Part shown: piece by piece, positions 1 through 64,000 of the stretch
How positions within the stretch are numbered: position 1 is the stretch's first letter
Layout: the number at the start of each line of letters is the position of its first letter
Source of the DNA: Thiocapsa sp.
GTDB taxonomy: Bacteria; Pseudomonadota; Gammaproteobacteria; Chromatiales; Chromatiaceae
Assembly (NCBI RefSeq): GCF_018399035.1
Contig: NZ_CP073760.1
Coordinates: 4,220,001-4,284,000 of the forward strand
Direction of reading: 5' to 3'
Length of the DNA stretch: 64,000 nucleotides
Translations under genes and position numbers: made by a program
The notes under the pieces: generated by a model
What the model was told of the DNA's origin: nothing
Seen by the model: the letters and a program-made list of their open reading frames with translations, nothing else
Databases searched by the model: none

Positions 1-336
1 ATCGGCGATATCGGGGATGTGGAGCTCCTGGAGGCCGCTCAAGTCGACAAGGCGGCCCTAGTGATCCTGACCATCGACCACGGACCGACCGCCTTGCGGG
101 CTGTGTCGCATATCCGCACCGCCTACCCGAAGGTACCCGTGATCGCCCGCGCGCGGGACTTGGAAGCCTGCGGCAATCTCATCCGCGCCGGCGCGACGCT
201 GGCTTACCCCGAGGCGATCGAAAGCAGCCTGCGCCTCGGGGCGGAGGCCATGCAGATGCTCGGCATCTCCACGAGCGAGGTCGACTCCTTGCTCCAAGGG
301 GTGCGCAGCGAGGGTTACGCGCAGGTGGTCGAGTGA
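1..336 (+). CDS. KefB-type cation:proton antiporter, C-terminal nucleotide-binding (TrkA-N/RCK) end (5' partial)
   Basis: The reading frame is open from base 1, so only about the last 111 residues are present. It contains the second half of a Rossmann-type RCK/TrkA-N domain: a 'YGD'-like GDIGD turn, then ADKA-type helix, ILTID strand, the conserved VPVIARARD strand, and LIRAGATLAYPEAIESSLRLG, which is typical of the KefB/KefC antiporter family. In those proteins the domain binds NAD(H) or glutathione adducts and gates a membrane K+/H+ antiporter. The membrane part lies outside the window. Identification rests on these family motifs read by eye. Confidence 0.75.
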   Translation: MGDIGDVELLEAAQVDKAALVILTIDHGPTALRAVSHIRTAYPKVPVIARARDLEACGNLIRAGATLAYPEAIESSLRLGAEAMQMLGISTSEVDSLLQGVRSEGYAQVVE

Positions 337-340
337 GTGG

Positions 341-489
341 CGATTCAGAAAAAAGTGAACGACTCGTTGAACGCGTCGGATGGGTAGAGCGTCAGCGAAA
401 CCCATCCTCCAAACCGCCGCGTTGCCGGGTTTCGGTCTGATGCGCTTGACGCGGGCTGGATGGGTTTCGCTTCGCTCTACCCATCCTAC
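341..489. repeat. Dispersed palindromic repeat, family W, copy 1
   Basis: The unit begins with a GTGG-CGATTCAGAAA arm, then GGATGGGTAGAGCG (from 378) and ends with the inverted CGCTCTACCCATCC. Inside are a second TGGGTTTCGCTT arm and a GTTGCCGGGTTTCGGTCTGATG core. Related copies lie at 1331-1491, 11445-11642, 14550-14668 (inverted) and 31864-31952 (truncated). Confidence 0.85.
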
Positions 490-578
490 AGGCTCGCTAC
501 CATCCCCAGTTGCTCGAGCCGCCTAAACTCAGTAGGCTTCCAGGCCGCCCAGAAGAAGAAAACGAGGACTCGATTCCG

Positions 579-1244
579 ATGGACATCGCTGCCGAGCGCG
601 CGCGTTTCAATATGATTCAACAGCAGGTTCGCCCGTGGAACGTCCTGGACGACCGGGTCCTCGAGGCGATGGCCCAGATTCGGCGCGAGGCCTTCGTGCC
701 CGACGCCTACCAGGGCCTCGCCTATGCCGATATCGAGATCCCGATCGGCGAGGACTCCTGCATGTTGGCGCCCAAGGTTGTCGGGCGCATGCTGCAGGCC
801 CTGGACGTGAAGCCAGGCGAGCGGGTGCTGGAGATCGGTGCGGGGACCGGTTATGTGAGTGCCTGTCTCGAGCGTTTGGGCGGGCGGGTGATCGGGGTCG
901 AGATCGATGCCGGCCTGGCGGACGAGGCGCGTGCGCGGTTGGCCGGGTTGGGGATCGAGTCGATCGAGATCCGCACGGGCGATGCACTGAGCGAGCCCGT
1001 CGAGGGTGGGCCGTTCGACGTGATTGCCGTCACTGGATCGATGCCTACCGAGGCTGCTTTGCCGCTGCTTAAGGGGCAATTGGCCAAGGGCGGGCGTCTG
1101 TTCTGCATCCTCGGGGTGGAGCCTGCGATGGAGGCGGTCCTGATCACCCGTATCGGCGAGCGCGATTTTCCCCGAGCAGGGCTGTTCGAGACCTCGACGC
1201 TTGCCTTGCAAAATGCCGTCGTGGCGGATGCCTTCGAGTTCTGA
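579..1244 (+). CDS. Protein-L-isoaspartate O-methyltransferase family protein
   Basis: A 221-residue SAM-dependent methyltransferase of the Pcm family. Motif I is VLEIGAGTGYVSA at about residues 83-95, followed by an acidic VIGVEID strand, and the N-terminal MIQQQVRPWNVLDD segment is typical of the short Pcm-like subfamily found next to a rhodanese gene in gammaproteobacteria. True Pcm repairs isoaspartyl residues in aged proteins; whether this subfamily does so is not established by the sequence. The ATG at 579 is preceded by GAGGA at about 564; an open frame further upstream runs into repeat W1 and was rejected as the start. The rhodanese gene follows after another W repeat. Confidence 0.8.
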   Translation: MDIAAERARFNMIQQQVRPWNVLDDRVLEAMAQIRREAFVPDAYQGLAYADIEIPIGEDSCMLAPKVVGRMLQALDVKPGERVLEIGAGTGYVSACLERLGGRVIGVEIDAGLADEARARLAGLGIESIEIRTGDALSEPVEGGPFDVIAVTGSMPTEAALPLLKGQLAKGGRLFCILGVEPAMEAVLITRIGERDFPRAGLFETSTLALQNAVVADAFEF

Positions 1245-1330
1245 ACCGCGTCAGGGGTTTCATGCGGAGCTTGAGTGCGGACTCGGTGTCGTTTGAATCA
1301 ACGGGCGTTGCAGTGGACGCGGTTCAGGAG

Positions 1331-1491
1331 ATTGTTGGTGACGATTCGGAAACACGGTGAACACCGTGATGAACCGGTAGGATGGGTAGAGCGACAGCGA
1401 AACCCATCCTCCAAACTGCCGCGTTGCCGGGTTTCGGTCTGATGTGCTTGGCGCGGGCTGGATGGGTTTCGCTTCGCTCTACCCATCCTAC
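1331..1491. repeat. Dispersed palindromic repeat, family W, copy 2 (main feature of the 1245-1633 gap)
   Basis: Same orientation and architecture as copy 1: a 5' arm GTGACGATTCGGAAACACGG, then TAGGATGGGTAGAGCG, the CCGCGTTGCCGGGTTTCGG core and the closing CGCTCTACCCATCCTAC. Apart from this repeat I see no gene in 1245-1633. Confidence 0.85.
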
Positions 1492-1633
1492 GTGTTTCGG
1501 TTGGTTTTGAATCGTTCCCTAAAGAGGCGATCGAATCCGTGTTGGCGCGTGTTCCGGTGGCTGGGTGCCGGTGCCGCCTTCCGAGGTTTGGCGGGTCGAG
1601 CCTCGGAAACGCATGCCCGTCGGGCGTGGTTGA

Positions 1634-1972
1634 ATGCGGGGGTTGGTGATGCGTCGAATGGGGCCGAAAGAGGTTGCGCAGTGGTTGGCGGCGGATAACG
1701 GCGAGCCGCCGCTCTTGCTCGATGTCCGCGAGCCGTGGGAGTTTCAGATCTGTCGGATCGAGGGATCCTTATCGCTCCCGATGGGGCAGATCCCGGGGGC
1801 CTTGGCGCGGTTGGATCCGAATCGCGAGATCGTCGTGATCTGCCACCACGGCATTCGCAGTTATCAGGTCGCGCGGTTCCTCGAGCAGCAGGGCTTTACG
1901 GGCATGGTCAATCTCGACGGCGGCGTTGCGGCCTGGGCGCGTGATCTGGATCCCGCGATGCCGGTCTATTGA
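1634..1972 (+). CDS. Single-domain rhodanese (sulfurtransferase)
   Basis: A 112-residue protein with one rhodanese homology domain. LLLDVREPWEFQICRIEGS is the CH2A-type motif, and CHHGIRS carries the active-site cysteine (Cys70) in the C-x-x-G-x-R loop, as in GlpE/PspE-like sulfurtransferases that move sulfane sulfur to thiol acceptors. A DGG-x-x-AW ending closes the domain. It is probably cytoplasmic, as there is no signal peptide. ATG codons at 1634, 1649 and 1658 are all possible starts; 1649 or 1658 would give the more typical length. The Pcm-like gene lies upstream. In related genomes I recall a tolC gene following this pair, but none is present here. Confidence 0.88.
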   Translation: MRGLVMRRMGPKEVAQWLAADNGEPPLLLDVREPWEFQICRIEGSLSLPMGQIPGALARLDPNREIVVICHHGIRSYQVARFLEQQGFTGMVNLDGGVAAWARDLDPAMPVY

Positions 1973-2116
1973 TCCGAGGCGTGTCTCTGCCCTCGTGCAG
2001 CGCGGATAGGATGCCGCTTTTTCCTTGATTCCCGTCGGGAAACTGACGCACACTCCCCGGCGCCACGGGCGTTTTCGGCCACGGGCGATCCAATAACAAT
2101 ATCGCGAGGACACGCC

Positions 2117-2704
2117 ATGAGTATCCATCAAGCGCAGATGCCGCTCTGTCAGAGGGCCTTTTCCCAGCTCCTCATCATCGATGCCCAAGAGCGTCTGGCG
2201 CATGCAATGCCTGCCGACGAGCTGGACTTGGTCGTCGGGAATATCAATCGGCTGGTATCGGCCGCCAAGATCCTCGGGATCCCGATCATCGCGACCCAGC
2301 ACAACTCAAAAGGGCTCGGTCCGGTCATGGCGACGATCCGCGACAACATGCCCGAGGGCGCGGACCCGACCGAGAAGACCGCGTTCTCCTGCTGCACCGC
2401 GCCCGGGTTCGAGCGCAACATCTCGGCGCATCCGGACCGGCGCCAGTTGATCGTCGTGGGCATGGAGGCGCACATCTGTATCGTTCAGACCGTCTCCGGG
2501 CTTCAGCGCTGGGGGTATCAGGTGTTTGTTCCGGCCGATGCCATCATCTCGCGCAAGTCCGTGTTCAAACAGAACGTGCTGGATCGCATGCGCCATGCCG
2601 GGACCCAAGTCGTCTGCACCGAGTCGGTCGGTTTCGAATGGATCGGCGACTCGACCGACGCCCAGTTCCGCGAGGTCTGGTCGGTGTTCAAGGCTGAGGA
2701 TTGA
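2117..2704 (+). CDS. Isochorismatase-family cysteine hydrolase
   Basis: A 195-residue alpha/beta hydrolase of the isochorismatase/nicotinamidase superfamily. The catalytic triad is visible: Asp22 in LLIIDAQERL, Lys87 in EKTAFSCC and Cys121 in GMEAHICIVQT. The overall pattern is closest to the YcaC-like hydrolases of unknown substrate. Length is normal for the family. The ATG at 2117 follows a GAGGAC ribosome-binding site. No substrate can be named from context: neighbours are a rhodanese upstream and the convergent waaA downstream. Confidence 0.88.
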   Translation: MSIHQAQMPLCQRAFSQLLIIDAQERLAHAMPADELDLVVGNINRLVSAAKILGIPIIATQHNSKGLGPVMATIRDNMPEGADPTEKTAFSCCTAPGFERNISAHPDRRQLIVVGMEAHICIVQTVSGLQRWGYQVFVPADAIISRKSVFKQNVLDRMRHAGTQVVCTESVGFEWIGDSTDAQFREVWSVFKAED

Positions 2705-2773
2705 TGCGCCGGGGCGGCCGATCACGGGCCATTCCATCGGCCCGAAGGTCGCTCGCCCTCGGTTGATCCACAT

Positions 2774-2857
2774 TAAACCGCGTCTCACCGGGATCGAGGA
2801 CATCTCCGAAGCCAAACGCAACATGAAAACGACGCATGTCGCTCTGGACGCGGTTTA
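2774..2857. repeat. MITE-like palindromic element, type A variant
   Basis: Bounded by an 11-bp inverted repeat, TAAACCGCGTC at the left and GACGCGGTTTA at the right. The right arm (CATGTCGCTCTGG) is shared with the type A element at 5776-5860; the left interior differs. The terminal TTTA provides the stop codon of waaA. Confidence 0.75.
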
Positions 2858-4129
2858 GCCTCGCGTCTTCGGCAAGCGGGTCTCGATCAGGGTCATGAGC
2901 CGATCGAGCGCGCCCCGATTGGCCTCGACGACGCGACGGCCGTTCTCGCCGATCCGCGCACGCTCGGTGGCATCGCTCAGCCAGGAGATCATGAGTCGCG
3001 CCAGCGCTTCGGTGTCGGCGATCTCCACCGCGCCTTCTTCGGCGCACAGCAGCTGCGTGATGGCCGCAAAGTTGAAGTGGTGCGGGCCGATCGCGACGGG
3101 TACGCCCGCCGCTGCCGCCTCCAAGAGGTTGTGACCGCCGGTCGGCACCAGGCTGCCGCCCATAAAGGCCGTGTCGGCGGCGGCGAGAAAGACCGGAAGC
3201 TCCCCCATGGTGTCGCCGAGAAAGACCGCCGTGCTCGGTGTGCATGGCTCTAGGCGGCTGCGACGGGCGAGCGTCAAACCCTGCCGTGCCACCAGCTCGG
3301 CGACGCGATCGAAGCGTTCCGGATGGCGCGGAACCAGCACCAGCAGGGCCTCGGGCAACACTGCACGAATGCGTTGGTGAGCCGCGAGGATCGCTCCGTC
3401 CTCCCCCTCATGGGTGCTGGCCGCGACCCACACCGGACGCTGCCCTCCCCACGCGCGTCGCATTGCCTCGGCTTGATCGAGTAGGCTCGCCGGTTGGCGC
3501 AGGTCGAACTTGATGCTGCCCGTGACCTGGACCCGCTCGGGATCGGCCCCCAGTGCGATGAAGCGCCGGGCATCCGGCTCCGCTTGGGCGGCGATCAGAT
3601 CGAAGCCCTGCAGCGTCTCCCGGGTGAGGCGCGCGAGCCGTCGATAGCCCCGAGCGGAGCGTTCCGAGAGCCGGGCGTTCGCCAGGATCACCGGGATGCC
3701 GCGTTCAGCGCAGGCCGCCAGTGTGTTGGGCCAGATCTCGGTCTCCATGACGATCAGCAGCGCCGGGGTGGTTCGGCTCAGAAAGCGGTCGAGGATTCCC
3801 GGCAGATCGTAGGGGGTGTAGCGGTGCGCCACGCTGTCGCCGAGGCGCTCGTGCAGGCGCTCGGCGCCCGTGGGTGTCGTGGTCGTCACCAGGACGGACA
3901 GCGGCGGGTCGTGTGCGATCAGGCGCCGAATCAGGGGCTCCGCGGCCTGGACCTCGCCGACCGAGACGGCATGGATCCAGATCTGCGTTGCCGGCCCTGC
4001 GGGGCCGAGCGCGAGCCGCTCGCGCACCCGCCGCCGATAGGCAGGGGACTTGAGGCTGCGCCAATAGAGACGTAGGAGCGCGAGCGGCAGCAGCAGGCGC
4101 AGCAGGAACGTATAGAGGCGTCGGGTCAT
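2855..4129 (-). CDS. waaA: 3-deoxy-D-manno-octulosonic acid (Kdo) transferase
   Basis: A 424-residue inner-membrane glycosyltransferase (GT30) that adds Kdo to lipid A precursor in LPS biosynthesis. It has the N-terminal hydrophobic anchor (LLRLLLPLALL), IHAVSVGEVQAAEPLI with the catalytic-base Glu59, TTTTPTGAERL, the METEIWPN signature, and the C-terminal GGSLVPTGGHNLLEAAAAGVPV nucleotide-sugar site. Length is normal. It follows hldE by about 50 bases on the same strand, so the two LPS-core genes are probably co-transcribed. Its TAA stop lies inside the terminal inverted repeat of a MITE-like element, so the last codons may have been altered by that insertion. Confidence 0.95.
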   Translation of the reverse strand: MTRRLYTFLLRLLLPLALLRLYWRSLKSPAYRRRVRERLALGPAGPATQIWIHAVSVGEVQAAEPLIRRLIAHDPPLSVLVTTTTPTGAERLHERLGDSVAHRYTPYDLPGILDRFLSRTTPALLIVMETEIWPNTLAACAERGIPVILANARLSERSARGYRRLARLTRETLQGFDLIAAQAEPDARRFIALGADPERVQVTGSIKFDLRQPASLLDQAEAMRRAWGGQRPVWVAASTHEGEDGAILAAHQRIRAVLPEALLVLVPRHPERFDRVAELVARQGLTLARRSRLEPCTPSTAVFLGDTMGELPVFLAAADTAFMGGSLVPTGGHNLLEAAAAGVPVAIGPHHFNFAAITQLLCAEEGAVEIADTEALARLMISWLSDATERARIGENGRRVVEANRGALDRLMTLIETRLPKTRG

Positions 4130-4180
4130 CGGCGAGGGTTCGTCTCGGTGTGCGGTACGGGTCGGAGCGTCTGCACGGGC

Positions 4181-5647
4181 TCAGGTCTGCGGCGCGGCAG
4201 CCCGGATCGTGCCTTGGAGTGTGCTCAGGATGCGCGTGGTGGAGCGCCCGGGCACCAGATCCAGGACGCGCACCTCACCGCCGTTGGCATGCACGCAGTC
4301 CGCCCCGGCGATCTCCTCCGGCCGGTAGTCCCCGCCCTTGACCAGCAGGTCCGGTTTGACCCGGCAGATGAGTGCCTCGGGCGTGTCCTCGGAGAAGGCG
4401 CAGACCCAGTCGACCGAGGCGAGACCGGCGAGCACGGCCATGCGTTGCTCGATGCCGTTGATCGGTCGTTCCGGGCCCTTCAGTCGGCTCACCGAGGCAT
4501 CGTCGTTGACCGCGACGATCAAGCGATCGCCAAGCCGCTTGGCCTGCTGCAGATAGGCGACATGGCCCTCGTGCAGGATGTCGAAGCAGCCGTTGGTCAT
4601 CACGATCCGCTCGCCGGCAGCGCGGGCGGCCTCGACCGCGTCGACCAATGCAGTCTGGTCCAGCACCGTATGCCATTCGCTGCCCCGATGGGCACGCTCC
4701 AACTCCCGCGCGGCGACCGTCGCGGTGCCCAGTTTGCCGACCGCGAGCCCCGCCGCGCAGTTGGCCAGCGCGCAGGCCTCGTCGAGTGCGACGCCCGCGC
4801 CCAGTGCGGCGGCCAAGGTCGCAATCACGGTGTCGCCGGCACCGGTCACGTCGAAGACCTCGCGGGCCCGTGTGGGCAGGTGCAGGGCTTCGCTGTCCGG
4901 GCGCAGCAGCAGCATGCCGCGCTCGCCCAGCGTGATCAGCATGGCGTCCAGGTCGAGCTCGGCACGCAGCCGCTGGCCCCGCTCGATCAGCGCGACATCG
5001 TCGGCGCAGACACCGACGATCGCTTCCAGCTCGGCCCGGTTCGGGGTCAGGAGTGTGGCGCCGCGGTAGCGTGTGAAATCCAGTCCTTTGGGGTCCACGA
5101 GCACGGGTTTGCCGCCCTCCAGCGCCAGTGCGATGAGACGCTGCGGGTCGGCCAGCGTCCCTTTGGCGTAGTCCGAAAGCACCAGGAGGTCGCAGGCATC
5201 GAGCGCCTCGGAGACCAGCGTCGGCAGCGGGTCGTCGCCGAGCGGCGTCAAGGATGCCTCGAAGTCCAGCCGGATCAGCTGTTGATGCTGGCTCAAGACC
5301 CGCAGCTTGGTGATGGTCGGCACATCCGCGCGTCTGTGCACTCGGGTGCGGATGCCCTGTACATCGAGTCGTGCGGCCAGCACATCGGCCGCTTCGTCGT
5401 TGCCCGTCACGCCCGTCAGGGTGACATGGCAGCCCAGCGCGGCCAGGTTCAGCGCCACGTTCGCCGCACCGCCCGGGCGGTCTTCCACCCGCGCGACGTG
5501 CACCACCGGCACCGGGGCCTCGGGCGAGATCCGACGGGTCGCGCCGCTCCAATAGCGGTCGAGCATCAGGTCGCCCGCCACCAGGATACGGGCGCGGGAA
5601 AAATCCGGGAAAGGATGAGTCGAAGTCGGGGGCAAGATGGGCTCCAA
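4181..5647 (-). CDS. hldE: Bifunctional D-glycero-beta-D-manno-heptose-7-phosphate kinase / heptose-1-phosphate adenylyltransferase
   Basis: A 488-residue fusion of a ribokinase-like kinase (about 10-330) and a nucleotidyltransferase (about 345-480). The kinase shows GGAANVALNLAALG and the DVTGAGDT anion hole with base Asp272. The second domain shows TNGCFDILHEGH, with the H359-x-G-H362 nucleotidyltransferase motif. It makes ADP-heptose precursor for the LPS inner core together with GmhA, which is also in this window at 35.5 kb. The start ATG at 5647 lies about 20 bases from a type B MITE-like element, so native promoter sequence may be limited. Confidence 0.95.
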   Translation of the reverse strand: MEPILPPTSTHPFPDFSRARILVAGDLMLDRYWSGATRRISPEAPVPVVHVARVEDRPGGAANVALNLAALGCHVTLTGVTGNDEAADVLAARLDVQGIRTRVHRRADVPTITKLRVLSQHQQLIRLDFEASLTPLGDDPLPTLVSEALDACDLLVLSDYAKGTLADPQRLIALALEGGKPVLVDPKGLDFTRYRGATLLTPNRAELEAIVGVCADDVALIERGQRLRAELDLDAMLITLGERGMLLLRPDSEALHLPTRAREVFDVTGAGDTVIATLAAALGAGVALDEACALANCAAGLAVGKLGTATVAARELERAHRGSEWHTVLDQTALVDAVEAARAAGERIVMTNGCFDILHEGHVAYLQQAKRLGDRLIVAVNDDASVSRLKGPERPINGIEQRMAVLAGLASVDWVCAFSEDTPEALICRVKPDLLVKGGDYRPEEIAGADCVHANGGEVRVLDLVPGRSTTRILSTLQGTIRAAAPQT

Positions 5648-5667
5648 GCGAGAGGACGCGACGAGTC

Positions 5668-5860
5668 TAAACCGCGCCCAGTGCGGTATGCGATGTTTTT
5701 GGATGGGATCGGCCCCGGCGGATTTCAGAGCCGCTGGAGCCGGCGCGGTTTAAAGCATAAAAAACTATAAAATTTTAAACCGCGTCCCCCGCTAAGGGTC
5801 GTGGATTCACCAAACTTCGAGCTCACTCGAAAGTGAGCATCTCGCTCTGGACGCGGTTTA
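5668..5860. repeat. Compound MITE-like element: type B (5668-5753) + AT-rich spacer + type A (5776-5860)
   Basis: Type B is bounded by TAAACCGCGCC and GGCGCGGTTTA, type A by TAAACCGCGTC and GACGCGGTTTA. A 22-base AT-rich spacer separates them. The whole arrangement recurs in inverse orientation at 20172-20363, with matching interior sequence. Both units start and end in TA, compatible with TA target duplication. Confidence 0.8.
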
Positions 5861-5987
5861 GCCGGAAGGCACGGAGTTTTCGATGCGAGAAGCGAAGAGC
5901 GAGTAAGCGGCGAGGTCCGGGTCCGGGGGTCTTCCCCTCGAGACTCAAACCACTCACTCCTCACTCCTCACTCCTCCTTTTGGGTTT

Positions 5988-6022
5988 AGGTGATTTCCGG
6001 GAAAGCATCGACCAACATGTAG
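5988..6022 (+). repeat. Family R palindromic repeat, left half (interrupted by IS110 copy 1)
   Basis: Begins AGGTGATTTCCGGGAAAGC and runs to CCAACATGTAG, where the IS begins. The right half resumes at 7745 with AGGGGCGAC. Uninterrupted copies are at 14391-14495 and 20004-20109. Confidence 0.85.
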
Positions 6023-6477
6023 ATACTCTGTTCTGACGCAAGTCCGATTTGCCTCCTATCCATCATTTTTTTCTATCCTCATCGTTGTTTCGGCGGGATG
6101 GTCGTTGAGCAGCTGCCAACCCCATCGGACCCACCTTCGATGATGGATGGGGCTTGGCTGCGGGTGGGGCGCGGGCGGACTCCGTGTGGACAACGCGTGA
6201 ATGCCGCAAGCGGGCGTGTGGACAAGCCGGGGACAACCCGCTCCCGGCGGGTTGCCCCCACCTTGACCACACTCATTCACCCGTTGCCCACACTGCGCCG
6301 CACTGAAGCCGCTGCTGGCTGCGAGCGTCTGCGACGCGACTGCTGCTGGTTTTTGATCAATGAATGCCCTGCGCCGTGGTGGTTGAACGCGCTCGTCTTG
6401 TCGGCGGCTCTTGGACGGCCACGCGCGTGCTGTCGGGCCAACCGAGGAGGGTGCCGTGGCGGACATCGCCGAGGTGC

Positions 6478-7471
6478 TCATGCCGCGGCCTCGCGAAGCA
6501 AGCAGAAGCGGCTGCCGTCGAACGCTTGGCGGTGCTTGAGCATGGCATAGATGGCATGCAGCAATTTGCGCATGACCGCGCAGATGGCCTGAATCTTCTT
6601 CAGGCCGCGCGCTTCGATGAGATGCGTGTAGTAGCTGTTGACGTGCGGTTCATGGCGCGCGGCGCTCAGCGCGGGCATGAACAGCGCCTTGCGCAGGTGG
6701 GCGTTGCCGGCCTTACTCAGGCGCGGGGGTTTGTTCACGCTGGTGCCCGAGGTGCTCTGGCGCGGATCCAGTCCGGCCAGGGCGACCCATTGCTTGGCAC
6801 GCATGTCCTCGGGCAGCACCAGCAGCTCACCCATGAGCTGGATGGCGCTGGCGGCGGCGATGCCGGGGATGCCGGTGAGCAGCCGGTAGACCTGCGCAAG
6901 CTCCTCGTCGGCGCTGATGCGCGCATCGGCCCAGTCACGCAGGGCATCAATCCGGGCGGTGTACTGGTGGATGCTCAGGCGCACGTCCTCCAGCACGACG
7001 GCCGGCGTGGTGGTGCTTTGCAACAGGGCGTGGAGTTGGTTCTTCGCCCGCGTGCGATCGACCACCAACGCCTCCAGGCGCCGTGAACAGGCGCGCAGCT
7101 CCAGCGCCTCGGTCGCCGGGCGCCGCCACGGCTCGAACGGCATGCGCCGGGCGAACTGCGCCAGCACGCCGGCATCGACCGCATCGCTCTTGTTGCGCGT
7201 CTGCAAGGCCTCGGCAAAGCGCTTGGCGGCCTTGGGGTTGAGCACCATGAGCGCCAACCCGGCCGCATCGATGGCCAGCGCCAGGTCCAGGTGATAGCTG
7301 CCGGTCGCCTCCAGGCACACCCGCTCCACCCGCGCACCTTGCAAGGCGCTTAATCAGCGCGGCATGACCGCTTGGTGTGTTGGCAAACTCGCGGACCTTG
7401 CCGAGCTTCTCCTCGGTGCTGACGGCCAGCGCCAGGGTCTTGTGGGCCACATCGATTCCGGCTGTATTCAT
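6478..7471 (-). pseudogene. IS110-family transposase, frameshifted
   Basis: The start MNTAGIDVAHKT (ATG at 7471) and the body ending at 6478 lie in different frames. The cause is one additional base in CAAGGCGCTTAATC at about 7347, compared with CAAGGCCTTAATC in copy 2. Downstream of the shift the sequence still encodes CLEATGSYH, the NKSDAVDAG acidic pair and the C-terminal SKAGNAHLRKA motif. The product is presumably inactive, but the element could still be mobilised by the intact copy 2 transposase. An indel in the read data is the alternative explanation. Confidence 0.9.
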
Positions 7472-7539
7472 CGTCTGTCTCTTCAGGATGCAACGCGATA
7501 TTATGATTCCCGGTTCCCCGACCCTGTACCCTCGCCTAC

Positions 7540-7744
7540 CGACCTTGTGTATGCAGGCTCCCGGACATGTCCACGGCCTCGGATACTCTTCGGTATGGGC
7601 GAAGAGGGCGGGGAGCCCATCTACATGCAAGCTCTGAACAGCGGAACACGACATCCAGGCTTCAGGGGCGAACGGCTTCCCGGGCACTCTTCATAAAGTC
7701 CGTTTATCGCTTTCCTTGTCAATCCCTTCAGAACAGAACATACA
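7540..7744 (-). ncRNA. Candidate IS110 bridge RNA region, copy 1
   Basis: Lies between the transposase start and the element end. The four guide-like segments described for copy 2 are conserved: AGGGGCGA at 7664-7671, CTACATG at 7621-7627, GATACTCT at 7582-7589 and TGTATG at 7548-7553 (plus-strand sequence). RNA ends are not defined by the sequence; the interval is a working estimate. Confidence 0.55.
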
Positions 7745-7815
7745 AGGGGCGACTTTAGTCGCCCGGTCAGCATTGGCAACACGCACGGCCGGGGTGATCA
7801 TTCCCGGAAATCGCC
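7745..7815 (+). repeat. Family R palindromic repeat, right half
   Basis: Contains the GGGCGAC-TTTA-GTCGCCC hairpin and ends ATTCCCGGAAATCGCCT, the inverted partner of the left half at 5988-6022. Confidence 0.85.
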
Positions 7816-7861
7816 TTATGCTTTCACGAGGACAACAGGATTCCGTTGGAGGGTCATCGTT

Positions 7862-8451
7862 ATGGGACAAGCTGCACTCAAGCAAGAGGTCGACACGCTG
7901 CGGGAGTACATGAAGGAGCTGAGCTACCAGGCAATGCGTACCGAGATGTCGCTTGCCCGTCTGTCCGAGGAGATGCTCGCGTTCAAGGACGAAAACAGAC
8001 GAGAGCGTCAGCGTATGAACAAGCAATGGGGCGATCTCGCCAATCGCCTCGGCACGTTGGTCGAGGACATCGTGGCGCCCAATCTTCCGCGGGTGGCGGC
8101 GGAGCTCTTCTCCTGTCCCGTGGCGGATCTGTTCGGGGTCCGCGTCGTGCGCCGCTTCGGCGGCGAGACCCGCGAGTACGATGCGCTGCTGGTCTGCCCC
8201 GAAGTGGTCTTGGTCAACGAGACCAAGTCACGCCTCACGGATGCGCATGTCGAGGGGATTCTCGAGCGGCTCGCCGAGATCCCCGTGTCTTCCCCGAGTA
8301 CGCCGATCGTCGCGCCGTCGGAGTCCTGGCGAGCCTCTATCCGGATGCGAGTGTCGTGCGTCGTGCGACGCGCCGCGGCGTGTTGGTGATGGGCATGGGC
8401 GACGAGACCATGCACGTCTTGAACCCGGAGGCACTCCGGGCCGGCGCTTGA
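7862..8451 (+). pseudogene. PD-(D/E)XK nuclease-like protein with N-terminal coiled coil, frameshifted
   Basis: The first frame (7862 to about 8290) encodes a charged coiled coil (ELSYQAMRTEMSLARLSEEML, ENRRERQRMNKQW) followed by VVRRFGGETREYDALLVCPEVVLVNETKSRL, with the spaced D and E-x-K of a PD-(D/E)XK fold. The family's C-terminal half (FPEYADRRAVGVLASLYPD to NPEALRAGA, stop 8451) continues in another frame. A single indel near 8280-8295 therefore breaks the gene. Such proteins are common, uncharacterised and often multicopy in cyanobacteria and purple bacteria. ATG 7862 follows GGAGGG. Function unknown. Confidence 0.7.
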
Positions 8452-8488
8452 GGGCGCCCCGGCACTGGCTCTGCCTCGATCGTCTCGA

Positions 8489-9787
8489 TCAGCGATCGCT
8501 CGCCCGCTCGAAGACGATGCGTCCATCCAGGAACGTGGCCATGACGCGCCCGTGCATCTGCGTGTGGAGAAAGGGGCTGTTCTCGCCGTGGCTCAGGAGT
8601 GTCTCCGGCGTCGGTATCCAGCCGTCATTCGGATCGAAGATGCAGACATCCGCCGTCGCCCCGGGCGAGAGATGCCCGAGGTCGAGCCCCAGGATCTCGG
8701 CGGGACCGACGGTAAGTCGGGCGACGACGCCCGGCAGGTCGAGCACGCCTTCGGTGACCAAGCGCAGCGCGAGCGGCAGGAGGGTCTCGAGCCCCGAGAT
8801 GCCGGGCGCGGTCTCGGGGAAGGGGAGCAGTTTGGCATCGGCATCGTGCGGCTGGTGGTCCGAGCAGATGGCGCCGATCTCGCCGGCCGCGAGCGCATGG
8901 CGCAGGGCATCGCGGTCCGCCCGGGTGCGCAGGGGCGGCACCAGATGACAATTGGCGTCGAAGCCGTCCAGGTCGTCTTCGGTGAGGAAGAGTTGGTGGA
9001 TGGCGACGTCGCCGCTCGCCTGAACGCCGCGGCCGCGCGCTGCGGCCAGCATTACGGTCGCCCGTGCGGTCGAGAGACCGCGAAAATGGATGCGTGCGCC
9101 GGTCTGACCAGCTAATGCGAGATCGCGGGCGACGGCGACCGTCTCGGCGGCCTCCGGGATGCCGGGAAGCCCCAGCCGGGCGCTCACGCGGCCTTCGTGT
9201 GCACAGCCGCCGCTGGTCAGATCCGGGTCTTGCGGATGCAGGAAGAGCGTCAATCCGAAGGTGGCGGCGTACTCCATCGCACGTCGCTGCACCTGGGCGT
9301 TGCGAATCGACCGATCGGCTTGGCTCAGCACCGGGCAGCCGGCGAGCTTGAGCGCGGCCATCTCGGTGATCTGTTTGCCGTCGAGGTCTCGGGTCATGGC
9401 GCCGGCCGGCACGACACGCGCAAAGCCATGTCGCTGTGCGATCTGCTGAATCAGCTGCGCGACGGCCGGGGTATCGATGACGGGCGAGGTGTCGGGCGGG
9501 CAACAGAGCGTCGTGATCCCGGATGCCGCCGCCGCCCGAGTCTCGCTCGCGATCGTCGCCTTCTGCTCGAGACCGGGCTCGCGCAGCCGGGCGCTGAGGT
9601 CCACGAAACCGGGGCAGACGATGAGTCCCCGCGCATCGAGAACGCGCTCCGGTTCGAATCCGGGGGGCGCCTCGCCGATCGCGAGCACGCGCCCGTCGGC
9701 AAGATGAATGTCGACCTCTCGGTCGAGCCGGTTGGCCGGGTCGATCAGGCGCCCGCCGCGAATGCTGATTCGGTCGACCTCAGCCAT
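8489..9787 (-). CDS. pyrC': Non-catalytic dihydroorotase-like subunit (PyrC')
   Basis: A dihydroorotase-family amidohydrolase of about 432 residues. Where active enzymes have the metal-binding H-x-H in GFVD-x-H-x-HLREPG, this protein reads [13 protein letters not shown], so both histidines are gone; the downstream IHFRGLST also lacks the usual metal histidine. In Pseudomonas an inactive PyrC' like this is required to assemble the aspartate transcarbamoylase dodecamer, and I infer the same role. The ATG at 9787 overlaps the pyrB stop by 8 bases; an upstream ATG at 9799 is possible. A true dihydroorotase is expected elsewhere in the genome. Confidence 0.88.
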
Positions 9788-10787
9788 TGGTCTCACCATC
9801 CGTCTTGCCGTCCGCCTGCATGGCGATGTTCTGGGTGCCGATACACATGGACATGACCGCCATGCGGATCGCGATCCCGTTGGTGACCTGCTCGAGGATC
9901 ACCGAGCGGGGCCCGTCGGCGACCTGTGACTCGATCTCGACCCCGCGATTGATGGGCCCGGGATGCATCACGATGGCCTCGGGATGGGCCACGCCGAGGC
10001 GCTCTGCGGTGAGACCGTAGAGCTGGAAGTACTCGTGCTCGCTCGGCAGGAGCGCGTTGGTCATGCGTTCGCGTTGCAGGCGCAGCATGATGATGACGTC
10101 GACATCGCGGATCCCCTCGCGCAGATCGTGAAAGACCCGCACGCCGAGCGCCTCTTCGGCGAATGCCGGAATCAGGGTGCGCGGGCCGATGACCCGTACC
10201 TCGGCCGCACCCAAGATATTGAGGGCCGCGATCTGGGAGCGTGCCACACGCGAGTGCAGGATATCGCCGACGATGGCCACCCGGAGGTTCGCGAAATCAC
10301 CCTTGTGGCGACGGATGGTGAGCATGTCCAACATGCCCTGAGTCGGATGCGAATAGCGCCCGTCCCCGGCATTGATGACGCTCACGTGCGGTGCCGCATG
10401 GGCGGCGATGAAATGGGCCGCACCGCTCGAGGGGTGGCGCACCACGAACATGTCGACCTGCATCGCCTCGAGGTTGCGCAAGGTGTCGAGCAAGGTCTCG
10501 CCCTTGGCGGTCGCCGAGGTGGAGATGTTGAGGTTGAGCACGTCCGCGGAGAGCCGTTTGGCGGCCAGCTCGAAGGTCGTGCGGGTGCGGGTGCTGGTCT
10601 CGAAGAAGAGGTTCGCGACGACCTTGCCGCGGCACAGCGGAACCTTCTTGACCGCCTGCAGTGTCACCCCGAGGAAGCCTTCGGAGCGGTCCAGGATCTC
10701 GACCAAAAGCGCTCGGCTCAGCCCTTCGATCGTCAAAAAGTGCTTGAGGTTGCCCTGGCCGTCGAGCTGCGGGTGGCCTGTCTTCAT
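9780..10787 (-). CDS. pyrB: Aspartate carbamoyltransferase catalytic subunit
   Basis: Catalyses carbamoyl phosphate plus aspartate to carbamoyl aspartate in pyrimidine synthesis. Carbamoyl-phosphate site motifs are visible: [34 protein letters not shown] and [11 protein letters not shown]. The ATG at 10787 overlaps the pyrR stop as ATGA, indicating translational coupling; an in-frame start at 10811 would lie within pyrR and is less likely. It overlaps pyrC' downstream, so PyrB and PyrC' are probably made in step, consistent with a Pseudomonas-type heteromeric ATCase. Confidence 0.95.
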
Positions 10788-11383
10788 CGACGCGCCTCGA
10801 CCTTGACGCACCTCGCAGGGGCCGCGAACGATGCCTTGCCGGCCTTGACCGCCGATGTCTTCGTGCTCTGCCCGCGCAGCAACACGAGCGGGTGCGGTCC
10901 GCTGAGCTTGATCTGCTCGCCCGGCTCGAGCTTGGCATGCAGGCCGACGACGTTCGGCTCGATCGGCAGCTCGCGCCCGTCGCGCTCGGAGAGGGTGACC
11001 AGGATGACCGAGGCCGGCCGGCCGTAGTCGAACAGGACATTCAGGGCGGCGCGGATGGTGCGACCGCTCTGCAGGACATCGTCCACCAAGATCAGATGGC
11101 GGTCGTCGATCCCGGTCGGCAGATACGAAGGACGCACCTGCGGATGCATCCCGATGCGGGTGAAATCGTCGCGATAGAAGGAGATGTCCAGATGACCGAG
11201 CGGCTCGGCCAGCTCAAGCACCTCATGCAGCCGATCCGCAACCCAGACCCCGCCGGTATGGATGCCGATCATCAGCGGGGCTTCGATGGCGCGCTCGGCG
11301 ACGAGAGAGCGCAGCTCGTCGGCCATGCGACCGATGATGCCGTCGATCTCGGCGCTGTCCTTCCAGATCTCGGAATTAATCAC
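10784..11383 (-). CDS. pyrR: PyrR: pyrimidine operon regulator / uracil phosphoribosyltransferase
   Basis: A 199-residue type I phosphoribosyltransferase fold. The PRPP loop is [18 protein letters not shown], with the family's [14 protein letters not shown] and DISFYRDDF segments. It is about 20-30 residues longer than typical PyrR because of a C-terminal tail rich in Lys, Ala and Arg. In Gram-positive bacteria PyrR binds pyr mRNA; in Pseudomonas-type clusters the regulatory role is less clear. The start codon appears to be GTG at 11383 without an obvious ribosome-binding site. It is first in the pyrR-pyrB-pyrC' overlap chain. Confidence 0.92.
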
Positions 11384-11444
11384 AGACGAATGCTCGGGGT
11401 GGGAAGCTTGATGGTCGGGATGCTCAAGTGGTGAGTGGCCGATG

Positions 11445-11642
11445 AGGCATCGTGACGTTTCAGAAACAGGTGAACACCTTGTTCAAGGCGTAGGATGGGT
11501 AGAGCGTCAGCGAAACCCATCCTCCAAACCGCCGCGTTGCCGGGTTTCGGTCCGATGCCTTTGGCGCGGGCTGGATGGGTTTCGCTTCGCTCTACCCATC
11601 CTACGTGTCTGGATGGGTTTCGCTTCGCTCTACCCATCCTAC
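11445..11642. repeat. Family W repeat, copy 3, with tandem partial duplication
   Basis: A full W unit ends at 11604. Its closing arm (TGGATGGGTTTCGCTT to CCCATCCTACGTGT) is repeated once more at 11605-11642. It fills the pyrR-ruvX gap. Confidence 0.85.
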
Positions 11643-11653
11643 GTGTTTCCACT

Positions 11654-12073
11654 CTACGCAGCGCCGTGCTCGCACAGCCAGGTTTCCAGGATCAGGGCGG
11701 CGGCAACCGCATCGACCGCATCCCGGTCGGCCGCGCGTCCGCGCGGCGTCTCCGCGAGCTGCCGTCGCGCCTCGATCGAGGTCAGGCGCTCGTCGATGAG
11801 ATGCACCGCGAGGCGGAAGCGACCTTCGAGCTGGCGCCCGAACCGATGGACCTGAGCGGACCACTCGACCTCCTTGTCGTCCATCGTGAAGGGCAGCCCC
11901 ACGACGAATGCCTCGGGTTGCCACTCGCGCACCAAGGCGGCGATACCGTCCCAGTCCGGCTTGTCGTTGCGGCTGCGAAGCGTCACGAGGGGCGTGGCCG
12001 AGCCAGTGATGGTCTGGCCGACCGCGATACCGATCTTGCGCGGACCGAAGTCGAAGCCCAGTAGGGTGGTCAT
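11654..12073 (-). CDS. ruvX: Putative pre-16S rRNA nuclease, Holliday-junction-resolvase-like
   Basis: A 139-residue RNase H-fold protein of the YqgF/RuvX family. It starts with the metal-binding LLGFDFGPRKIGIAVG, contains VVGLPFTMD, and ends with the conserved IDERLTS and RDAVDAVAAALILETWL containing a second acidic residue. In E. coli YqgF processes the 5' end of 16S rRNA. It lies 48 bases after yqgE, a conserved pairing. A W repeat separates it from pyrR, breaking the usual tight operon spacing. Confidence 0.93.
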   Translation of the reverse strand: MTTLLGFDFGPRKIGIAVGQTITGSATPLVTLRSRNDKPDWDGIAALVREWQPEAFVVGLPFTMDDKEVEWSAQVHRFGRQLEGRFRLAVHLIDERLTSIEARRQLAETPRGRAADRDAVDAVAAALILETWLCEHGAA

Positions 12074-12121
12074 GCGGTGCTCGAACGCGCTCGATCCGAT
12101 GGATGTCCGTGCGGACGCGCT

Positions 12122-12685
12122 CTACGCGTGCCCGGCTTCGCCGCTAAGCAGGTTCAGATCGACCCCCAGCAGTTGCGCCGCGGCGAGCCAGCGGGCACTC
12201 GGGTCCATCCGAAAGATGATCTCTTGACTGGCCGGACCGCTCAGCCAGGCATTGGCACTCATCTCCTGCTCCAACTGACCGCTGCCCCAGCCGGCATAAC
12301 CCAAGGCGACCAGGGTCTGCTCGGGACCTTCGCCCGAGGCGATGGCCTCGAGGACGTCGCGCGAGGTGGTGACGCTGATATCCGATGTGATGCTCAGGGT
12401 CGAGTCGTAGGTCGGCCCGGAGGTGTGCAGCACGAAACCCCGGTCGGTCTGGACAGGTCCACCCTGATAGACCGGGATCTGCTCCGCGCTCGGGCGCAAC
12501 GCGACGATCTCGAGCTGGTCCAGCAGCTCGCCGAGCCTGACATCGAGCGGGCGGTTGATCACGATACCCATGGCGCCCTGATCCGTGTGCTCGCAGACAT
12601 AGGTCACCGTTCGCGAGAAATTCGGATCCTGAAGACCCGGCATCGCGATCAGGAAGTGGTTGGTGAGCGAGGTGCTGAAGGACAT
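12122..12685 (-). CDS. yqgE: YqgE/AlgH family protein
   Basis: 187 residues covering the complete UPF0301 fold: LTNHFLIAMPGLQDPNFSRTV, GAMGIVINRPLD, VYQGGPVQTDRGFVLH and GYAGWGSGQLEQEM. The biochemical role is unknown; AlgH was linked to alginate control in Pseudomonas. It is followed by ruvX, as in most gammaproteobacteria, and in the ancestral order would directly follow tonB. Here a coiled-coil gene on the other strand separates them. Confidence 0.93.
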   Translation of the reverse strand: MSFSTSLTNHFLIAMPGLQDPNFSRTVTYVCEHTDQGAMGIVINRPLDVRLGELLDQLEIVALRPSAEQIPVYQGGPVQTDRGFVLHTSGPTYDSTLSITSDISVTTSRDVLEAIASGEGPEQTLVALGYAGWGSGQLEQEMSANAWLSGPASQEIIFRMDPSARWLAAAQLLGVDLNLLSGEAGHA

Positions 12686-12890
12686 GGCGTTAGTATCCCG
12701 GTCGGGGAGATCTCAAGCAAGCCCGAGGATGGTCTTGCGGCAACCGGATGTCCGGGGTAGGGTTGCGCAACAAACCGTGTTTACGGGCTCGAGGGCCGCG
12801 GTCCGCAACAGACGTCGGCGTTCTCCGGCGAGCTTGCGCGCATCTAACGGTACGTCGATGGGGAGCCAAGCCCCCGAGGAGGTTCGGATC

Positions 12891-13265
12891 ATGGCACTGG
12901 CCAGAGAAGATATCGCGTTCATCAAGGAACACCTCGGCGAGTGGCTCGTCGAGGTCTCGCTCGGCAAGCCGCCCGCGGTGTATGAGATCGAGCTGCGCGA
13001 GCGCATGGTGAGGGTCGAGGAAGAGCTCAAGCATCAGCGCGAGCTGATGCGCCAGGGTTTCGAGCAGGTCGAGAAACGCTTTGAGCAGGTCGACAAGCGC
13101 TTTGAGCAAGTCGAGAGACGTTTCGAGCAGATCGACAAGCGTTTCGAGCAGGTCGACCGTCGATTCGACGAGCTGATCAAACGCAACGACCGCCATTTTC
13201 TGTGGCTGATCGGCTTCATCACGACCATCGCCGCGCTGATCATCGCCGCAGGCAAGCTGCTCTGA
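12891..13265 (+). CDS. Small coiled-coil protein with C-terminal membrane anchor
   Basis: 124 residues. Residues of about 55-95 form five near-perfect seven-residue repeats of the type RFEQVDK, encoded by a 21-bp DNA repeat (about 13057-13180), and end in a hydrophobic segment FLWLIGFITTIAALIIAAGKLL. It resembles DUF1640-like coiled-coil membrane proteins that accompany many repeat-rich genomes. ATG 12891 has a strong GAGGAGG site. Function is unknown. It lies opposite to and inside the otherwise conserved tonB-yqgE interval, so it is probably a later insertion. Slippage in the 21-bp repeat could change its length. Confidence 0.75.
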   Translation: MALAREDIAFIKEHLGEWLVEVSLGKPPAVYEIELRERMVRVEEELKHQRELMRQGFEQVEKRFEQVDKRFEQVERRFEQIDKRFEQVDRRFDELIKRNDRHFLWLIGFITTIAALIIAAGKLL

Positions 13266-13319
13266 CCTTGATGGATGGCGGTTTATCGCACGACCCGTCT
13301 CCACTCCTGACTGTCCCGT

Positions 13320-14255
13320 TTATTGCTCCCACCCCAACCCCCCGCCGCGCAAAAACTGCCAGGTCCGCACGATATCGAGCACGTCCGTCTCCGCGGCGAT
13401 GTCGGGCGGGAAGGGGGAGTAGGGCGCTGCAAGCTCCACGATCCTTACGGCCGCCTCGTCGAGTAGGTCGTAACCCGACGAGCGTACGACCCGGATCTGT
13501 TCCACGCTGCCGTCCGAGCGCACGGCGACATGCAGGATCAGGCTGCCGAACATGCGTTGATCCCGGGCCGCTTGCGGGTAATTGAGGTTGCCGATGCGCT
13601 CCACCTTGCGCGCCCAGGCGCCCAGATAGCTTGCATACCGAAACTCCCGCGTGCTCGCACTCACCGACTTACGCCGCACCCGGCTCGCGTAGGCGGCGGT
13701 CTTGGCCTGGAGGTTGGCCGTGAGGCGATCGATCTCCTCGCCGCGGCTGGCGAGGATCGCAGCCGCGTCGACCGGCGTGTCCCGGGCGGGGATCTCCCGC
13801 GCGGCCATCGGGTCGGGCGGAGGGAGTGGCTCGGGCTGGACCTCGGGCGCGGGTTCGGGCGGAGGCTCCACGCGTGCGAGCGTCTCGAGGTCCAGCGCAG
13901 GCGGCTCAGTGGTCTCTGTCGGGTCCGGAATAACCGTCTCGACACCGATCGGGTCGTCGTAGACCGCATTTCCGCTGGACGACACACCCGACCGATCGAT
14001 CTGCGACGGGGCCGCGTCCGGTGCCGGGGCTGACGCACCCCGACCGGCGTCGCGCAGGATCAAGATCTCCAGCGCCGATTCCGCGACGCCGCTCGCCTCG
14101 CGCCGGGGTGGCTCGAAGGAGACGAGGGTGATCGCACCGACATGCAGCAGTGTTGCAGCCAACAGGGCTATCGTGAGGGTCAAGCCCGAGGAGTCGTGAC
14201 CGGGCGTCGCGACGAGCGCGCTTGGAATCTGCGGTTCTGGCGAACTACTGGGCAT
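13320..14255 (-). CDS. tonB: TonB-family energy transducer
   Basis: 311 residues. The N-terminal membrane anchor is LTIALLAATLLHVGAITLVSF. Next comes a proline/glutamate-rich periplasm-spanning region (PPPEPAPEVQPEPLPPPDP), a short coiled segment, and a TonB C-terminal domain (NYPQAARDQRMFGSLILHVAV and SSGYDLLDEAAVRIVELAAPYSPFP). It couples the proton motive force to outer-membrane transporters. The ATG at 14255 follows GGAGA; the frame stays open upstream only through an R repeat, which I reject as coding. gshB and yqgE as neighbours match the Pseudomonas tonB3 locus. Confidence 0.9.
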   Translation of the reverse strand: MPSSSPEPQIPSALVATPGHDSSGLTLTIALLAATLLHVGAITLVSFEPPRREASGVAESALEILILRDAGRGASAPAPDAAPSQIDRSGVSSSGNAVYDDPIGVETVIPDPTETTEPPALDLETLARVEPPPEPAPEVQPEPLPPPDPMAAREIPARDTPVDAAAILASRGEEIDRLTANLQAKTAAYASRVRRKSVSASTREFRYASYLGAWARKVERIGNLNYPQAARDQRMFGSLILHVAVRSDGSVEQIRVVRSSGYDLLDEAAVRIVELAAPYSPFPPDIAAETDVLDIVRTWQFLRGGGLGWEQ

Positions 14256-14390
14256 GAATGTGGATCGATCTCCGGAAATCCCATCCCCGTTGTGTTGACG
14301 CCAGGAAGCACGACTCGCGCCGACGGTTGGTTGTGCCTCCCGCGGCCCTACCCATCCGGCCCTGAAATGTCGGGGCTGTAGAGGCGACTT

Positions 14391-14495
14391 AGGTGATTTC
14401 CGGGAAAGCATCGACCAACATGTAGGGGCGACTTTAGTCGCCCGGTAAGCATTGGCAACACGCACGGCCGGGATGATCATTCCCGGAAATCGCCT
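14391..14495 (+). repeat. Family R palindromic repeat, intact 'empty' IS110 target
   Basis: Runs from AGGTGATTTCCGGGAA to TTCCCGGAAATCGCCT without interruption and contains the CCAACATGTAGGGGCGAC target core where IS110 sits in the other copies. Confidence 0.88.
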
Positions 14496-14549
14496 TAAGT
14501 CGCCCCGACACGTCGGTGAGTCCTTCGGAGCGGTTCACAAACAACCGAA

Positions 14550-14668
14550 ATTCGTCGGATGGGTAGAGCGAAGCGAAACCCATCCAGCCCGCGCCAAGGG
14601 CATCGGACCGAAACCCGAGAACACGGCGGTTTGGAGGATGGGTTTCGCCGACGCTCTACCCATCCTAC
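14550..14668. repeat. Family W repeat, copy 4 (inverted)
   Basis: Reverse orientation relative to copies 1-3: GGATGGGTAGAGCGAAGCG at the left and CGACGCTCTACCCATCC at the right. It abuts the 3' end of apbE. Confidence 0.85.
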
Positions 14669-14675
14669 GCACTCA

Positions 14676-15773
14676 TCAAGGCTCAGTTGCACCCTGCGCC
14701 TCGCTTGGCTGCATCCTCGGCGCAATCGGCGCACCTGTGTCGACCAATTTGATGCGATCGGCCATCGCTTCGTTCATGTGCAGTGTGCCTTCGGCATCGA
14801 CGAGCAGGACATAGCGGATGTCCATCGCCCGCGCCACCGCCTCCCACTCGGTCGGACCCGCCACGAACATGGCGGTGGCTGCCGCGGCCGCGGTGGTCGC
14901 ATCCCGATGCAGGACGGTCACCGAGCGGGTGCCGCGCGCGGGCGAGCCGGTTCGCGGATCGATGATCGCATGATAGATGTCACCCTTGAATACGAAGTTC
15001 CGGTCGTAGTCGGCCTTGGTGACGAGGCTCTCGTCGCCGCGCATCGGCACGATGGCGAGTACGCCCGAACCGCTGGGTCGGCGAATCGTGATCCGCCAGG
15101 GCTGGCCGCTGCGATCGCCGATCACGCGGACCTCGCCGCCGGCCTTGATCAGTGCGCTTTTGATCCCGAGCTCGCGCAGGTGCTCGATGGCGAGATCCAT
15201 CGCATGGCTCTTGGCGATGCTGTCGAAATCCAGCTTGATGGCCGGATTGTGGCCGTGCAGCTCAAGCCCCTCGATATCGATCTGGCTCATCCCGGGTGTC
15301 GCCGCGACCAACCGCGCGATGTGCTGTGCGGGCGGCGGCGGGCGGCTGCGCACCGCCTCGGCATGGAACCCCCAGAGATCCATCAAATAGCCGATGGCGG
15401 GATTGAAGAGTCCGCCGCTTTGCTCCTCGAAGTCCTTGCTCAGGCGGACCAACGGCATGGTCGATGGGGGGGCCACGAACGGCTCCTCGGTCAGCAGCAT
15501 CTGATTGACCCGTCCCATCGGGCCGGGTTGCCAGGAATGCCATGCGTCCTGCAGGAAGGCGAAATCCTGCTGGACCAGGGACGCCGCCTGTTGCGCCTGT
15601 TGCCGGTCGACGCCGACCAGGCTCAGGTCGACCTGACCTCCGAAGGCGTCGAAACGGATGGTGGTGACCGGGGTTTCTTGTCCGCACGCGGCGAGTCCGA
15701 AGAGGGTAAGCGCGATTGCGTACAATAGGGGAACGCGCCGAAGCCGGGCGGGGCGGGAGGATGAATACAGCAC
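14676..15773 (-). CDS. apbE: FAD:protein FMN transferase (ApbE), lipoprotein
   Basis: About 365 residues. A lipoprotein signal ends in LTLFGLAAC, so the mature protein is membrane-anchored in the periplasm. The ApbE signature includes FNPAIGYLMDLWGF, LDFDSIAKSHAMDLA, ALIKAGGEVRVIG and YHAIIDPRTGSPA. The enzyme attaches FMN to Thr residues of Rnf/Nqr-type redox subunits. I chose GTG 15773, preceded by GGAGGTG, although the spacer is short; an in-frame TTG at 15845 would give a poor signal peptide. Compared with the Pseudomonas order, it is inserted between gshB and tonB. Confidence 0.9.
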   Translation of the reverse strand: MLYSSSRPARLRRVPLLYAIALTLFGLAACGQETPVTTIRFDAFGGQVDLSLVGVDRQQAQQAASLVQQDFAFLQDAWHSWQPGPMGRVNQMLLTEEPFVAPPSTMPLVRLSKDFEEQSGGLFNPAIGYLMDLWGFHAEAVRSRPPPPAQHIARLVAATPGMSQIDIEGLELHGHNPAIKLDFDSIAKSHAMDLAIEHLRELGIKSALIKAGGEVRVIGDRSGQPWRITIRRPSGSGVLAIVPMRGDESLVTKADYDRNFVFKGDIYHAIIDPRTGSPARGTRSVTVLHRDATTAAAAATAMFVAGPTEWEAVARAMDIRYVLLVDAEGTLHMNEAMADRIKLVDTGAPIAPRMQPSEAQGATEP

Positions 15774-15849
15774 GGACACCTCCGGGAATGGGTTGCCGGT
15801 CGCGGACGCTCGCGAGGCCGAGCGGCTCGGGTGACCGGTGGGCAAGGTC

Positions 15850-16806
15850 TCAGGTGCGACGCATGACTCGGGCCTGAATCGCGTCCATCAGATCACCCGC
15901 GATGTCGGTGCCGTAGGCGGCATCGATCTCGCGGATACAGGTCGGGCTGGTGACGTTGACCTCGGTGAGGTGGTCCCCGATCACGTCCAGACCGGCGAAA
16001 AGGATCTCGCGGGCGCGCAGCTCCGGGCCCACCTGCGCGGCAATCCAGCGATCCCGCTCGGTCAAGGGGCGCGCCTGCGCGGAGGCTCCCGCCGCGAGGT
16101 TGCCGCGCGTCTCGCCCGGCGCGGGGATGCGTGCAAGACAGTAGGGCGCAGGCTCGCCGTCCACCATCAGGATGCGCTTATCGCCGTCGCGGATCTCGGG
16201 GATGAAGCGCTGCGCCATGCAGAAGCGTCGACTGTGCAGTGTCAGTGCCTCGATGATGACGCTGAGGTTCGGGTCGTCCGCGCGCACGCGAAACACCGAG
16301 GCCCCGCCCATGCCGTCGAGCGGCTTGAGGATGATGTCGCCGTACTCGCGATGGAAGTCCCGAATCGCCCCGGAGCGGCGCGTGATCAGGGTCGGCGGTG
16401 TACACTGAGGAAAGGCCGCGGTGAAGACCTTTTCATTGGCGTCGCGCAGACTGCGCGGATGATTGACGACCAAGCAGCCGGCCGCGTGGGCCTGCTCGAG
16501 GAGATAGGTCGTGAAGATATATTCGATGTCGAACGGCGGATCCTTGCGCATCAACACCGCGCCCAGTGCATCGAGCGGGCGCTCGATCTCGGCCCCGAGA
16601 CGATACCAACCCGCGGGATCGTCCGTGACCTCGAGCGGGCGCATCCGCGCCAGGGTGCGTCCGTCGCGCAACGACAGATCCGCCACCTCCATGTACCACA
16701 GCGGCCAGCCGCGCCTCTGCGCGGCCAACAGCATGGCGAAGGTACTGTCCTTCTTGATGTTGATGGATCCGATCGGATCCATCACGACGCCGAGATCGAT
16801 AGACAT
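15850..16806 (-). CDS. gshB: Glutathione synthetase
   Basis: 318 residues, ATP-grasp fold. It shows the MDPIGSINIKKDSTFAML N-terminus, MRKDPPFD, the ATP-binding ILKPLDGMGGASVFR loop, and GLDVIGDHLTEVNVTSPTCIREI at the C-terminus. It joins gamma-glutamylcysteine and glycine to form glutathione. Divergent from the response-regulator gene, with about 40 bases between, as in Pseudomonas gshB-pilG. Confidence 0.95.
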   Translation of the reverse strand: MSIDLGVVMDPIGSINIKKDSTFAMLLAAQRRGWPLWYMEVADLSLRDGRTLARMRPLEVTDDPAGWYRLGAEIERPLDALGAVLMRKDPPFDIEYIFTTYLLEQAHAAGCLVVNHPRSLRDANEKVFTAAFPQCTPPTLITRRSGAIRDFHREYGDIILKPLDGMGGASVFRVRADDPNLSVIIEALTLHSRRFCMAQRFIPEIRDGDKRILMVDGEPAPYCLARIPAPGETRGNLAAGASAQARPLTERDRWIAAQVGPELRAREILFAGLDVIGDHLTEVNVTSPTCIREIDAAYGTDIAGDLMDAIQARVMRRT

Positions 16807-16845
16807 GCAAGCGAGTGTACTGCAGTGGCCGGGGGCTTGTCAGGG

Positions 16846-17313
16846 ATGATCACGAGGGCGCCGGCTCCGTCCGATTCGCGTGCATCGGATCTGCTGCTTG
16901 ATCCCTCGCCCGATGCGTCGCCCCCCGCGCGCGTTGCGCAAGGCGATGCCTGCATTCTGCTGGCGGACGACAGTCCGGTGGCGCGCCGCTTTGCGGCCAA
17001 GCTCCTGCGCGATCATGGTTACCGCGTCGAGGTTGCGCTCGACGGCTTCGCTGCGCTGGGCATGGTGTTCGAGGTGAAACCCGACCTGCTGCTCCTCGAT
17101 AGTCGAATGCCGCGGCTGGACGGCTTTCAAGTCTGCGCTCTGCTGAAGCGCGCCCCGGGGTTTGCGGACCTGCCGGTGGTCATCCTCTCGGATTGCGGCG
17201 GGCTTTACGCCCGCGTACGGGCCCATTTGGCCGGATCGCGGTCTTGTCTCGCGAAGCCGTTCACCGCCGACGAGCTGTTGAATGCCGTTGCCGGGGCACT
17301 CTGCGATGACTGA
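16846..17313 (+). CDS. PilG-like single-domain response regulator
   Basis: 155 residues, one receiver domain after a short Pro/Ala/Ser-rich N-terminus. ILLADDSPVARR gives the acidic pair, LLLLDSRMPRLDGF the phosphoacceptor Asp, VILSD the conserved Ser/Thr position and CLAKPF the Lys. Position next to gshB and before a ChpA-like gene matches the Pil-Chp twitching chemosensory locus, so a PilG role in type IV pilus control is inferred. The frame is open far upstream but antisense to gshB; ATG 16846 is the sensible start. Confidence 0.82.
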   Translation: MITRAPAPSDSRASDLLLDPSPDASPPARVAQGDACILLADDSPVARRFAAKLLRDHGYRVEVALDGFAALGMVFEVKPDLLLLDSRMPRLDGFQVCALLKRAPGFADLPVVILSDCGGLYARVRAHLAGSRSCLAKPFTADELLNAVAGALCDD

Positions 17314-17382
17314 TCCGCGCCCCCCGTCGCGCTCGACGCCGAGACGCCTCGCGCGACGACGAACCTGCAGACACTCGCCGAG

Positions 17383-19683
17383 GTGATGCGGCGGGTGCGT
17401 CCGAAGTTTCATCGCGGCCTGGTCGCCTGGTATCGAGACGCGTCGGATCCGCGCGGACTGCCGCGCCTCGAGACCTTGTTTCGACAGGTGAATGCCGGTC
17501 TGGGCGGCGGGATCCTCGCCGACCTCTTCGGTCTGACGGAGATCTTCGCGGCGGCGCTGCGTGACGGGCGATTGAGCTGCGATGCGGGTATGCGCTCCTT
17601 GATGGGGCAGCTCGATCGGGTCTTGAAGCCACTCGCGCAGCATCCGCCCCTGTGGTCGGAGGACGAGGCTCGAGCGCTGATCGATCGGCTGTTGGATCTG
17701 CTGGGGGTCTTGGAGCCGGGAGACCGCCGGGTGGTCGATCTGGCCGCCGTCTACCGCTCCTCCGAGGCGATCCGGGGGGCGCAGACCCCGCGTCGCGAGC
17801 GACCTGCAGCCTCCCGCGAGGATGACGTCGATCGCACCGACGGCAGACTTGCCGAGCTCGTCGCCCTCGAGGAGCTGCTCGAGCTGATCGACCGCGGCGC
17901 CTTCGTCGATCCGGCGGCGCTCGATGCCGCCTACGCGGCGCTCCACGAGGTCGTCGGTGTGCTGGATCCGACCGATGCCGGTCGGCTTGCGTCACGTCTG
18001 GCCGCGATCTCCGATCAGGCGAGGACGCTGGTGTCGGCCGACGCGTCCGAGCAGTCGGCACGTCTGGAGGCCCTGGCGGCCGACCTGCTCGCCTTGGAGT
18101 CGATCCTGCAGGCGTGGGTGGATGAAGGTGCCGTCGCCGAAGCCCCTTCGCTCGGTCCCGGGGGGGATCCGGAGCCGACACTCGCCGCCTTGCGCGAGCT
18201 GGATGGGGAGCTTCTCGGGGTGACCGAGCTGTTGTTCGGACGGGGCATCGAAGACCTGTCGATGCGCTCGGATGCGGCCGGGACAATGCTCGCCCGCAGT
18301 GCAGGCGTCCTGCGCCTGCTCGGGCTGGCCGAAGCTGCCGATCTCGCGGCAGCCTGCGGAGACCGGGTCCGTCGTGACGATACTGTCCGCGATGTGCCCT
18401 CGGTCGATGTCGGTCGCGAGACGTTGGCCGAGGCGCTGGCCTGTTTGGGACGAGAGATCGCCGCCGGCTTGGCCGCAGGGCGTGCGGTACCGGCCCCGAC
18501 GGGGTGCGCCGAGCAGGCATTGACCGCGCTCGCACAGACCTCTGCGCCGACCATGCCGCCCGGAGTGCCGCACAGCGCGCCCGCGCAGGTGCCGAGTCTC
18601 CCGCTCGCCCCGCCCCCCGCGGAGGAGCGGATCGCTCCGGAGCTCATGGAGATCTTTCTCGAGGAGATCGACGAGGAGATGGCCTCCGCGCGGGAGCGGC
18701 TGGCCCGCTGGTCGCTCGACCCGCGGGACACCTCGGCCGTGACCGGACTCAAACGCAATTTCTCCGTCATCAAGGGCAGCGGTCTGCTCGTCGGCGCACG
18801 ATGGGTTGCGGAGGTCGCCGAAGCGGTCGAGGGGCTCCTGGTTCGGATCACGGCGCAGCCGACGCGCGATCCGGCCGCAACGAGCTTCATCGCCGAGGTG
18901 TTGGAGCGGCTTCCCATGCTGGTGCACGGCAGGACCGCGGATCGTCCCTCCGACGTCAAGGCGCTGGTCGCACGGGCCGGGCGGATCGCCGAGGCGGCGA
19001 CGGACCCGGACATCGATGTCGACGGCTTGTCCGCATTGGTCCCCTTGGATGGTTTCGCGGCTTCCGGCGATGCCCCGCAGATCCCCATCGAGGATCTGCT
19101 CGATACCTTCGAGGCCGCACCGGAGGCACCCGGCGAATGGATGTTGTCCGATCTCGACGCGTCACACGACACGGATTCAGGCGACCCGATCGAGCTCTCG
19201 GAGCAGACCCTCGGCGAGGAGCTTGACCTGGCGTTCTCCGCGTTCCTCGACCCGGCGACTGAGCCTTCGGATGGGCCGGTGGCCGATCCTGCACTCACCC
19301 CGTCGGCGCCGGCACCCTTGCTGGAGCAGCAGATTGCCGAGATCGCACGCTGTTGCTCCGCGTTGGACATCACCCATGCGCAACTGGTCTCCGGCTTGGA
19401 CGCCCTCGACCTTGGGATGGCGCGTCTACGCGACCTTGTCGATCGTTTCGAGAGCGATCCGCACCCGAGCGGGGGGCCGCTCGGCGAAGGTGTGGACGAC
19501 ATGGGCGAGGCATTCGGGCAGCGCGAGTTTTGCGGTCGCGTGGGCGAGATCCTCGATGATCTGGAGAGTATCAGGCGCGGATTGCATGCCGATCGACAGG
19601 CGTCGGACGAGCCGCGGGCGCGACAAGCCAAACTCCTCGAGGCCGTCTTGGACGCCTTGGTCGGGAAAAGGGGTCAGGTTTAG
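17383..19683 (+). pseudogene. ChpA/PilL-like chemosensory phosphotransfer protein, truncated by a mobile-element remnant
   Basis: The 766 readable residues are helical Hpt-type modules. One module near residues 440-500 reads KRNFSVIKGSGLLVGA. The usual phosphorylated His of F-H-T-L-K-G-S is Ser461 here, i.e. an Spt-type module, which also occurs in Pseudomonas ChpA. No histidine-kinase ATPase, CheW or receiver domain follows. The last residues (RGQV, stop) come from the GGGGTCAGGTTTAG motif that precedes a transposase remnant. At the 5' end the GTG start at 17383 is doubtful: the frame is open back to 17314, and ATG 17306, overlapping the regulator's stop, would join it if one base were added in the C6 run at 17320-17325. 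Confidence 0.75.
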
Positions 19684-19702
19684 TTCCTGCTAAGTTTTCC
19701 CC

Positions 19703-19840
19703 ATGTCCAGACGCCCCGAGCCCATCTTGATGGTGTGCCGTTGCAACTCGTGCAGCGCGGGCACAACCGCGGAGCCTGTTTCTTTGGCGAGCAGGATTAT
19801 CACGCCTATCTGGGATGGCTGGGGAGGCGCTGCAGAGGCA
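19703..19840 (+). pseudogene. REP-associated tyrosine transposase (IS200/RAYT-like), N-terminal remnant
   Basis: MSRRP (ATG 19703) and RAHLDGVPLQLVQRGHNRGA followed by CFFGEQDYHAYLGWL together match the N-terminus of COG1943 transposases, but they lie in different frames, with one base missing in a C run at about 19715-19718. The rest of the gene is absent. The preceding AAAAGGGGTCAGG motif is typical of these elements. Confidence 0.7.
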
Positions 19841-19940
19841 GTGAGGGTCGAAACCGCGGGCCGAGGATCGACATGGGCCGAGATCGTTACCGTAACCAGG
19901 AGCCAAAACTCACCGGCTCCGAGCATCCTGAGGATGTGAA

Positions 19941-20009
19941 GTGAAGGTCCCGAACCCAGACAGGGCAGTTGTCGACATCCTGAAACTAACGCATTACTGT
20001 TTAAGGTGA
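19941..20009 (+). pseudogene. DUF6883-like gene, N-terminal fragment cut by an R repeat
   Basis: GTG 19941 starts KVPNPDRAVVDILKLTHYCL, matching the family's usual start (K-x-P-N-x-x-K/R-A-V-V-D-I-x-K-L-x-x-Y-C-L). The reading ends in the AGGTGA of the family R repeat. The family occurs in toxin/immunity-like settings of unknown function. Confidence 0.5.
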
Positions 20010-20109
20010 TTTCCGGGAATGCATCGACCAACATGTAGGGGCGACTTTAGTCGCCCGGTAACCATTGGAGGCATGTACGGCCGGGATGCTCATTCCCGGA
20101 AATCGCCTA
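20004..20109 (+). repeat. Family R palindromic repeat, intact, slightly diverged
   Basis: AGGTGATTTCCGGGAATGC to ATTCCCGGAAATCGCCT. The target core CCAACATGTAGGGGCGAC is intact and there is no IS insertion. The interior differs from the other copies around 20060-20085. Confidence 0.88.
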
Positions 20110-20171
20110 AGTCAAGAACACCCCAGAGGCACATCTTGTTTCGTGTTATGGGGTCTTTAACTCATGTCATC

Positions 20172-20363
20172 TAAACCGCGTCCAGAGCGAGATGCTCACT
20201 TTCGAGTGAGTTCGAAGTTTGGTGCATCCACGACCCTTAGCGGGGGACGCGGTTTAAAATAATATAATTTTAATATCTTAAACCGCGCCGACTCCAGCGG
20301 TCGTCAAAACTGCCGGGGCCGATCCCATCGAAAAACATCGCATACCGCACAGGGCGCGGTTTA
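20172..20363. repeat. Compound MITE-like element: type A (20172-20256) + AT-rich spacer + type B (20279-20363)
   Basis: Inverse orientation of the compound element at 5668-5860, with the same A-spacer-B composition and matching interiors. The spacer is AT-rich (20257-20278). Confidence 0.82.
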
Positions 20364-20447
20364 AGGTTCGCTCACCTGACTTCCGCCGATCTTTCCGCAC
20401 TGCGGCACCGGGCGAGAGGCGGCGGCGGAAGGGTCCGTTCTCGACCC

Positions 20448-20541
20448 CTATGTGAAGCTTCACATAGCGACCCAGACCGGCCACCGAGCCGAGCCCTGAT
20501 TCCGTCAGGCCAGGATGGCCTGACGACGCATTCGGTGGCCG
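20448..20541. repeat. Palindrome and nested hairpin cluster
   Basis: A perfect 20-bp palindrome centred on AAGCTT spans 20448-20467. It is followed by an outer inverted repeat CGGCCACCGA (20478-20487) / TCGGTGGCCG (20532-20541) that encloses a perfect 10-bp stem CGTCAGGCCA/TGGCCTGACG with a GGA loop (20503-20525). No gene overlaps. Role unknown. Confidence 0.7.
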
Positions 20542-20620
20542 CTGTGGGCGAAGGGATGATCGAGGCCCCATTTCCGATTGAAGCATAATGGGGATCGGGC
20601 GGGGCGGGAGCATGCGATGC

Positions 20621-20947
20621 TCAATCTGCGGGATCCTGTGCCTTGGCCGATGCCGGCAGCCGCAACACCCGTTCGCTGCGCCAGACACGCACAATGCGCA
20701 CACGCAAGGGGTCCCGGCGATAGACAATCCGGAAAGGCGGATGGATCAGCTCGCGCAGAAAAGGTTGTTCGAACTCAGGAACGACCCGCCCGATGTCCGG
20801 GTGGTCGGCGAGCACCTCCACGCGTTCGAAGATCGCGGCGACGAGTCGCTCGCCGACCGCAGGTAACCCCTCGTCGGCGTACCATGCCAGGATGCCTGCC
20901 AAGTCGCTGAGCGCGGACTCAGCGAAGCTAACCCCGACGACGCTCAT
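20621..20947 (-). CDS. ParE/RelE-superfamily toxin
   Basis: 108 residues. The sequence VSFAESALSDLAGILAWYADEGLPAVGERLVAAI is followed by LADHPDIGRVVPEFEQPFLRELI and PFRIVYRRDPLRVRIVRVWRSERVL, the ParE fold of gyrase-poisoning or mRNA-cleaving toxins. The reading frame is intact. It begins 4 bases after the stop of a Phd-like antitoxin on the same strand, the usual type II arrangement, but that antitoxin carries a frameshift. Confidence 0.85.
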   Translation of the reverse strand: MSVVGVSFAESALSDLAGILAWYADEGLPAVGERLVAAIFERVEVLADHPDIGRVVPEFEQPFLRELIHPPFRIVYRRDPLRVRIVRVWRSERVLRLPASAKAQDPAD

Positions 20948-20951
20948 GCCC

Positions 20952-21214
20952 CTAGGCCAAGCCGAATCTAGCCTTGGCCTCGGAGAGGGAGACCTCTCGG
21001 CCGGCGTCCAGATCGGCCAATCCCGCGACCACCGCGCGCATGAAGGCGCGCTCCTCCGCAGCCTGCTCGTAGTCGGACACGGACTGGATGACGGCGACCC
21101 CCGTCCCCTGCTGGTGAGAAGCACGGGCCTATGGGCCTCGACAGCGTGTTTGACCACGCGACCGGGGTTGATCTTCAGGTCAGTCAACGGGACCACGTCT
21201 TCGGAGAATCTCAC
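20952..21214 (-). pseudogene. Phd/YefM-type antitoxin, frameshifted
   Basis: The N-terminal frame reads MRFSEDVVPLTDLKINPGRV and HRPVLLTSRGRG, the Phd/YefM DNA-binding fold. The continuation VAVIQSVSDYEQAAEERAFM to SLSEAKARFGLA (stop 20952) is one frame over. The shift lies at a C run on the plus strand (about 21098-21102), consistent with loss of one base. If real, the neutralising C-terminus is not made in frame. Confidence 0.75.
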
Positions 21215-21516
21215 GCTTATGGACGCCTATCTCTGGGCTTGCATGGCGCGGACAGTAGCACCTGTTAAGTGGTCTGCCAACGTAGCTGACAATCCCGAGG
21301 GGTCCCAAGGGGGAAATTCGGAAGGGCAGCGACGTGATCTCGTTTGCCTCGGGAACCGTATGCCGGATCCTTGACCTCGCACTTGGTGCGTGATGCCGGC
21401 GAGTTCCCGGGGGCAGGGCGAGCTCCAGGAACAGTATCTGTCATTCAATGCCACGACGGGTGTCCGCTGCCCGCTCGACTGCGGACCCCGTCCGGCGACG
21501 CACCAGTGTCAGCTCT
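21215..21516. other. Non-coding interval
   Basis: No gene, repeat family or RNA recognised between the antitoxin and the duplicated block that begins at about 21517. Confidence 0.5.
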
Positions 21517-21702
21517 GGGTCGCGACTTATCGCTCGTTGCAGCGCGAACGACTTCCCGCTTTCAGGATTGACCTGTCCGGCAGCGGTCTGTCCTGAGCGG
21601 CGGCTTGCCGACGCTCTCGAGGCATCTGCCTTGCGCGCACGCTGTCATGCGGGTCGGTTTGGGGTATTGTCCTCAAAACAAACGAATTATCCCGCTCTCC
21701 CG

Positions 21703-22130
21703 GATGGCCGAACACGATCCTTCCTACAAGCTCCTGTTCTTGGCTCGCCGCACCCGAGCAGGACAGTCTGCGCCGTGCCTTCGTCGTCTGGCTCAAGCGC
21801 GTGCTGCTGCCGGCGCGAGTGCCGGGCGCCGAGCTACCGAACGTCAACAATCTTCAGGAGATGCGCGCCATGTTGGCCGAACGGGTGAAGACCTGGACCG
21901 AGGAGTGGAAACAACAGGGACTGGAGCAAGGGATTCAGCAAGGTCTCAAGGAAGGATTGTCCCGGGGAGAGGCAAGGCTGCTGCGCCGGCAGTTGATCCG
22001 GCGCTTTGGAGCACTGCCGACCTGGGCCGAGGCACGCCTCGAGCAGGCGGGCGAGGCCGATCTCGAGGTCTGGGCCGATCGCGTCCTGGACGGCACGACC
22101 CTGGAAGAGGTCCTCGAGGAGCCGATCTAA
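21703..22130 (+). pseudogene. Rpn/DUF4351-type PD-(D/E)XK transposase-like gene, internally deleted (copy 1)
   Basis: The family start MAEHDPSYKLLF (ATG 21703) joins, after loss of the whole nuclease core and with a frame change, to the C-terminal part APEQDSLRRAFVVWLKRVLL, then MLAERVKTWTEEWKQQG and the DUF4351-like end DLEVWADRVLDGTTLEEVLEE (stop 22128-22130). The second copy at 31022-31413 has the same junction, so the deletion predates the duplication. Intact relatives promote recombination (RpnA family). Confidence 0.75.
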
Positions 22131-22259
22131 GGGATCGACTGCCGGGGGCAGGGTCTCGCGCCGAATTCCCGAGCGGCGCTCAGCCGTGACTGAGCGCCCA
22201 CGTTTCCCCCAGCGCTCGTTGTGCTCGGCAGTGTCGAGAGCGTCGTCAACCTCCACTCC

Positions 22260-22496
22260 TAAACCGCGTCCAGAGCGAGATGCTCACTTTCGATCAAGCG
22301 AACCTCTTGGCCAAGGACTTGATCGCGATTGGCGCTGTGCCGAGGAACAGCGAGGAGGACGCCCTTCATATCGCCATCGCTGCGGCATCAGGCATCGACT
22401 ACTTGTTTACCTAAACCGCGCCCGGTGCGGTATGCGATGTTTTTGGATGGGATCGGCCCCGGCGGTTTTGACGAACGCTGGAGTCGGCTCGGTTTA
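22260..22496. repeat. Partial type A MITE, PIN-domain fragment and type B MITE (copy 1)
   Basis: Type A left arm at 22260-22293 (TAAACCGCGTCCAGAGCG), then gene-fragment sequence, then a type B unit at 22412-22496 with a mutated right end (GGCTCGGTTTA). Confidence 0.8.
22280..22414 (+). pseudogene. PIN-domain (VapC-like) toxin, C-terminal fragment (copy 1)
   Basis: LLAKDLIAIGAVP followed by EEDALHIAIAAASGIDYLFT is the distal PIN-domain pattern, where D-A-L-H-I-A contributes an active-site Asp. An ATG inside the type A MITE at 22280 is in frame, and the TAA of the type B MITE terminates it, giving a 45-codon chimeric frame. Probably non-functional. Confidence 0.65.
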
Positions 22497-22531
22497 AAGT
22501 GATTTCCGGGAAAGCATCGACCAACATGTAG
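22497..22531 (+). repeat. Family R repeat, left half (interrupted by IS110 copy 2)
   Basis: AAGTGATTTCCGGGAAAGC to CCAACATGTAG. It resumes at 24253. Confidence 0.85.
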
Positions 22532-22986
22532 ATACTCTGTTCTGACGCAAGTCCGATTTGCCTCCTATCCATCATTTTTTTCTATCCTCATCGTTGTTTC
22601 GGCGGGATGGTCGTTGAGCAGCTGCCAACCCCATCGGACCCACCTTCGATGATGGATGGGGCTTGGCTGCGGGTGGGGCGCGGGCGGACTCCGTGTGGAC
22701 AACACGTGAATGCCGCAAGCGGGCGTGTGGACAAGCCGGGGACAACCCGCTCCCGGCGGGTTGCCCCCACCTTGACCACACTCATTCACCCGTTGCCCAC
22801 ACTGCGCCGCACTGAAGCCGCTGCTGGCTGCGAGCGTCTGCGACGCGACTGCTGCTGGTTTTTGATCAATGAATGCCCTGCGCCGTGGTGGTTGAACGCG
22901 CTCGTCTTGTCGGCGGCTCTTGGACGGCCACGCGCGTGCTGTCGGGCCAACCGAGGAGGGTGCCGTGGCGGACATCGCCGAGGTGC

Positions 22987-23979
22987 TCATGCCGCGGCCT
23001 CGCGAAGCAAGCAGAAGCGGCTGCCGTCGAACGCTTGGCGGTGCTTGAGCATGGCATAGATGGCATGCAGCAATTTGCGCATGACCGCGCAGATGGCCTG
23101 AATCTTCTTCAGGCCGCGCGCTTCGATGAGATGCGTGTAGTAGCTGTTGACGTGCGGTTCATGGCGCGCGGCGCTCAGCGCGGGCATGAACAGCGCCTTG
23201 CGCAGGTGGGCGTTGCCGGCCTTACTCAGGCGCGGGGGTTTGTTCACGCTGGTGCCCGAGGTGCTCTGGCGCGGATCCAGTCCGGCCAGGGCGACCCATT
23301 GCTTGGCACGCATGTCCTCGGGCAGCACCAGCAGCTCACCCATGAGCTGGATGGCGCTGGCGGCGGCGATGCCGGGGATGCCGGTGAGCAGCCGGTAGAC
23401 CTGCGCAAGCTCCTCGTCGGCGCTGATGCGCGCATCGGCCCAGTCACGCAGGGCATCAATCTGGGCGGTGTACTGGTGGATGCTCAGGCGCACGTCATCC
23501 AGCACCACGGCCGGCGTGGTCGTGCTTTGCAGCAGCGCGTGGAGTTGATTCTTCGCCCGCGTGCGATCGACCACCAACGCCTCCAGGCGCCGGGCGCAGG
23601 CGCGCAGCTCCAGTGCCTCGGTCGCCGGGCGCCGCCATGGCTCGAACGGCATGCGCCGGGCAAACTGCGCCAGCACCCCGGCATCGACCGCATCGCTCTT
23701 GTTGCGCGTCTGCAATGCCTCGGCAAAGCGCTTGGCGGCCTTGGGGTTGAGCACCATGAGCGCCAACCCGGCCGCATCGATGGCCAGCGCCAGGTCCAGG
23801 TGATAGCTGCCGGTCGCCTCCAGGCACACCCGCTCCACCCGCGCACCTTGCAAGGCCTTAATCAGCGCGGCATGACCGCTTGGTGTGTTGGCAAACTCGC
23901 GGACCTTGCCGAGCTTCTCCTCGGTGCTGACGGCCAGCGCCAGGGTCTTGTGGGCCACATCGATTCCGGCTGTATTCAT
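22987..23979 (-). CDS. IS110-family transposase (RuvC-like DEDD plus Tnp_20 serine domain)
   Basis: 330 residues. The N-terminal RuvC-like acidic residues are Asp7 (TAGIDVAHK), Glu54 (CLEATGSYH), Asp96 and Asp99 (NKSDAVDAG), the D-E-D-D set of the family. The C-terminal domain carries GIPGIAAASAIQLMGELL, then AGLDPRQSTSGTSVNKPPRLSKAGNAHLRKA, where Ser241 is the likely nucleophile. Length and motif spacing are close to IS621. ATG 23979 is chosen because an upstream in-frame extension would read through the candidate guide RNA. The enzyme would act with a bridge RNA to recombine the circular element into its target. Confidence 0.93.
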   Translation of the reverse strand: MNTAGIDVAHKTLALAVSTEEKLGKVREFANTPSGHAALIKALQGARVERVCLEATGSYHLDLALAIDAAGLALMVLNPKAAKRFAEALQTRNKSDAVDAGVLAQFARRMPFEPWRRPATEALELRACARRLEALVVDRTRAKNQLHALLQSTTTPAVVLDDVRLSIHQYTAQIDALRDWADARISADEELAQVYRLLTGIPGIAAASAIQLMGELLVLPEDMRAKQWVALAGLDPRQSTSGTSVNKPPRLSKAGNAHLRKALFMPALSAARHEPHVNSYYTHLIEARGLKKIQAICAVMRKLLHAIYAMLKHRQAFDGSRFCLLREAAA

Positions 23980-24047
23980 CGTCTGTCTCTTCAGGATGCA
24001 ACGCGATATTATGATTCCCGGTTCCCCGACCCTGTACCCTCGCCTAC

Positions 24048-24252
24048 CGACCTTGTGTATGCAGGCTCCCGGACATGTCCACGGCCTCGGATACTCTTCG
24101 GTATGGGCGAAGAGGGCGGGGAGCCCATCTACATGCAAGCTCTGAACAGCGGAACACGACATCCAGGCTTCAGGGGCGAACGGCTTCCCGGGCACTCTTC
24201 ATAAAGTCCGTTTATCGCTTTCCTTGTCAATCCCTTCAGAACAGAACATACA
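24048..24252 (-). ncRNA. Candidate IS110 bridge RNA region, copy 2
   Basis: Read on the transposase strand, four short segments appear in order. TCGCCCCT (24179-24172) is identical to the left target plus CT core. GCATGTAG (24136-24129) is complementary to the core plus right target CTACATG. AGAGTATC (24097-24090) is identical to the donor end AGAGTAT plus C. CATACA (24061-24056) is complementary to the donor TGTATG, and a nearby CAAG could cover the core. This order and strand logic match the target loop and donor loop of IS621 bridge RNA. A 7-bp CTCTTCG/CGAAGAG hairpin lies beside the donor guide. RNA ends are estimates. Confidence 0.6.
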
Positions 24253-24323
24253 AGGGGCGACTTTAGTCGCCCGGTAAGCATTGGCAACACGCACGGCCGG
24301 GATGATCATTCCCGGAAATCGCT
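24253..24323 (+). repeat. Family R repeat, right half
   Basis: AGGGGCGACTTTAGTCGCC to ATTCCCGGAAATCGCT; one base is missing in the terminal ATCGCCT relative to other copies. Confidence 0.82.
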
Positions 24324-24426
24324 TAAGCAGAGATCGTAGCAATGACCGGGCAACGTCGAGAGCTTCGGCAGCGAGGACGCCCGCGCAAAACGCAAGCGTC
24401 CGAGCCCGTAGGCAGAGTCCGCTTCT

Positions 24427-24585
24427 AACTCGCTCCCACGCTCCGCGTGGGAGTGTAGCCTCGACGCTCCGCGTCGAACCCCGCGGGCCGGGAAACCGCA
24501 TCCGATCGAGACGCCCACGCACCCACCGGGCGTCGGACGCGGAGCGTCCACAAGACACTCCCACGCAGAGCGTGGGAGCGAGCTA
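24427..24585. repeat. Family S palindromic repeat, copy 1
   Basis: Outer arms ACTCGCTCCCACGCTCCGCG and CACGCAGAGCGTGGGAGCGAG; inner arms carry CGACGCTCCGCGTCG and GGACGCGGAGCGTCC. A second copy is at 31961-32126. The rest of 24324-24795 holds nothing I recognise beyond a presumed upstream region for the ATPase gene. Confidence 0.8.
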
Positions 24586-24795
24586 GAGGCCGATCGGCCG
24601 TTTCCGAATGTGCGACGGGAGACCCCGGACTCCACCCAAGAGCGGCCACCCTTCGGCACCCATCGCTGAGTTTGTGTAACGTTGGGATGCTCCTCGCCAA
24701 CGCTAAAGCGGTTCATCTGCCGAGATTACAAGCGATAGACCAGTCCGCCGCATTGGCAATCAAACTCGGCCGAGTGTCCGATCCATTGTTGTAGA

Positions 24796-26100
24796 ATGAA
24801 AAACCCTCGCCCCAAACCTGCGTCTATGCCCCATTTTTCCGCTGCCATGGCCCCAATCGCTGACCCGTTGTTCACCCTCAAGCTTCAGGCTTACCGATCG
24901 TTTCGTGACGAGACAAGCATCGACATCCGGCCGCTGACCCTCTTGTACGGCTTCAATCAGGCGGGCAAGAGCACCCTGGTGCGGCTCCTCGCGCTGCTGG
25001 CGGACTCACTTGCGCCCGGCGCCGGCCCACTAGATCTGCGGAGCCCGGCGGTACGCGGGGCGACCTTCAAAGAACTTGGCCACTTGGGGCGCGAACCGAA
25101 CCTGTCGCCCTGGCTGACGCTCGTAGCGCCGGGGCGGCCGGCAGATCCCACGCTCAAGATTCAGTTTACGGACAATAACGGACTCGCGGTCAACCGGATT
25201 TACCTTATCCCGGGACCCGACGGTGACAAATTCAAGGTTGACTTGGCCGATATCGTCGACCGGGTTGGTAACGGCATGCGGGGGAATTACGAGGGCAGCT
25301 ATCGAGGCCAGGATTGGAGCGGCTCTCTCCACTTCGAAAGCTTGATTCCCGAGGGCTTGCCGGACGATGCCAAAGGCATCGCGGATGCGGTCCGCGCTGC
25401 CCTCGCACCACTTGATCGGTTGCAGTGGCTCGATGCAAATCGTCTGACGGGTGGCAGCGAGACCAGAGCGGTCCGCTGCTGCCGCCCAGACGGTGCGGAC
25501 CTGCCCGAACTCCTGCGGACCGAGGCGGGAGCGGCCGTACTCGCAAAGGCATCCAACTGGCTCGCCGAGCACGAGGGTCTCGGCGACGAACTTAGCCTGC
25601 GCAGCGGCCCCTCTGGCCGGCATCAGATCGTTCACCGGGCCTTCGGCCGGGAAGCACTACCGCTGTATCTGGCTGGCGAGGGGATTCGCGCCCTGCTGCC
25701 GATCTTACTATGCGCCCTGTGGGCGGAGACCCGCGCCCCCGGGGCGCCAACCATGCTCGCAGTCGAGGAGCCGGAGGCGCACCTGCATCCGACGGTGCAG
25801 GTGGCACTGTTCGATCGCCTGGCGCAGACCATCCGTGCCGGCATTCCCGTGGTCTTGGAGACCCATTCCGTCTATTTGCTGCGGGCCATGCAGCTAGCCG
25901 TGCTGGAGGGGCGTTTGACTCCCGAGGAAATCGGGCTGCACTGGGTCGACCAGGGACCAGACGGGGCCTCTACCGTCACAACCATCGGGATCGACGCCGA
26001 CGCGACCCTGACCGATTGGCGCCCTGATCTGTTCGAGAAAGAGCAGGAACTCGCCCACCGTATCCTGGACCTGCGCTGGAAGCCGCAGGAGGGGGCGTGA
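24796..26100 (+). CDS. AAA family ATPase with DUF3696-type C-terminus (defence-like operon, gene 1)
   Basis: 434 residues, ABC/OLD-type ATPase. Walker A is GFNQAGKST (52-60), Walker B region TMLAVEEPEAHLHPTVQ, followed by ETHSVYLLRAMQ. The C-terminal TIGIDADATLTDWRPDLFEKEQEL matches DUF3696, where W-P-x-x-F-F-E is usual. Such ATPases act as sensors in several anti-phage systems together with a nuclease or TOPRIM partner. Its stop overlaps the next gene's GTG as GTGA. Start codons at 24796, 24826 and 24847 are all possible; none has a strong ribosome-binding site. Confidence 0.8.
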   Translation: MKNPRPKPASMPHFSAAMAPIADPLFTLKLQAYRSFRDETSIDIRPLTLLYGFNQAGKSTLVRLLALLADSLAPGAGPLDLRSPAVRGATFKELGHLGREPNLSPWLTLVAPGRPADPTLKIQFTDNNGLAVNRIYLIPGPDGDKFKVDLADIVDRVGNGMRGNYEGSYRGQDWSGSLHFESLIPEGLPDDAKGIADAVRAALAPLDRLQWLDANRLTGGSETRAVRCCRPDGADLPELLRTEAGAAVLAKASNWLAEHEGLGDELSLRSGPSGRHQIVHRAFGREALPLYLAGEGIRALLPILLCALWAETRAPGAPTMLAVEEPEAHLHPTVQVALFDRLAQTIRAGIPVVLETHSVYLLRAMQLAVLEGRLTPEEIGLHWVDQGPDGASTVTTIGIDADATLTDWRPDLFEKEQELAHRILDLRWKPQEGA

Positions 26101-26574
26101 TCGTCTGGATGGACGACGCACTCTTCGCGGGTTCGCACCGGGACTTGGATCGACTGGCACTCCTGCGCAACGCCGCCAGACGCCGCCATACTTTGATCGT
26201 CTCGACGAGCCCCGCCGCGCCTTGGAGTGCGCGTACTGCGCCCAGCTTCGATACATGGGCCGCGGCTTGGCCGGACGGCCTACGCTCGGAACTCAAATTG
26301 ATCCGAGAACGGCTCAGCATCGTCTCGGTTACCACCTTGACCCGGGGTGCCAAGCGGGTGCTGGTCTGTGACCGGGACCCCGGCCCGGAGCATGTGGGCT
26401 GCAGACTGTCACTGGAGGACGCGGTACGTGCCCTGTCGCTGCCGCTGCATGTCCTGATCGAGCACCAGATACACGATGCCGCCTTTCTTCGCCGAATACT
26501 CCCGCCTTTGTGGCGTGCCCGTTTCTCGGAATGGGAGCGTCGTGGCGAACTGCGCTACGAGCATGGTGGGGGAC

Positions 26575-28514
26575 TAGGGAGTTCAATCTGACCCGATAAG
26601 GCACGAAATAGCTCATGCCGGTCTCGTGTCGCGGGGTGCGGGCGGTGATGCGCCGGCTGTCCTGCCGCCGGCCGCCATCGACAGCCCTGTCGCCTCCAGG
26701 CACACTTCGCGGCACCGGGATCCCCCAGCCGAATCCGAGCCGACGCCGACCGATGGACACCTTCAAAACCCCCGTGGCCCGATTGGCCCGACTGTTCCGG
26801 GCATCGCGCGATGCGTGGCGGGCCAAAGCCCTGGACAAGCAACAGCGCCTGCGCGCGGCTCGGGTCAAGATCCGGGATCTGGAAGCGAGCCGTGCCTATT
26901 GGAAAAACCGGGCGCTGGCGGCGCAAGGCGGTGGCCCGCCTGCGGCGTCGGAGGCGACACCGGTCGGCGCGGCGCAGGAGCCTGACGCTGCGGCTCGGCA
27001 GCAGCTGCGCTTGCCCCCGCCCGGTCACCGGCATTCGCTCCTGGTCATTCAACTGACGCTGCAGATGTTTCTGGGTGCCGGACTCGGCAGCCGCGGGGTG
27101 CCCCGCGTACTGAGTCTGCTCGCGCCCTGGATGCCGGTGAGCCTGCCGGCGCATACGACGGTCCTCAACTGGGTTTATCGCTGCGGATTGGCGATCCTCC
27201 TGCAGCCTCCGCAGCGGCGCGAGGACTGGATTTACATCGCCGATCATACGCTTGAACTGGGCACATCGAAGTGTCTCGTGATTCTGGGCATCCCCGCCGC
27301 CCGGCTGCTCGAGACCGGCTACAGCCCGTCGCACCGGGCCATGCAGGTGCTCGCCGTGAAGGTGACGACGCACAGCACCGGGGAGTGGGTCGCCACGGTG
27401 CTGCGCGAGGTCGCCGAGCGCACCGGTGTGCCGGTGCAGATCGTCGCCGATCACGGCAGCGACCTGCACAAGGGGATCACGCTGTTTCGCCGGGAACAGA
27501 CGACAGACTGTGTGGAAACCTATGATATTTCGCACCGCATCGCCACCCTGCTCAAGGCCGAATTGCAGCCCGACGCGCGCTGGCAGACCTTTCTGGCGCA
27601 CTGCAAGCGGACCCTGGCGTCCTTTCAGCAAACCGACCTGGCCTTTCTGTTGCCGCCGCGTCAGCGCACCAAGGCGCGCTTCATGCACGTCGACACCCAT
27701 GTCGAGTGGGCGCAAAACCTGCTCGCCTACCAGGAGCGGGGAGATTTCAGTGCCGTTCGGCCCACCTGCGTTCTGACGGTCGCCGCCGGGACCACCTGCG
27801 CGACCGTTTGGGCGTCGCCCGCGTGCGTCCCCTGCACGTGCTGCTGGGCCATCGGCATCCCGACAAGGCAGCCTTCTGCGAGGCCATTCAGGCGGCGTCC
27901 GACCTGCAGCTCACGGATCTGGACGACGCCTTTTGGGATCTCGCCGACACCGGCCGCGCCCGCTTCCTGGAGGGCTTCGCTTGGGCGAGTGCCTATCGCG
28001 AAGATCTGGCGATCTATGCGCAGATGATGGAACAGTCCAAGGCCATCCAGAGCGTTCTCAAGTCCGAGGGACTGCACGCCGGCGTCTGCGCATCGCTTCA
28101 ATCCACACTCGCTCCGCGCACCGCGCTCGCTCCGCGAGCCGCCCGCTTTACCGACCGGGTCTTGGAACAGGTCGAGGTACAAGCCGCCAAGATCCCGCCC
28201 GGCGCAACCTGGCTGGCGTCCTCCGACATCATCGAATCGGTGTTCGGGAAATACAAAACCTTCACCGCACGCGGCCCCCTCAAGGAGATCGGCCGGCTGG
28301 TGTTGGCGATTCCCGCCTTCCTCACCGATCTGACGGGCCCGCTCATTCACGAGGCGATGACCTCGGTGCGTACCCTGGATGTCGAGCACTGGGTCAAAGC
28401 GCATCTCGGCGACTCCATGCTGGCCCGGCGACGACAGGCGTTCAAGGCGCCGAAGCTCGACATGAAAACGGCATGAAGGTTTTGATGGGAAAGACCGGGG
28501 GATTGAACATCCTA
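26575..28514 (+). mobile_element. DDE-type insertion sequence with 9-bp target duplication (1,940 bp)
   Basis: Terminal inverted repeats are TAGGGAGTTCAATC at the left and GATTGAACATCCTA at the right. GTGGGGGAC occurs directly outside both ends (26566-26574 and 28515-28523) as a 9-bp target-site duplication, marking a recent, clean insertion. Family assignment is uncertain. Confidence 0.88.
26753..28476 (+). pseudogene. DDE-type transposase, frameshifted
   Basis: ATG 26753 starts a basic coiled-coil N-terminus (FRASRDAWRAKALDKQQRLR). Candidate catalytic acids are in YIADHTLELG, QIVADHGSDLHKG and SSDIIESVFGKYK. The frame changes between about 27745 and 27790: GDFSAVRP in the first frame, LRDRLGVARVRPLHVLLGHRH in the second. 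A direct repeat (CTCGCTCCGCG) near 28110-28135 encodes LAPRTALAPRA. I do not recognise the IS family. Confidence 0.7.
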
Positions 28515-29030
28515 GTGGGGGACTGTCAGTCATGTCGGCTCTGATTAAGTTCCACTGCGACGATGAACGTGCCCGTTTCGCGTTCGGAATGCCGGCGGAG
28601 ATCTGGCGGTTGGTTCATTTTATCATTTGCGACCACGATGGAAATCGTCCCGATACGCCTGGCCCTGACTCCGGGGAACTTGGCCGGACCTGTGACGCGG
28701 CGGATTTAGCGGGACGCTGGTACCGTCTGGAACGATGCAAACAAGAGCACTACCTACCGATACCGGCATTGCGGGCAATCGTCGAAGAGCGAATCACCGA
28801 TCCGAACGCTCGGGAGCGAATGGCGGAGAACATCGATGCGCACGCAGCAAAGGGCGATCTGCGCCACTTCGATCCATTACCAGAGCTTGGAAACGCGGCC
28901 TTCTTGAAGAAGGCGTTCATGACCGCGAGCGGCGAATGGCCAGACCAATGGTTTGAAGAAGACGGCGCCTGGCCCGAGATGACCCGTCTAGCCGAGCGGA
29001 TCGCATCCGCCATGTGACCGGAGACCGACC

Positions 29031-30665
29031 ATGCCCTTCTATGAGCGACAGCCCTATATCTCACCCCTCCATCAAATTGTTGCGGAGGTGCTGCGGGGCG
29101 AGATCCTGATACCGCGATTCCAACGACCAGGTACCGAGTGGGAGCCACCTCAGCGTGGGGATTTGCTGGACAGCCTCTACCGTGGCTTTCCAATCGGGAC
29201 CATCCTGCTTTGGTCCACCACTATTCAGATCAACACCAAAGACGTCGTCGGCGGATTCAGGATTCGCAAGGCATCGTCCCGGGACGGACAACGATTGCTG
29301 CTGGACGGCCATCAGCGCCTCTCGACCTTGATCCAAATTCTCGGACCTGGGCTTGTCCAGGACCTTCAGCTTGCCAATATGGTGTCGGTAGCGGACGACA
29401 CCGACATGGCCAACCAGACGGAGCTGTGGGTCTTCGAGCTCAATCTAACCAAGAGCGACACGCCAACCAAGAGCCGCGACAGATTCGTTTTGCTGAAGCC
29501 CGGCCAGAGCCCAACTCCAACCCAGCTCCCCTTGAGCCATGCCCTCAACAGGACCGCGCTCAACCGCTGGGTGCGGGAGCAAGGGAAGAATCTTACAGAG
29601 CCGCAGGTCACGGAGGTCGATGCCCTTCGGGACCGGCTGCGCGAGTACAACATCCCGGTTGCGGTGCTGGCGGTCGACTCCCTGGAGGACGCAACTGAGA
29701 GCTTCAAGCGCATCAACTCCAGTGGCGTCCCGATGACCGATTTCAACATGGTCGCCGCCCTCGCCTATCGGGCCGGATTCGATCCTCAGGAACTCTTCGA
29801 GCAGCATCGCAGCGAGTTGCTTGAGCCGATCGGCTGGCAAGACATCCCCGATATGGACCTGCTCAGGGTGTGCGCCGCCCTTGCCCAACAGCATCCGGCT
29901 AAGATGGATGTCGATAAGCTAGCACAACAGCTTGCGGAACACGACGGACTGATCCCGCGGGCCTTCCAGGCGATGGCGGCTGCCGCTGAGTTGGTCGAGG
30001 ATCTCTGTGGGATGACCGGCCCCGAGGTCTTGCCCTATTCCTGGCAGCTCATCACTCTGGCCGTATGTCTGGGCTCCGACGGCGAAGGCCGATCGGACAC
30101 GAAAGCCCGCGAGGCGATCCGCCGCTGGCTCTGGCTGACGACGTATGGCGAAGTCTTTGCCGGTGTCAACTCGGCCATCTACGACCGCAGCCTCAAGGCC
30201 CTTCGGGACATGATTAAGGGCGATTCGTGGCAGGCGATGGAGCGCGATTTCACTACAAGGGTGCGCCCGGTCCTGAAATTCGATTTTCGGGCGGCGCGCT
30301 CAAAGGCAGTGGCCTTGGCTATGGCTCGGCACGAGGACGGCGGCAATCCGTTTGGAACTGCGCATGAAGCATTAGCCGTCGGCGCCGAGGCTATCGGCGT
30401 GCTACAGCCGAGCGGCAGACGATCTGATTGGTGGAATCGGGTGATCTTGACTGCGGGCTCTGTTAACAGTTATCGAACGGCGCTCAAAAATCGAGCGGCG
30501 GGAATCTCTCAGCCGGCCGAGGATAAGCTACTCGCCAAGATTGGGGTCGAATGCGAGAGGCAGGGGACGATAGCAGACTTGCTGACCGCTCGCCGCGAAG
30601 CAATCGAGGCCGAAGAGCGGCAGTTCGTCATGGATGTGGGGTTTAAGTGGGCGGACGCCGGTTGA
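29031..30665 (+). CDS. DUF262 (ParB/GmrSD-like) protein, defence-like operon gene 3
   Basis: 544 residues. The N-terminal DUF262 fold carries LIPRFQRPGTEWEPPQRGDLLDSLYRGFPIGTILLW and LLDGHQRLSTL (Asp92-Gly-His-Gln-Arg), matching the DGQQR motif used for NTP hydrolysis or nicking in GmrS/SspE-like proteins. The second half is helical and unassigned; no HNH motif is visible. It follows gene 2 by 13 bases with a GGAGA ribosome-binding site, so all three genes form one operon. Role in phage or modified-DNA restriction is inference from domain company. Confidence 0.8.
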   Translation: MPFYERQPYISPLHQIVAEVLRGEILIPRFQRPGTEWEPPQRGDLLDSLYRGFPIGTILLWSTTIQINTKDVVGGFRIRKASSRDGQRLLLDGHQRLSTLIQILGPGLVQDLQLANMVSVADDTDMANQTELWVFELNLTKSDTPTKSRDRFVLLKPGQSPTPTQLPLSHALNRTALNRWVREQGKNLTEPQVTEVDALRDRLREYNIPVAVLAVDSLEDATESFKRINSSGVPMTDFNMVAALAYRAGFDPQELFEQHRSELLEPIGWQDIPDMDLLRVCAALAQQHPAKMDVDKLAQQLAEHDGLIPRAFQAMAAAAELVEDLCGMTGPEVLPYSWQLITLAVCLGSDGEGRSDTKAREAIRRWLWLTTYGEVFAGVNSAIYDRSLKALRDMIKGDSWQAMERDFTTRVRPVLKFDFRAARSKAVALAMARHEDGGNPFGTAHEALAVGAEAIGVLQPSGRRSDWWNRVILTAGSVNSYRTALKNRAAGISQPAEDKLLAKIGVECERQGTIADLLTARREAIEAEERQFVMDVGFKWADAG

Positions 30666-30832
30666 AGCGCACGGACCAGCCAGACACACCGCCGACCGCG
30701 GTTGGGACGAGCGAATACTCGCGTGGAATCGGGGTCGGGTCTTTCCTTTTTCCCTTAGGGCCAGACGAACCGAGACGGCCGTCTGCTGACCTCTCCACAG
30801 CGGACGCTCGCGTGGCGTGCGCGACCGGCGGT
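30666..30832. other. Non-coding interval after the defence-like operon
   Basis: Nothing recognised before the duplicated block at 30833. Confidence 0.5.
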
Positions 30833-31021
30833 TCTGGGTTGTGACTTGTCCCTCGTTGCAGCGCGAACGACTTTCCGCTTTCAGGATTGACCTGTCCGGC
30901 AGCGGTCTGTCCTGAGCGGCGGCTTGCCGACGCTCTCGAGGCATCTGCCTTGCGCGCACGCTGTCATGCGGGTCGGTTTGGGGTATTGTCCTCAAAACAA
31001 ACGAATTATCCCGCTCTCCCG

Positions 31022-31413
31022 GATGGCCGAACACGATCCTTCCTACAAGCTCCTGTTCTTGGCTCGCCGCACCCGAGCAGGACAGTCTGCGCCGTGCCTT
31101 CGTCGTCTGGCTCAAGCGCGTGCTGCTGCCGGCGCGAGTTCCCGGCGCCGAGCTACCGAACGTCAACACTCTTCAGGAGATGCGCGCCATGTTGGCCGAA
31201 CGGGTGAAGAGCTGGACCGAGGAGTGGAAGCAGCAGGGTATCTCCGAGGGCGAAACCAAGCTGCTGCGCCGGCAGTTGGTGCGGCGCTTCGGACCCCTGC
31301 CGGCCTGGGCCGAGGCACGCCTCGAGCAGGCGGGCGAGGCCGATCTCGAGGTCTGGGCCGATCGCGTCCTGGACGGCACGACCCTGGAAGAGGTCCTTGA
31401 GGAGCCGATTTGA
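31022..31413 (+). pseudogene. Rpn/DUF4351-type gene, internally deleted (copy 2)
   Basis: MAEHDPSYKLLF at 31022 is followed by the same deletion/frame-change junction as copy 1. The C-terminal frame reads MLAERVKSWTEEWKQQGISEGETKLLRRQL and ends in EVLEEPI (stop 31411-31413). Confidence 0.75.
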
Positions 31414-31539
31414 GGATCGACTCCGGTGCAGGGTCTCGCGCCGATTTCCCGAGCGGCGCCCAGCCGTGACTGAGCGCCCACGTTTCTCTCAGCACTCGAT
31501 GTGCTCGGCAATGTCGAGCGCGTCGTCAACCTCCACTCC

Positions 31540-31776
31540 TAAACCGCGTCCAGAGCGAGATGCTCACTTTCGATCAAGCGAACCTCTTGGCCAAGGACTT
31601 GATCGCGATTGGCGCTGTGCCGAGGAACCGCGAGGAGGACGCCCTTCATATCGCCATCGCTGCGGCATCAGGCATCGACTACTTGTTTACCTAAACCGCG
31701 CCCTGTGCGGTATGCGATGTTTTTGGATGGGATCGGCCCCGGCGGTTTTGACGAACGCTGGAGTCGGCGCGGTTTA
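31540..31776. repeat. Partial type A MITE, PIN-domain fragment and type B MITE (copy 2)
   Basis: Type A left arm from 31540. The PIN fragment (ATG 31560 to TAA 31692-31694) has one substitution from copy 1, giving PRNREED instead of PRNSEED. The type B unit at 31692-31776 has an intact right end, GGCGCGGTTTA. Confidence 0.8.
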
Positions 31777-31863
31777 AGGTGATTTCCGGGAAAGCATCGA
31801 CCAACATGTAGGGGCGACTTTAGTCGCCCGGTAAGCATTGGCAACACGCACGGCCGGGATGAC
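31777..31863 (+). repeat. Family R repeat, truncated at its right end
   Basis: AGGTGATTTCCGGGAAAGC through the GGGCGAC-TTTA-GTCGCCC hairpin to GCCGGGATGA, where it joins a truncated W repeat. The IS110 target core is intact and empty. Confidence 0.85.
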
Positions 31864-31952
31864 CATCCAGCCCGCGCCAAGGGTATCGGACAGAAACCCG
31901 GCAGCGCGGTGGTTTGGAGGATGGGTTTCGCCGACGCTCTACCCATCCTACG
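31864..31952. repeat. Family W repeat, copy 5 (truncated)
   Basis: Starts inside the unit at CCATCCAGCCCGCGCCAAGG and ends CGCTCTACCCATCCTAC; the outer left arm was lost at the junction with R. Confidence 0.82.
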
Positions 31953-31960
31953 CGTTCACT

Positions 31961-32126
31961 AACTCGCTCCCACGCTCCGCGTGAGAGTGTAGACCCGACG
32001 CTCTGCGTCGCGTGGTGGCGCGGTCGTGCAGCGTCGAGGGTCGCAGTGCCGGAGGTGCGCGTCGGCATGGTGGCAGGGACGCGGAGCGTCCCGGCGACAC
32101 TCCCACGCGGAGCGTGGGAGCGAGTT
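31961..32126. repeat. Family S palindromic repeat, copy 2
   Basis: AACTCGCTCCCACGCTCCGCG to CCCACGCGGAGCGTGGGAGCG, with inner arms around GACGCTCTGCGTCG and GGGACGCGGAGCGTCCC. Confidence 0.82.
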
Positions 32127-32135
32127 CGAATCGCC

Positions 32136-32275
32136 TTAGGCGAATTCCGGAAACCTTCATGCCAAGGGCGTAGGTTGTGCCGAGCCGTGCGAGGCACAAC
32201 CAAGCTTCGGCGCAAGTTGTGCTTCCTATCGTCAGCACAACCTACGGGTATGGAAGTTTGCGGAAATCGCCTTAA
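32136..32275. repeat. Family T palindromic repeat, copy 1
   Basis: TTAGGCGAATTCCGGAAACC to GTTTGCGGAAATCGCCTTA, with the inner inverted pair GTAGGTTGTGCCGAGCC... / ...GCACAACCTACGGG. Copy 2 is at 38100-38240. Its ends resemble those of family R. Confidence 0.85.
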
Positions 32276-32289
32276 CAGTCGCGCCCGCT

Positions 32290-33021
32290 CTAGTCACCGA
32301 GATCCCCCCAGAGCGCCTGGATGACGGCGATGGCGGCGAGCGGGGCTGTTTCGGTCCGCAGGATCCGCGGCCCCAGGCGCACCCCCTCGAAACCCCGAGC
32401 CCGAGCACTCGCGCGTTCGCGCGGACTCAGCCCGCCTTCCGGGCCGATCAGCAGGGTGATCCTCGCGCCCGGCGCAGGCAAGGCGGTCAAGGGCCGATCC
32501 GCCTCGGGGTCGAGCAGCAGTCCGCCGCCCGCGTGCGTGCTCAGCCAATCCGAAAAGGTTGTCGCAGTAGCGAGTTGCGGCAGGCGTCGCCGCCCCGACT
32601 GCTCGCAGGCCCCGATGAGGATGCCGCGCCAATGATCCAGACGCCGCTCGAGTCTCGGGCCGCTCAGCTGAACTTGGCTGCGCTCGGTGAACAGCGGCGT
32701 GATGCGGCCCACGCCGAGCTCGACGGACTTCTGCAGGGCGTAGTCCATCCGCTCGCCTTTGGAGACGCCGAGCGCGAGGTGGATGTCCAGCGGCGCGATC
32801 GGCTCCGGCGCGCCGGGCGTGCCGACGCGCACGCGCGTCGCGCCGCGCTCGGCTCGGGTGATCTGCGCCGGATAGTCGGCCCCGTCGCCGTTGAACAACA
32901 CCAAGGGCGCATCGGGCGGCAGACGCAGGACTTGGGTGAGGTGACGGGCTTGAGCCGACGGCAGCTCCAGGGCCGCGCCGGGCTCCAAAGGCAGGTCGAC
33001 ATAGACGCGCGGGATTCGCAT
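32290..33021 (-). CDS. rsmE: 16S rRNA (uracil-1498-N3)-methyltransferase
   Basis: 243 residues, SPOUT-knot methyltransferase. The N-terminal PUA-like part has ARHLTQVLRLPPDAPLVLFNGDG. SAM-site motifs are LGVSKGERMDYALQKSVELGV, RSQVQLSG, ITLLIGPEGGLSPRE and LGPRILRTETAPLAAIAVIQ. It methylates U1498 in the 30S decoding region. ATG 33021 is chosen over an upstream frame extension that lacks family similarity. The next gene on the same strand (DUF423) ends 10 bases upstream of this start. Confidence 0.94.
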   Translation of the reverse strand: MRIPRVYVDLPLEPGAALELPSAQARHLTQVLRLPPDAPLVLFNGDGADYPAQITRAERGATRVRVGTPGAPEPIAPLDIHLALGVSKGERMDYALQKSVELGVGRITPLFTERSQVQLSGPRLERRLDHWRGILIGACEQSGRRRLPQLATATTFSDWLSTHAGGGLLLDPEADRPLTALPAPGARITLLIGPEGGLSPRERASARARGFEGVRLGPRILRTETAPLAAIAVIQALWGDLGD

Positions 33022-33031
33022 CGACGCGACG

Positions 33032-33448
33032 TCAATCCGCTCCGGGCCGGGAGTCCGCGTCATCACGTCCCCGAGCTCGCCAAGCACCGACGACGAGCAG
33101 CGCCCAACCTGCAAGGAGGAGCACGCCGCCGATCGGGGTGATCATCCCGATCGCACGCTGATCCGTCAGCACGAGCACAAAAAGGCTGCCGCTGAACAGC
33201 AGGATGCCGACCAGAAAGGCCCCGGCGGCCCGGTGGACGAGCCCATCATCGGGCCGCTGCAGCAGCCACAGCCCGCAGGCCAGGATCGCAAGCGCGTGCA
33301 GGCCCAAATAGTCCGTCGCGGTGGCCCAATTCGCCAGTCGCTCCGGGCTCACGAGGTCACGCAGACCGTGTGCCCCGAAGGCACCCAAGGCGACCGTAAC
33401 GAACCCGCAGACCGCGCCGGTCGTCAACCAAATGCGTGGTCGATTCAT
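33032..33448 (-). CDS. DUF423 family inner-membrane protein
   Basis: About 138 residues with four predicted membrane helices: TTGAVCGFVTVALGAFGAHGL, ALAILACGLWLL, AAGAFLVGILLFSGSLFVLVL and IGGVLLLAGWALLVVGAW. The GAFGAHGL stretch is the DUF423 (YgdD) hallmark. Function unknown. ATG 33448 gives the usual length; starts at 33466 (ATG), 33493 (ATG) and 33514 (TTG) are in frame. Just upstream of rsmE on the same strand. Confidence 0.88.
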   Translation of the reverse strand: MNRPRIWLTTGAVCGFVTVALGAFGAHGLRDLVSPERLANWATATDYLGLHALAILACGLWLLQRPDDGLVHRAAGAFLVGILLFSGSLFVLVLTDQRAIGMITPIGGVLLLAGWALLVVGAWRARGRDDADSRPGAD

Positions 33449-33721
33449 CTGCTTTTCGCTGTCCATGCGTTTCGCTGCCGATCCAGGGGGCATCGCAATC
33501 ACCTGATAAGACAAATTTATGAAAGCAGGCCAAAATTCTGTTTTGACCGCGAGGGGGGCAGTCTCTACCCTCAGCTCAGCTTATCGATCGGCCGAGCCGA
33601 CGCAAAGAATACTACCCCGATCGTGGATGTGAAGGGCACGGAAAGCGCGATGGGATTCCGGATATCGACCGACTGAATCGGGCCGGTGCCGCATCCGGGT
33701 CTCGGGTCCGACCGACACCGG

Positions 33722-33898
33722 ATGGATTACAGATTGATCGACGAGGAGAACTGGACATGCTTCGTCAACGCGGTCCATGACAAAGAGACTAAGACCTGGA
33801 CCTGCGTCAAGCGCGCCCATGTCGATTCAGTTGACAAGACAAACAGTTCAAATAACGAAGCCAACCGGGCCTTGTGCCCCGAGTCGGCTCGCCATTGA
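33722..33898 (+). CDS. Small ORF followed by a strong terminator
   Basis: A 58-codon frame (an upstream GTG at 33686 is also possible) with several Trp and Asp/Glu residues (DYRLIDEENWTCFVNAVHD). No recognised domain and no clear ribosome-binding site. The only support is that its stop abuts a rho-independent terminator on the same strand, so a transcript clearly ends here. It could be a peptide gene or an RNA. The 33515-33721 stretch upstream holds nothing recognisable. Confidence 0.35.
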   Translation: MDYRLIDEENWTCFVNAVHDKETKTWTCVKRAHVDSVDKTNSSNNEANRALCPESARH

Positions 33899-33927
33899 CC
33901 GGACGCCGCAAGGCGTCCGGTTTTTTT
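33898..33927 (+). terminator. Rho-independent terminator
   Basis: Perfect CCGGACGCC stem with a GCAA tetraloop and GGCGTCCGG, followed by seven T. Confidence 0.9.
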
Positions 33928-33939
33928 GTGTCCGGCGTA

Positions 33940-35238
33940 GCCAGGGCAATCGCATCAGATAATTAAGATATACTTTTAGACATGGAATCATGTCTCCGCC
34001 ACAATACGCAGATTTTTCTCGCGTATGAGGCTGCGACGATGGCGACACCGGAAACCGATTCTTCTCTCTTGGGCCACTTCAGCGTGCTGGAAGACCCGCG
34101 CGACGCGCTGCGACGCCGGCACAACCTCCTCGACATGGTGATCATCGCGATCGCGGCGACGCTCGGCGGCGCCGACGGTTGGGTGGCCATCGCCCAGTTC
34201 GGCCGCTCGAAGGAAGCGTGGTTTCGGCAATTCCTGGAGCTGCCCAACGGCATTCCGGCGCACGATACCTTCGGGCGGGTGTTCGCGCTGCTGGCGCCCG
34301 AGGCGTTCGAGACGTGTTTCCGCGCCTGGGTCGCCTCGATCCGGACGGTCATCCCGGGGGAAATCATTGCCGTGGACGGTAAGACACTGCGCCGTTCGCA
34401 CAACCGGGCGAAGGGTCTGGCGGCATTGCATCTGGTCAGTGCGTGGGCGACCGCCAACCGGGTGGTGCTCGGGCAGGTCGCCACCGACGCCAAATCCAAC
34501 GAGATCACCGCCATTCCTCAGTTGCTCGCGCTGCTGATGCTCAGGGGCGCCATCGTCACCATCGATGCAATGGGATGTCAGACGAAGATCGCCGAGCAGA
34601 TCGTCGACCAAGGTGGGGACGATGTGCCGGCTCTGAAAGGCAACCAGGGCGTGCTGGCCGCAGAGGTGGAGGATGCCTTCATCGAGGCCGACGCCAAGGA
34701 CTATGCCGGGGTCGAGAGTGAAGCGCTCGAAACCGTCGAGCGCGGCCACGGCCGGGTGGAAACGCGCCGCTATCGCACCCTCGGCGAGCTGTCCGGCGTA
34801 CCGCGCAGCGCGTTGTGGAAGGGCATGAACATGATCGGTATGGTCGAGTCCACGCGCGAGAGCGCCGGGAAGATCTCGCGGGAAACGCGCTTTTTCATCG
34901 GCACCATCGGCACCGGTGTCGGGGACTTCGCGCGCGCCGTCCGTGCTCACTGGGGTGTGGAGAACGATCTGCATTGGAGCCTCGATGTGGCCATGCGCGA
35001 GGACGACTGCCGCGTGCGCGAGACGCAGGCCCGCGAGAACCTCGCGGTGTTGCGCCATATCGCCCTGTCGCGGCTGAAGAACGACAGCACCAAGCTCGGC
35101 ATCCGGAACAAACGTCTCAAGGCGGGCTGGGACGAGCGATACTTGGAAAAGCTCCTCTTCGAGCGGCCACGGACTGCCGGGCAGAGCGCTCAATTAGGTC
35201 ATACTAATATTAGCCGCGGTTGATGCGATTGCCCTGGC
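33940..35238 (+). mobile_element. ISAs1-family insertion sequence
   Basis: 18-bp inverted repeats GCCAGGGCAATCGCATCA (33940-33957) and TGATGCGATTGCCCTGGC (35221-35238) flank a complete transposase. No convincing target duplication: left flank GGCGTA, right flank GCCGTA. Confidence 0.85.
34039..35223 (+). CDS. ISAs1-family transposase
   Basis: 394 residues. The N-terminal DDE_Tnp_1-associated domain (HFSVLEDPRDALRRRHNLLDMVIIAIAATLGGADGW) is followed by the DDE core: GEIIAVDGKTLRRS, AIVTIDAMGCQ, and Glu in RAHWGVENDLHWSLDV. ALKGNQ and LSRLKND segments are also typical. ATG 34039 is preferred over 33982. The frame appears intact, so the element may be active. Confidence 0.92.
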   Translation: MATPETDSSLLGHFSVLEDPRDALRRRHNLLDMVIIAIAATLGGADGWVAIAQFGRSKEAWFRQFLELPNGIPAHDTFGRVFALLAPEAFETCFRAWVASIRTVIPGEIIAVDGKTLRRSHNRAKGLAALHLVSAWATANRVVLGQVATDAKSNEITAIPQLLALLMLRGAIVTIDAMGCQTKIAEQIVDQGGDDVPALKGNQGVLAAEVEDAFIEADAKDYAGVESEALETVERGHGRVETRRYRTLGELSGVPRSALWKGMNMIGMVESTRESAGKISRETRFFIGTIGTGVGDFARAVRAHWGVENDLHWSLDVAMREDDCRVRETQARENLAVLRHIALSRLKNDSTKLGIRNKRLKAGWDERYLEKLLFERPRTAGQSAQLGHTNISRG

Positions 35239-35540
35239 GCCGTAGCCGTTCCCGAGTGTGGGTCGGACTTCAGTCCGACACCGCCCTTGTTCGCGTTCGC
35301 GCGTGGTGGCACATTAGGCCTGTGACCTCCAGCGTTGCCCTATAGGAGGCATTGACCACCGCACCGGACGATCGCACACGCGCACGTGTGATCGTCGAGA
35401 CATTCGAGCGGCCGGAAGCGCCCCAGCGCCTTGAAAGGGATTGCTGTTCCGTATCCCGAGACATCGTCATTCGTCTTAATGTGTCGGTGCTCTTCATCGA
35501 AATACCGGTGTCCACCGCCGATGCGGTCGACTGAGTACAC
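35239..35540. other. Non-coding interval before gmhA
   Basis: A 66-codon frame on the minus strand (35540-35340, starting MYSVDRIGGGHRYFDEEH) abuts the gmhA start back-to-back, but I see no homology or ribosome-binding site. A short GCACACGCGCACGTGTG-like palindrome lies near 35375-35391. Confidence 0.35.
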
Positions 35541-36149
35541 ATGAACGACACCAACACGCTTTCACATCATGACCTTGCTGCCATGCTCGCCGACCGGCTC
35601 GGCGCGACCGCAGCCCTCGTCGAGGCCGTCCGGGGCGACGCCGCGCTGCTTGCCGCCACGGTCGACGCCGCGGTGCGCACCGCCGAATCCATCCGCAACG
35701 GCGGCACACTCTTCATCTGCGGCAACGGCGGCAGCGCCGGCGAGGCCACCCACCTCAGCGGCGAGCTGATCGGTCCCTTCCTCAACAAGACACGCCGCCC
35801 CATCCCGGCCGTCGCGCTGGGCTTCGACACCAGCGCCTTGACCGCGGTGGCCAACGATTTCTCCTTCGCCGAGATCTTCTCGCGCCCGCTCGCAGCCTTG
35901 GCCCGGCCCGGCGACGTGCTCTGGGCGCTCTCCACCAGCGGTCGCTCACCCAATATCGTCCGGGTTCTCGAAACCGCCGCCGAGCGTCGGGTGGTCAGCG
36001 TACTCCTCACCGGCGCACGACATGCCGATCTTGTCGCGCCCGCGGATCTCCTGCTCTCGGTTCCATCGCGCGAGACGCCTAGGATTCAGGAGCTTCATCT
36101 GGTTCTCGGGCATTTCCTATGCGAGGCCGTCGAGGCGCTGGCGTGTTGA
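35541..36149 (+). CDS. gmhA: Sedoheptulose-7-phosphate (phosphoheptose) isomerase
   Basis: 202 residues, single SIS domain. TLFICGNGGSAGEATHLSGEL is the GmhA phosphosugar loop with the metal-site His, LSTSGRSPNI is the second loop, and QELHLVLGHFLCEAVE carries the C-terminal His. It converts sedoheptulose 7-phosphate to D-glycero-D-manno-heptose 7-phosphate, the substrate of HldE. It stands alone between an ISAs1 element and IS3 debris, far from hldE. A DiaA-like role is less likely given the GmhA-type His residues. Confidence 0.85.
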   Translation: MNDTNTLSHHDLAAMLADRLGATAALVEAVRGDAALLAATVDAAVRTAESIRNGGTLFICGNGGSAGEATHLSGELIGPFLNKTRRPIPAVALGFDTSALTAVANDFSFAEIFSRPLAALARPGDVLWALSTSGRSPNIVRVLETAAERRVVSVLLTGARHADLVAPADLLLSVPSRETPRIQELHLVLGHFLCEAVEALAC

Positions 36150-36296
36150 GCATCCGAGCTGCGCTCAATCGTGAGATGGCTGTGGGTCGTGTCTGTCGTT
36201 CGCGACAGTCAGTAAGGTAATGGACAAGCGGATTTGAGGTTCCCCCGAAATTTAGTCTTCCAAGGGTGACGTAGACTGTCAGTCACACTGGAGACG

Positions 36297-36510
36297 ATGA
36301 TGCAGAAGATTCCGAAGCAAGAGTACACCGCCGAGTTCAAGGAACAGGCGGTCAAGCGGGTCAAGGACGGCAAGAGCGTAAGCGCGGTGGCCAAGGAGAT
36401 GGGTCTGGTCGAGCACTGAAGCCGCGCATGACGGCCGATCTCGTCGACGACGCGCTGACCATGGGTTGGTTTCGGCGCAAGCCGGCCCCGGGGCCCCGCG
36501 CCGCGTTGGA
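36297..36510 (+). pseudogene. IS3-family transposase remnants (OrfA start joined to an OrfB piece)
   Basis: ATG 36297 begins the OrfA helix-turn-helix start KIPKQEYTAEFKEQAVKRV with stop at 36417-36419. Directly after it, MTADLVDDALTMGWFRRKPAPG (from 36428) matches the internal OrfB segment that normally precedes the L-I-H-H-S-D-R-G motif. Everything between is deleted. Confidence 0.75.
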
Positions 36511-36829
36511 AAACCATGACGAGAGTCTCGCCCTTTCGCGCAGAAAAGGCGCTATCCTTAATCACGGCAGAAGTCGATTGTCACTGGCTGACGGCTTCGT
36601 GGAACGCGGCCGGGCAAAACCTCGCCTCGCTCGCGTTAAAAATGATTTACCTGCGCGAACACCGAAGCCTCGGCGTATGGATGGCCGACTCTGTCGAGGA
36701 TCGAAAGGATGCACGAACCCGATGCCTGAAGCTTGCAGAGAAGGGCCGCCGGCGTTCCCGCTCAACCCCAAGCCCGTCACCACCAGGAACTGGTCGGCTG
36801 GGTTTTTTTGAAATCAGAGGATATCTCCA
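36511..36829. other. Unassigned interval
   Basis: Open frames exist but none is recognisable. An imperfect GC-rich inverted repeat followed by seven T (about 36771-36810) could be a terminator for something upstream. Confidence 0.35.
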
Positions 36830-37879
36830 ATGACGAAATCATACATGGCGCAGGCGTCTATAGGCGTCTTGATGCTGGGCGCTGCGTTAGGTTCGGCATC
36901 TGCGGTCGAATCTCTTGGACCCAATGAGGTCATCGCAGCGGTATTATGGACAACTAGCGGTGATGCTGCATTCGAGGATACCGATGACACCGGACTGAAG
37001 GATGTGTTGCAACCCAATCCAAGCGATGATGTCTTCCATACAATTTCGGGGCGTACGCTGTCCTTGTTGATTCTGGATGTGGTGAACCCCGGCTATCGAA
37101 CTATCGCGGTCGATGACATAGATCCCTTTTGGCGGACCGAGTTCAATTTCGAAAGCATCTCGTTTGATGAATCTGCAATCCCGGCTGAAGGCACGAGTGC
37201 AAGCATCCCGTATCTCGGTCAATACGGCACCGACTTCACGTTTGGAACGGCCTTCTCCAGCTCGACCGGGATCATCGAAGGCTTCGCGTTTCCAGTTACG
37301 TTCGGAAGCCCGGACGTAGTCGACTTCAATCCGAATATCGAGATCGCGGGCAGGTCGGCCGCGATCGATTGCTGCCAAGCGACCGACATCAGAGGCATCA
37401 CCTACGGTACGCCGAGCACGGAAGGTCTCTGGCTCGATACCGACGGTGACAGTATCGCGGATAGCAATGTTGATGCGTTGCTGGCTGGCAATGGGCTCCC
37501 GGCCGGCGATATGAGTTTGACGGTGACAAATATGTCATTTAATTGCAGCATGTTGCCCCACCTACGCAATGAATGCATTTCCGCGCGAGGGCAGGTTATG
37601 ACGACGACGTTTGCGATCCCCCTCCAGTTCGTGCCGCCGGCTCCGGACCAGTGCGATCTTAACGAAGACGAAAGATTCGGCGTTGCCGACATCAGGATGT
37701 TTGTGCTCGGCTGCAGAAGCGGCACGGCGACCTGGGAATGCGACCTCGACGGAAGCGGACAATTCTCTGTGTCGGACGGGATTCGTTTCGTGCTGGGTTG
37801 CGGCCTCAAGCCGGATACCCAAGCCAACCTCGATGAAGCTTCCGCTCTGTTGAGACGCGCAACCGGACTGAGTCGTTAA
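36830..37879 (+). CDS. Secreted protein with C-terminal dockerin-like repeats
   Basis: 349 residues. Signal peptide about 1-25 (SIGVLMLGAALGSASA). The body is acidic and beta-rich and not recognised. The C-terminus has two calcium-loop repeats of the dockerin type: CDLNEDERFGVADIRMFVLGC and, after a short linker, CDLDGSGQFSVSDGIRFVLGC. Each has spaced Asp/Asn ligands and a following helix, as in type I dockerins or EF-hand-like modules. A preceding PPAPDQ linker fits a modular exported protein. RBS AGAGGA precedes ATG 36830. A cohesin partner is not present in the window. It is flanked by IS debris and a T repeat, so it may be horizontally acquired. Confidence 0.7.
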   Translation: MTKSYMAQASIGVLMLGAALGSASAVESLGPNEVIAAVLWTTSGDAAFEDTDDTGLKDVLQPNPSDDVFHTISGRTLSLLILDVVNPGYRTIAVDDIDPFWRTEFNFESISFDESAIPAEGTSASIPYLGQYGTDFTFGTAFSSSTGIIEGFAFPVTFGSPDVVDFNPNIEIAGRSAAIDCCQATDIRGITYGTPSTEGLWLDTDGDSIADSNVDALLAGNGLPAGDMSLTVTNMSFNCSMLPHLRNECISARGQVMTTTFAIPLQFVPPAPDQCDLNEDERFGVADIRMFVLGCRSGTATWECDLDGSGQFSVSDGIRFVLGCGLKPDTQANLDEASALLRRATGLSR

Positions 37880-38099
37880 TCTCGTAACGAGTGCTCCCTG
37901 AGCTTGCGGCGGTGGGGTGGGTGCGGGAAGCCTTGCGGACGAGCGCACAGATCGTCTATGCGGACCGGCCCGCACCGAACCTCTCCGGTCGCCGAGACCG
38001 GAGCCGGTATCAGCCGTATCAGGATTCAGGCGGCCGCACTCGGCCTGGCTCGTGGGCGAGAATGATCCAGCACCATCCGTCATGTTGTGGCGGTTAGGA

Positions 38100-38240
38100 C
38101 TTAGGCGAATTCCGGAAACCTTCATGCCAAGGACGTAGGTTGTGCCGAGCCGTGCGAGGCACAACCAACCGTCGGCGCAAGTTGTGCTTCCTATCGTCAG
38201 CACAACCTACGGGTATGGAAGTTTGCGGAAATCGCCTTAG
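38100..38240. repeat. Family T palindromic repeat, copy 2
   Basis: CTTAGGCGAATTCCGGAAACC to TTTGCGGAAATCGCCTTAG; nearly identical to copy 1 at 32136-32275. The flanks 37880-38099 and 38241-38681 show no convincing gene. Confidence 0.85.
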
Positions 38241-38681
38241 CCGTGCTGCTCGAACGCTATCGCCCCGCGAGCAATCGCCCTACGCAGCTTAACGCCTCGA
38301 TGGTTGTGTTCACGGCCGTTGGCTCGGGCCGCGCCGAAGGCGACGAGAGCACTTCCAGGTATGGTTTTATTTTCGAAACCGCGCGATACTTAACCACAAA
38401 GCTAGGCCACGTATCTCCACATTCCAAGCTCGAAGTCCACATGGCCTATGCGGCGATTTGTGCATTTTCGCGCCGTTCGGCCTCAAGAATATGCTTGAAT
38501 GTCATCCACTGATGGCGCCAATCTAGGGCGTCTGTCTTCGGGCTCGGCGGGCTGCTCGGTATCGGCTAGTCGCGTGCTAATAGGGTCGCGTTTTTCTCGA
38601 GGCCGTAGCATCGCGACGTAAAGAGGATGGCAAGCCGTTTCGCCGAGGCTCAACATTTAATAAATGATCGGAGTATTCCGT

Positions 38682-38927
38682 ATGTTCGATGACATTGAAG
38701 AAACACTGCGAGATATCATTTCAAAAAGTCTCAAGGTCGACAAGGATTTAATCCAGAAAGACTCGTCTCTCGAGGACTGGGGCGGCGACTCGCTCGACTT
38801 CATCGAAACACTTTTCGCGATCGAAACACAGTTCGATATCGGCTTGCCGGATGTCGGGGGAGGTCGGGATCTCAATTTCGAGAAATTGGCCAACATGGTC
38901 CGGGAGCAGGTTGCCAAGCGCTCATGA
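38682..38927 (+). CDS. Acyl carrier protein
   Basis: 81 residues, acidic four-helix carrier. Ser37 in DWGGDSLDFIETLFAIE is the 4'-phosphopantetheine site (D-S-L). ATG 38682 is preceded by GGAG at 38670; an earlier ATG at 38664 is less well placed. Its stop overlaps the next ketosynthase start as ATGA. A dedicated ACP at the head of this locus implies acyl-chain assembly separate from housekeeping fatty-acid synthesis. Confidence 0.92.
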   Translation: MFDDIEETLRDIISKSLKVDKDLIQKDSSLEDWGGDSLDFIETLFAIETQFDIGLPDVGGGRDLNFEKLANMVREQVAKRS

Positions 38928-40153
38928 GAAGTCACCGTAGGGTTGTCGTCACGGGCATCGGCATGATTACCCCATTCGGGGTCGGTCGCACTGTTTTTTG
39001 GTCGCAAGCGTTGGCAGGGAGCTCAGCCACTCGATTGATTCAAGGGTTCGATCCTGAGCCATATCGTTCGCAAGTCGTGGGAGAATGCTTGGATTTCGAT
39101 CCATCAAGTGTCGTGGATTCGTCCGAAGTTCGCCGCTACGACCGATTCTCCCTATTCGCCATGGCTGCGGCCGACGAGGCTCTCGCGGACAGCTGCCTTA
39201 GTCCGTCTTCGGAGCGGACCGGTGTCGTGATGGGCACGGGGATGGGAGGGGCCGCAACCACTGATCTCCAGTACGAAGCGATGCGTACGAAGGGGCGCCG
39301 ATTCGTGAATCCGCTCACCGTACCTATGGCGATGCCGAACGCCGCTGCGGGACACATCGGCCTTCGCAACCGTTTGCGAGGCCCGTCCCTGACGATATCG
39401 ACCGCCTGTGCGTCGGGTGCCAATGCGGTCGGCGAAGGACTGCGAATCATTGCGCACGGATACGCCGATACGATGTTGGTCGGCGGGGTCGAGGCTGCAA
39501 TTAACCCCGGTTTCTATACGGTCTGGGACGCATTGCGTGTGATGGCGAAGAGAAACGAAGATCCGGCAGGTGCGTCGCGTCCCTTTAGTCTTGATCGCAC
39601 GGGCTTCGTGATGGCAGAGGGCGCAGCGGTTCTGGTCTTGGAGGAACGCGAGCAAGCCATCGGGCGGGGCGCTTCGATATACGCGGAAATCACCGGATAC
39701 GGCGTCACGAACGATGCCTATCATGTCACTCGGCCCTCCATGGAAGGGGAAGCGAACGCGATTCGGTTGGCGATGAGCGATGCAGGGGTCGTCCCGGCCG
39801 ACGTCGATTACATCAATGCGCATGGGACAGCAACTGCAGCCAACGACGTCTCTGAAACCAATGCGATCAAGGCAATCTTCGGCGAGCATGCGGAGAAGAT
39901 TCCGATCTCGTCCACGAAGTCGATGATCGGGCATAGTATCGGCGCTGCCGGTGCAATAGAGTTCGCAGCGACCTGCATGACGATTCGCGAACAAATTATC
40001 CTTCCTACCATCAATCTCGAGACGCCTGACCCGGACTGCAACCTGGATTACGTCCCCAACCGATCGAGATCGGCAGAGATCGAAGTCGCGATCTCCAACT
40101 CGTTCGGGTTCGGGGGTAATAATGCAATCCTCGTCGCTCGCAAACACCGGTAA
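38924..40153 (+). CDS. FabF-like beta-ketoacyl-ACP synthase
   Basis: 409 residues, complete KAS I/II fold. The active-site triad is Cys162 (STACASGANAVGEG), His300 (NAHGTATAANDVSE) and His337 (KSMIGHSIGAAG), with Lys332. It elongates an acyl chain by decarboxylative Claisen condensation on an ACP. Translationally coupled to the ACP gene. The housekeeping fabF normally sits in the fabH-fabD-fabG-acpP cluster, so this copy is likely specialised. Confidence 0.92.
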   Translation: MRSHRRVVVTGIGMITPFGVGRTVFWSQALAGSSATRLIQGFDPEPYRSQVVGECLDFDPSSVVDSSEVRRYDRFSLFAMAAADEALADSCLSPSSERTGVVMGTGMGGAATTDLQYEAMRTKGRRFVNPLTVPMAMPNAAAGHIGLRNRLRGPSLTISTACASGANAVGEGLRIIAHGYADTMLVGGVEAAINPGFYTVWDALRVMAKRNEDPAGASRPFSLDRTGFVMAEGAAVLVLEEREQAIGRGASIYAEITGYGVTNDAYHVTRPSMEGEANAIRLAMSDAGVVPADVDYINAHGTATAANDVSETNAIKAIFGEHAEKIPISSTKSMIGHSIGAAGAIEFAATCMTIREQIILPTINLETPDPDCNLDYVPNRSRSAEIEVAISNSFGFGGNNAILVARKHR

Positions 40154-40329
40154 CCTGCAGATACGATAGCGGTCGTTCTCAGTAATCCTCTTATACGACG
40201 CGAACGCCGGAATTGGCCCGGAGCCTCGCTCCGCTCTGATTGAAGGTTGTTCTCGTTTGAATCCGGTTCGGCGGGACTTTAGTTTGCTTAATGCAACTGC
40301 TGGCGAAGCAATTCTTTTTCGAGGCTTTT

Positions 40330-41478
40330 ATGAAAGACGTTTATATCACACGCACCAGCTCATACCTGCCGAACGCTCCGGTCGGCAATAGTGATATCGA
40401 GTCGGTCATCGGCCGATTGAAAAAGCAGCCGGAACGCGTGAAGCAGTTTGTTTTGGCAAACAACGGGATTCAGACTCGATACTACGCCATCGACCCGAAA
40501 ACCGGGAGAAAGACGCACTCCAATGCTCAGCTTGCGAGCGAATCAGTTACTGCCCTCCTGCGGGATGCCGGTCTAAAACTGGAGCAGATAGAAGGCTTGG
40601 CGTGCGGGACATCTTCGGCTGATCAACTGATCCCCTCGCATGCCAATATGGTGGCCGGAGAGTTGGGGATGCCACCGGCCGAGATTGTCTCGACGGCAGG
40701 TGTTTGCGCATCCGGGATGTCTGCTTTCAAATACGCTTACATGGATGTCGCGCTGGGTCATGCGCGCAACTTCATCGTGACCGGGTCGGAATGTGCGTCG
40801 GCCTTCATGGAGGTCAAGCAATACGAACCATTGATCGATGCGCTTCACGCCGATCCCGACGCTGTGCCGATGGTTGCATTCGAGAAGGAGTTTCTACGTT
40901 GGATGCTGTCGGATGGCGCAGGCGCGGTTCTGTTGGAGCCCGCGCCGCGGGTCGGCGCGGTCAATTTCAAGGTCGAGTCTGTTGCCTTGAGGTCGTGGGC
41001 GGGAAGCCTTCCCGTGTGCATGTATGCCGGGATGAATAAAAGCAAAGATGGTGATCTGACTTTCTGGTTCGATGAAGATGACCGAAGCCAAATCCCCCAG
41101 AAAGGCTACCTCCTCTTGCAGCAGGACGCCCGGGTGCTTGAGGCTCACATGGTGGATGTTGCTGTACAGGGGCTGACTTATCTCATCGAAGAGCAGGGTT
41201 TCGATGTCGATCGCGTCGACTGGTTTTTGCCGCATTTGTCCTCCATGTATTTCAAGGATGTCTTGATGGAGCAGTTCGAAGCGAACGGCGTGAAGCTTCC
41301 GGAGAAAAAGTGGTTTACAAACCTCGCGGACAAGGGAAACACCGGATCGGCATCGATCTTCATCATGCTCGATGAACTTGCGAGATCGGGGCGCCTCCAG
41401 AATGGCGAAACGGTTTTCTGTGCCGTGCCGGAGAGCGCTCGTTTTACCATGGCCGGGATGCTGTTGACCGTTTGTTGA
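40330..41478 (+). CDS. StlD/DarB-type beta-ketosynthase (KAS III superfamily)
   Basis: 382 residues. The start VYITRTSSYLPNAPVGNSDIE and the stretch VLANNGIQTRYYAIDPKTG with THSNAQLASESV are the pattern I associate with StlD/DarB ketosynthases. The thiolase-fold triad is Cys126 (TAGVCASGM), His302 (FLPHLSS) and Asn337 (GNTGSAS). DarB and StlD join two acyl units to a 1,3-cyclohexanedione that becomes a dialkylresorcinol or stilbene. ATG 40330 follows CGAGG; ATG 40291 is in frame. No DarA-type aromatase is visible nearby, so the ring may stay reduced or be oxidised by another enzyme. Confidence 0.82.
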   Translation: MKDVYITRTSSYLPNAPVGNSDIESVIGRLKKQPERVKQFVLANNGIQTRYYAIDPKTGRKTHSNAQLASESVTALLRDAGLKLEQIEGLACGTSSADQLIPSHANMVAGELGMPPAEIVSTAGVCASGMSAFKYAYMDVALGHARNFIVTGSECASAFMEVKQYEPLIDALHADPDAVPMVAFEKEFLRWMLSDGAGAVLLEPAPRVGAVNFKVESVALRSWAGSLPVCMYAGMNKSKDGDLTFWFDEDDRSQIPQKGYLLLQQDARVLEAHMVDVAVQGLTYLIEEQGFDVDRVDWFLPHLSSMYFKDVLMEQFEANGVKLPEKKWFTNLADKGNTGSASIFIMLDELARSGRLQNGETVFCAVPESARFTMAGMLLTVC

Positions 41479-41479
41479 C

Positions 41480-42004
41480 ATGCGTGGTGCGGTGAATTCG
41501 TCGTTACTTGATGGATGCGATCCCTCTTCGGATAACAGTATGCCCATCCAAAAACCGGCGATAACGAATGCATGTCCAAATTCGGTCAGGATTGCGGAAA
41601 TCCTGTCCACATTGCCACATCGATTTCCGTTCCTTCTGGTCGATCGAGTGGTGGACTATCAAGCCGGTCGTGCGCTTGAGGCGCGCAAGCTTGTGACAGC
41701 AAACGAACACTATATGGCAAGCGAATCGCAATTCTTTCCGTCTGTTTTGATTGTCGAGGCGATGGCCCAAGCCACAGGGATCCTCGCCGTACTCAGCGCC
41801 GAGGAGGTTTCTGCCGACTCGCGGTTTTTTTTAATCGGTGTTGATCGGACATCGTTTTCGGGGCATGTCGAGGCCGGGGATCAGTTGGCGATTCAAGTGC
41901 GCGTTTTGCGGATCACCCAAGGAGTGGGAAAATTTCAAGCGGAAGCGAGTGTCGGTGGTGTCCAGGTGGCGATTGCGGAGCTGATGTGTGCGGCTCAAAT
42001 CTAG
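41480..42004 (+). CDS. FabZ/FabA-like 3-hydroxyacyl-ACP dehydratase (hotdog fold)
   Basis: 174 residues from ATG 41480 (154 from ATG 41540, which gives a more typical length). LPHRFPFLLVDRVVDY holds the catalytic His47, and FPSVLIVEAMAQATG holds Glu93, matching FabZ's F-P-G-x-x-I-x-E-A-M-A-Q. The loop between them is shorter than in FabZ. It would remove water from a 3-hydroxyacyl-ACP. No ketoreductase gene is adjacent, so reduction presumably uses FabG or one of the downstream SDRs. It follows the ketosynthase immediately. Confidence 0.86.
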   Translation: MRGAVNSSLLDGCDPSSDNSMPIQKPAITNACPNSVRIAEILSTLPHRFPFLLVDRVVDYQAGRALEARKLVTANEHYMASESQFFPSVLIVEAMAQATGILAVLSAEEVSADSRFFLIGVDRTSFSGHVEAGDQLAIQVRVLRITQGVGKFQAEASVGGVQVAIAELMCAAQI

Positions 42005-42386
42005 AGTGGTTTCCCGAAAAGAGTATACTGTCGATGCGACTGGTTTCGCCCGGGAGGGGCTCGCCCATTACACAGGCCACCCAAACCTCGGGGCACTCGT
42101 GACACCGCTCCGCGTTGTCACGCATGTCCTGCGGCGCTCTGCGGCATCTGCCACCGTGGCCTAAATTACGAACGAGGCTCCCCTGAGCACATGGACGAGA
42201 GGCGTGATTTCATCCGTCGGTACCGCCCCCTTTCAGATGGCCTCCAAATCATCCTCTGCGCTCGTCCGATCCCGAGCAGTCGAAGAAGCCCGCTCACCAC
42301 TTCGCGGCGATGTATGCTGTTACCTGTTGACCTCTGAGCATCACTATGATGAATTCGTGTAACGAGACTGCCGAGGAGTCGCCGTC
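42005..42386. other. Intergenic interval before the exporter genes
   Basis: Contains a near-perfect hairpin with GTGACA/TGTCAC arms at about 42099-42121, not followed by a T run. No gene recognised; a promoter for the exporter genes is plausible but not identifiable. Confidence 0.4.
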
Positions 42387-43667
42387 ATGAAAGACGGTTC
42401 GGATGCGGTTGCGCTGGGAATAAGCGAAGCCCTGACGCGTGCGGAGAGGAAAGCGCGTAGCGCGCGTACGCGGCGAAATGTCACGTTCCTGCTCATCTTA
42501 GTGTGCCTCGGTACCGCCGGTTACTTCGTTTTCAAAGGCAGCGAAGGAGATACGCTCTATACTACGGCGAAGGCAATAAAAGGGGATCTGAGTCTTACCG
42601 TGACAGCGACCGGAAGACTTCAGCCCGTCAACCAGGTCGATGTCGGAACCGAGGTCTCGGGTACAATTCAGTCGGTCGAGGTCGATTTCAATGATCGTGT
42701 CGTTGCGGGGCAAATTCTGGTTAAGTTGGATACCGAGCAATTGGAGGCAGGGTTTCGGCAGTCAAAAGCCTCTTTGAGCTTGGCGGAAGCTGGGGTTATG
42801 GAGGCAAATGCCACGCTGACCGAAACCGGCAACCGCCTGAAACGAATCAGAGATCTCATCGGGAGGGACCTCTCGACAGAAGAAGAGTTGGATCGCGGGG
42901 TCGCGGCGTTTGCGAGGGCTGAAGCCGGGCTGGCCGTAGCCCAAGCAAAGGTTGAGCAGGCGCAGGCCCAACTTGACGCCGATCGGCGTGCTCTCGAGAA
43001 GGCGATCATTCGTTCGCCGATCGACGGTATTGTCCTGGAGCGGCGGGTGGAGTCCGGACAGACCGTGGCAGCAGCACTGCAAACACCAATCCTGCTGGTC
43101 CTGGCAGAAGATTTGCGGGAGATGGTTCTACACGTCGACATCGACGAGGCAGACGTCGGGCAGGTCCTTGCGGGACAGCAGGCAACCTTCAGCGTCGACG
43201 CATATCCCGACAAGGAGTTTCCGGCCGACATTCGGCAGGTTCGATTCTCCCCAAAGAGCTTGGACGGCGTCGTGACTTACGAGACGCTGTTGAACGTGGA
43301 TAACGAGGAGCTCTTGTTGATGCCCGGGATGACGGCGACGGCGGAGATCGGCGTTGCACGTTTCCGCGATGTCTTGCTCGTTCCGAACGCCGCACTTCGC
43401 TTCAGTCCGCGGGAAGACGTCAGTAAAGCTGTCTCGAAGCCTTCGCTGTTCAATCGGTTTGCCGGCCAAGCGCGAGAGAAGCCGCCTTCTCCCATCCGGG
43501 ACGATGCCGCCAGCGATAGTCGCCTGGTTTGGGTGTTGGAGTCAGGAGTCCCCGAAGCGGTTCCCGTTCAAGTCGGGGTGTCGGATGGTGTCGTCACCCA
43601 AATTCTCGACGGGAATATCAAGCCGGGGGACGATTTGGTGGTCAGCATGTCGACTTCGGTGCTCTGA
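42387..43667 (+). CDS. MacA-like periplasmic adaptor (membrane fusion protein)
   Basis: 426 residues. One N-terminal membrane helix (NVTFLLILVCLGTAGYFVF), then a lipoyl/barrel-sandwich half (VTATGRLQPVNQVDVGTEVSGTI), a long helical hairpin (about 125-205), the second lipoyl half (IRSPIDGIVLERRVESGQTV) and beta-barrel/MP domains. It bridges an inner-membrane MacB-type ABC transporter to an outer-membrane TolC channel. The two transporter genes follow directly. No tolC gene is in the window. Confidence 0.9.
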   Translation: MKDGSDAVALGISEALTRAERKARSARTRRNVTFLLILVCLGTAGYFVFKGSEGDTLYTTAKAIKGDLSLTVTATGRLQPVNQVDVGTEVSGTIQSVEVDFNDRVVAGQILVKLDTEQLEAGFRQSKASLSLAEAGVMEANATLTETGNRLKRIRDLIGRDLSTEEELDRGVAAFARAEAGLAVAQAKVEQAQAQLDADRRALEKAIIRSPIDGIVLERRVESGQTVAAALQTPILLVLAEDLREMVLHVDIDEADVGQVLAGQQATFSVDAYPDKEFPADIRQVRFSPKSLDGVVTYETLLNVDNEELLLMPGMTATAEIGVARFRDVLLVPNAALRFSPREDVSKAVSKPSLFNRFAGQAREKPPSPIRDDAASDSRLVWVLESGVPEAVPVQVGVSDGVVTQILDGNIKPGDDLVVSMSTSVL

Positions 43668-43670
43668 GAC

Positions 43671-44396
43671 GTGGCCTCGGTTGCGAGCGCGGTGGATATG
43701 GTCCCGGTCATTGAGCTGCGTCAGGTCACACGGATTTACGGGCGAGGCGAGGCGACCGTGCAGGCGCTTCGGGGTGTCGACTTGACGATCCGAGACGGCG
43801 AGTTTGTTGCCGTCATGGGGCCGAGCGGTTCGGGAAAGTCGACAGCGATGAATATCCTGGGGTGCTTGGATTCGCCGTCCTCCGGTGCGTACCTGTTTCG
43901 CGGGACCGAAGTCGGCAATTTGTCGCGCGACCAGCGGGCCATTCTCCGACGCGAGTATCTCGGCTTCGTATTCCAGGGATACAACCTTCTAAGCCGAACT
44001 TCCGCGATCGAGAATGTCGAGCTGCCTTTGATCTATCGACGTGTGCGTGTGCACGAACGTCGACGGCGAGCGCGCGAGGCATTGAGGGCCGTCGGGCTGT
44101 TGAACTGGGAGCATCACACTCCCTCGGAGATGTCCGGCGGACAACAGCAACGCGTTGCGATTGCACGGGCCTTGGTGAGCGAGCCGCTCGTGCTGCTCGC
44201 CGATGAACCCACGGGTAATTTGGATTCGGCTCGAAGCCGCGAAATCATGGAGTTGCTGACAGAGCTGAACAAGGTTCGCGGTATCACAGTGGTCATGGTT
44301 ACTCATGAGCACGATATGGCGGAATATGCGACTCGCATTGTTGAGTTCTTCGACGGGCTCGTCGCGAAAGACTTCTCCAGCGAGGGTGCGACCTGA
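43671..44396 (+). CDS. MacB/LolD-type ABC transporter ATPase
   Basis: 241 residues. Walker A GPSGSGKST with Lys56, Q-loop in FVFQGYNLLSR, signature SGGQQQRVAIARAL, Walker B VLLADEPTGNLD, H-loop VTHEHD. GTG 43671 lies four bases after the macA stop; ATG 43698 is an alternative. Pairs with the separate permease gene that follows, so the MacB function is split over two genes. Confidence 0.93.
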   Translation: MASVASAVDMVPVIELRQVTRIYGRGEATVQALRGVDLTIRDGEFVAVMGPSGSGKSTAMNILGCLDSPSSGAYLFRGTEVGNLSRDQRAILRREYLGFVFQGYNLLSRTSAIENVELPLIYRRVRVHERRRRAREALRAVGLLNWEHHTPSEMSGGQQQRVAIARALVSEPLVLLADEPTGNLDSARSREIMELLTELNKVRGITVVMVTHEHDMAEYATRIVEFFDGLVAKDFSSEGAT

Positions 44397-45601
44397 TGCT
44401 CTGGAGCAGCTTCGTGCTCGCCGGGAGGGCTGTTCGCCGCAATGTGCTGCGTTCGTTTCTCACCGTTCTCGGAATCGTGATCGGCGTTGCTGCCGTCATC
44501 ATTATGGTCATCCTTGGTGGAGGCGCTACCCTCGAGGTGCAGCGTCAGATCGAAAGCCTAGGAAGTAATCTCTTGATCTTACGGCCGGGGCAGCGCGTTG
44601 GTCCGGGTGTCCTGTCCGACGCGAGATCCTTTAATCTGGACGACGCGACAACTCTGCGCAACGAAATCCCTGGCTTGGATGCGGTTGCCCCGGCCGCATC
44701 GTTGCCGATGACGGCGGTGGTCGGTAATCGGAAGCGAGCGACCAACGTCACCGGCAGCGATAATGCGTATTTTACGGTGCGGAACTGGACACTGGTTTCG
44801 GGTCGCTCCTTCACCGAAACCGAGCTTCGTGCGGGTAAGGCGGTGTGCGTGATCGGTGCGACCGTTCACCGCGAATTGTTCGGTCAGGAGGATCCAATCG
44901 GATCGCGCATCCGCTTGAGAAGGGCCTCATGCGACGTCATCGGCGTGCTTGAGGCCAAGGGGCAAAGCAGCGTTGGGCTTGATCAGGACGACCTCATTCT
45001 TATCCCGCTCAAAACACTTCAGCGGCGCTTCACGGGAAATCAAAACGTCGGTCTAATCTACGCCTCCGTGCGTGCCGGAGATTCGATCGATCTCGCAAAG
45101 GCCGATATCGACCGACTCATGAAGGAGCGCCGGCTGATCTCCCCAGGTGATCAGTCCGATTTCATGGTCATGGATATGCGCGAGATCTCCGGACTTCTGA
45201 CAACGACGACCAAGATACTGACCGCCCTATTGGGTGCGGTTGCATCGGTCAGCCTGTTGGTCGGCGGTATCGGTATCATGAATATTATGCTCGTGTCTGT
45301 AACCGAGCGCACTCGGGAGATCGGCATTCGGTTGGCGATCGGGGCTCAGGAGGACGAGGTGATGCTGCAATTCCTCGTCGAAGCCGTCGTGCTCTCGACA
45401 CTCGGTGGATTGATCGGCATTGTCTTGGCCATTGGCGTCTCTGTTTGGCTGGCCGCTCTGCTGAACCTGCCTTTTGTATTCAACGTCGGAGTCGTTGTCT
45501 TTGCCTTTCTATTTTCGGCGGCCGTCGGCATCGTGTTCGGCTATTTTCCGGCCCGACGTGCTGCACGCTTGGACCCGATCGAGGCATTGCGACACGAATA
45601 A
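44396..45601 (+). CDS. MacB-type ABC transporter permease (FtsX-like)
   Basis: 401 residues. One N-terminal membrane helix (FLTVLGIVIGVAAVIIMVILGGG), a large periplasmic MacB-PCD domain (about 50-275), then three helices in the FtsX domain (LLGAVASVSLLVGGIGIMNIMLVSV, LGGLIGIVLAIGVSVWL, VVVFAFLFSAAVGIVFGYFPA). The ATG overlaps the ATPase stop by one base. With MacA it forms a tripartite mechanotransmission pump that exports substrates from the periplasm, plausibly the product of the upstream acyl-assembly genes. Confidence 0.93.
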   Translation: MLWSSFVLAGRAVRRNVLRSFLTVLGIVIGVAAVIIMVILGGGATLEVQRQIESLGSNLLILRPGQRVGPGVLSDARSFNLDDATTLRNEIPGLDAVAPAASLPMTAVVGNRKRATNVTGSDNAYFTVRNWTLVSGRSFTETELRAGKAVCVIGATVHRELFGQEDPIGSRIRLRRASCDVIGVLEAKGQSSVGLDQDDLILIPLKTLQRRFTGNQNVGLIYASVRAGDSIDLAKADIDRLMKERRLISPGDQSDFMVMDMREISGLLTTTTKILTALLGAVASVSLLVGGIGIMNIMLVSVTERTREIGIRLAIGAQEDEVMLQFLVEAVVLSTLGGLIGIVLAIGVSVWLAALLNLPFVFNVGVVVFAFLFSAAVGIVFGYFPARRAARLDPIEALRHE

Positions 45602-45667
45602 AGGTTGCGTGGGGCGTTGGTAACGTCCGGCGCGTATGACGTACGATAAGCCGAGGAGCTGTGCACA

Positions 45668-46441
45668 GTGCGAGCGATTGCGCTTCCGGAAGCGATGATG
45701 CAGCTGGGCCTTGGCCGCAAGCTCGTTATCTTGGTTTATCTTTCGGCCTATTTGTTGGTCTTGGGCGTTGGTTTGAGCGCGGCGCTATGGGTGTTCATGG
45801 CTTTGAAGCCCGACGATCCGGCGCGTATTCTTCCCTTATCCTGGGCGATCATCGCTGCGATAATCACCTTCTGCTACGGTTATTTAATCACCCTGTTGGT
45901 GCTGCGGCTCATCGTTCCGAAATCGCGGCCGGGAGTTTACCGATTGACCGGGACGGGACGTCCCCCGAAGCAAATCGTTGTTTTCGCGATGAACAACTTG
46001 CTGCTGCGTTTGCGTTTGACCGCGCCATTTGCAACATCCCTGTTTCCGGTCCTGATCAAGCTTCCGCCTCTATCTTGGCTCTATGGAAGGCTATTCGGCC
46101 CCGACAGTGCCGTGAGCTATATTTTGGACCCTTACCTGGTGACGATCGGCAAGAACACTCAGCTCGGCTTCGGAACACTCGTGCTTGCGCATTTCTACGA
46201 CAATCGCGGCCTGATGTTGAAACCGGTACGCATCGGCGATCGTGTCGTGATCGGCGCGGATTCAATCATCTGTCCGGGCGCCGAGATTGGTAACGGGTCC
46301 GTTCTGCAGATTCGTTCGGTCGTTTACCCCGATACGCTGATCCCTCCAAACGAATACTGGGGCGGTAATCCTGCTCAGAAAATTAAGGATTTGATGCCAC
46401 CTGTCAAACCGGAGAAGGATACCCGCACCAATCCTCGCTGA
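45668..46441 (+). CDS. Membrane-anchored left-handed beta-helix acyltransferase-like protein
   Basis: 257 residues. Two N-terminal membrane helices (LVILVYLSAYLLVLGVGLSAAL; LSWAIIAAIITFCYGYLITLLVL) precede a hexapeptide-repeat C-terminus: LVTIGKNTQLGFGT, VRIGDRVVIGADSIICPGAEIGNGSVL and NEYWGGNPAQKI. Relatives transfer acetyl or longer acyl groups from CoA or ACP. The GTG start at 45668 follows GAGGAG. It ends overlapping the convergent SDR gene by 38 bases. The acceptor is unknown; acylation of the locus product is a reasonable guess. Confidence 0.75.
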   Translation: MRAIALPEAMMQLGLGRKLVILVYLSAYLLVLGVGLSAALWVFMALKPDDPARILPLSWAIIAAIITFCYGYLITLLVLRLIVPKSRPGVYRLTGTGRPPKQIVVFAMNNLLLRLRLTAPFATSLFPVLIKLPPLSWLYGRLFGPDSAVSYILDPYLVTIGKNTQLGFGTLVLAHFYDNRGLMLKPVRIGDRVVIGADSIICPGAEIGNGSVLQIRSVVYPDTLIPPNEYWGGNPAQKIKDLMPPVKPEKDTRTNPR

Positions 46442-47285
46442 GACGCCAGAGTTCCGCCGCTAATTCGGCGTCTTGCGCAAGCGCCGAAGGGGCGCGCACC
46501 TTTTCGTCGGCGTAAAAGAGACCTGACTCCGTCGCGAGCTCGGGCGCGACGGCGCACCGGATTTGCGTGCGGGCACCTTGTTCGGATGTCGCCATCAATG
46601 GTTTGAGCAATTTCAGCACAGGTTGAAGCCGCGTCGGGATGACGCGCCAGATGTCGGTGGCAACCACACCGGGATGGGCCGCATACGTCGTGATGCCTGT
46701 TCCGGCCAGCCGATGTGCGAGCTCCTTCGTGAAAAGAATGTTGGCGAGCTTGGATACGGGGTAGGTTGGGTGCGGCCAGGTAAAGCTCGTTGGTGTCGCT
46801 CGGCTTGCGATCGACCAGTCAACGGACTTCAGTTTGCGGTGGCTGAGGCTGGTGACGTTGACGATACGGCCGGGAGCGGACTCCAGCATGCGGTGGAGTA
46901 ACCGCATCGTCAATAAAAAATGGCCGATATGGTTGGTTCCGAAGACCAGCTCGAAGCCGTCATTTGTCAGACCGCCACAGCCGGAGCGACCGGCGTTGTT
47001 GACGAGGACGTGCAGCGGCAGTCCTTTGGCCAGGAAGGCGTCCGCGCAGGCATGGACGGAGCCGAACGAAGCTAGATCGAGCGTGAGCCAGTCGACCCGC
47101 GGGTTGCCGGTGGCGTCTTTGATCTCGGCGACCGCGGACTCGGTGCGCTCTCGCGACCGACCGGCCAAGAAGACCTGCGCCCCCCGTCTCGCCAACTCGG
47201 TGGCTGTCGCCCGACCAAGCCCGGCGTTGCCACCGGTCACGATGCACACGCGGTCTCTGATGTCCCAATCGCGATACTGGATCAT
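46404..47285 (-). CDS. Short-chain dehydrogenase, retinol-dehydrogenase-like
   Basis: 293 residues from ATG 47285. Cofactor motif TGGNAGLGRAT, LDLAS, NNAG, catalytic Ser in VNVTSLSHRK and YPVSK (Tyr-x-x-x-Lys). The substrate pocket resembles the retinol/protochlorophyllide-reductase-like subgroup acting on hydrophobic substrates. Convergent with the acyltransferase-like gene and divergent from the permease pair. It could reduce or oxidise the lipid product of the locus. Confidence 0.88.
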   Translation of the reverse strand: MIQYRDWDIRDRVCIVTGGNAGLGRATATELARRGAQVFLAGRSRERTESAVAEIKDATGNPRVDWLTLDLASFGSVHACADAFLAKGLPLHVLVNNAGRSGCGGLTNDGFELVFGTNHIGHFLLTMRLLHRMLESAPGRIVNVTSLSHRKLKSVDWSIASRATPTSFTWPHPTYPVSKLANILFTKELAHRLAGTGITTYAAHPGVVATDIWRVIPTRLQPVLKLLKPLMATSEQGARTQIRCAVAPELATESGLFYADEKVRAPSALAQDAELAAELWRLSEDWCGYPSPV

Positions 47286-47348
47286 AAAATGCAATCTCGT
47301 CGTTCAAACAGGGGTCGTCCCGCAACCGATTTCGAATGAGGCAGACAG

Positions 47349-47777
47349 GTGTCCATCAAACAGAGAGGGACGGTCAGCGCGAAGCGAGCCGTCGAGCGCT
47401 TCTTTTTTCTTTTGCCGTTGGTGCCGGCGGTGCTGTTGGTCTTCAGTCTGATGACGCAGCTGTTGCCCGATCAGCCGTTGCAGCGGTTTTTCGGTCATGA
47501 TCCGGCACTCGATGCGCTCGTCGGTGCGGTCGTCGGCAGTCTGGCAATGGGGCAAGTCTTTGTCGGATACCTCGTAGGCGGCGAGTTGGTACGCAACGGA
47601 ATCAGTCCCGCGACCGCGACTGCACTGATCGTCTCTTGGGCAACCGTCGGCTTGGCTTTTCTTCCTTACGAGATGCGCGCCTGCGGCAACCGATTCGCAA
47701 TTACGCGTAATCTGTTGGCGTTTGTCTCGACGCTGATCATCGCGTATGTCACCGCTCACCTGTTGGACTGGATCTAA
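47349..47777 (+). CDS. Membrane protein, half of a split permease (N-terminal partner)
   Basis: 142 residues with about three to four hydrophobic helices: FFFLLPLVPAVLLVFSLMTQ, ALVGAVVGSLAMGQVFVGYLVG, ATALIVSWATVGLAFLP and NLLAFVSTLIIAYVTAHLL. Together with the next gene it resembles the two halves of COG0701/DUF318-like permeases or the Gate-domain pairs (SpmA/SpmB-like). Start GTG 47349. The gap to the next ATG is one base beyond the stop, so they are coupled. Substrate unknown. Confidence 0.6.
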   Translation: MSIKQRGTVSAKRAVERFFFLLPLVPAVLLVFSLMTQLLPDQPLQRFFGHDPALDALVGAVVGSLAMGQVFVGYLVGGELVRNGISPATATALIVSWATVGLAFLPYEMRACGNRFAITRNLLAFVSTLIIAYVTAHLLDWI

Positions 47778-47778
47778 G

Positions 47779-48306
47779 ATGCGCCTGTTTCGACCGGTTG
47801 GATGGGTGCTCCTTTTAAGCGTGGTCGCGTTGTTGAGCATTGTTGCAATGTTCGATGCCGATCTTGTCGTCGAGACGGTCAAACAGGCTTGGGGACTCAC
47901 GATCAAGCTTGCGCCCCTCTTCGTCCTGGTCCTTCTGATGATGGCCCTGTCCGAAACCTTTCTGGATGCGCGTTGGATCGGCCGCTGGGTCGGGCACTCC
48001 TCGGGTCCGCGCGGCTGGTTGATCGCGCTGGCGGCAGGCACGCTCTCGGTGGGGCCGATGCATGTCTGGGTCGCGATCCTGCAGGATCTGCGGGCCAAGG
48101 GGATGCGCGAAGGCTTGATTGCGGCCTTCCTCTTTTCCCGCACGATACAACTCTTCTTCCTTCCCTTGATCATCGGCTATTTTGGCTGGACCTTCACCCT
48201 CATCTTGACCGGTCAAGTGGTGATCTTCGCCGTCGTCAATGGACTTATGATCGATTATCTGCTCGCGCGCAGTGCCTTACGCGCACCTCTAGACCCTAAG
48301 ACCTGA
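47779..48306 (+). CDS. Membrane protein, half of a split permease (C-terminal partner)
   Basis: 175 residues, about five helices: VLLLSVVALLSIVAMF, LAPLFVLVLLMMALSETFL, GWLIALAAGTLSVGPMHVWVAIL, GLIAAFLFSRTIQLFFLPLIIGYF and LILTGQVVIFAVVNGLMIDYLL. The glycine-rich G-T-L-S-V-G-P segment mirrors the V-V-G-S-L-A-M-G segment in the partner, suggesting an inverted-repeat transporter made of two chains. Confidence 0.6.
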   Translation: MRLFRPVGWVLLLSVVALLSIVAMFDADLVVETVKQAWGLTIKLAPLFVLVLLMMALSETFLDARWIGRWVGHSSGPRGWLIALAAGTLSVGPMHVWVAILQDLRAKGMREGLIAAFLFSRTIQLFFLPLIIGYFGWTFTLILTGQVVIFAVVNGLMIDYLLARSALRAPLDPKT

Positions 48307-48340
48307 GTACGGCGTGCGGCGATCGACGCGATCCATCGGT

Positions 48341-49396
48341 TCAGTCTTGACGCAGCGGTGCGGGTGTCAGCCAAGCGTGTCCTTGCGGCGCGACACCGCC
48401 CACTAATCCATCGGCACCCTCGATGGGCAGCGTCTCGTATCCGATGCGATCCATTAGATCGCCGCAAATCGCAGCAATGCGCTCGCGATCCGCGTGGGAA
48501 AGCCGCGCGAAGCTCTCCGGATTCATGTTCCGGAGCGGCGCCGATTCCTTGCGGATATAACTAGCCTTGATGTCGCCGAGGACGGTCTCGTCCAAGGATG
48601 CGGGCGGAACATCGAGAAATGCCTCAAGGCGGCGCAAGAGCGGCGCCGGGTGCGCGGTCAGGTCTTCGTAACGCATCAGAACGACGTGCCGCAGGTGCTC
48701 AGCGTCGTCGAGTAGAATGCCGGTGCCATTTCGCCAATGTCGGGCGGTTTCGTCCACCGGGACCCCCAGCCGTCTCTGCGCGCCCTCGCACAAGGCGTAG
48801 GGATGACGCACGATCCCGATGAATCGGCTCGGTGAGAAATTTGCTTCGAGCCAGCGTGAGCGTAACGTGTTGGGAGGGCTTTTCTCCAACAGGATCCCGG
48901 GGCGATCGGGGTAATAGTGAGCCCAATCATAGCGTATCCTGCGCGCGGGGCTCGGATCGTCGGTCTCGATCCAGTGAAAGATGTCAGCTCGGCTCGACCA
49001 GGTGCGCGCGGCACCGAATGTCGGCGGGTGCGGAAGCGCCGGCGTCAACCATTGCCCTTCGTGCGGCAGCGAGCGAATCATCGGATGCTGTTCCAGCACG
49101 CGCGTGAGGAGTGTCGTACCGGAGTTGTTGAGGCCCAGGATAAACAGCCAGGGGCTGTGCCCGAGGTCGAGTCGTTGCTCGACCCACGCATCGAGCGCCA
49201 CAGGATCTTGAGTCATCCATCGCAACTCATGGCGCGGGCGCCCGATCAAACGGTAAAGGGCGTGTGCGACTGGAAACAGCCGCTGTATCTTGGCCAATCG
49301 CGGTGCGCGATTCGTCAAATAGGGCAGTGTCTCCCGGACCTTCGTCTCGAAAGTCGCCCCGTCCGCGTTTCGTATCGTCGGTGGTTTGTCTGTCAT
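48341..49396 (-). CDS. PAPS-dependent sulfotransferase 1
   Basis: 351 residues. The 5'-phosphosulfate loop is FILGLNNSGTTLLTRVLEQHP, and the 3'-phosphate site is FIGIVRHPYALCEGAQRR. MRYEDLTAHP and LLEKSPPNTLR are further family landmarks. It would transfer sulfate from PAPS to a hydroxyl of a lipid or sugar. ATG 49396. It is the last gene of a six-gene minus-strand operon; the previous gene ends 40 bases upstream. The position of sulfation cannot be deduced. Confidence 0.86.
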   Translation of the reverse strand: MTDKPPTIRNADGATFETKVRETLPYLTNRAPRLAKIQRLFPVAHALYRLIGRPRHELRWMTQDPVALDAWVEQRLDLGHSPWLFILGLNNSGTTLLTRVLEQHPMIRSLPHEGQWLTPALPHPPTFGAARTWSSRADIFHWIETDDPSPARRIRYDWAHYYPDRPGILLEKSPPNTLRSRWLEANFSPSRFIGIVRHPYALCEGAQRRLGVPVDETARHWRNGTGILLDDAEHLRHVVLMRYEDLTAHPAPLLRRLEAFLDVPPASLDETVLGDIKASYIRKESAPLRNMNPESFARLSHADRERIAAICGDLMDRIGYETLPIEGADGLVGGVAPQGHAWLTPAPLRQD

Positions 49397-49436
49397 GGTA
49401 TTCCGGGGCGGCCGCGCGTGATTCCCGCGCGACGCG

Positions 49437-50363
49437 TTACTGCGAAGGACCGTTGTCTTCGAGGAATCCCAGCGAGCTCGCCAGCGGCGAGTGGCTGAAA
49501 TCAAGCTCACGCATCGCCCGGTTGTTGTCGAAGGCGATCCTCACGGGCAACGGAATCGGGATGAGCCGCGTCCGGGCCTGGATGCGGTCGCGCCAGGCAC
49601 GGCAAAAGCGATCGATAGAGACATCCGCGGGTCCGGCAAGATTGTAGGTCCGGCCGCGCGAGTCGTCCCGGACGACAGCCTCCGCGATGGCCGAGGCGAC
49701 ATCCGGTGCAAAGGCCAGCGGAAAATAGAGTTTCGGCACCGGCATCACCGGTTTACTCATCACGAATCGCATGATCGGCGCCACGTTGGGGTCGTGGGGG
49801 CCATACATCGCCGAGGTTCTCAGAATGGTGAGATCGATCGCTTCGGCGGCAGCCGCCGCCCGGCAGCGACCCTCGGCGAGCGCCTTGGTGACCCGGTTTG
49901 CATTGCGTTGCGGGCGCCCGGTATCGCGGTAGACGGGATCCTCTTCTTGGACAACGCGCAATCCGAGTGCGTGACGTGCCGTCAGCTTATAGGCGCCGAT
50001 CGAGCTGACATAATGCAGACGGCGGACCCCGCTCCGGGACATGGCCTTCAGCACGTTTTCGGTTCCCAGCACATTGGGCCGATAGTTTTCGTCCCAGCCG
50101 TTTTTGAACGGGCTGGCCATAGCGGCGTTGTGGAGAACGACATCCGCGCCATCGAAGGCGCGCACCAAAGCATCCGGGTCGTCCAGGTCGGCAACCGCGC
50201 AGGTGACGGCGGCGGCCGATGGTCCGAGATCGGCTGCAACCTCTTGCCATTTGCCCGGGTTGCGAATGACCGCCCTGACCGCGCAACCGCGTTGGAGTAG
50301 GGCCGGTACCAGCAGCCGGCCAAGAAATCCGTTCGCGCCCGTGACGGCGACGAGTTGTGTCAT
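49437..50363 (-). CDS. NAD(P)-dependent epimerase/dehydratase-like protein (extended SDR, Tyr missing)
   Basis: 308 residues. TGANGFLGRLLVPAL is the cofactor motif; VVLHNAAMAS and YVSSIGAY follow. At the expected Y-x-x-x-K position the sequence reads NRVTKALAEGR, so Lys is kept but Tyr is Asn. The fold is that of 3-beta-HSD/NAD-epimerase proteins. It may be a reductase using another proton donor or a non-catalytic partner. The start overlaps the preceding SDR stop as ATGA. Confidence 0.82.
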   Translation of the reverse strand: MTQLVAVTGANGFLGRLLVPALLQRGCAVRAVIRNPGKWQEVAADLGPSAAAVTCAVADLDDPDALVRAFDGADVVLHNAAMASPFKNGWDENYRPNVLGTENVLKAMSRSGVRRLHYVSSIGAYKLTARHALGLRVVQEEDPVYRDTGRPQRNANRVTKALAEGRCRAAAAAEAIDLTILRTSAMYGPHDPNVAPIMRFVMSKPVMPVPKLYFPLAFAPDVASAIAEAVVRDDSRGRTYNLAGPADVSIDRFCRAWRDRIQARTRLIPIPLPVRIAFDNNRAMRELDFSHSPLASSLGFLEDNGPSQ

Positions 50364-51172
50364 GATCGGCCCAACCATTCGGAAGGAAGACGACGGTAGA
50401 TGTGCGCAACGGCCGCGTCGGTCCACTGCGGTGCCAGGCGCATCGAGAAGGCCATGGCCTTGGCGGCGGCGGTCAGATACAGGCGCCGCTTGCGTCTTCG
50501 CACGGCCTGCAATACGGCGCGTGCGGCGGGTTCCGGGTCGATTCCGAGAAACGCCAGCTTGCGCATCGCCGGAACCTGGCGTTGGACGTGATCGAACATC
50601 GGCGTGCGGATGATCCCCGGATAGACCAAGGTCACGCCGATCTTGCGCGGGAGCTCGTTCGCCAGCACCAGAGAGAGACTGGCCATCGCGGCTTTGCTTG
50701 CGGAATAGGCGGACGACAAGGGCAGATGGGCATAGGCGCAGAATGACGTGATGACCGCAATGTGCCCCGACCCGCGCTCTAGCATCCCGGGGAGTGCTGC
50801 CCGAATCGCCGAGTAGCCGGACCAGAGATTCACCTCCATCATCGCTCGCGATGCCTCCTCGTCACTGTCGAGCAGGTGCTCTTCTCGGACCGCGCCGGCA
50901 TTCAGGATCAGCAGATCAACGCCGTCCATCGCCGCCTCGGCCTGAGTGACGAGCGCGGCAGCAGCGCCTGGCTGCGCAAGATCACAATAGAAGGTGTGAA
51001 TGGTCGGCTCGTGAACCGCCAGCGTTGCGGCGAGTTGATCCAGAAGCTCGACCCGGCGCGCCGCCAATGCAAGCTCGGCGCCTTCGCGCGCCAAAACATG
51101 GACCAGCGCCTCGCCCAGTCCGGAGGAGGCTCCGGTGATCAGGACGCGCCGACCTTGCCAGGAGTCGCCCAT
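50360..51172 (-). CDS. Classical short-chain dehydrogenase
   Basis: 270 residues. TGASSGLGEALV, CDLAQPG, LNAGAVREE, catalytic Ser in VITSFCAYAHL and YSASK. The C-terminal VRRRKRRLYLTAAAKAMAFSMRLAP is basic and amphipathic, suggesting membrane association, as in SDRs acting on lipids (DltE/3-ketosphinganine-reductase-like). Begins 7 bases after the methyltransferase stop and overlaps the epimerase-like gene by 4 bases. Confidence 0.88.
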   Translation of the reverse strand: MGDSWQGRRVLITGASSGLGEALVHVLAREGAELALAARRVELLDQLAATLAVHEPTIHTFYCDLAQPGAAAALVTQAEAAMDGVDLLILNAGAVREEHLLDSDEEASRAMMEVNLWSGYSAIRAALPGMLERGSGHIAVITSFCAYAHLPLSSAYSASKAAMASLSLVLANELPRKIGVTLVYPGIIRTPMFDHVQRQVPAMRKLAFLGIDPEPAARAVLQAVRRRKRRLYLTAAAKAMAFSMRLAPQWTDAAVAHIYRRLPSEWLGRS

Positions 51173-51179
51173 CGACCTT

Positions 51180-52049
51180 TCAGTCTCGCCGCGTCGCCCG
51201 GAACATCGCGAGGACGCGATGAGGCTCGTAGTGCAGATCGAACAGGCCGACCTCGGCGAGCGCGTCGCGCAACCAGGCTTCCTCGAAGAAGGTCGCCTTT
51301 TTTCGGCGCATCAGCCGTCGTTGCAGCGGCGCCACCAGCGGATTCACGCAGACCGCCTCTCCGGTCAGGATGCCGCCCGGCTTCAGTACCCGGGCGATCT
51401 CCTTCCAGACAGGAACCAGATCCGGGAAGAGATGCAAGGCGCCGCAGCAGTTGATCTGGTCCATGCTGGCATCGCCGAACGGCAGCTCCATCATGTCGCC
51501 GCGCACCCAAACAAGGCGCTCGGGCCGGAATTCGCGCTTGGCATGGATCCGGGCGCCTTGCCGCAGCATGCTCAACGACAGATCGAGACCGTAGACTTCC
51601 GCCTCCGGATCACGCAAGCCGAGGGCGCGGGCATAATGGCCGGTCCCGCACGCCAAATCCAGGATTGCGCGCTTCGGCTCGGCGGTCTCGGAAAGATCGA
51701 GCAGGCGCTCCACCCAACGCCCGATGAACATGCCCGAGCCCACCAGCGTGTGCAACGGACGCCACACAGGCGTCTCGTACATCAGCGCGAACAGATTCGT
51801 CTCCATCACCTTTTGAGTGAAGGGGCGATCGCTTCGGTCCTCATCGGGGGGAAGGACATCGGCAATGGCTCTGTCGTGCCATGCAAGCCGATGGCCGCAG
51901 AACCTGCATGTCGGAGCTTGGTCCGCATCGGCATCGACTCGAACCGGCGGCAACGTGAATCCGCCCACCTGCTGGCAATTCGGACATCGCAAAGACGCCC
52001 CGCGACCTTGGTTCGGTGTCGACTGATTCACTGACGATGTCTCGCTCAA
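51180..52049 (-). CDS. SAM-dependent methyltransferase with N-terminal zinc-ribbon-like motif
   Basis: 289 residues. Two C-x-x-C pairs (CPNC near 22-25, CRFC near 48-51) suggest a zinc ribbon. The class I methyltransferase core has ILDLACGTGHYARAL, VYGLDLSLSML and LHLFPDLVPVWKEIARVLKPGG, close to UbiE/sterol-type methyltransferases. The start TTG at 52049 overlaps the glycosyltransferase stop as TTGA; GTG 52031 is an alternative. A substrate with a hydroxyl or ring carbon on the locus product is inferred. Confidence 0.85.
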   Translation of the reverse strand: MSETSSVNQSTPNQGRGASLRCPNCQQVGGFTLPPVRVDADADQAPTCRFCGHRLAWHDRAIADVLPPDEDRSDRPFTQKVMETNLFALMYETPVWRPLHTLVGSGMFIGRWVERLLDLSETAEPKRAILDLACGTGHYARALGLRDPEAEVYGLDLSLSMLRQGARIHAKREFRPERLVWVRGDMMELPFGDASMDQINCCGALHLFPDLVPVWKEIARVLKPGGILTGEAVCVNPLVAPLQRRLMRRKKATFFEEAWLRDALAEVGLFDLHYEPHRVLAMFRATRRD

Positions 52050-53332
52050 AGATGATGTGGTCGATCGGCGACAGGGTCCGCCCGATCTACGAATTGCTCT
52101 ACGATCTCGACTGCGCGCCGAGCTCCATCCTCCGAACGCATTCCCTGACCCAGCGTGGACGCCTTCCGGCGCATCTCCGAATCATTGAGCATGGTGTCGA
52201 TGGCTGCGGCCAGCTTATCGGCCGTCATGGCGCGATGCGGTATCGGCGCCGGGCCGATGCCCAACTGCCGAAGTCGAGATCCCCAGAAGAACTGTTCCGT
52301 CCAGAAGGGTATCACAGTGGTCGGGACACCGGCATGCAGCCCGACACCGGTCGTTCCGGCTCCGCCGTGATGGATCAAGGCCGCCATCTTGGGGAACAGC
52401 CAATCATGGGGTGCGGCGTCGATGGCATGGATGGTCTCGGGCAAGCTCGCCGGGTCGAGTCCGCCCCATCCTCGCGCCAGTACACCCCGCTGGCCGGTCT
52501 TCAGCAGGGCGGAAACGGCCATCTCGCCGTAGCGTGCCGCCTCGTCGCTGACCATGCTCCCGAATCCGATATAGACAGGAGGCGGACCGGCCGCGAGAAA
52601 ATTCGCAAGGTCCGGCGGCGGGGACCAGGCGGGATCGGTTTGGAGAAACCAATTCCCGGTAATGTGAATATTCTCGTGCCAGATCGGGTCGCGCGGAATG
52701 ACTAGCGGGCTGAACCCATAGAGCACCGGTGTTTTCGATGCGCGCATCCGCGCAAAGGGTCCTGCAAGCGCGAGCGGCGGTAAACCGAGGGTCTCCGTGC
52801 GCCAACGATTGATCGCCTTCCTGAAGGGTTGCCACAGCGCTTGCTCCGTGAGGGTGTAGCTGCTGCGGTTGAGGAATTTCGGCAGGTAGCGAAAGCCCGG
52901 CACATAGCCGCTGGGCGAGTCGATCGACGGCGTCAGCGGCGGACCCACGACAGAGTAGATGCAGGGGATCCCGAGCTTCTCCGCGAGATGCAGACTGCCG
53001 ATCGCCGCGGGCGATGTCAGGATGACATCCGCCCCCTCGCATGCCGCGAGCGAGCCTTCGAGGATGGCGGGCAGCTTGGAGCCCACCCAACGCGTGAAGC
53101 TCAAGGGCTGACGCATGGCGGACATCTTCAGATGCTCGCGGATCACGTCGTGCATCTCTCGGACATAATCGCCGGCTTGGCAAAAGGCCAGGCCCTGCTC
53201 CTTCACGAAGGTCTCGAAGTAGGCGTCGCAGGCCAAGCTCACCTCATGGCCAGCGTCGTGAAATCCCCTGGCAAGTGCCGCATAGGGTTGAACGTCGCCG
53301 CGTGAGCCGAAGGTCAAGACACTGATTTTCAT
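52046..53332 (-). CDS. UGT-type glycosyltransferase (GT1)
   Basis: 428 residues. The N-terminal MKISVLTFGSRGDVQPYAALARGF and the C-terminal nucleotide-sugar motif from PHDWLFPKMAALIHHGGAGTTG to GVPTTVIPFWTEQFFWG are those of sterol-glucosyltransferase/RhlB/antibiotic-type GT1 enzymes, which glycosylate small lipophilic acceptors. ATG 53332 overlaps the sulfotransferase 2 stop as ATGA. It strongly suggests that the locus makes a glycosylated small lipid. Confidence 0.9.
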   Translation of the reverse strand: MKISVLTFGSRGDVQPYAALARGFHDAGHEVSLACDAYFETFVKEQGLAFCQAGDYVREMHDVIREHLKMSAMRQPLSFTRWVGSKLPAILEGSLAACEGADVILTSPAAIGSLHLAEKLGIPCIYSVVGPPLTPSIDSPSGYVPGFRYLPKFLNRSSYTLTEQALWQPFRKAINRWRTETLGLPPLALAGPFARMRASKTPVLYGFSPLVIPRDPIWHENIHITGNWFLQTDPAWSPPPDLANFLAAGPPPVYIGFGSMVSDEAARYGEMAVSALLKTGQRGVLARGWGGLDPASLPETIHAIDAAPHDWLFPKMAALIHHGGAGTTGVGLHAGVPTTVIPFWTEQFFWGSRLRQLGIGPAPIPHRAMTADKLAAAIDTMLNDSEMRRKASTLGQGMRSEDGARRAVEIVEQFVDRADPVADRPHHL

Positions 53333-54357
53333 GATACGCTCGATCCGGATACGGGAATCTGCGACACGGCCGCGAGTTTCTTGAGCAAGGCTTCGCGGTT
53401 GCGTTCGATCCCGGCGAGCAACTGAACCTCGCGAGGATTGACGAAAGACGCATAGTCGCAGGCCGACTGCGCCTCGACCCCGATGAATGCCATGATGCGA
53501 TCCACGACCGCATTGGGGTCCGCGCACAGGTCCTCGTAGCGGACGCTGAGATGGCTTTCGGGCGGCAAGGCGCCGATCTGCCGGCGGAAGAAGGTTTCCA
53601 TGCGAATGTACTTACGCGTCAGAAAGCGACGCACGAGCTGGGTCCTGGAATCAGGATTCGTGGCCCAGCGCATGAAGGTCTTGATCAGCGGATTGCGTTG
53701 CGCCCGTGCGTAGCTGTCGAACAGGATGCCGATATAAGGATTGGGGTCGGCCGTCCAATTCTTCTGCAACGCCTTGATCTGAGAGTTGAGGACATTCAAA
53801 GGATCCCGGTGGATGAACACCAGTTTCGCAGTCGGCAGCAGCTCGTGAATCAGCGGGAAACGATCGTAGTCCCATGGGTTCTTGAGCAGCACGTTTCGAC
53901 GCGGATCGCCGATGTGTTGAATCTTCCGGCACAGCTCGCGCAGCAGCGGCACGTTCTTGCGCGTGACCGAGAAGGCCCCGCTTCTCTTGTACAGGATCAT
54001 GCCGTACTCCTCGGGCATGTCCGCGTCGATCTTCACGTTGTCGATCAGCCGCGTCTGCAGACGGTGCTCGGCGAGATAGTCGTTCAGCCTCTGCCTGTAG
54101 GTATCGGACTCGCCGCGCTGCGCGTGCGTCAGCAGACAGTCGTAGCACACGGCATGATAGGCCGTAATGATATTGAACGACTTGGTGCGCTCGAGCAGCT
54201 CGTAGAGCAGGGTCGTACCGGACCGATGATGGCCCAGGATGAAGACCGGCGCGCCTTCGAGCTCGCCGAGCCCGCTGTCGTCGGTGTCCAGGCATCGGCT
54301 GCGATCGCATAGCGAATCGGCCACGGATGGTTTCATCTCGGCAGGGATGCCCGGCAT
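53329..54357 (-). CDS. PAPS-dependent sulfotransferase 2
   Basis: 342 residues, first gene of the minus-strand operon. PAPS loop APVFILGHHRSGTTLLYELLER; 3'-phosphate site LVFIHRDPLNVLNSQIKAL; VRYEDLCADP near the C-terminus. ATG 54357 has a strong AAGGAG site. It is only distantly similar to sulfotransferase 1 in the same operon, so two different positions or two successive steps may be sulfated. Confidence 0.86.
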   Translation of the reverse strand: MPGIPAEMKPSVADSLCDRSRCLDTDDSGLGELEGAPVFILGHHRSGTTLLYELLERTKSFNIITAYHAVCYDCLLTHAQRGESDTYRQRLNDYLAEHRLQTRLIDNVKIDADMPEEYGMILYKRSGAFSVTRKNVPLLRELCRKIQHIGDPRRNVLLKNPWDYDRFPLIHELLPTAKLVFIHRDPLNVLNSQIKALQKNWTADPNPYIGILFDSYARAQRNPLIKTFMRWATNPDSRTQLVRRFLTRKYIRMETFFRRQIGALPPESHLSVRYEDLCADPNAVVDRIMAFIGVEAQSACDYASFVNPREVQLLAGIERNREALLKKLAAVSQIPVSGSSVS

Positions 54358-54937
54358 GTTGACTCCTTGAAGACTGCAACGCGATGGGTCGGGAGGCATT
54401 GATCGTCGCTGGAGCTCCGACCAGCTCGATTGCCGGCACGCGGCGATCCCCCCGTCGTACCGCCGAATTTCAGGTGGTCGCGTCTGGCCTGGGCATGACC
54501 CGGCCGAAAACCTTGCCCTGCCCAATGATACCCTCGCGAGCGGGATTTGTCGGCTGACAAGCATGAGACGCTAAGAACACGCGTTCATCAAGAGAGCCGC
54601 AGATTGCTGTCGCAAGAATGAAGATGCGATTTGCTCGTTTATCCTTCTTCGTTGAGAATGCCCAGACCGACAAGTCGGCCGGAGGCAGCATGGACTCTTT
54701 CCATGCGCCCCTGGATTTCCTAACCATCTCCGTGACCAAGGAAGCAACGGGGATGCGCATGTTGCGTGCGCAGTACGATATCGGATCGGTCCGCGGTGAA
54801 ATAACCGGAAGCGAATCATCTGATGTGGAGGGATTTCAATCTTGTATTTTCGGCTAGATCTTTGATGTCACGTTGAAAAGCACTGAGCCGGCAAAAACCC
54901 GTCAACTTGAGCGCCTTTCGGCGCATTCGCGCAACGT
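54358..54937. other. Intergenic interval between the minus-strand operon and the exported-protein genes
   Basis: Must contain the promoter for the six-gene minus operon. A 79-codon plus-strand frame (54618-54857) shows no homology. Nothing else recognised. Confidence 0.4.
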
Positions 54938-54980
54938 TTGTAAAAATACAACATTGACCGCCGCGTGAGCGTGCTATACT
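54938..54980 (+). promoter_or_regulatory. Sigma70-like promoter with palindromic operator-like site
   Basis: TTGACC (54954-54959) and TATACT (54975-54980) are separated by 15 bp, slightly short. A perfect TTGTA-AAAA-TACAA palindrome (54938-54951) lies just upstream, and TGTCGCAA occurs twice between the -10 and the next start. It would drive the gene at 55023. Confidence 0.4.
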
Positions 54981-55022
54981 TACCACTGTCGCAAAACATG
55001 AGAAATTGTCGCAACAGATGCT

Positions 55023-55592
55023 ATGATCGCGAGTACGAATAGAAGTCACGCAACCGGCCTTCGAAGCAAGTCTAGTGTTTGGTCGATCTGTCTTGGCGTC
55101 GGCTTCGCTTGCTGCCTCTCTCTCACAGATGATGCGGTGAGTGCTGAGTCCGAAGTGACTGCGGCCGAGGCAGGCCGGGAGCAACAAGTCGAAATTTTGG
55201 AGTCGCGTGTTCTCATGCGGTGGGATGCGCTAAAAAGTGGGCAGATCGCGGACGCGTACGCCCTTGAGCTACCCTCCTATCGAGCGCTCTACGATCTTGC
55301 TCGGTTTGCCGAGACTGCGCCGAGCGGCGATCTCAAGCCGACGGCGGCTGAGATCCGCGATATCGAACTTGATGGCACGCGCGCCCGGGTCGTGCTGGAG
55401 GTCCATAGCCTGGTGACGTTGCCGCCTCCTACGGGGCGGCGACCAATGATATCCTCGCAGCAGGAGATTTGGCTGGAGCGCGACGGGGAATGGTGGCATG
55501 CCCCAACGTTCGTCGCGATGTCCGAACCCCGCGTGCCTTCCGACATGGATGCTGGCGGCGATGCGGTGCATGCCGAGTCGCGGGACGATTGA
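55023..55592 (+). CDS. Exported protein of unknown function
   Basis: 189 residues with an N-terminal hydrophobic stretch (SICLGVGFACCLSL) suggesting export. The C-terminal part (RWDALKSGQIADAYALELPSYR to EIWLERDGEWWHAP) has a helix-then-beta-sheet pattern compatible with an NTF2/SnoaL-like fold. No catalytic motif. It precedes the large surface-protein gene by about 175 bases. Confidence 0.6.
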   Translation: MIASTNRSHATGLRSKSSVWSICLGVGFACCLSLTDDAVSAESEVTAAEAGREQQVEILESRVLMRWDALKSGQIADAYALELPSYRALYDLARFAETAPSGDLKPTAAEIRDIELDGTRARVVLEVHSLVTLPPPTGRRPMISSQQEIWLERDGEWWHAPTFVAMSEPRVPSDMDAGGDAVHAESRDD

Positions 55593-55768
55593 CTGTCGTC
55601 CCTCAAATTCGGTCTCGGCGACTTGGGGCGGGAAGTCCCGGTATGATCGCGGTGTCTGGGCCGCCCGGAGACTGGGGCCGTCTTTTGTGGTGACGGACGG
55701 CCTTGTCGATTACAAGCCAACTTGGCTTTGACTTTGTTAATGATGTCACTCAATGTGTAAGGAGCTGA

Positions 55769-57757
55769 ATGATGAGTAACTTTGGGCAGAAAACAAAGCT
55801 GGCAGCGGCCCTTGCGACCGCTTTCGCCGTTGGCAGTTTTGGGGCACAGGCGTCGGTGCAACTCGCAACCGAAGGGCTTGGTGACGCGGGCATCATCCCG
55901 TACTACACCGTTAAGTCGGACCCGGTGAACGGTACGTGGCGTTCATTCATCCGAATCTTCAACAATTCCGACAACGCCGTTGCGGTGAAGTTGCGCTTCC
56001 GCGAAGCCGAGAACAGCCGCGAGGTGCTCAATTTCGTGGTTTGGCTCTCGCCTTACGACGCTTGGACGGCATGGACGGATCCGGACGCAAGCGGAACCGG
56101 TCTCGGTGCGGGCATCCGTACTTTCGACAACTCCTGTACAACTCCAGCACGGCAAGGCAATAACTGGTTGTCGGTAGCGGGTGATCCAGAAGTGCGGTTC
56201 CAGCTTTTTAAGGATTCTTCCTACAGTGGCAACTATGCCGATGGCGGCACGACCGGCCCCGCGCGCGCGCACGAAGGCCACGTTGAAGTTATCGGTGTCG
56301 CTGAATGGGGACCCGGTACGCAGATGTACCAGAACGTGAAGCATCCGCCCGGCGGCAGCCCGACCTGCTTGGATGTTGCGCGTTTCGGTTTGGGCGGACA
56401 GCCTTCGGGTGAGTCACTCGCGACGGCAATGGATGTCGGCAACGTTCTCGCGATTAACTCCTACCTTATCCGTGTCGAGAGCGGCCAATCCATCGGTGTG
56501 CCGACGACCATGCTGGCCAACTTCACCCAACGCTGGTCGAAGGACGGGATCACCATCAACCCCGCTCGTCGTCTGATCACCGAGCTGACCACGGACGATC
56601 AGAAGCCCGACCTAGACTCCGCCAATCCGGCGTCGCGTGTGAACTATTTGCCGGGCATCTCCGAAACCGTTCCGGAAATCTCCGATCTCGGTACGACTGT
56701 CGGGATCATGCCTGACTTCTGGAACACATGGGTTTTGAAATTCCTTGATAACCCGACTGATTTCAGCCTCATTCGAGAGCCGTTCGGCGCGCCGATCGTC
56801 AATGGGCAAAACGGCGGCATCAATCCGACCCTCACGCGCGTGCAACCGCGTCGTAGCCTTGCGGTTGAAAGCGAAACTGATGCGTGCTTGGAGACTGCTA
56901 CTCCTGCAGAATGGGCAGAAAATTGCAACGGAGTTCCGGTTCCTGGCGAAACCGGCTGGGTCTATCCTTGGGTCCGCGGCGGTGTTGATGCAGTTAGTGC
57001 AGTCATCACTCGGAGTGAAGTCGTCAACGAATGGGGCTATCGCGATGATCCTGGTGCTTTGATCGATCAGGTGCGTACCCAGTGGGTTTTGACCTTCCCG
57101 ACCAAGCACTACTATGTCGACATCCAGAACGACGAAGCAATCCCGACCTATGCGCCCTTCAATCGCGACAACATCTACCCGACCCTGATGGACTTCGCGC
57201 CGGTTGGAGTAAATCCTGAACCCGCTGCTTATGATCCGTTCGCGCAGCGCTTCCAGGCGACTGCAGGGAAGCCAGGCGGCCGCTCCTGCAACGATGTTTC
57301 AGCCTGGTTGTTCGATTCTGAGGAGAACTTCGTCAGCTTCACATCTCCAGCTCCGACGACGATCCCAGGTTTGTGCTACGAGACAAACGTGATCAACTTC
57401 GGTGACTCCGTGGTCGCGGGTGGGAATGTGGGTCTAACCTCCGATGTGGATGTGACCATTCCGGAAGATCTGTTCCCGCAGTTCATCGGTCTCAACAACG
57501 ACCAGCTAGGTTGGGCCATAATGGATCTGCGCCAGAGCCCAAGCGCAGGGGGCATTCCGGGCGGTAATCTTCGAGGCTTGGTCGGCAAGCGCTACCAGTA
57601 TCTCGGACTGCCGGTGGTTGGGTTCCAGATCACCAACTACCAGGTCCAGAGTGCCGGCAACGGGAACTATTCGTCCTCCGTGGATCATAAGTATACCCGC
57701 GACATTACCTGCGTAGGTGGAGGTTGTGTGCCCACCATTCCTAACCCTCTTCCTTAG
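55769..57757 (+). CDS. Large exported surface-type protein
   Basis: 662 residues. Signal peptide about 1-28 (LAAALATAFAVGSFGAQAS), then VQLATEGLGDAGIIPYYTV, FIRIFNNSDNAVAVKLRFREAENSREVLNFVVWLSPYDAW and further beta-rich sequence with scattered cysteines. This start is shared by a family of abundant exported proteins of unknown function in sulfur bacteria and related Proteobacteria. It is rich in Asn, Gly, Pro and Thr, has no membrane anchor, and ends VPTIPNPLP. RBS AAGGAG is well placed for ATG 55769 or 55772. A strong terminator follows, suggesting high expression. Confidence 0.75.
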   Translation: MMSNFGQKTKLAAALATAFAVGSFGAQASVQLATEGLGDAGIIPYYTVKSDPVNGTWRSFIRIFNNSDNAVAVKLRFREAENSREVLNFVVWLSPYDAWTAWTDPDASGTGLGAGIRTFDNSCTTPARQGNNWLSVAGDPEVRFQLFKDSSYSGNYADGGTTGPARAHEGHVEVIGVAEWGPGTQMYQNVKHPPGGSPTCLDVARFGLGGQPSGESLATAMDVGNVLAINSYLIRVESGQSIGVPTTMLANFTQRWSKDGITINPARRLITELTTDDQKPDLDSANPASRVNYLPGISETVPEISDLGTTVGIMPDFWNTWVLKFLDNPTDFSLIREPFGAPIVNGQNGGINPTLTRVQPRRSLAVESETDACLETATPAEWAENCNGVPVPGETGWVYPWVRGGVDAVSAVITRSEVVNEWGYRDDPGALIDQVRTQWVLTFPTKHYYVDIQNDEAIPTYAPFNRDNIYPTLMDFAPVGVNPEPAAYDPFAQRFQATAGKPGGRSCNDVSAWLFDSEENFVSFTSPAPTTIPGLCYETNVINFGDSVVAGGNVGLTSDVDVTIPEDLFPQFIGLNNDQLGWAIMDLRQSPSAGGIPGGNLRGLVGKRYQYLGLPVVGFQITNYQVQSAGNGNYSSSVDHKYTRDITCVGGGCVPTIPNPLP

Positions 57758-57827
57758 AACCGGGCGATGATCTTGATGCTGACGTAGTTTATGAACCTCT
57801 CATAACCCATGGGGGCTCATGAGTCGA

Positions 57828-57854
57828 AGGGGCGGCCTTGCCGCCCCTTTTTTA
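57828..57854 (+). terminator. Rho-independent terminator
   Basis: AAGGGGCGGC stem, CTT loop, GCCGCCCC and seven T, about 70 bases after the surface-protein stop. Confidence 0.9.
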
Positions 57855-57870
57855 TTTCCGATGACTGATC

Positions 57871-58812
57871 GTGGAGGGTCCGAATTTGTATCCACTGCTC
57901 TTGCTGATCACGCTTGGTCTTGCGCCGACCGTGGCATTCGCGTCGAATCAAGACGCGAGCGGTGCGCTCACATCCGCAGGCGAAATCGATCTGCCGGCTT
58001 TGCTTGAAATACAGGCAGGCAAGGTGCTACGCCGACTTCGTGACGATCCGGATGCGCGCGCATCCGAGCTAGCCAGCGCTATTCAGGCGGCGCGTATTGA
58101 GCAGGCCGCCAAGCAAGCCGCTTTGCTCGACACGCCCGAGATCCAGCGCGCCATCGCGCAAGCGCGACTGCGTATCCTCACCGAGGCGCTTCGCAAATAC
58201 GAAGTACGCACGCAACGTCCTCCGATGGAGGCAATCGATGCGCTTGCGCTCGATCTCTACGAGGCCTATCCCGAGCAGTATGCGTTGCCGCGAAGGATCC
58301 GCATCGCGCACATCTCGCGTTTCACGAATCCCGAGGATCCGCAAGAAACGCCGACCATGATGAGCGATCTCTTCGAGCGCATGAAGGGCGGCGAGGACTT
58401 CGGCGTGCTCGCGAAGGCGTATTCGCAGGCCCCGAACGCACAAGACGGCGGCGGCGTGAAGGAATGGCTTATCCAACCACGCGACATGAGCGAACAACCG
58501 CCCTTCATACAACAGGCCTTCGAGCTTCAAGTGCTCGGACAGGTGACCGAGCCCTTCGAGTCCGGCACCGGTTGGCATATCGTTATGCTCGAAGAGGAGA
58601 CCTCCGGGGAGCCTATCCCATACGAGACGGTGAAGCGCGGGATTCACGCCGACCTGATCGCGGACTATCAGACGCGTCGGTTTGATGAAATGATGAAGGC
58701 GCTGCGCCCGACCGAGGATCTCACCGAGTTATCCGATCACTTCAAACAGCTCGTCATCGAGCGGATGGAGCGCCTTTCTGCCGGCGGGAACGCGAGCACG
58801 GCAGCCGATTGA
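57871..58812 (+). CDS. Periplasmic parvulin-type peptidyl-prolyl isomerase
   Basis: 313 residues. Signal peptide (LYPLLLLITLGLAPTVAFAS), a helical SurA/PrsA-like N-terminal region (about 35-140) and one rotamase domain (about 145-255) with IRIAHISRF, FGVLAKAYSQAPNAQDGGGVKEW and GQVTEPFESGTGWHIVMLEE. It assists folding of exported proteins; the large surface protein just upstream is a plausible client. GTG 57871 starts directly after the terminator. The C-terminus is helical and charged. Confidence 0.87.
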   Translation: MEGPNLYPLLLLITLGLAPTVAFASNQDASGALTSAGEIDLPALLEIQAGKVLRRLRDDPDARASELASAIQAARIEQAAKQAALLDTPEIQRAIAQARLRILTEALRKYEVRTQRPPMEAIDALALDLYEAYPEQYALPRRIRIAHISRFTNPEDPQETPTMMSDLFERMKGGEDFGVLAKAYSQAPNAQDGGGVKEWLIQPRDMSEQPPFIQQAFELQVLGQVTEPFESGTGWHIVMLEEETSGEPIPYETVKRGIHADLIADYQTRRFDEMMKALRPTEDLTELSDHFKQLVIERMERLSAGGNASTAAD

Positions 58813-58939
58813 TCGGCTTTCACTCGGGCATACGCAGGAAGGTCAACGCGCCGGGGGCTGGCCGGCGCGATCTCCTGCCCGAGGAGCGGAGCGGTGCCTT
58901 CTCGCGATATCCCGAACGACCCGATATTCTTAACTCACC

Positions 58940-59878
58940 ATGAGCACACCCCTCCTTTCAATTATCCTCGTCTTTCACCAGATGGCCCGCGAGGCTCCGC
59001 GCACGCTCTATTCGGTGAGTCGTGCCTACCAGCGCGGCATTGATGGGCTCGACTATGAAGTAATTGCGCTCGATCATGGCTCTTCGCCGCCGCTCGACGT
59101 TGATCTGCCCAGGCGCTTCGGCCGAGAGTTCATCTATCGACGTATCGAGAGCCGGTGTCCATCCCCCGTGCAGGCGATCAACGCCGCAGCACGGACCGCA
59201 CGCGGGACCTATTTGGCCGTTCATATCGACGGCGCGCGCATCCTCTCTCCGGGCGTGCTCGCCGGCTTTCATGCCGCGACTCGTGTCCACTCCGCGCCCT
59301 TCGCGCACACGATGAGCTTTCATCTCGGCCCCGGTCTGCAAAACCAGACCATGCTGCAGGGATACGATCGCGCGGTCGAGGATCGCCTGCTCGCGTCCGT
59401 CGGTTGGATGGCGGACGGCTATCGACTTTTTACTTGCTCCGTGCTGGCTGGATCGAGCGCGTCCGGTTTTTTGGGTGACATCATGGAGACGAATTGTTTT
59501 ACCTTGCCCCGCCGGCATTTCCTCGACATGGGTGGATTTCATCCCGCTTTCCAAACGCCCGGAGGCGGACTCTGTAACCTCGACTTCTATTCTCGCGCGA
59601 TGCAGGATACTGCCCTTCAGCCCGTGCGTTTGCTCGGCGAGGGAACCTTTCATCAGTTTCATGGCGGGGTTGCCACCAATGTGCCCCAAGAGCAGCATCC
59701 TTTCGAGTCCTTCCAAGCCGAGTATCGCGCGATCCGCGGTCGCGATTGGATACCGACGACCGGGCAAGATCCGATCTACCTCGGCCGTGTCCATCCGGCC
59801 AGTCGTCCGTTCCTGACGAGTGCCCCCGGACACCCGGCACCGCTGAGCTCACGATCGCAGGAGTCTTCGTCCTCATGA
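58940..59878 (+). CDS. Family 2-like glycosyltransferase (glycan operon gene 1)
   Basis: 312 residues, GT-A fold. LLSIILVFHQMAREAPRTLYSV and DYEVIALDHGSS form the nucleotide-binding start. The D-x-D position reads HIDGARILSPG, unusual because the second Asp is Gly. FLDMGGFHPAFQTPGGGLCNLDFY is the acceptor-side segment. The stop overlaps the methyltransferase start as ATGA. Together with the following genes it appears to build a surface polysaccharide. Confidence 0.8.
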   Translation: MSTPLLSIILVFHQMAREAPRTLYSVSRAYQRGIDGLDYEVIALDHGSSPPLDVDLPRRFGREFIYRRIESRCPSPVQAINAAARTARGTYLAVHIDGARILSPGVLAGFHAATRVHSAPFAHTMSFHLGPGLQNQTMLQGYDRAVEDRLLASVGWMADGYRLFTCSVLAGSSASGFLGDIMETNCFTLPRRHFLDMGGFHPAFQTPGGGLCNLDFYSRAMQDTALQPVRLLGEGTFHQFHGGVATNVPQEQHPFESFQAEYRAIRGRDWIPTTGQDPIYLGRVHPASRPFLTSAPGHPAPLSSRSQESSSS

Positions 59879-60432
59879 TTACGCTGGATCCTCTGCTCGA
59901 CACGTGGCGCCGTTGGACGGCATCCCCTACCGATTTTGCGCGTTGGAGCGAGCCTTCCAACCTCCTGCCGCATTGGGATAGTCGTACGCGCCGCATGGCC
60001 CAGCTGATCCCGCCGGGATCGAGCGTTTTTGAGCTCGGCGCGGGGCGTCAGGTGTTGCGCGAGGCCCTGCCGGAGGGCTGTACCTATACCCCCTCGGATC
60101 TCGTCTCGCGTGGCCCGGATACGCTGGTGTGCGATCTCAACGCCCGGCGACTCTCGGACTTTCCGCCGCACGACATCATCTTGGCCAGCGGAGTCTTTGA
60201 ATATGTCAGCAAGGTTCCGCGGCTTGTTCGCCATCTGGCGCCACGCTGTCGCGTCGCCATGATCCTGTCCTATGCCGTCACCGATACCAACCCCGAGGAT
60301 CGCGCGGGACATGGCTGGGTGAACCACTACAGCGCAGCGGCCTTGACGCGCGTCTTCGAGGCCAACGGCTTTCGCGCCACGGCTGTCGAGCCCTGGCAGA
60401 GCCAGGTGATTTTCACCTTTCGCAAGGCATGA
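59875..60432 (+). CDS. SAM-dependent methyltransferase (glycan operon gene 2)
   Basis: 185 residues. VFELGAGRQVLREAL is motif I, YTPSDLVSR and IILASGVFEYVSKVPRL follow, with a class I fold ending VIFTFRK. It is small for the family and lacks extra domains. Coupled to the glycosyltransferase by ATGA overlap. It probably methylates a sugar or a lipid-linked glycan. Confidence 0.78.
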   Translation: MITLDPLLDTWRRWTASPTDFARWSEPSNLLPHWDSRTRRMAQLIPPGSSVFELGAGRQVLREALPEGCTYTPSDLVSRGPDTLVCDLNARRLSDFPPHDIILASGVFEYVSKVPRLVRHLAPRCRVAMILSYAVTDTNPEDRAGHGWVNHYSAAALTRVFEANGFRATAVEPWQSQVIFTFRKA

Positions 60433-60538
60433 CCAGCACCGATCGAGATACCGAATCCCCGCTATTCTTTTGGCTCGTACGTCGCTAAGTCATTGTTTAA
60501 AAATTCTTTTCTAACCACGAATCACGAACCAGTATAAA

Positions 60539-61330
60539 ATGCTGCCTCTGAAATATTTTCAAGGCTGTGCGAACGCGGGCGATCAATTCTCGCTGCGACT
60601 GGCCGAACACTTTTTCGGTGACCACGGCATCCGTCCCGCCGCCGACGAGGCGCTCGCTGAGCCGAATCTCGTTCTGCTCGGCAGCATCATCTCCTGGGCC
60701 GACAGCAACTCGTATGTCTGCGGCGCAGGCTTGATCTTACCCACGGCGAAACCGAGCGCCCCACCTGCGGGGATCCACTGTGTGCGCGGGCCCTTGACCG
60801 CGCACTTTCTGAATTTGCAGGGTATCGACTGCCCGGCCCGTTATGCCGATCCGGGTGTTCTGGCGCCACTGCTCTTTCCGAGTCTCGAGCCGGTTCGAGC
60901 TCCATTCGGCGTCCTGCCGCACTATGTCGACCGACAACATCCATGGGTCGAGCGTTGTCGTCGGGAGGGTCTCGCCGTCATCGATCCGACCCAGCCCTTG
61001 GCCGACTATTTCTCCGCGCTTCAGGCTTGCGAGATCATTCTATCCTCGTCGCTGCACGGCATCATCTTCGCCCATGCCTATGGTAAGCCTGCGCTCTGGA
61101 TCGAGCTCTCCAACGCCGTCTTGGGCGACGGCTTCAAGTTCCACGATTATTATCTGAGCATCGGGATTGCTCCCGGCACGGTCCGACGTATTCGGATCGA
61201 GGAAGACACCCGCGTCGAAGATCTTCTGCCATTGGCGACGACCGGGTCGCACGAGCGGCTCGTCGCGACCATCCGGGAATCCATCGACATGGCTCGGCAA
61301 GCCCTTTTCGAGGAGGTGATCAGGACATGA
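60539..61330 (+). CDS. Polysaccharide pyruvyl transferase family protein (glycan operon gene 3)
   Basis: 263 residues. GCANAGDQFSLRLAEHFFG, VRGPLTAHFLNLQG, YADPGVLAPLLF and the signature SSSLHGIIFAHAYGKPALWIE identify the PS_pyruv_trans family, which adds a pyruvate ketal or acts as a glycosyltransferase-like enzyme on exopolysaccharides. It is preceded by about 100 bases of AT-richer sequence, so it may have its own promoter. The stop overlaps the next start as ATGA. Confidence 0.86.
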   Translation: MLPLKYFQGCANAGDQFSLRLAEHFFGDHGIRPAADEALAEPNLVLLGSIISWADSNSYVCGAGLILPTAKPSAPPAGIHCVRGPLTAHFLNLQGIDCPARYADPGVLAPLLFPSLEPVRAPFGVLPHYVDRQHPWVERCRREGLAVIDPTQPLADYFSALQACEIILSSSLHGIIFAHAYGKPALWIELSNAVLGDGFKFHDYYLSIGIAPGTVRRIRIEEDTRVEDLLPLATTGSHERLVATIRESIDMARQALFEEVIRT

Positions 61331-62163
61331 GTGTATCCATCTGCGCCGTGATCGCGGTCCGCAACGAAGCCCCTTATCTGGAATATCTGCTCCCGCATCT
61401 CGCGGCTCAGGACATCGACGTGGCCGTGCTCGATCATGGATCGGAGGATGCCACGCGAACACTCTTGGAAGAACATCGCGGCGACCCGGTCACCCGGATC
61501 GAGCAACTGCCCTATCGGGGCACCTTCGCGCTCGAGGAGCAGCTCACCGCGAAGCGTCTGCTCATCGGCACCCTCACGCAGGATTGGATCATCCACCTCG
61601 ACGCCGACGAGATCCTCGAGCATCGTAATCCCGGTTCGTCACTACGTGCCGCCATCGAGGAGGCCCAGGGGTTCGGCGCGAACGTCGTCAATTTCGAGGA
61701 GTTCACCTTCATCCCGGAGCCAAACGCCGACTACAGCGGACGCGACTACTATGCCGAGATGCACCGCTATTATTTCTTCGAGAGATGGAAGAATTGGTTG
61801 CATCGTGCCTGGCGCCGCGATGCCGGCCTCGACAATACCGCCCTCGGTGGTCATGTGCTGAGCGGCGAGCACATTCGGATGTGTCCCTATACGCATGTCA
61901 TGAGACATTATATTGCCCTCAGCCAATCGCATATCTGGCGCAAGTACCTGACGCGGAGCTTTGCGGAGGCGGAGGTTGCGCGCGGATGGCATCGCGATCG
62001 TGTTCGCATGACGCGCGAGGCCCTGCAACTGCCGACGGATGACCCCTGCATCAAGACGCTCGGTACTGGGGGCAACGAGTGTCTTTGCCGCGCCGCGCCC
62101 GTCACATCGCATTATTGGCACTGGCCGCGCGAGCGTGCCGAGGCAACAGGAGTCCAAGAGTGA
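61327..62163 (+). CDS. Family 2-type glycosyltransferase (glycan operon gene 4)
   Basis: 278 residues. SICAVIAVRNEAPYLEYLLPHL, VAVLDHGSEDATRTLL and the metal-binding IHLDADEILEH (D-x-D) define a GT2 enzyme. The C-terminal half has HRYYFFERWKNWLHRAWRR, typical of glycosyltransferases acting on surface glycans. The last base of its stop codon is the first base of the sulfatase ATG. Confidence 0.87.
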   Translation: MSVSICAVIAVRNEAPYLEYLLPHLAAQDIDVAVLDHGSEDATRTLLEEHRGDPVTRIEQLPYRGTFALEEQLTAKRLLIGTLTQDWIIHLDADEILEHRNPGSSLRAAIEEAQGFGANVVNFEEFTFIPEPNADYSGRDYYAEMHRYYFFERWKNWLHRAWRRDAGLDNTALGGHVLSGEHIRMCPYTHVMRHYIALSQSHIWRKYLTRSFAEAEVARGWHRDRVRMTREALQLPTDDPCIKTLGTGGNECLCRAAPVTSHYWHWPRERAEATGVQE

Positions 62164-64000
62164 TGGTGTTCTGCGCAGGCCGATCGTTGCGGGGACTCAT
62201 GGGCGTGATGTTGCTCGTCGCGCTGTGGATGCTCGTGAGCCTCGACGACGCACGAGCCGATGGCGAGCGCCCGCCGAACCTGCTGCTCTTGGTGCTCGAC
62301 GACCTGGGCTACAACGACCTCGGTTTGCACGGTAATCCGCTCGTCACCACGCCGAATATCGACCGATTCGCGCACCAAGGTGTCCATTTCACACGTCACT
62401 ATTCGACCGACAGCACCTGCGCGCCGACACGCGCATCGTTGTTGACCGGACGACACCCGGCCAAGCTGGGATTTACTCCGGACGGAAGAGGTCTTTCACC
62501 TCAGACGCAGGCATTGCCGCGCGTACTCAAAGCCATGGGCTATCGCACGCACCATATCGGTAAGTGGCACATCGGTCATACGACCCGAAACGCCTGGCCG
62601 GACGCCGTCGGTTTCGATCGCTGGTTCGGCTTTCTGAACCAGTGGTTGCTGGGAGGAGGCTACCAGTATCCCATGCTCGCCTCCGACTACACGGAACCCA
62701 CCTATCTGGATCCCTGGCTGTCACTCGATGGAGGGCCGGCGCGTCAGTATTCGGGCCATCTAACCGAGATCCTGGCTGACCACACGTCGCGTTTGGTTCA
62801 CCAGTTGAAAGGCGACACGCCCTGGTTCATCAATCATTGGTTTTTCACACCCCATGGGCCGTTCGAGCCGGCACCCCACTATCTCCAGCTTCACGGCGAT
62901 ACCCCGGAGGGACGCTATCTCGCCATGCTGCACATGGCCGATGACGCCATTGGACAAATCCTCCAGGCGCTGGATCAGAGCGGTCAGGCTGAGAATACAC
63001 TGGTCATCGTCCTAAGCGACAACGGCGGGGCTAATGCGAGCAGCAACCTGCCTTTCTTCGGCCGAAAGGTTCAGTATTACGAGGGCGGTGTGCGTACTCC
63101 CCTGCTTGTGCGATGGCCCGGGCATTATCCGAACAGGACCATCGACGCCATTGTGTCGACAATGGATCTCATGCCGAGCATTCTCGATGCCATCCAACAG
63201 CCGATCGGCAACCTATTCGACGGGATCAGCTTGCATCGGCTGATGACGGGCGAAGAAAACAGGTTGCCGTCGCGTCAACTGATATGGGCGCGCGGCGACG
63301 GCTTCAGCGTGCTGAGCACGGACGGGCGCTGGAGACTCGTCAAGCAAGCGCCGCTGCCGATCGCGGGGCAGCTCGAAGCAATCCATGCCCTGAACGATTT
63401 GCTTTCTGATCCGACCGGCAGCACAAATGTCATCGAGCAGTACCCGGACGTGGCTACCCGCCTCGCCGACGACTATCGCGAGTGGATACGCGAGGCAAGA
63501 CGTATCCGGTTGATTCAGGAAAAGAATTCGGAGAGCACCGCGCATCTCGAAGGCGACGACTTTCAGCGCTCCCCTGGTTTTGGCGGCTATACCTTCGCGA
63601 CTCGCTTATCGCCCTTGGCGGCGGGCATCGCCGAAGATCAAACCATCGCCGAACAACCAGGCATCTGGAGCATCACCCATGATGCGACTGCAGATGAGCT
63701 CATAAGCCGTCTCGGCGGTTTAGAAATCCGCGTCGCGATGCCCCCAAGCGCGCACTGCCGCTCCGTGTTGCTATCCGCGGACTTCAAGCGGCGCATTACC
63801 AACTGGGAAACCAACCAGGATGCGTATCGTGTCGAGGTCTATCTCGATGGCAAACGCATGGCTCTTGTTTCGGGTGAAGGTCAGATCATCCCGGATCAGC
63901 CCTTGGAGGCGCCGACGCATTTGGGTGGATCGGGATCAGTGGATTGTTACGCCATGGGGCCATGCGCGATGACTGAGATCTACAACGCGCGGGTCGATCG
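62163..64000 (+). CDS. Type I sulfatase with N-terminal signal/anchor (3' partial)
   Basis: At least 612 residues, open to the window edge. A hydrophobic N-terminus (LMGVMLLVALWMLVSL) directs export. NLLLLVLDDLGYNDLG gives the metal-binding acidic pair. STCAPTRASLLTGRHP contains the C-x-P-x-R formylglycine motif with Cys86. GKWHIGH and LVIVLSDNGGA are further active-site blocks. After about residue 460 a beta-rich region (GYTFATRLSPLAAG onward) resembles a LamG-like carbohydrate-binding module. It removes sulfate esters from glycans or lipids and needs a formylglycine-generating or anSME maturase, not seen here. Confidence 0.9.
   Translation, partial: MVFCAGRSLRGLMGVMLLVALWMLVSLDDARADGERPPNLLLLVLDDLGYNDLGLHGNPLVTTPNIDRFAHQGVHFTRHYSTDSTCAPTRASLLTGRHPAKLGFTPDGRGLSPQTQALPRVLKAMGYRTHHIGKWHIGHTTRNAWPDAVGFDRWFGFLNQWLLGGGYQYPMLASDYTEPTYLDPWLSLDGGPARQYSGHLTEILADHTSRLVHQLKGDTPWFINHWFFTPHGPFEPAPHYLQLHGDTPEGRYLAMLHMADDAIGQILQALDQSGQAENTLVIVLSDNGGANASSNLPFFGRKVQYYEGGVRTPLLVRWPGHYPNRTIDAIVSTMDLMPSILDAIQQPIGNLFDGISLHRLMTGEENRLPSRQLIWARGDGFSVLSTDGRWRLVKQAPLPIAGQLEAIHALNDLLSDPTGSTNVIEQYPDVATRLADDYREWIREARRIRLIQEKNSESTAHLEGDDFQRSPGFGGYTFATRLSPLAAGIAEDQTIAEQPGIWSITHDATADELISRLGGLEIRVAMPPSAHCRSVLLSADFKRRITNWETNQDAYRVEVYLDGKRMALVSGEGQIIPDQPLEAPTHLGGSGSVDCYAMGPCAMTEIYNARVD

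What the first reader, a model, noticed from the sequence alone, without database searches (positions are those of the whole stretch)
24048..24252. Readable bridge-RNA guides in an IS110 element
Upstream of the transposase, on its strand, four short segments occur in the order left target, right target, left donor, right donor. TCGCCCCT equals the left target plus CT core of the R repeat. GCATGTAG is complementary to the core plus right target. AGAGTATC equals the donor junction left side. CATACA is complementary to the donor right side. Identity for left guides and complementarity for right guides is the logic known for IS621. The lengths are only 6-8 bases, so chance contributes for each one, but the joint order and strand logic are hard to get by chance. 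The same segments are conserved in copy 1.
Basis: partly seen in the sequence, partly recalled or inferred. Interest (0 to 1): 0.85.

Follow-up and report, generated by a model that had tools for sequence, protein, structure and literature searches.

The report
Bridge-RNA guides of a Thiocapsa IS110
This jumping gene carries a short RNA whose loops spell out both the place it jumps into and its own ends, as in E. coli IS621; its relatives change guide and target together, and the guide's own DNA is sometimes mistaken for the target, leaving a recognisable scar in Thiocapsa relatives and in E. coli.

Summary
The window has two nearly identical copies of an IS110-group element in a Thiocapsa-like genome with 13 full copies. 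Its left end encodes an IS621-type bridge RNA. The RNA is not in the 455-nt right end: relatives have right ends of only 56-103 nt, while the left-end fold shows compensatory changes. Guides and targets change together: 27 distinct LTG/target pairs match 5.15 of 6 variable bases against 3.08 when shuffled (0 of 20,000 shuffles as high). The RTG match is weaker; only CTAC is constant. So this is a new member of a known kind. The less expected result is a recurrent scar. The 5' 72-84 nt of the element, ending exactly at the LTG plus CT core, are joined directly to the right target, or to another copy. I found such scars in six Chromatiales genomes and, for IS621 itself, at six E. coli loci. Best reading: the recombinase mistakes the LTG-encoding DNA for the left target during excision. 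I found no description of this in the papers I could search.

The parts
22532..24252 (-). IS110-group element, copy 2 (1721 bp; CT core at each junction)
   Evidence: 13 full copies in the genome share exactly this interval with different flanks
6023..7744 (-). Copy 1 of the same element; transposase frame broken
22987..23979 (-). DEDD recombinase, 330 aa; D7, E54, D96, D99, S241 align with the IS621 catalytic D11, E60, D102, D105, S241
   Evidence: Pfam PF01548 and PF02371; PDB relatives ISCro4 and IS621; residue check
24018..24195 (-). Bridge RNA: target-binding loop, then donor-binding loop
   Evidence: covariance model R1, 165.5 bits (built partly from this sequence); compensatory pairs
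24172..24179 (-). Left target guide TCGCCCCT (8 nt, includes CT core)
   Evidence: 8/8 identity to left target; co-varies with target in relatives
24129..24135 (-). Right target guide CATGTAG; 24127-24128 (AT) are handshake bases that can pair donor positions 7 and 6
   Evidence: 7/7 complementary to CTACATG in the R repeat; only CTAC constant over all sites; register
24090..24097 (-). Left donor guide AGAGTATC
   Evidence: 8/8 identity to donor left side plus core C
24052..24060 (-). Right donor guide AT-[AC bulge]-ACAAG; 24051 (G) is a handshake base that can pair target position 7
   Evidence: 7/7 to donor right side plus core with the 2-nt bulge of IS621
24236..24245 (-). Left subterminal inverted repeat TCTGTTCTGA
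   Evidence: direct reading; perfect partner at 22536-22545
22536..22545 (-). Right subterminal inverted repeat TCAGAACAGA
   Evidence: direct reading
22532..22986 (-). Right non-coding end, 455 nt; not the RNA gene; contains a long hairpin
   Evidence: right ends are 56-103 nt in most relatives; no guide set here; hairpin fold
14391..14495 (+). Unoccupied R repeat (target family); other empty copies at 20004-20108 and 31777-31881
   Evidence: about 40 near-full-length copies in the genome

Best explanation
The element is an IS110-group (IS621-type) insertion sequence. Excision makes a circle whose RE-LE junction (LD-CT-RD) should form a promoter (TTGCGT-17-TATGTT) that transcribes a bridge RNA of about 180-230 nt from the left end. 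The first loop pairs with the target: LTG TCGCCCCT on the left bottom strand, RTG on the right top strand, minimally CTAC. The second loop pairs with the donor (LDG AGAGTATC, RDG AT..ACAAG). The DEDD/Ser recombinase exchanges strands at CT. Shown here: ends, core, target rule from 13 insertions, guide positions, RNA fold and guide-target co-variation. Inferred: promoter, transcription, binding and catalysis. A further inference concerns the LTG-encoding DNA, which is a perfect left half-target including the core. During excision it is sometimes used in place of the true left junction, leaving LT-[5' end through LTG-CT]-RT. That scar is itself a good target, so a new copy can insert there, and repeated cycles can build arrays of 5' fragments.
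For: Ends, empty sites and target. Guide register identical to IS621: IS621 reads GCCGT-ATCGGGCCT ... GTAG-AT ... ACCGG-ACAGTATC ... AT-TT-GCAAG-GT; here GCCGT-TCGCCCCT ... CATGTAG-AT ... ACCGA-AGAGTATC ... AT-AC-ACAAG-GT. RNA fold with compensatory changes; IS621 RNA found by the model. LTG co-varies with target, 27 distinct pairs, 0/20,000 shuffles. RTG changes with the target in two relatives: GAAG with CTTC (L112) and GTTAG with CTAAC (L121). Catalytic residues. Tree with IS621/ISCro4, apart from IS4321. Scars: LTG-CT followed by AC at 4 and by TGTATG at 4 of 68 matched left ends in 204 genomes, the other 60 native; individual scars; IS621 scars in E. coli.
Against: No transcript, binding or transposition data. 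RTG-RT pairing beyond CTAC is statistically weak (p 0.003 for positions 10-13; 0.04 for 12-13). LDG-LD co-variation is partly circular, because LD was located with the LDG. Some relatives mismatch their flank (L014 3/6, L171 2/6). One scar (L092) is eroded by one base. In the ST131 fragment at znuB the LTG has the sequence of its own left target, which gene conversion could also explain. Model R1 was built partly from this sequence, so its high score here is by construction.
Confidence: 0.93

Rival explanations
1. The element is of the IS1111 type and its guide RNA lies in the long right end; the left-end matches are incidental.
For: 10-bp perfect subterminal inverted repeats and a right end (455 nt) longer than the left (273 nt) are IS1111-like traits (definitions).
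Against: Right end 56-103 nt in most relatives; no guide set in it; left-end RNA conserved with compensatory changes; guide order is the IS110 order, which is reversed in IS1111; tree and scores put it with IS621/ISCro4, not IS4321.
Confidence: 0.02
2. The four short matches are chance in a GC-rich 273-nt stretch.
For: Each is only 7-9 nt, and each alone occurs in about 1% of shuffles.
Against: Joint order 0/100,000; independent co-variation in relatives; structural register matches IS621.
Confidence: 0.01
3. For the scars only: ordinary microhomology deletions between a CT in the left end and the CT at the right junction, not bridge-RNA-guided recombination.
For: The two joined sites share only CT, and other left-end fragments with different breakpoints exist; one (L237) also joins at a CT to ACGG.
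Against: The breakpoint recurs at the LTG core in unrelated genomes with different LTG sequences; every non-native join at that position was to AC (right target) or TGTATG (own end), none arbitrary; the same occurs in IS621 at several loci.
Confidence: 0.15
4. For the array class only: direct insertion of a second copy into the LTG of a resident copy, followed by homologous recombination between the two copies.
For: Gives the same final structure, LE(1-81) plus full element plus RT (L091, L297-L299, L303-L305).
Against: Needs insertion without a right-target match (GA or TG after the core instead of AC) plus a second recombination event; the solo scars point to mis-excision followed by re-insertion.
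Confidence: 0.25

Closest known systems
IS621 (E. coli, IS110 group) and its bridge RNA
   Same: Donor core GTAT-CT-TGTAT, CT core, four guides in the same order and register, RDG with a 2-nt bulge, TBL handshake bases AT, catalytic D/E/D/D plus S, use of a genomic palindromic repeat as target.
   Different: 32% protein identity; LTG 8 nt rather than 9; different target (GTCGCCC-CT-AC); RTG can pair 7 nt in the R repeat; right end 455 nt; 10-bp inverted repeats.
ISCro4 (Citrobacter; structure 9t56)
   Same: Recombinase related over its full length, 35% identity.
   Different: Bridge RNA of ISCro4 not compared here.
IS1111 group (IS4321)
   Same: Long subterminal inverted repeats, long right end.
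   Different: RNA position and guide order; recombinase only 23% identical and outside the clade.
IS110 elements of other Chromatiales (T. roseopersicina L013, Thiocystis violacea L016, G195 with about 30 copies, Olavius symbiont L018)
   Same: Same left-end RNA and donor ends.
   Different: Different LTGs in most, each matching its own flank.

Membership tests
IS110 family | DEDD RuvC-like domain plus C-terminal domain with catalytic serine | tested here: met
   PF01548 and PF02371 above cut-off; D7, E54, D96, D99, S241
IS110 family | Scarless insertion at a short core, empty site restored | tested here: met
   Empty R repeats against occupied ones, CT core
IS110 group (IS621 type) | Structured RNA encoded in the left end | tested here: met
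   (structure from sequence only; no transcript)
IS110 group (IS621 type) | Order LTG, RTG, LDG, RDG with identity on the left and complementarity on the right | tested here: met
   rule
IS110 group (IS621 type) | Guides co-vary with target and donor across relatives | tested here: met
   LTG strong; RTG weak beyond CTAC; LDG seen but partly circular
IS110 group (IS621 type) | Left end longer than right end, inverted repeats absent or short | tested here: not met
   LE 273, RE 455, 10-bp perfect repeats. A tendency rather than a strict definition: close relatives have RE 56-103, and elements with two long ends are reported
IS110 group (IS621 type) | Promoter across the RE-LE junction, RNA expressed and bound by recombinase | not testable with these tools
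   TTGCGT-17-TATGTT can be read across the junction; no transcript data
IS1111 group | Subterminal inverted repeats of 11-13 bp, with 7 bp outside on the left and 3 bp on the right | tested here: inconclusive
   10 bp perfect, 7 bp and 4 bp outside (definition)
IS1111 group | Guide RNA in the right end, reversed guide order | tested here: not met
IS1111 group | Recombinase groups with IS1111-type transposases | tested here: not met
   (only IS4321 used as reference)

The most novel reading that the evidence does not exclude
Bridge-RNA genes are decoy targets of their own recombinase. The DNA that encodes the left target guide, including the CT core, is used as a left target half-site. This yields stereotyped scars (LT - first 72-84 bp of the element - CT - RT) and, after re-insertion, nested copies and arrays. 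It happens in at least two distant IS110 lineages (Chromatiales elements and IS621 in E. coli), is a natural record that the LTG directs recombination in vivo, and limits how these elements and tools built from them keep their own guide gene intact.
Probability: 0.78. Interest if true: 0.75.

Novelty: new member of a known kind. Interest (0 to 1): 0.6.

Why it matters
It shows that a bridge RNA can be read from raw sequence alone and then confirmed by natural variation, and it gives a family of natural guide/target pairs outside enterobacteria. The scars add something less expected. In an RNA-guided recombinase the guide gene is itself a half-target, with no mark like a PAM to protect it except the bases after the core. 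The scars can serve as a sequence-only test for where an IS110 element's left guide ends. They also warn that constructs carrying both a bridge RNA gene and the matching recombinase may rearrange at the guide.

Tried and rejected
Rfam on the whole window gave no match. Guides in the right end, both strands: none beyond a 6-nt match. I considered IS1111 membership because of the long right end and the 10-bp repeats; rejected on RNA position, guide order and tree. I considered that insertions might recognise the whole R repeat; rejected because about half of the 13 copies sit outside R but keep GTCGCCC-CT-AC. A second AT..ACAAG near the left end (LE 22) is not conserved in relatives and was dropped. 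The solo 6-57 model matches in G004 turned out to be contig ends. A first LE search script had an index error and was redone. A first residue check used shifted numbering and was redone.

Full report
OBSERVATION. The window carries two copies of one element on the minus strand, 22532-24252 and 6023-7744, each inside a repeat R that is also present unoccupied at 14391, 20004 and 31777. Comparing occupied and empty sites gives, on the element strand, target AAAGTCGCCC-CT-ACATGTTGG and donor junction TCAGAACAGAGTAT-CT-TGTATGTTCTGTTCTGA. They are absent as a set from the other strand and from the right end. Shuffles of the left end give single motifs at 0.5-1.2%, two or more at 0.05%, and all four in order 0 times in 100,000; the motifs were fixed beforehand, so these figures somewhat overstate the surprise.

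REGISTER. The IS621 structure paper gives the exact pairing: LTG with left target plus core, RTG with core plus right target (4 nt, extendable to 7), LDG with donor positions 1-8, RDG as two bases, a 2-nt bulge, then five bases ending on the core, plus handshake bases after RTG and RDG. I read the IS621 left end from E. coli. The two RNAs align motif by motif: GCCGT before the LTG, GTAG-AT at the RTG, ACCG before the LDG, and AT-NN-NCAAG-GT at the RDG. So the RDG here is AT-[AC]-ACAAG, not CATACA. The handshake bases fit at both donor positions (A with T7, U with A6) and at one target position (G with C7).

PROTEIN. The 330-aa product (22987-23979) has PF01548 and PF02371, is related to the solved ISCro4 and IS621 recombinases, and keeps all five catalytic residues and the two residues that recognise the core (G57, N78). 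In a tree it falls with IS621/ISCro4 and other left-end-RNA elements, apart from IS4321 of the IS1111 group; IS4321 was the only IS1111 reference I had.

INSERTIONS IN THE SAME GENOME. The closed 5.7-Mb genome has 13 full copies. Six sit in R; the others sit in different sequences. The sites share GTCGCCC-CT-AC: CTACATGTTGG in R, CTACATCGCC, CTACACACTC, CTACACGCCC, CTACATGGCA, CTACAACGAT, CTACCCACGT and CTACCCTCTC elsewhere. One site, at the contig start (L008), has one C fewer on the left. What is constant is the 8-nt LTG and the minimal 4-nt RTG, not the repeat.

RELATIVES. Relatives came from genome contigs, the same order and a covariance model of the left end. The left-end alignment supports the fold: 14 of 31 pairs with changes on both sides, 97.2% of cells paired against 30-45% when slid. 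The model, built without IS621, finds the IS621 RNA at its known place, though weakly (18.7 bits, E 0.012). Guides follow targets: TCGCCCCT, CGGACCCT, CCCAACCT, CCCATCCT, TCGCTCCT, CCGCTCCT, TCCACCCT, CACATCCT, CCGCACCCT, ACCGGCCCCT and others each equal their own left flank. Over 27 distinct pairs the six non-core bases agree at 5.15 on average against 3.08 shuffled (0 of 20,000). For the RTG the signal is weaker (p 0.003), but two relatives with a changed right target have the changed guide: CTTC with GAAG (L112) and CTAAC with GTTAG (L121). LDG variants match their donor ends too, but I located those ends with the LDG, so that test is partly circular. The right end is 56-103 nt in most relatives, 227 in L013, 403 in L063 and 455 here, so it is not where the RNA lies.

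SCARS AT THE GUIDE. In the window's genome one site (L091) reads GAAGTCGCCCCT - first 81 nt of the element, ending GTTCGCCCCT - full element - CTACCC; another locus (L092) holds a lone first 80 nt. Both breaks are at the LTG core. Looking in relatives I found lone 5' fragments ending exactly at LTG-CT and joined to AC in G195 (CATATCCT-ACGGGC, L209) and twice in G197 (L251 TACATCCT-ACGGAT, L249 CCCAACCT-ACGATG). I then predicted the pattern left end + LTG + CT + AC and searched 204 genomes of the order. It gave the G195 and one of the G197 cases plus two new ones: G007 (CCCATCCT-ACGAAT) and G150 (CGGACCCT-ACGGGG). Of 68 places with left end plus LTG plus CT, 55 are followed by the native GARG and five more are native variants or contig ends. 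Four are followed by AC (right target), and four by TGTATG (own left end), three of these in an array of 5' units in G107. No other sequence follows. Left-end fragments with other breakpoints also exist.

THE SAME IN IS621. In 5,426 E. coli genomes the junction ATCGGGCCT-AC (the IS621 LTG, not its usual target ATCAGGCCT) occurs in 39 records. The four O26-type records I opened (L295, L300-L302) are at flgJ-flgK, and one strain (L296) is at msrQ-zinT; the remaining records were not opened and probably share descent. The junction LTG-CT-own left end occurs in 10 genomes at four loci: rhlE-ybiA, ybiT-ybiU, prpE-codB and gldA-yijF. Nearly all are annotated as complete chromosomes, so assembly error is unlikely. 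IS621 left ends number about 11,700 places, so the event is rare. A further fragment at znuB (strain L306, ST131; other records with the same match were not opened) ends at the same position but carries the left target's own sequence instead of the IS621 LTG. A reprogrammed IS621 variant or later gene conversion would both explain it, so I leave it open.

MECHANISM. Normal excision recombines LT-CT-RD with LD-CT-RT, where each RNA loop has only half of its site. The LTG DNA offers the same left half (LT-CT). Recombining it with LD-CT-RT leaves LT - first 72-84 bp - CT - RT. That product matches the guide completely and ends in AC, so a circle can insert there, giving the second class; another round adds another 5' unit, as in G107. 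This is inference from sequence; the alternatives are microhomology deletion, or insertion into the LTG followed by homologous recombination.

COMPARISON AND NOVELTY. Guide logic, RNA position and co-variation are as described for IS110 elements in 2024 (PMC11208160, PMC11208158). The natural use of palindromic repeats as targets is also known for IS621. So the element is a new member of a known kind, with an unusual long right end and 10-bp subterminal repeats. I found no description of the guide scars: the term self-target does not occur in PMC11208160, and searches of the open-access library gave nothing. That library lacks most subscription papers and preprints.

Noticed in passing
G000 L091, L092; G195 L209; G197 L249, L251; G007 L288; G150 L289; G107 L285; E. 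coli L295-L305, L307-L310: Lone or nested 5' fragments of IS110 elements that end exactly at the left target guide plus CT core, joined to the right target or to another copy (self-targeting scars).
   Followed up: yes
E. coli L306, 601-679 (beside znuB, ST131 strain 5392): IS621 left-end fragment at 92% identity in which the LTG region has the sequence of its own left target (TTATCCGACCT) and lacks the conserved G before the guide; reprogrammed variant or gene conversion. Other records show the same 1-79 match but were not opened.
   Followed up: partly
window 22532-22986 (hairpin starts at nt 196 of the right end, minus strand): A roughly 100-nt hairpin (about -60 kcal/mol) lies in the long right end; the 72%-identical relative L063 has a corresponding hairpin with compensating arm changes (GTGAATG/CATTCAC against GTGCATG/CATGCAC). 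Function unknown.
   Followed up: partly
window 6023-7744 (copy 1): Six of the 13 copies in the genome, copy 1 included, have a broken transposase frame near codon 38 although their RNA gene is intact; they may be mobilised in trans.
   Followed up: partly
window 14391-14495, 20004-20108, 31777-31881: R repeat: about 105 bp with inner palindrome GGGCGACT..AGTCGCCC, about 40 near-full-length copies in the genome; a REP-like target reservoir.
   Followed up: partly
window 21514-22444 and 30833-31724: Direct repeat of about 0.9 kb (96-98% identical where matched) carrying an Rpn/YhgA-like C-terminal coding stretch (name from memory), each followed by an 89-bp CTAAACCGCGCCC repeat and an R repeat.
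   Followed up: no
L014 and L165: Two relatives whose LTG does not fully match their left flank (CCCAAC against CCAACA; CCCGCC against CCCATC); off-target insertions or recent guide change.
   Followed up: no
window 24090-24097 and relatives in A1: The left donor guide is usually followed by C or A, not T, so its DNA lacks the T of the CT core; unlike the LTG it would not be a complete decoy half-site.
   Followed up: partly

Follow-up and report, generated by a model that had tools for sequence, protein, structure and literature searches.

Six genes occupy positions 48341-54357 on the minus strand of the window (the whole 64,000-nucleotide stretch of Thiocapsa sp. DNA that was analysed), in the order ST1, UGT, MT, SDRa, SDRb, ST2:

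53329..54357, minus strand: ST1, a Sulfotransfer_3 family sulfotransferase of 342 aa (Pfam PF13469, 99.4 bits)
52046..53332, minus strand: UGT, a GT1-type glycosyltransferase of 428 aa (EryCIII-like_C and Glyco_transf_28 matches)
51180..52049, minus strand: MT, a SAM methyltransferase with a UbiE-like core (PF08241, Methyltransf_11; PF01209, Ubie)
50360..51172, minus strand: SDRa, a classical short-chain dehydrogenase (PF00106, 153 bits)
49437..50363, minus strand: SDRb, an extended SDR (DFR/CCR/3beta-HSD-like; PF01370)
48341..49396, minus strand: ST2, a diverged Sulfotransfer_3 protein of 351 aa (PF13469, 64.0 bits)

The initial annotation had described six open reading frames linked by overlaps and a 7-base gap, and all of these are present in the order and on the strand it gave. 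The ST1/UGT and SDRa/SDRb junctions are ATGA overlaps, the UGT/MT junction is a TTGA overlap, MT and SDRa are separated by 7 bp, and SDRb and ST2 by 40 bp. GC content by codon position follows a coding-type pattern in all six frames (0.71-0.80 at position 3), and every frame has a curated Pfam match; these matches and the ATGA, TTGA and 7-bp junctions bear out both the proposed enzyme classes and the tight coupling of the genes. A scan for promoters and terminators returned counts no higher than in shuffled sequence.

Both sulfotransferases exceed the Sulfotransfer_3 gathering cut-off of 27, and each is predicted to move a sulfuryl group from PAPS onto a hydroxyl. The reference motifs used were R/K-SGTT for the 5'-phosphosulfate loop and R-x-P-x6-S for the 3'-phosphate. 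In an alignment with other sulfotransferases of the same genome, ST1 has the canonical versions (HHRSGTTLL and HRDPLNVLNS), whereas ST2, aligned to the CurM sulfotransferase, reads NNSGTTLL and RHPYALCEG, with Asn replacing Arg and Gly replacing Ser. By its sequence, ST2 is a diverged sulfotransferase without the usual PAPS-contact Arg and Ser, so the earlier designation of two PAPS sulfotransferases holds for ST1 but is not safe for ST2. An APS kinase for PAPS supply is encoded in the genome. No ortholog of ST1 was found in any of 55 relatives (best match 30%), and single-sequence AlphaFold models had pLDDT values of 34 (ST1) and 36 (ST2).

The closest solved structures to UGT are sterol 3-beta-glucosyltransferase (5xvm, 5gl5) and then glycopeptide glycosyltransferases (GtfB), with residues 2-415 aligning to 5xvm/5gl5 at an E value of about 4e-64, a full-length similarity. 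Judged by this resemblance, UGT is an enzyme of the sterol 3-beta-glucosyltransferase/GtfB type, unlike polysaccharide-polymerising enzymes, with an acceptor that is a prediction only. Its best bacterial relatives found (43%) are in a Pleurocapsa MAG, where a divergently transcribed sulfotransferase gene lies beside the glycosyltransferase gene. MT has a Cys4 Zn-ribbon-like segment at its N-terminus; its start was read as TTG, and another start, such as a downstream GTG, may be used instead. No full-length MT relative was found in 57 family, 369 class and 398 phylum genomes. The two dehydrogenases are of different SDR types: SDRa has intact TGASSGLG and YSASK motifs, and SDRb, aligned to cinnamoyl-CoA reductases, reads NRVTK, with Asn at the catalytic Tyr position of Tyr-x-x-x-Lys.

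The neighbouring ketosynthase half is oriented convergently with the operon, with one SDR gene and two predicted permease genes between the two. Its features, with that SDR, are as follows:

38664..38927, plus strand: acyl carrier protein, a probable upstream supplier (PF00550)
38924..40153, plus strand: FabF-type ketosynthase (TIGR03150, over cut-off)
40291..41478, plus strand: DarB/StlD-family ketosynthase (NF005293, 476 bits, cut-off 450)
41480..42004, plus strand: FabZ-like 3-hydroxyacyl-ACP dehydratase (NF000582, over cut-off)
42387..43667, plus strand: HlyD-type membrane fusion protein of a MacAB exporter (PF16576; 60% to the G074 cluster discussed below)
43671..44396, plus strand: MacB-type ABC ATPase (PF00005; 74% to the G074 cluster)
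44396..45601, plus strand: MacB-type permease (PF12704/PF02687; 71% to the G074 cluster)
45668..46441, plus strand: hexapeptide-repeat acyltransferase (PF00132)
46404..47294, minus strand: third SDR, retinol dehydrogenase-like, of uncertain membership in the pathway (PF00106)

Against the narrower NF053539 (DarB) profile the DarB/StlD-family protein scored 429 bits, under the cut-off of 550, and it lies on a long branch at 40-48% identity to canonical DarBs. Its catalytic residues (Cys139, His315, Glu381 and Asn344/350) are invariant across an alignment with 21 relatives. No DarA gene lies beside it, whereas in every comparison locus with a contig that spans the flank the two genes are within 1-2 kb of each other. 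A DarA gene (50% to a canonical DarA) is instead found elsewhere in this genome, at a distance of 195 kb (4,063,833-4,064,768), with a third Sulfotransfer_3 gene 1.9 kb from it. The GC content of this DarA gene (0.578) is close to that of the ketosynthase half (57.5%) and differs from that of the host (about 0.645); the operon has 63%. A common acquisition of DarA and DarB gained no support, their trees being incongruent and their distances to the same 18 genomes uncorrelated (rho 0.24, p 0.33).

We tentatively read 38.7-54.4 kb as a gene cluster that makes a phenolic lipid bearing sulfate and sugar, with the six-gene operon as its tailoring arm, and give this reading slightly less than an even chance. 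It is plausible that both halves serve one sulfated phenolic glycolipid, and the product would most likely be a dialkylresorcinol or cyclohexanedione lipid that is glycosylated, methylated, sulfated and exported. Extension and dehydration of an acyl chain would fall to the acyl carrier protein, FabF-type ketosynthase and FabZ; from two acyl units DarB would form a 1,3-cyclohexanedione by condensation, and the distant DarA would aromatise this to a 2,5-dialkylresorcinol. UGT could then place a sugar on a ring hydroxyl, MT could carry out O-methylation and SDRa could reduce or oxidise a keto group; the part played by SDRb, which lacks the catalytic Tyr, would be non-standard or one of binding. 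Sulfate would be placed on hydroxyls of the phenol or the sugar by ST1, and by ST2 if that protein is active, with PAPS made through the APS kinase of this genome. The hexapeptide enzyme may acylate the product, and HlyD-MacAB may export it. That the operon acts on what DarB makes is inferred, as are the sequence of steps and all substrates; the gene families and their order, the conserved DarB residues, the distant DarA and the APS kinase are observed. The small glycosylated, methylated and sulfated lipid of the initial annotation fits the small-molecule type of the UGT relatives and the presence of APS kinase, its substrates being part of that same inference.

Conservation of 38.7-54.4 kb as one block, the check put forward earlier, had to be rejected: no other sampled genome carries both halves together, and the six-gene set is likewise in no other sampled genome. 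The operon has no DNA match in 10 congeners, and the DarB loci of 20 other gammaproteobacteria hold no orthologs of the six genes, with one SDR-superfamily match only. Plasmid and viral origins were also considered and set aside, as tblastn and megablast searches of plasmids gave distant family matches or none and no relative was found among viral contigs.

Parts of the locus do recur elsewhere. The hexapeptide acyltransferase at 45.7 kb is encoded in only 3 of 210 family genomes, and in all three a sulfotransferase gene lies within about 2.5 kb of it. A locus in one of these three, family member G074 (C5:11.4-34.6 kb), resembles the window in bringing together HlyD-MacAB, a FabF ketosynthase, an ACP, a KSIII, a hexapeptide acyltransferase, an SDR and two sulfotransferases, and also encodes a PPTase-like protein. 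It differs in that its head group would be made via DpgA rather than the canonical DarB, with a DpgA over its curated cut-off and two enoyl-CoA hydratases forming a predicted resorcinol-type head-group route, and in having no UGT or MT ortholog. Its sulfotransferases are only distantly related, those at the compared loci being 20-30% identical to ST1/ST2. In genome G015 a GT1-type glycosyltransferase gene adjoins that of the hexapeptide acyltransferase. MacAB has less value as a marker of the cluster, since HlyD-ABC-MacB genes also occur in five congeners with no ketosynthase or sulfotransferase. In one of the five, they lie next to genes for a hydrogenase and an arsenite methyltransferase-like protein.

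These comparisons bear in both directions on the proposal that the ketosynthase locus supplies the aglycone: the related locus in G074 and the position of DarA beside another sulfotransferase speak for it indirectly, and the lack of a conserved unit, the 20 DarB loci without the six genes and the difference in GC speak against it. It is possible, if on the improbable side, that the operon works as a separate module, glycosylating, methylating and sulfating some other small lipophilic molecule (a hopanoid, a sterol-like or carotenoid-type compound, or an imported xenobiotic) and that the ketosynthase locus is merely adjacent. This would agree with linkage conserved in no genome, with an operon GC and orientation unlike those of the ketosynthase half, and with the closeness of UGT to sterol 3-beta-glucosyltransferases and antibiotic glycosyltransferases (170 bits, under the cut-off, for the rifamycin-inactivating Rgt). 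However, ketosynthase, acyltransferase and MacAB recur near sulfotransferases in G074, a GT1-type glycosyltransferase, acyltransferase and sulfotransferase recur together in G015, and two sulfotransferases, a methyltransferase and two SDRs exceed the needs of detoxification.

We consider it improbable that the operon is part of the surface-glycan region beginning at about 58.9 kb, with the sulfotransferases acting on polysaccharide or LPS. That region encodes GT2s, a polysaccharide pyruvyl transferase, a sulfatase and further sulfotransferase-like proteins, and likewise has no congener DNA matches beyond tiny fragments; but UGT is of small-molecule type and outside the polysaccharide glycosyltransferase families, the operon has no flippase, polymerase or sugar-nucleotide gene, it lies on the opposite strand at a GC of 0.63 against 0.60, and the acceptors suggested by the UbiE-like MT and the SDRs are lipids or quinone-like molecules. 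Very improbable is a set of recently assembled or decaying genes, unique to one genome and with no coherent product, as the Tyr to Asn change in SDRb, the altered ST2 motifs and the failure to find an orthologous operon in the genomes searched might suggest, since six intact frames, translationally coupled and with a strong GC signal by codon position, argue against general decay.

The preferred reading, synthesis of a phenolic lipid with sulfate and sugar groups, has precedents for its parts in the sulfated adipostatins and the bartolosides. In the adp cluster of Streptomyces davaonensis the PAPS-dependent AdpST sulfates alkylresorcinols, a resorcinolic lipid again being paired with a PAPS-dependent sulfotransferase; adp, however, has a type III PKS, its own PAPS cassette and no UGT, methyltransferase or SDRs (PMC12135136), whereas the window has a DarB-type ketosynthase, two sulfotransferases, UGT, MT and SDRs, with PAPS genes elsewhere in the genome. 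Bartolosides, from the cyanobacterial brt cluster, are glycosylated dialkylresorcinols of DarA/DarB type; they are chlorinated, with a halogenase of CylC type, and BrtB esterifies them. The brt genes for DarA and DarB sit together, and sulfotransferases are not reported in the sections cited here (PMC7081238, PMC8406957). Neither a CylC-type dimetal-carboxylate halogenase nor BrtB was found among the window proteins examined. Canonical dialkylresorcinol/aryl-polyene dar clusters (e.g. Azoarcus arcuflavin, PMC3949708) share DarB, an ACP, a further ketosynthase and an ABC transporter with the window, but have DarA adjacent rather than in trans and no sulfotransferase, UGT or methyltransferase operon. 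As the initial annotation had maintained, no described pathway with the six-gene set was found in the open-licence literature.

A broader and rather doubtful extension is that purple phototrophs of the family may make sulfated, glycosylated resorcinol lipids as an undescribed class, with DarA/DarB building the head here and DpgABD building it in G074, and with a shared toolkit of sulfotransferase, acyltransferase and MacAB retained. Very few pathways to sulfated phenolic lipids are known in bacteria, and glycosylated dialkylresorcinols are mainly cyanobacterial. The rare acyltransferase that recurs beside sulfotransferases in distant family members offers a handle for genome mining, and the locus gives defined genes for testing. 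If the reading is true, a locus with a DarB-type ketosynthase, UGT, methyltransferase, two sulfotransferases and an exporter would bring this chemistry to anoxygenic phototrophs.

The six genes at 48341-54357, which the initial annotation had read as an operon with ATGA/TTGA overlaps and a 7-bp gap, were confirmed as such, as the ORFs and their junctions, GC by codon position and Pfam matches all agree. GC of a coding type by codon position was found in all six ORFs, each of which also gave a Pfam match above the curated cut-off.

53329-54357, minus strand, ST1, Sulfotransfer_3 sulfotransferase
52046-53332, minus strand, UGT, sterol 3-beta-glucosyltransferase/GtfB-like
51180-52049, minus strand, MT, methyltransferase with a Cys4 segment and a UbiE-like domain
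50360-51172, minus strand, SDRa, classical SDR
49437-50363, minus strand, SDRb, aligns with cinnamoyl-CoA reductases
48341-49396, minus strand, ST2, diverged Sulfotransfer_3 protein

With starts read from the sequence and chosen for minimal overlap, ST1/UGT and SDRa/SDRb are joined by ATGA and UGT/MT by TTGA; gaps of 7 bp and 40 bp separate MT from SDRa and SDRb from ST2, respectively. Between the operon and the ketosynthase half of the region, 47349-48306 holds two short overlapping membrane-protein ORFs with 27% mutual likeness, the second a weak ArsP_1 permease match. On the other side of the operon, 55769-57757 encodes a probable secreted protein of 662 aa with no Pfam match.

ST1 carries both motifs for the sulfate donor PAPS, and sequence search retrieved no solved-structure relative for it. 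The nearest solved relative of ST2 is the CurM sulfotransferase (E 1e-4), against which its loop Arg is replaced by Asn and its 3'-phosphate Ser by Gly. UGT aligns end to end with structures of the sterol 3-beta-glucosyltransferase ATG26 type, and then with the glycopeptide GTs GtfB and GtfD. In MT the Cys4 segment (CPNC and CRFC, read directly) lies N-terminal to the UbiE-like domain; SDRa has a YSASK motif, and in SDRb the catalytic Tyr is replaced by Asn in the cinnamoyl-CoA reductase alignment. Judged from these sequences, the mix of enzymes is a predicted small-molecule tailoring set.

The host genome carries the window at 4,220,001-4,284,000 of a single 5.73-Mb contig and encodes both photosynthetic reaction-centre subunits; the host is therefore a purple phototroph, and we infer that it belongs to the Chromatiaceae. 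It also encodes an APS kinase and has 14 Sulfotransfer_3 matches. A sulfatase gene (PF00884, 203 bits; CAPTR formylglycine-type motif) lies on the plus strand 8 kb from the operon, at 62079-64000 and extending past the window end. Immediately beyond the window's downstream end (67902-76371, window numbering) are two more ORFs: one of 578 aa, in which a sulfotransferase-like domain at the N terminus is fused to an unlike C-terminal portion, and one of 2198 aa, which begins like a sulfotransferase and contains long coiled-coil repeats that are nearly identical.

No ST1 ortholog was found in 10 congeners and 45 further relatives (best match 30%), nor any full-length MT relative in 57 family, 369 class and 398 phylum genomes, sets which overlap. 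DNA comparison of 44.5-64 kb with congeners matched only macB, besides one 46-bp fragment. The nearest UGT relatives found (33-43% identity) come from groups as far apart as cyanobacteria, Chloroflexota, Firmicutes and proteobacteria; on a Pleurocapsa MAG contig, one adjoins a divergently oriented Sulfotransfer_3 gene, with a P450 also present.

The ketosynthase half encodes an ACP, a FabF-type KS, a StlD/DarB-family ketosynthase, FabZ, HlyD, an ABC ATPase, MacB and a hexapeptide acyltransferase. Its DarB scores above the StlD/DarB subfamily cut-off, and the alignment shows its catalytic Cys, His and Glu/Asn to be conserved. In a set of 369 gammaproteobacterial genomes, a DarB (E below 1e-80) is encoded by 20 besides the host; DarA adjoins it in every one of those loci whose contig covers the flank, and none of the 20 loci has orthologs of the six operon genes. 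DarA was not found within the window. It lies 195 kb from DarB in the host genome (4,063,833-4,064,768; 50% identity to canonical DarA), and its neighbors there are a transposase of the IS66 type and a third Sulfotransfer_3 gene. This segment (4,063,303-4,069,041), with its transposase and sulfotransferase gene, looks inserted, because 306-bp direct repeats, 97% identical, bracket it; the repeats contain the start of a photolyase gene. The GC of DarA (0.578) is close to that of the ketosynthase half (0.575), unlike the host (~0.645) or the operon (0.63), and the trees of DarA and DarB gave no support for a common origin. The low-GC segment is directly preceded by a restriction gene of the GmrSD type at 29031-30665 and, at 33982-35223, a DDE transposase.

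The claim that the two halves (38.7-54.4 kb) form one conserved unit failed, as they are conserved together in no genome sampled. This speaks for the main alternative, in which the operon modifies some different lipophilic molecule and simply adjoins the ketosynthase half, as do the difference in GC between the two and their convergent orientation. The best evidence that acyl-chain/ketosynthase genes and sulfotransferases may instead serve one product comes from comparing gene neighborhoods. The hexapeptide acyltransferase (E below 1e-15) occurs in only 3 of 210 family genomes: the window's own, G074 and G015. In G074 it lies within a 23-kb locus (C5:11378-34567) with HlyD-ABC-MacB at 60-74% identity to the window counterparts, two FabF-type KS, an ACP, a distant DarB-like KSIII, a DpgA (3,5-dihydroxyphenylacetyl-CoA synthase) above the curated cut-off, two Sulfotransfer_3 genes, an SDR, an acyl-CoA ligase and two enoyl-CoA hydratases. 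G074 belongs to a different genus of the family, and this locus appears to be a separate, undescribed cluster. In G015 the acyltransferase sits between a GT1-type glycosyltransferase and a Sulfotransfer_3 gene 2.4 kb away. The sulfotransferases of the compared loci share only 20-30% identity, and HlyD-ABC-MacB also occurs in five congeners lacking any KS or sulfotransferase, which calls for caution in linking the ketosynthase half to sulfotransferases. A polysaccharide target for the operon is less likely because of the UGT type.

The reading as a glycosylated, methylated and sulfated lipid with a ketosynthase-supplied aglycone is partly supported: the tailoring classes and the G074 and G015 loci speak for it, and the lack of joint conservation of the halves against it. 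No described pathway with this gene combination was found in the open-licence literature searched, in line with the initial annotation. The simplest product using all parts would have a core of dialkylresorcinol or cyclohexanedione that is glycosylated, methylated and sulfated, a reading we put forward tentatively and at slightly below an even chance. Single steps of such a pathway have precedents: AdpST sulfates both alkylresorcinol hydroxyls (PMC12135136), and DarA/DarB homologs take part in making the bartolosides, which are dialkylresorcinols bearing sugars (PMC7081238, PMC8406957).
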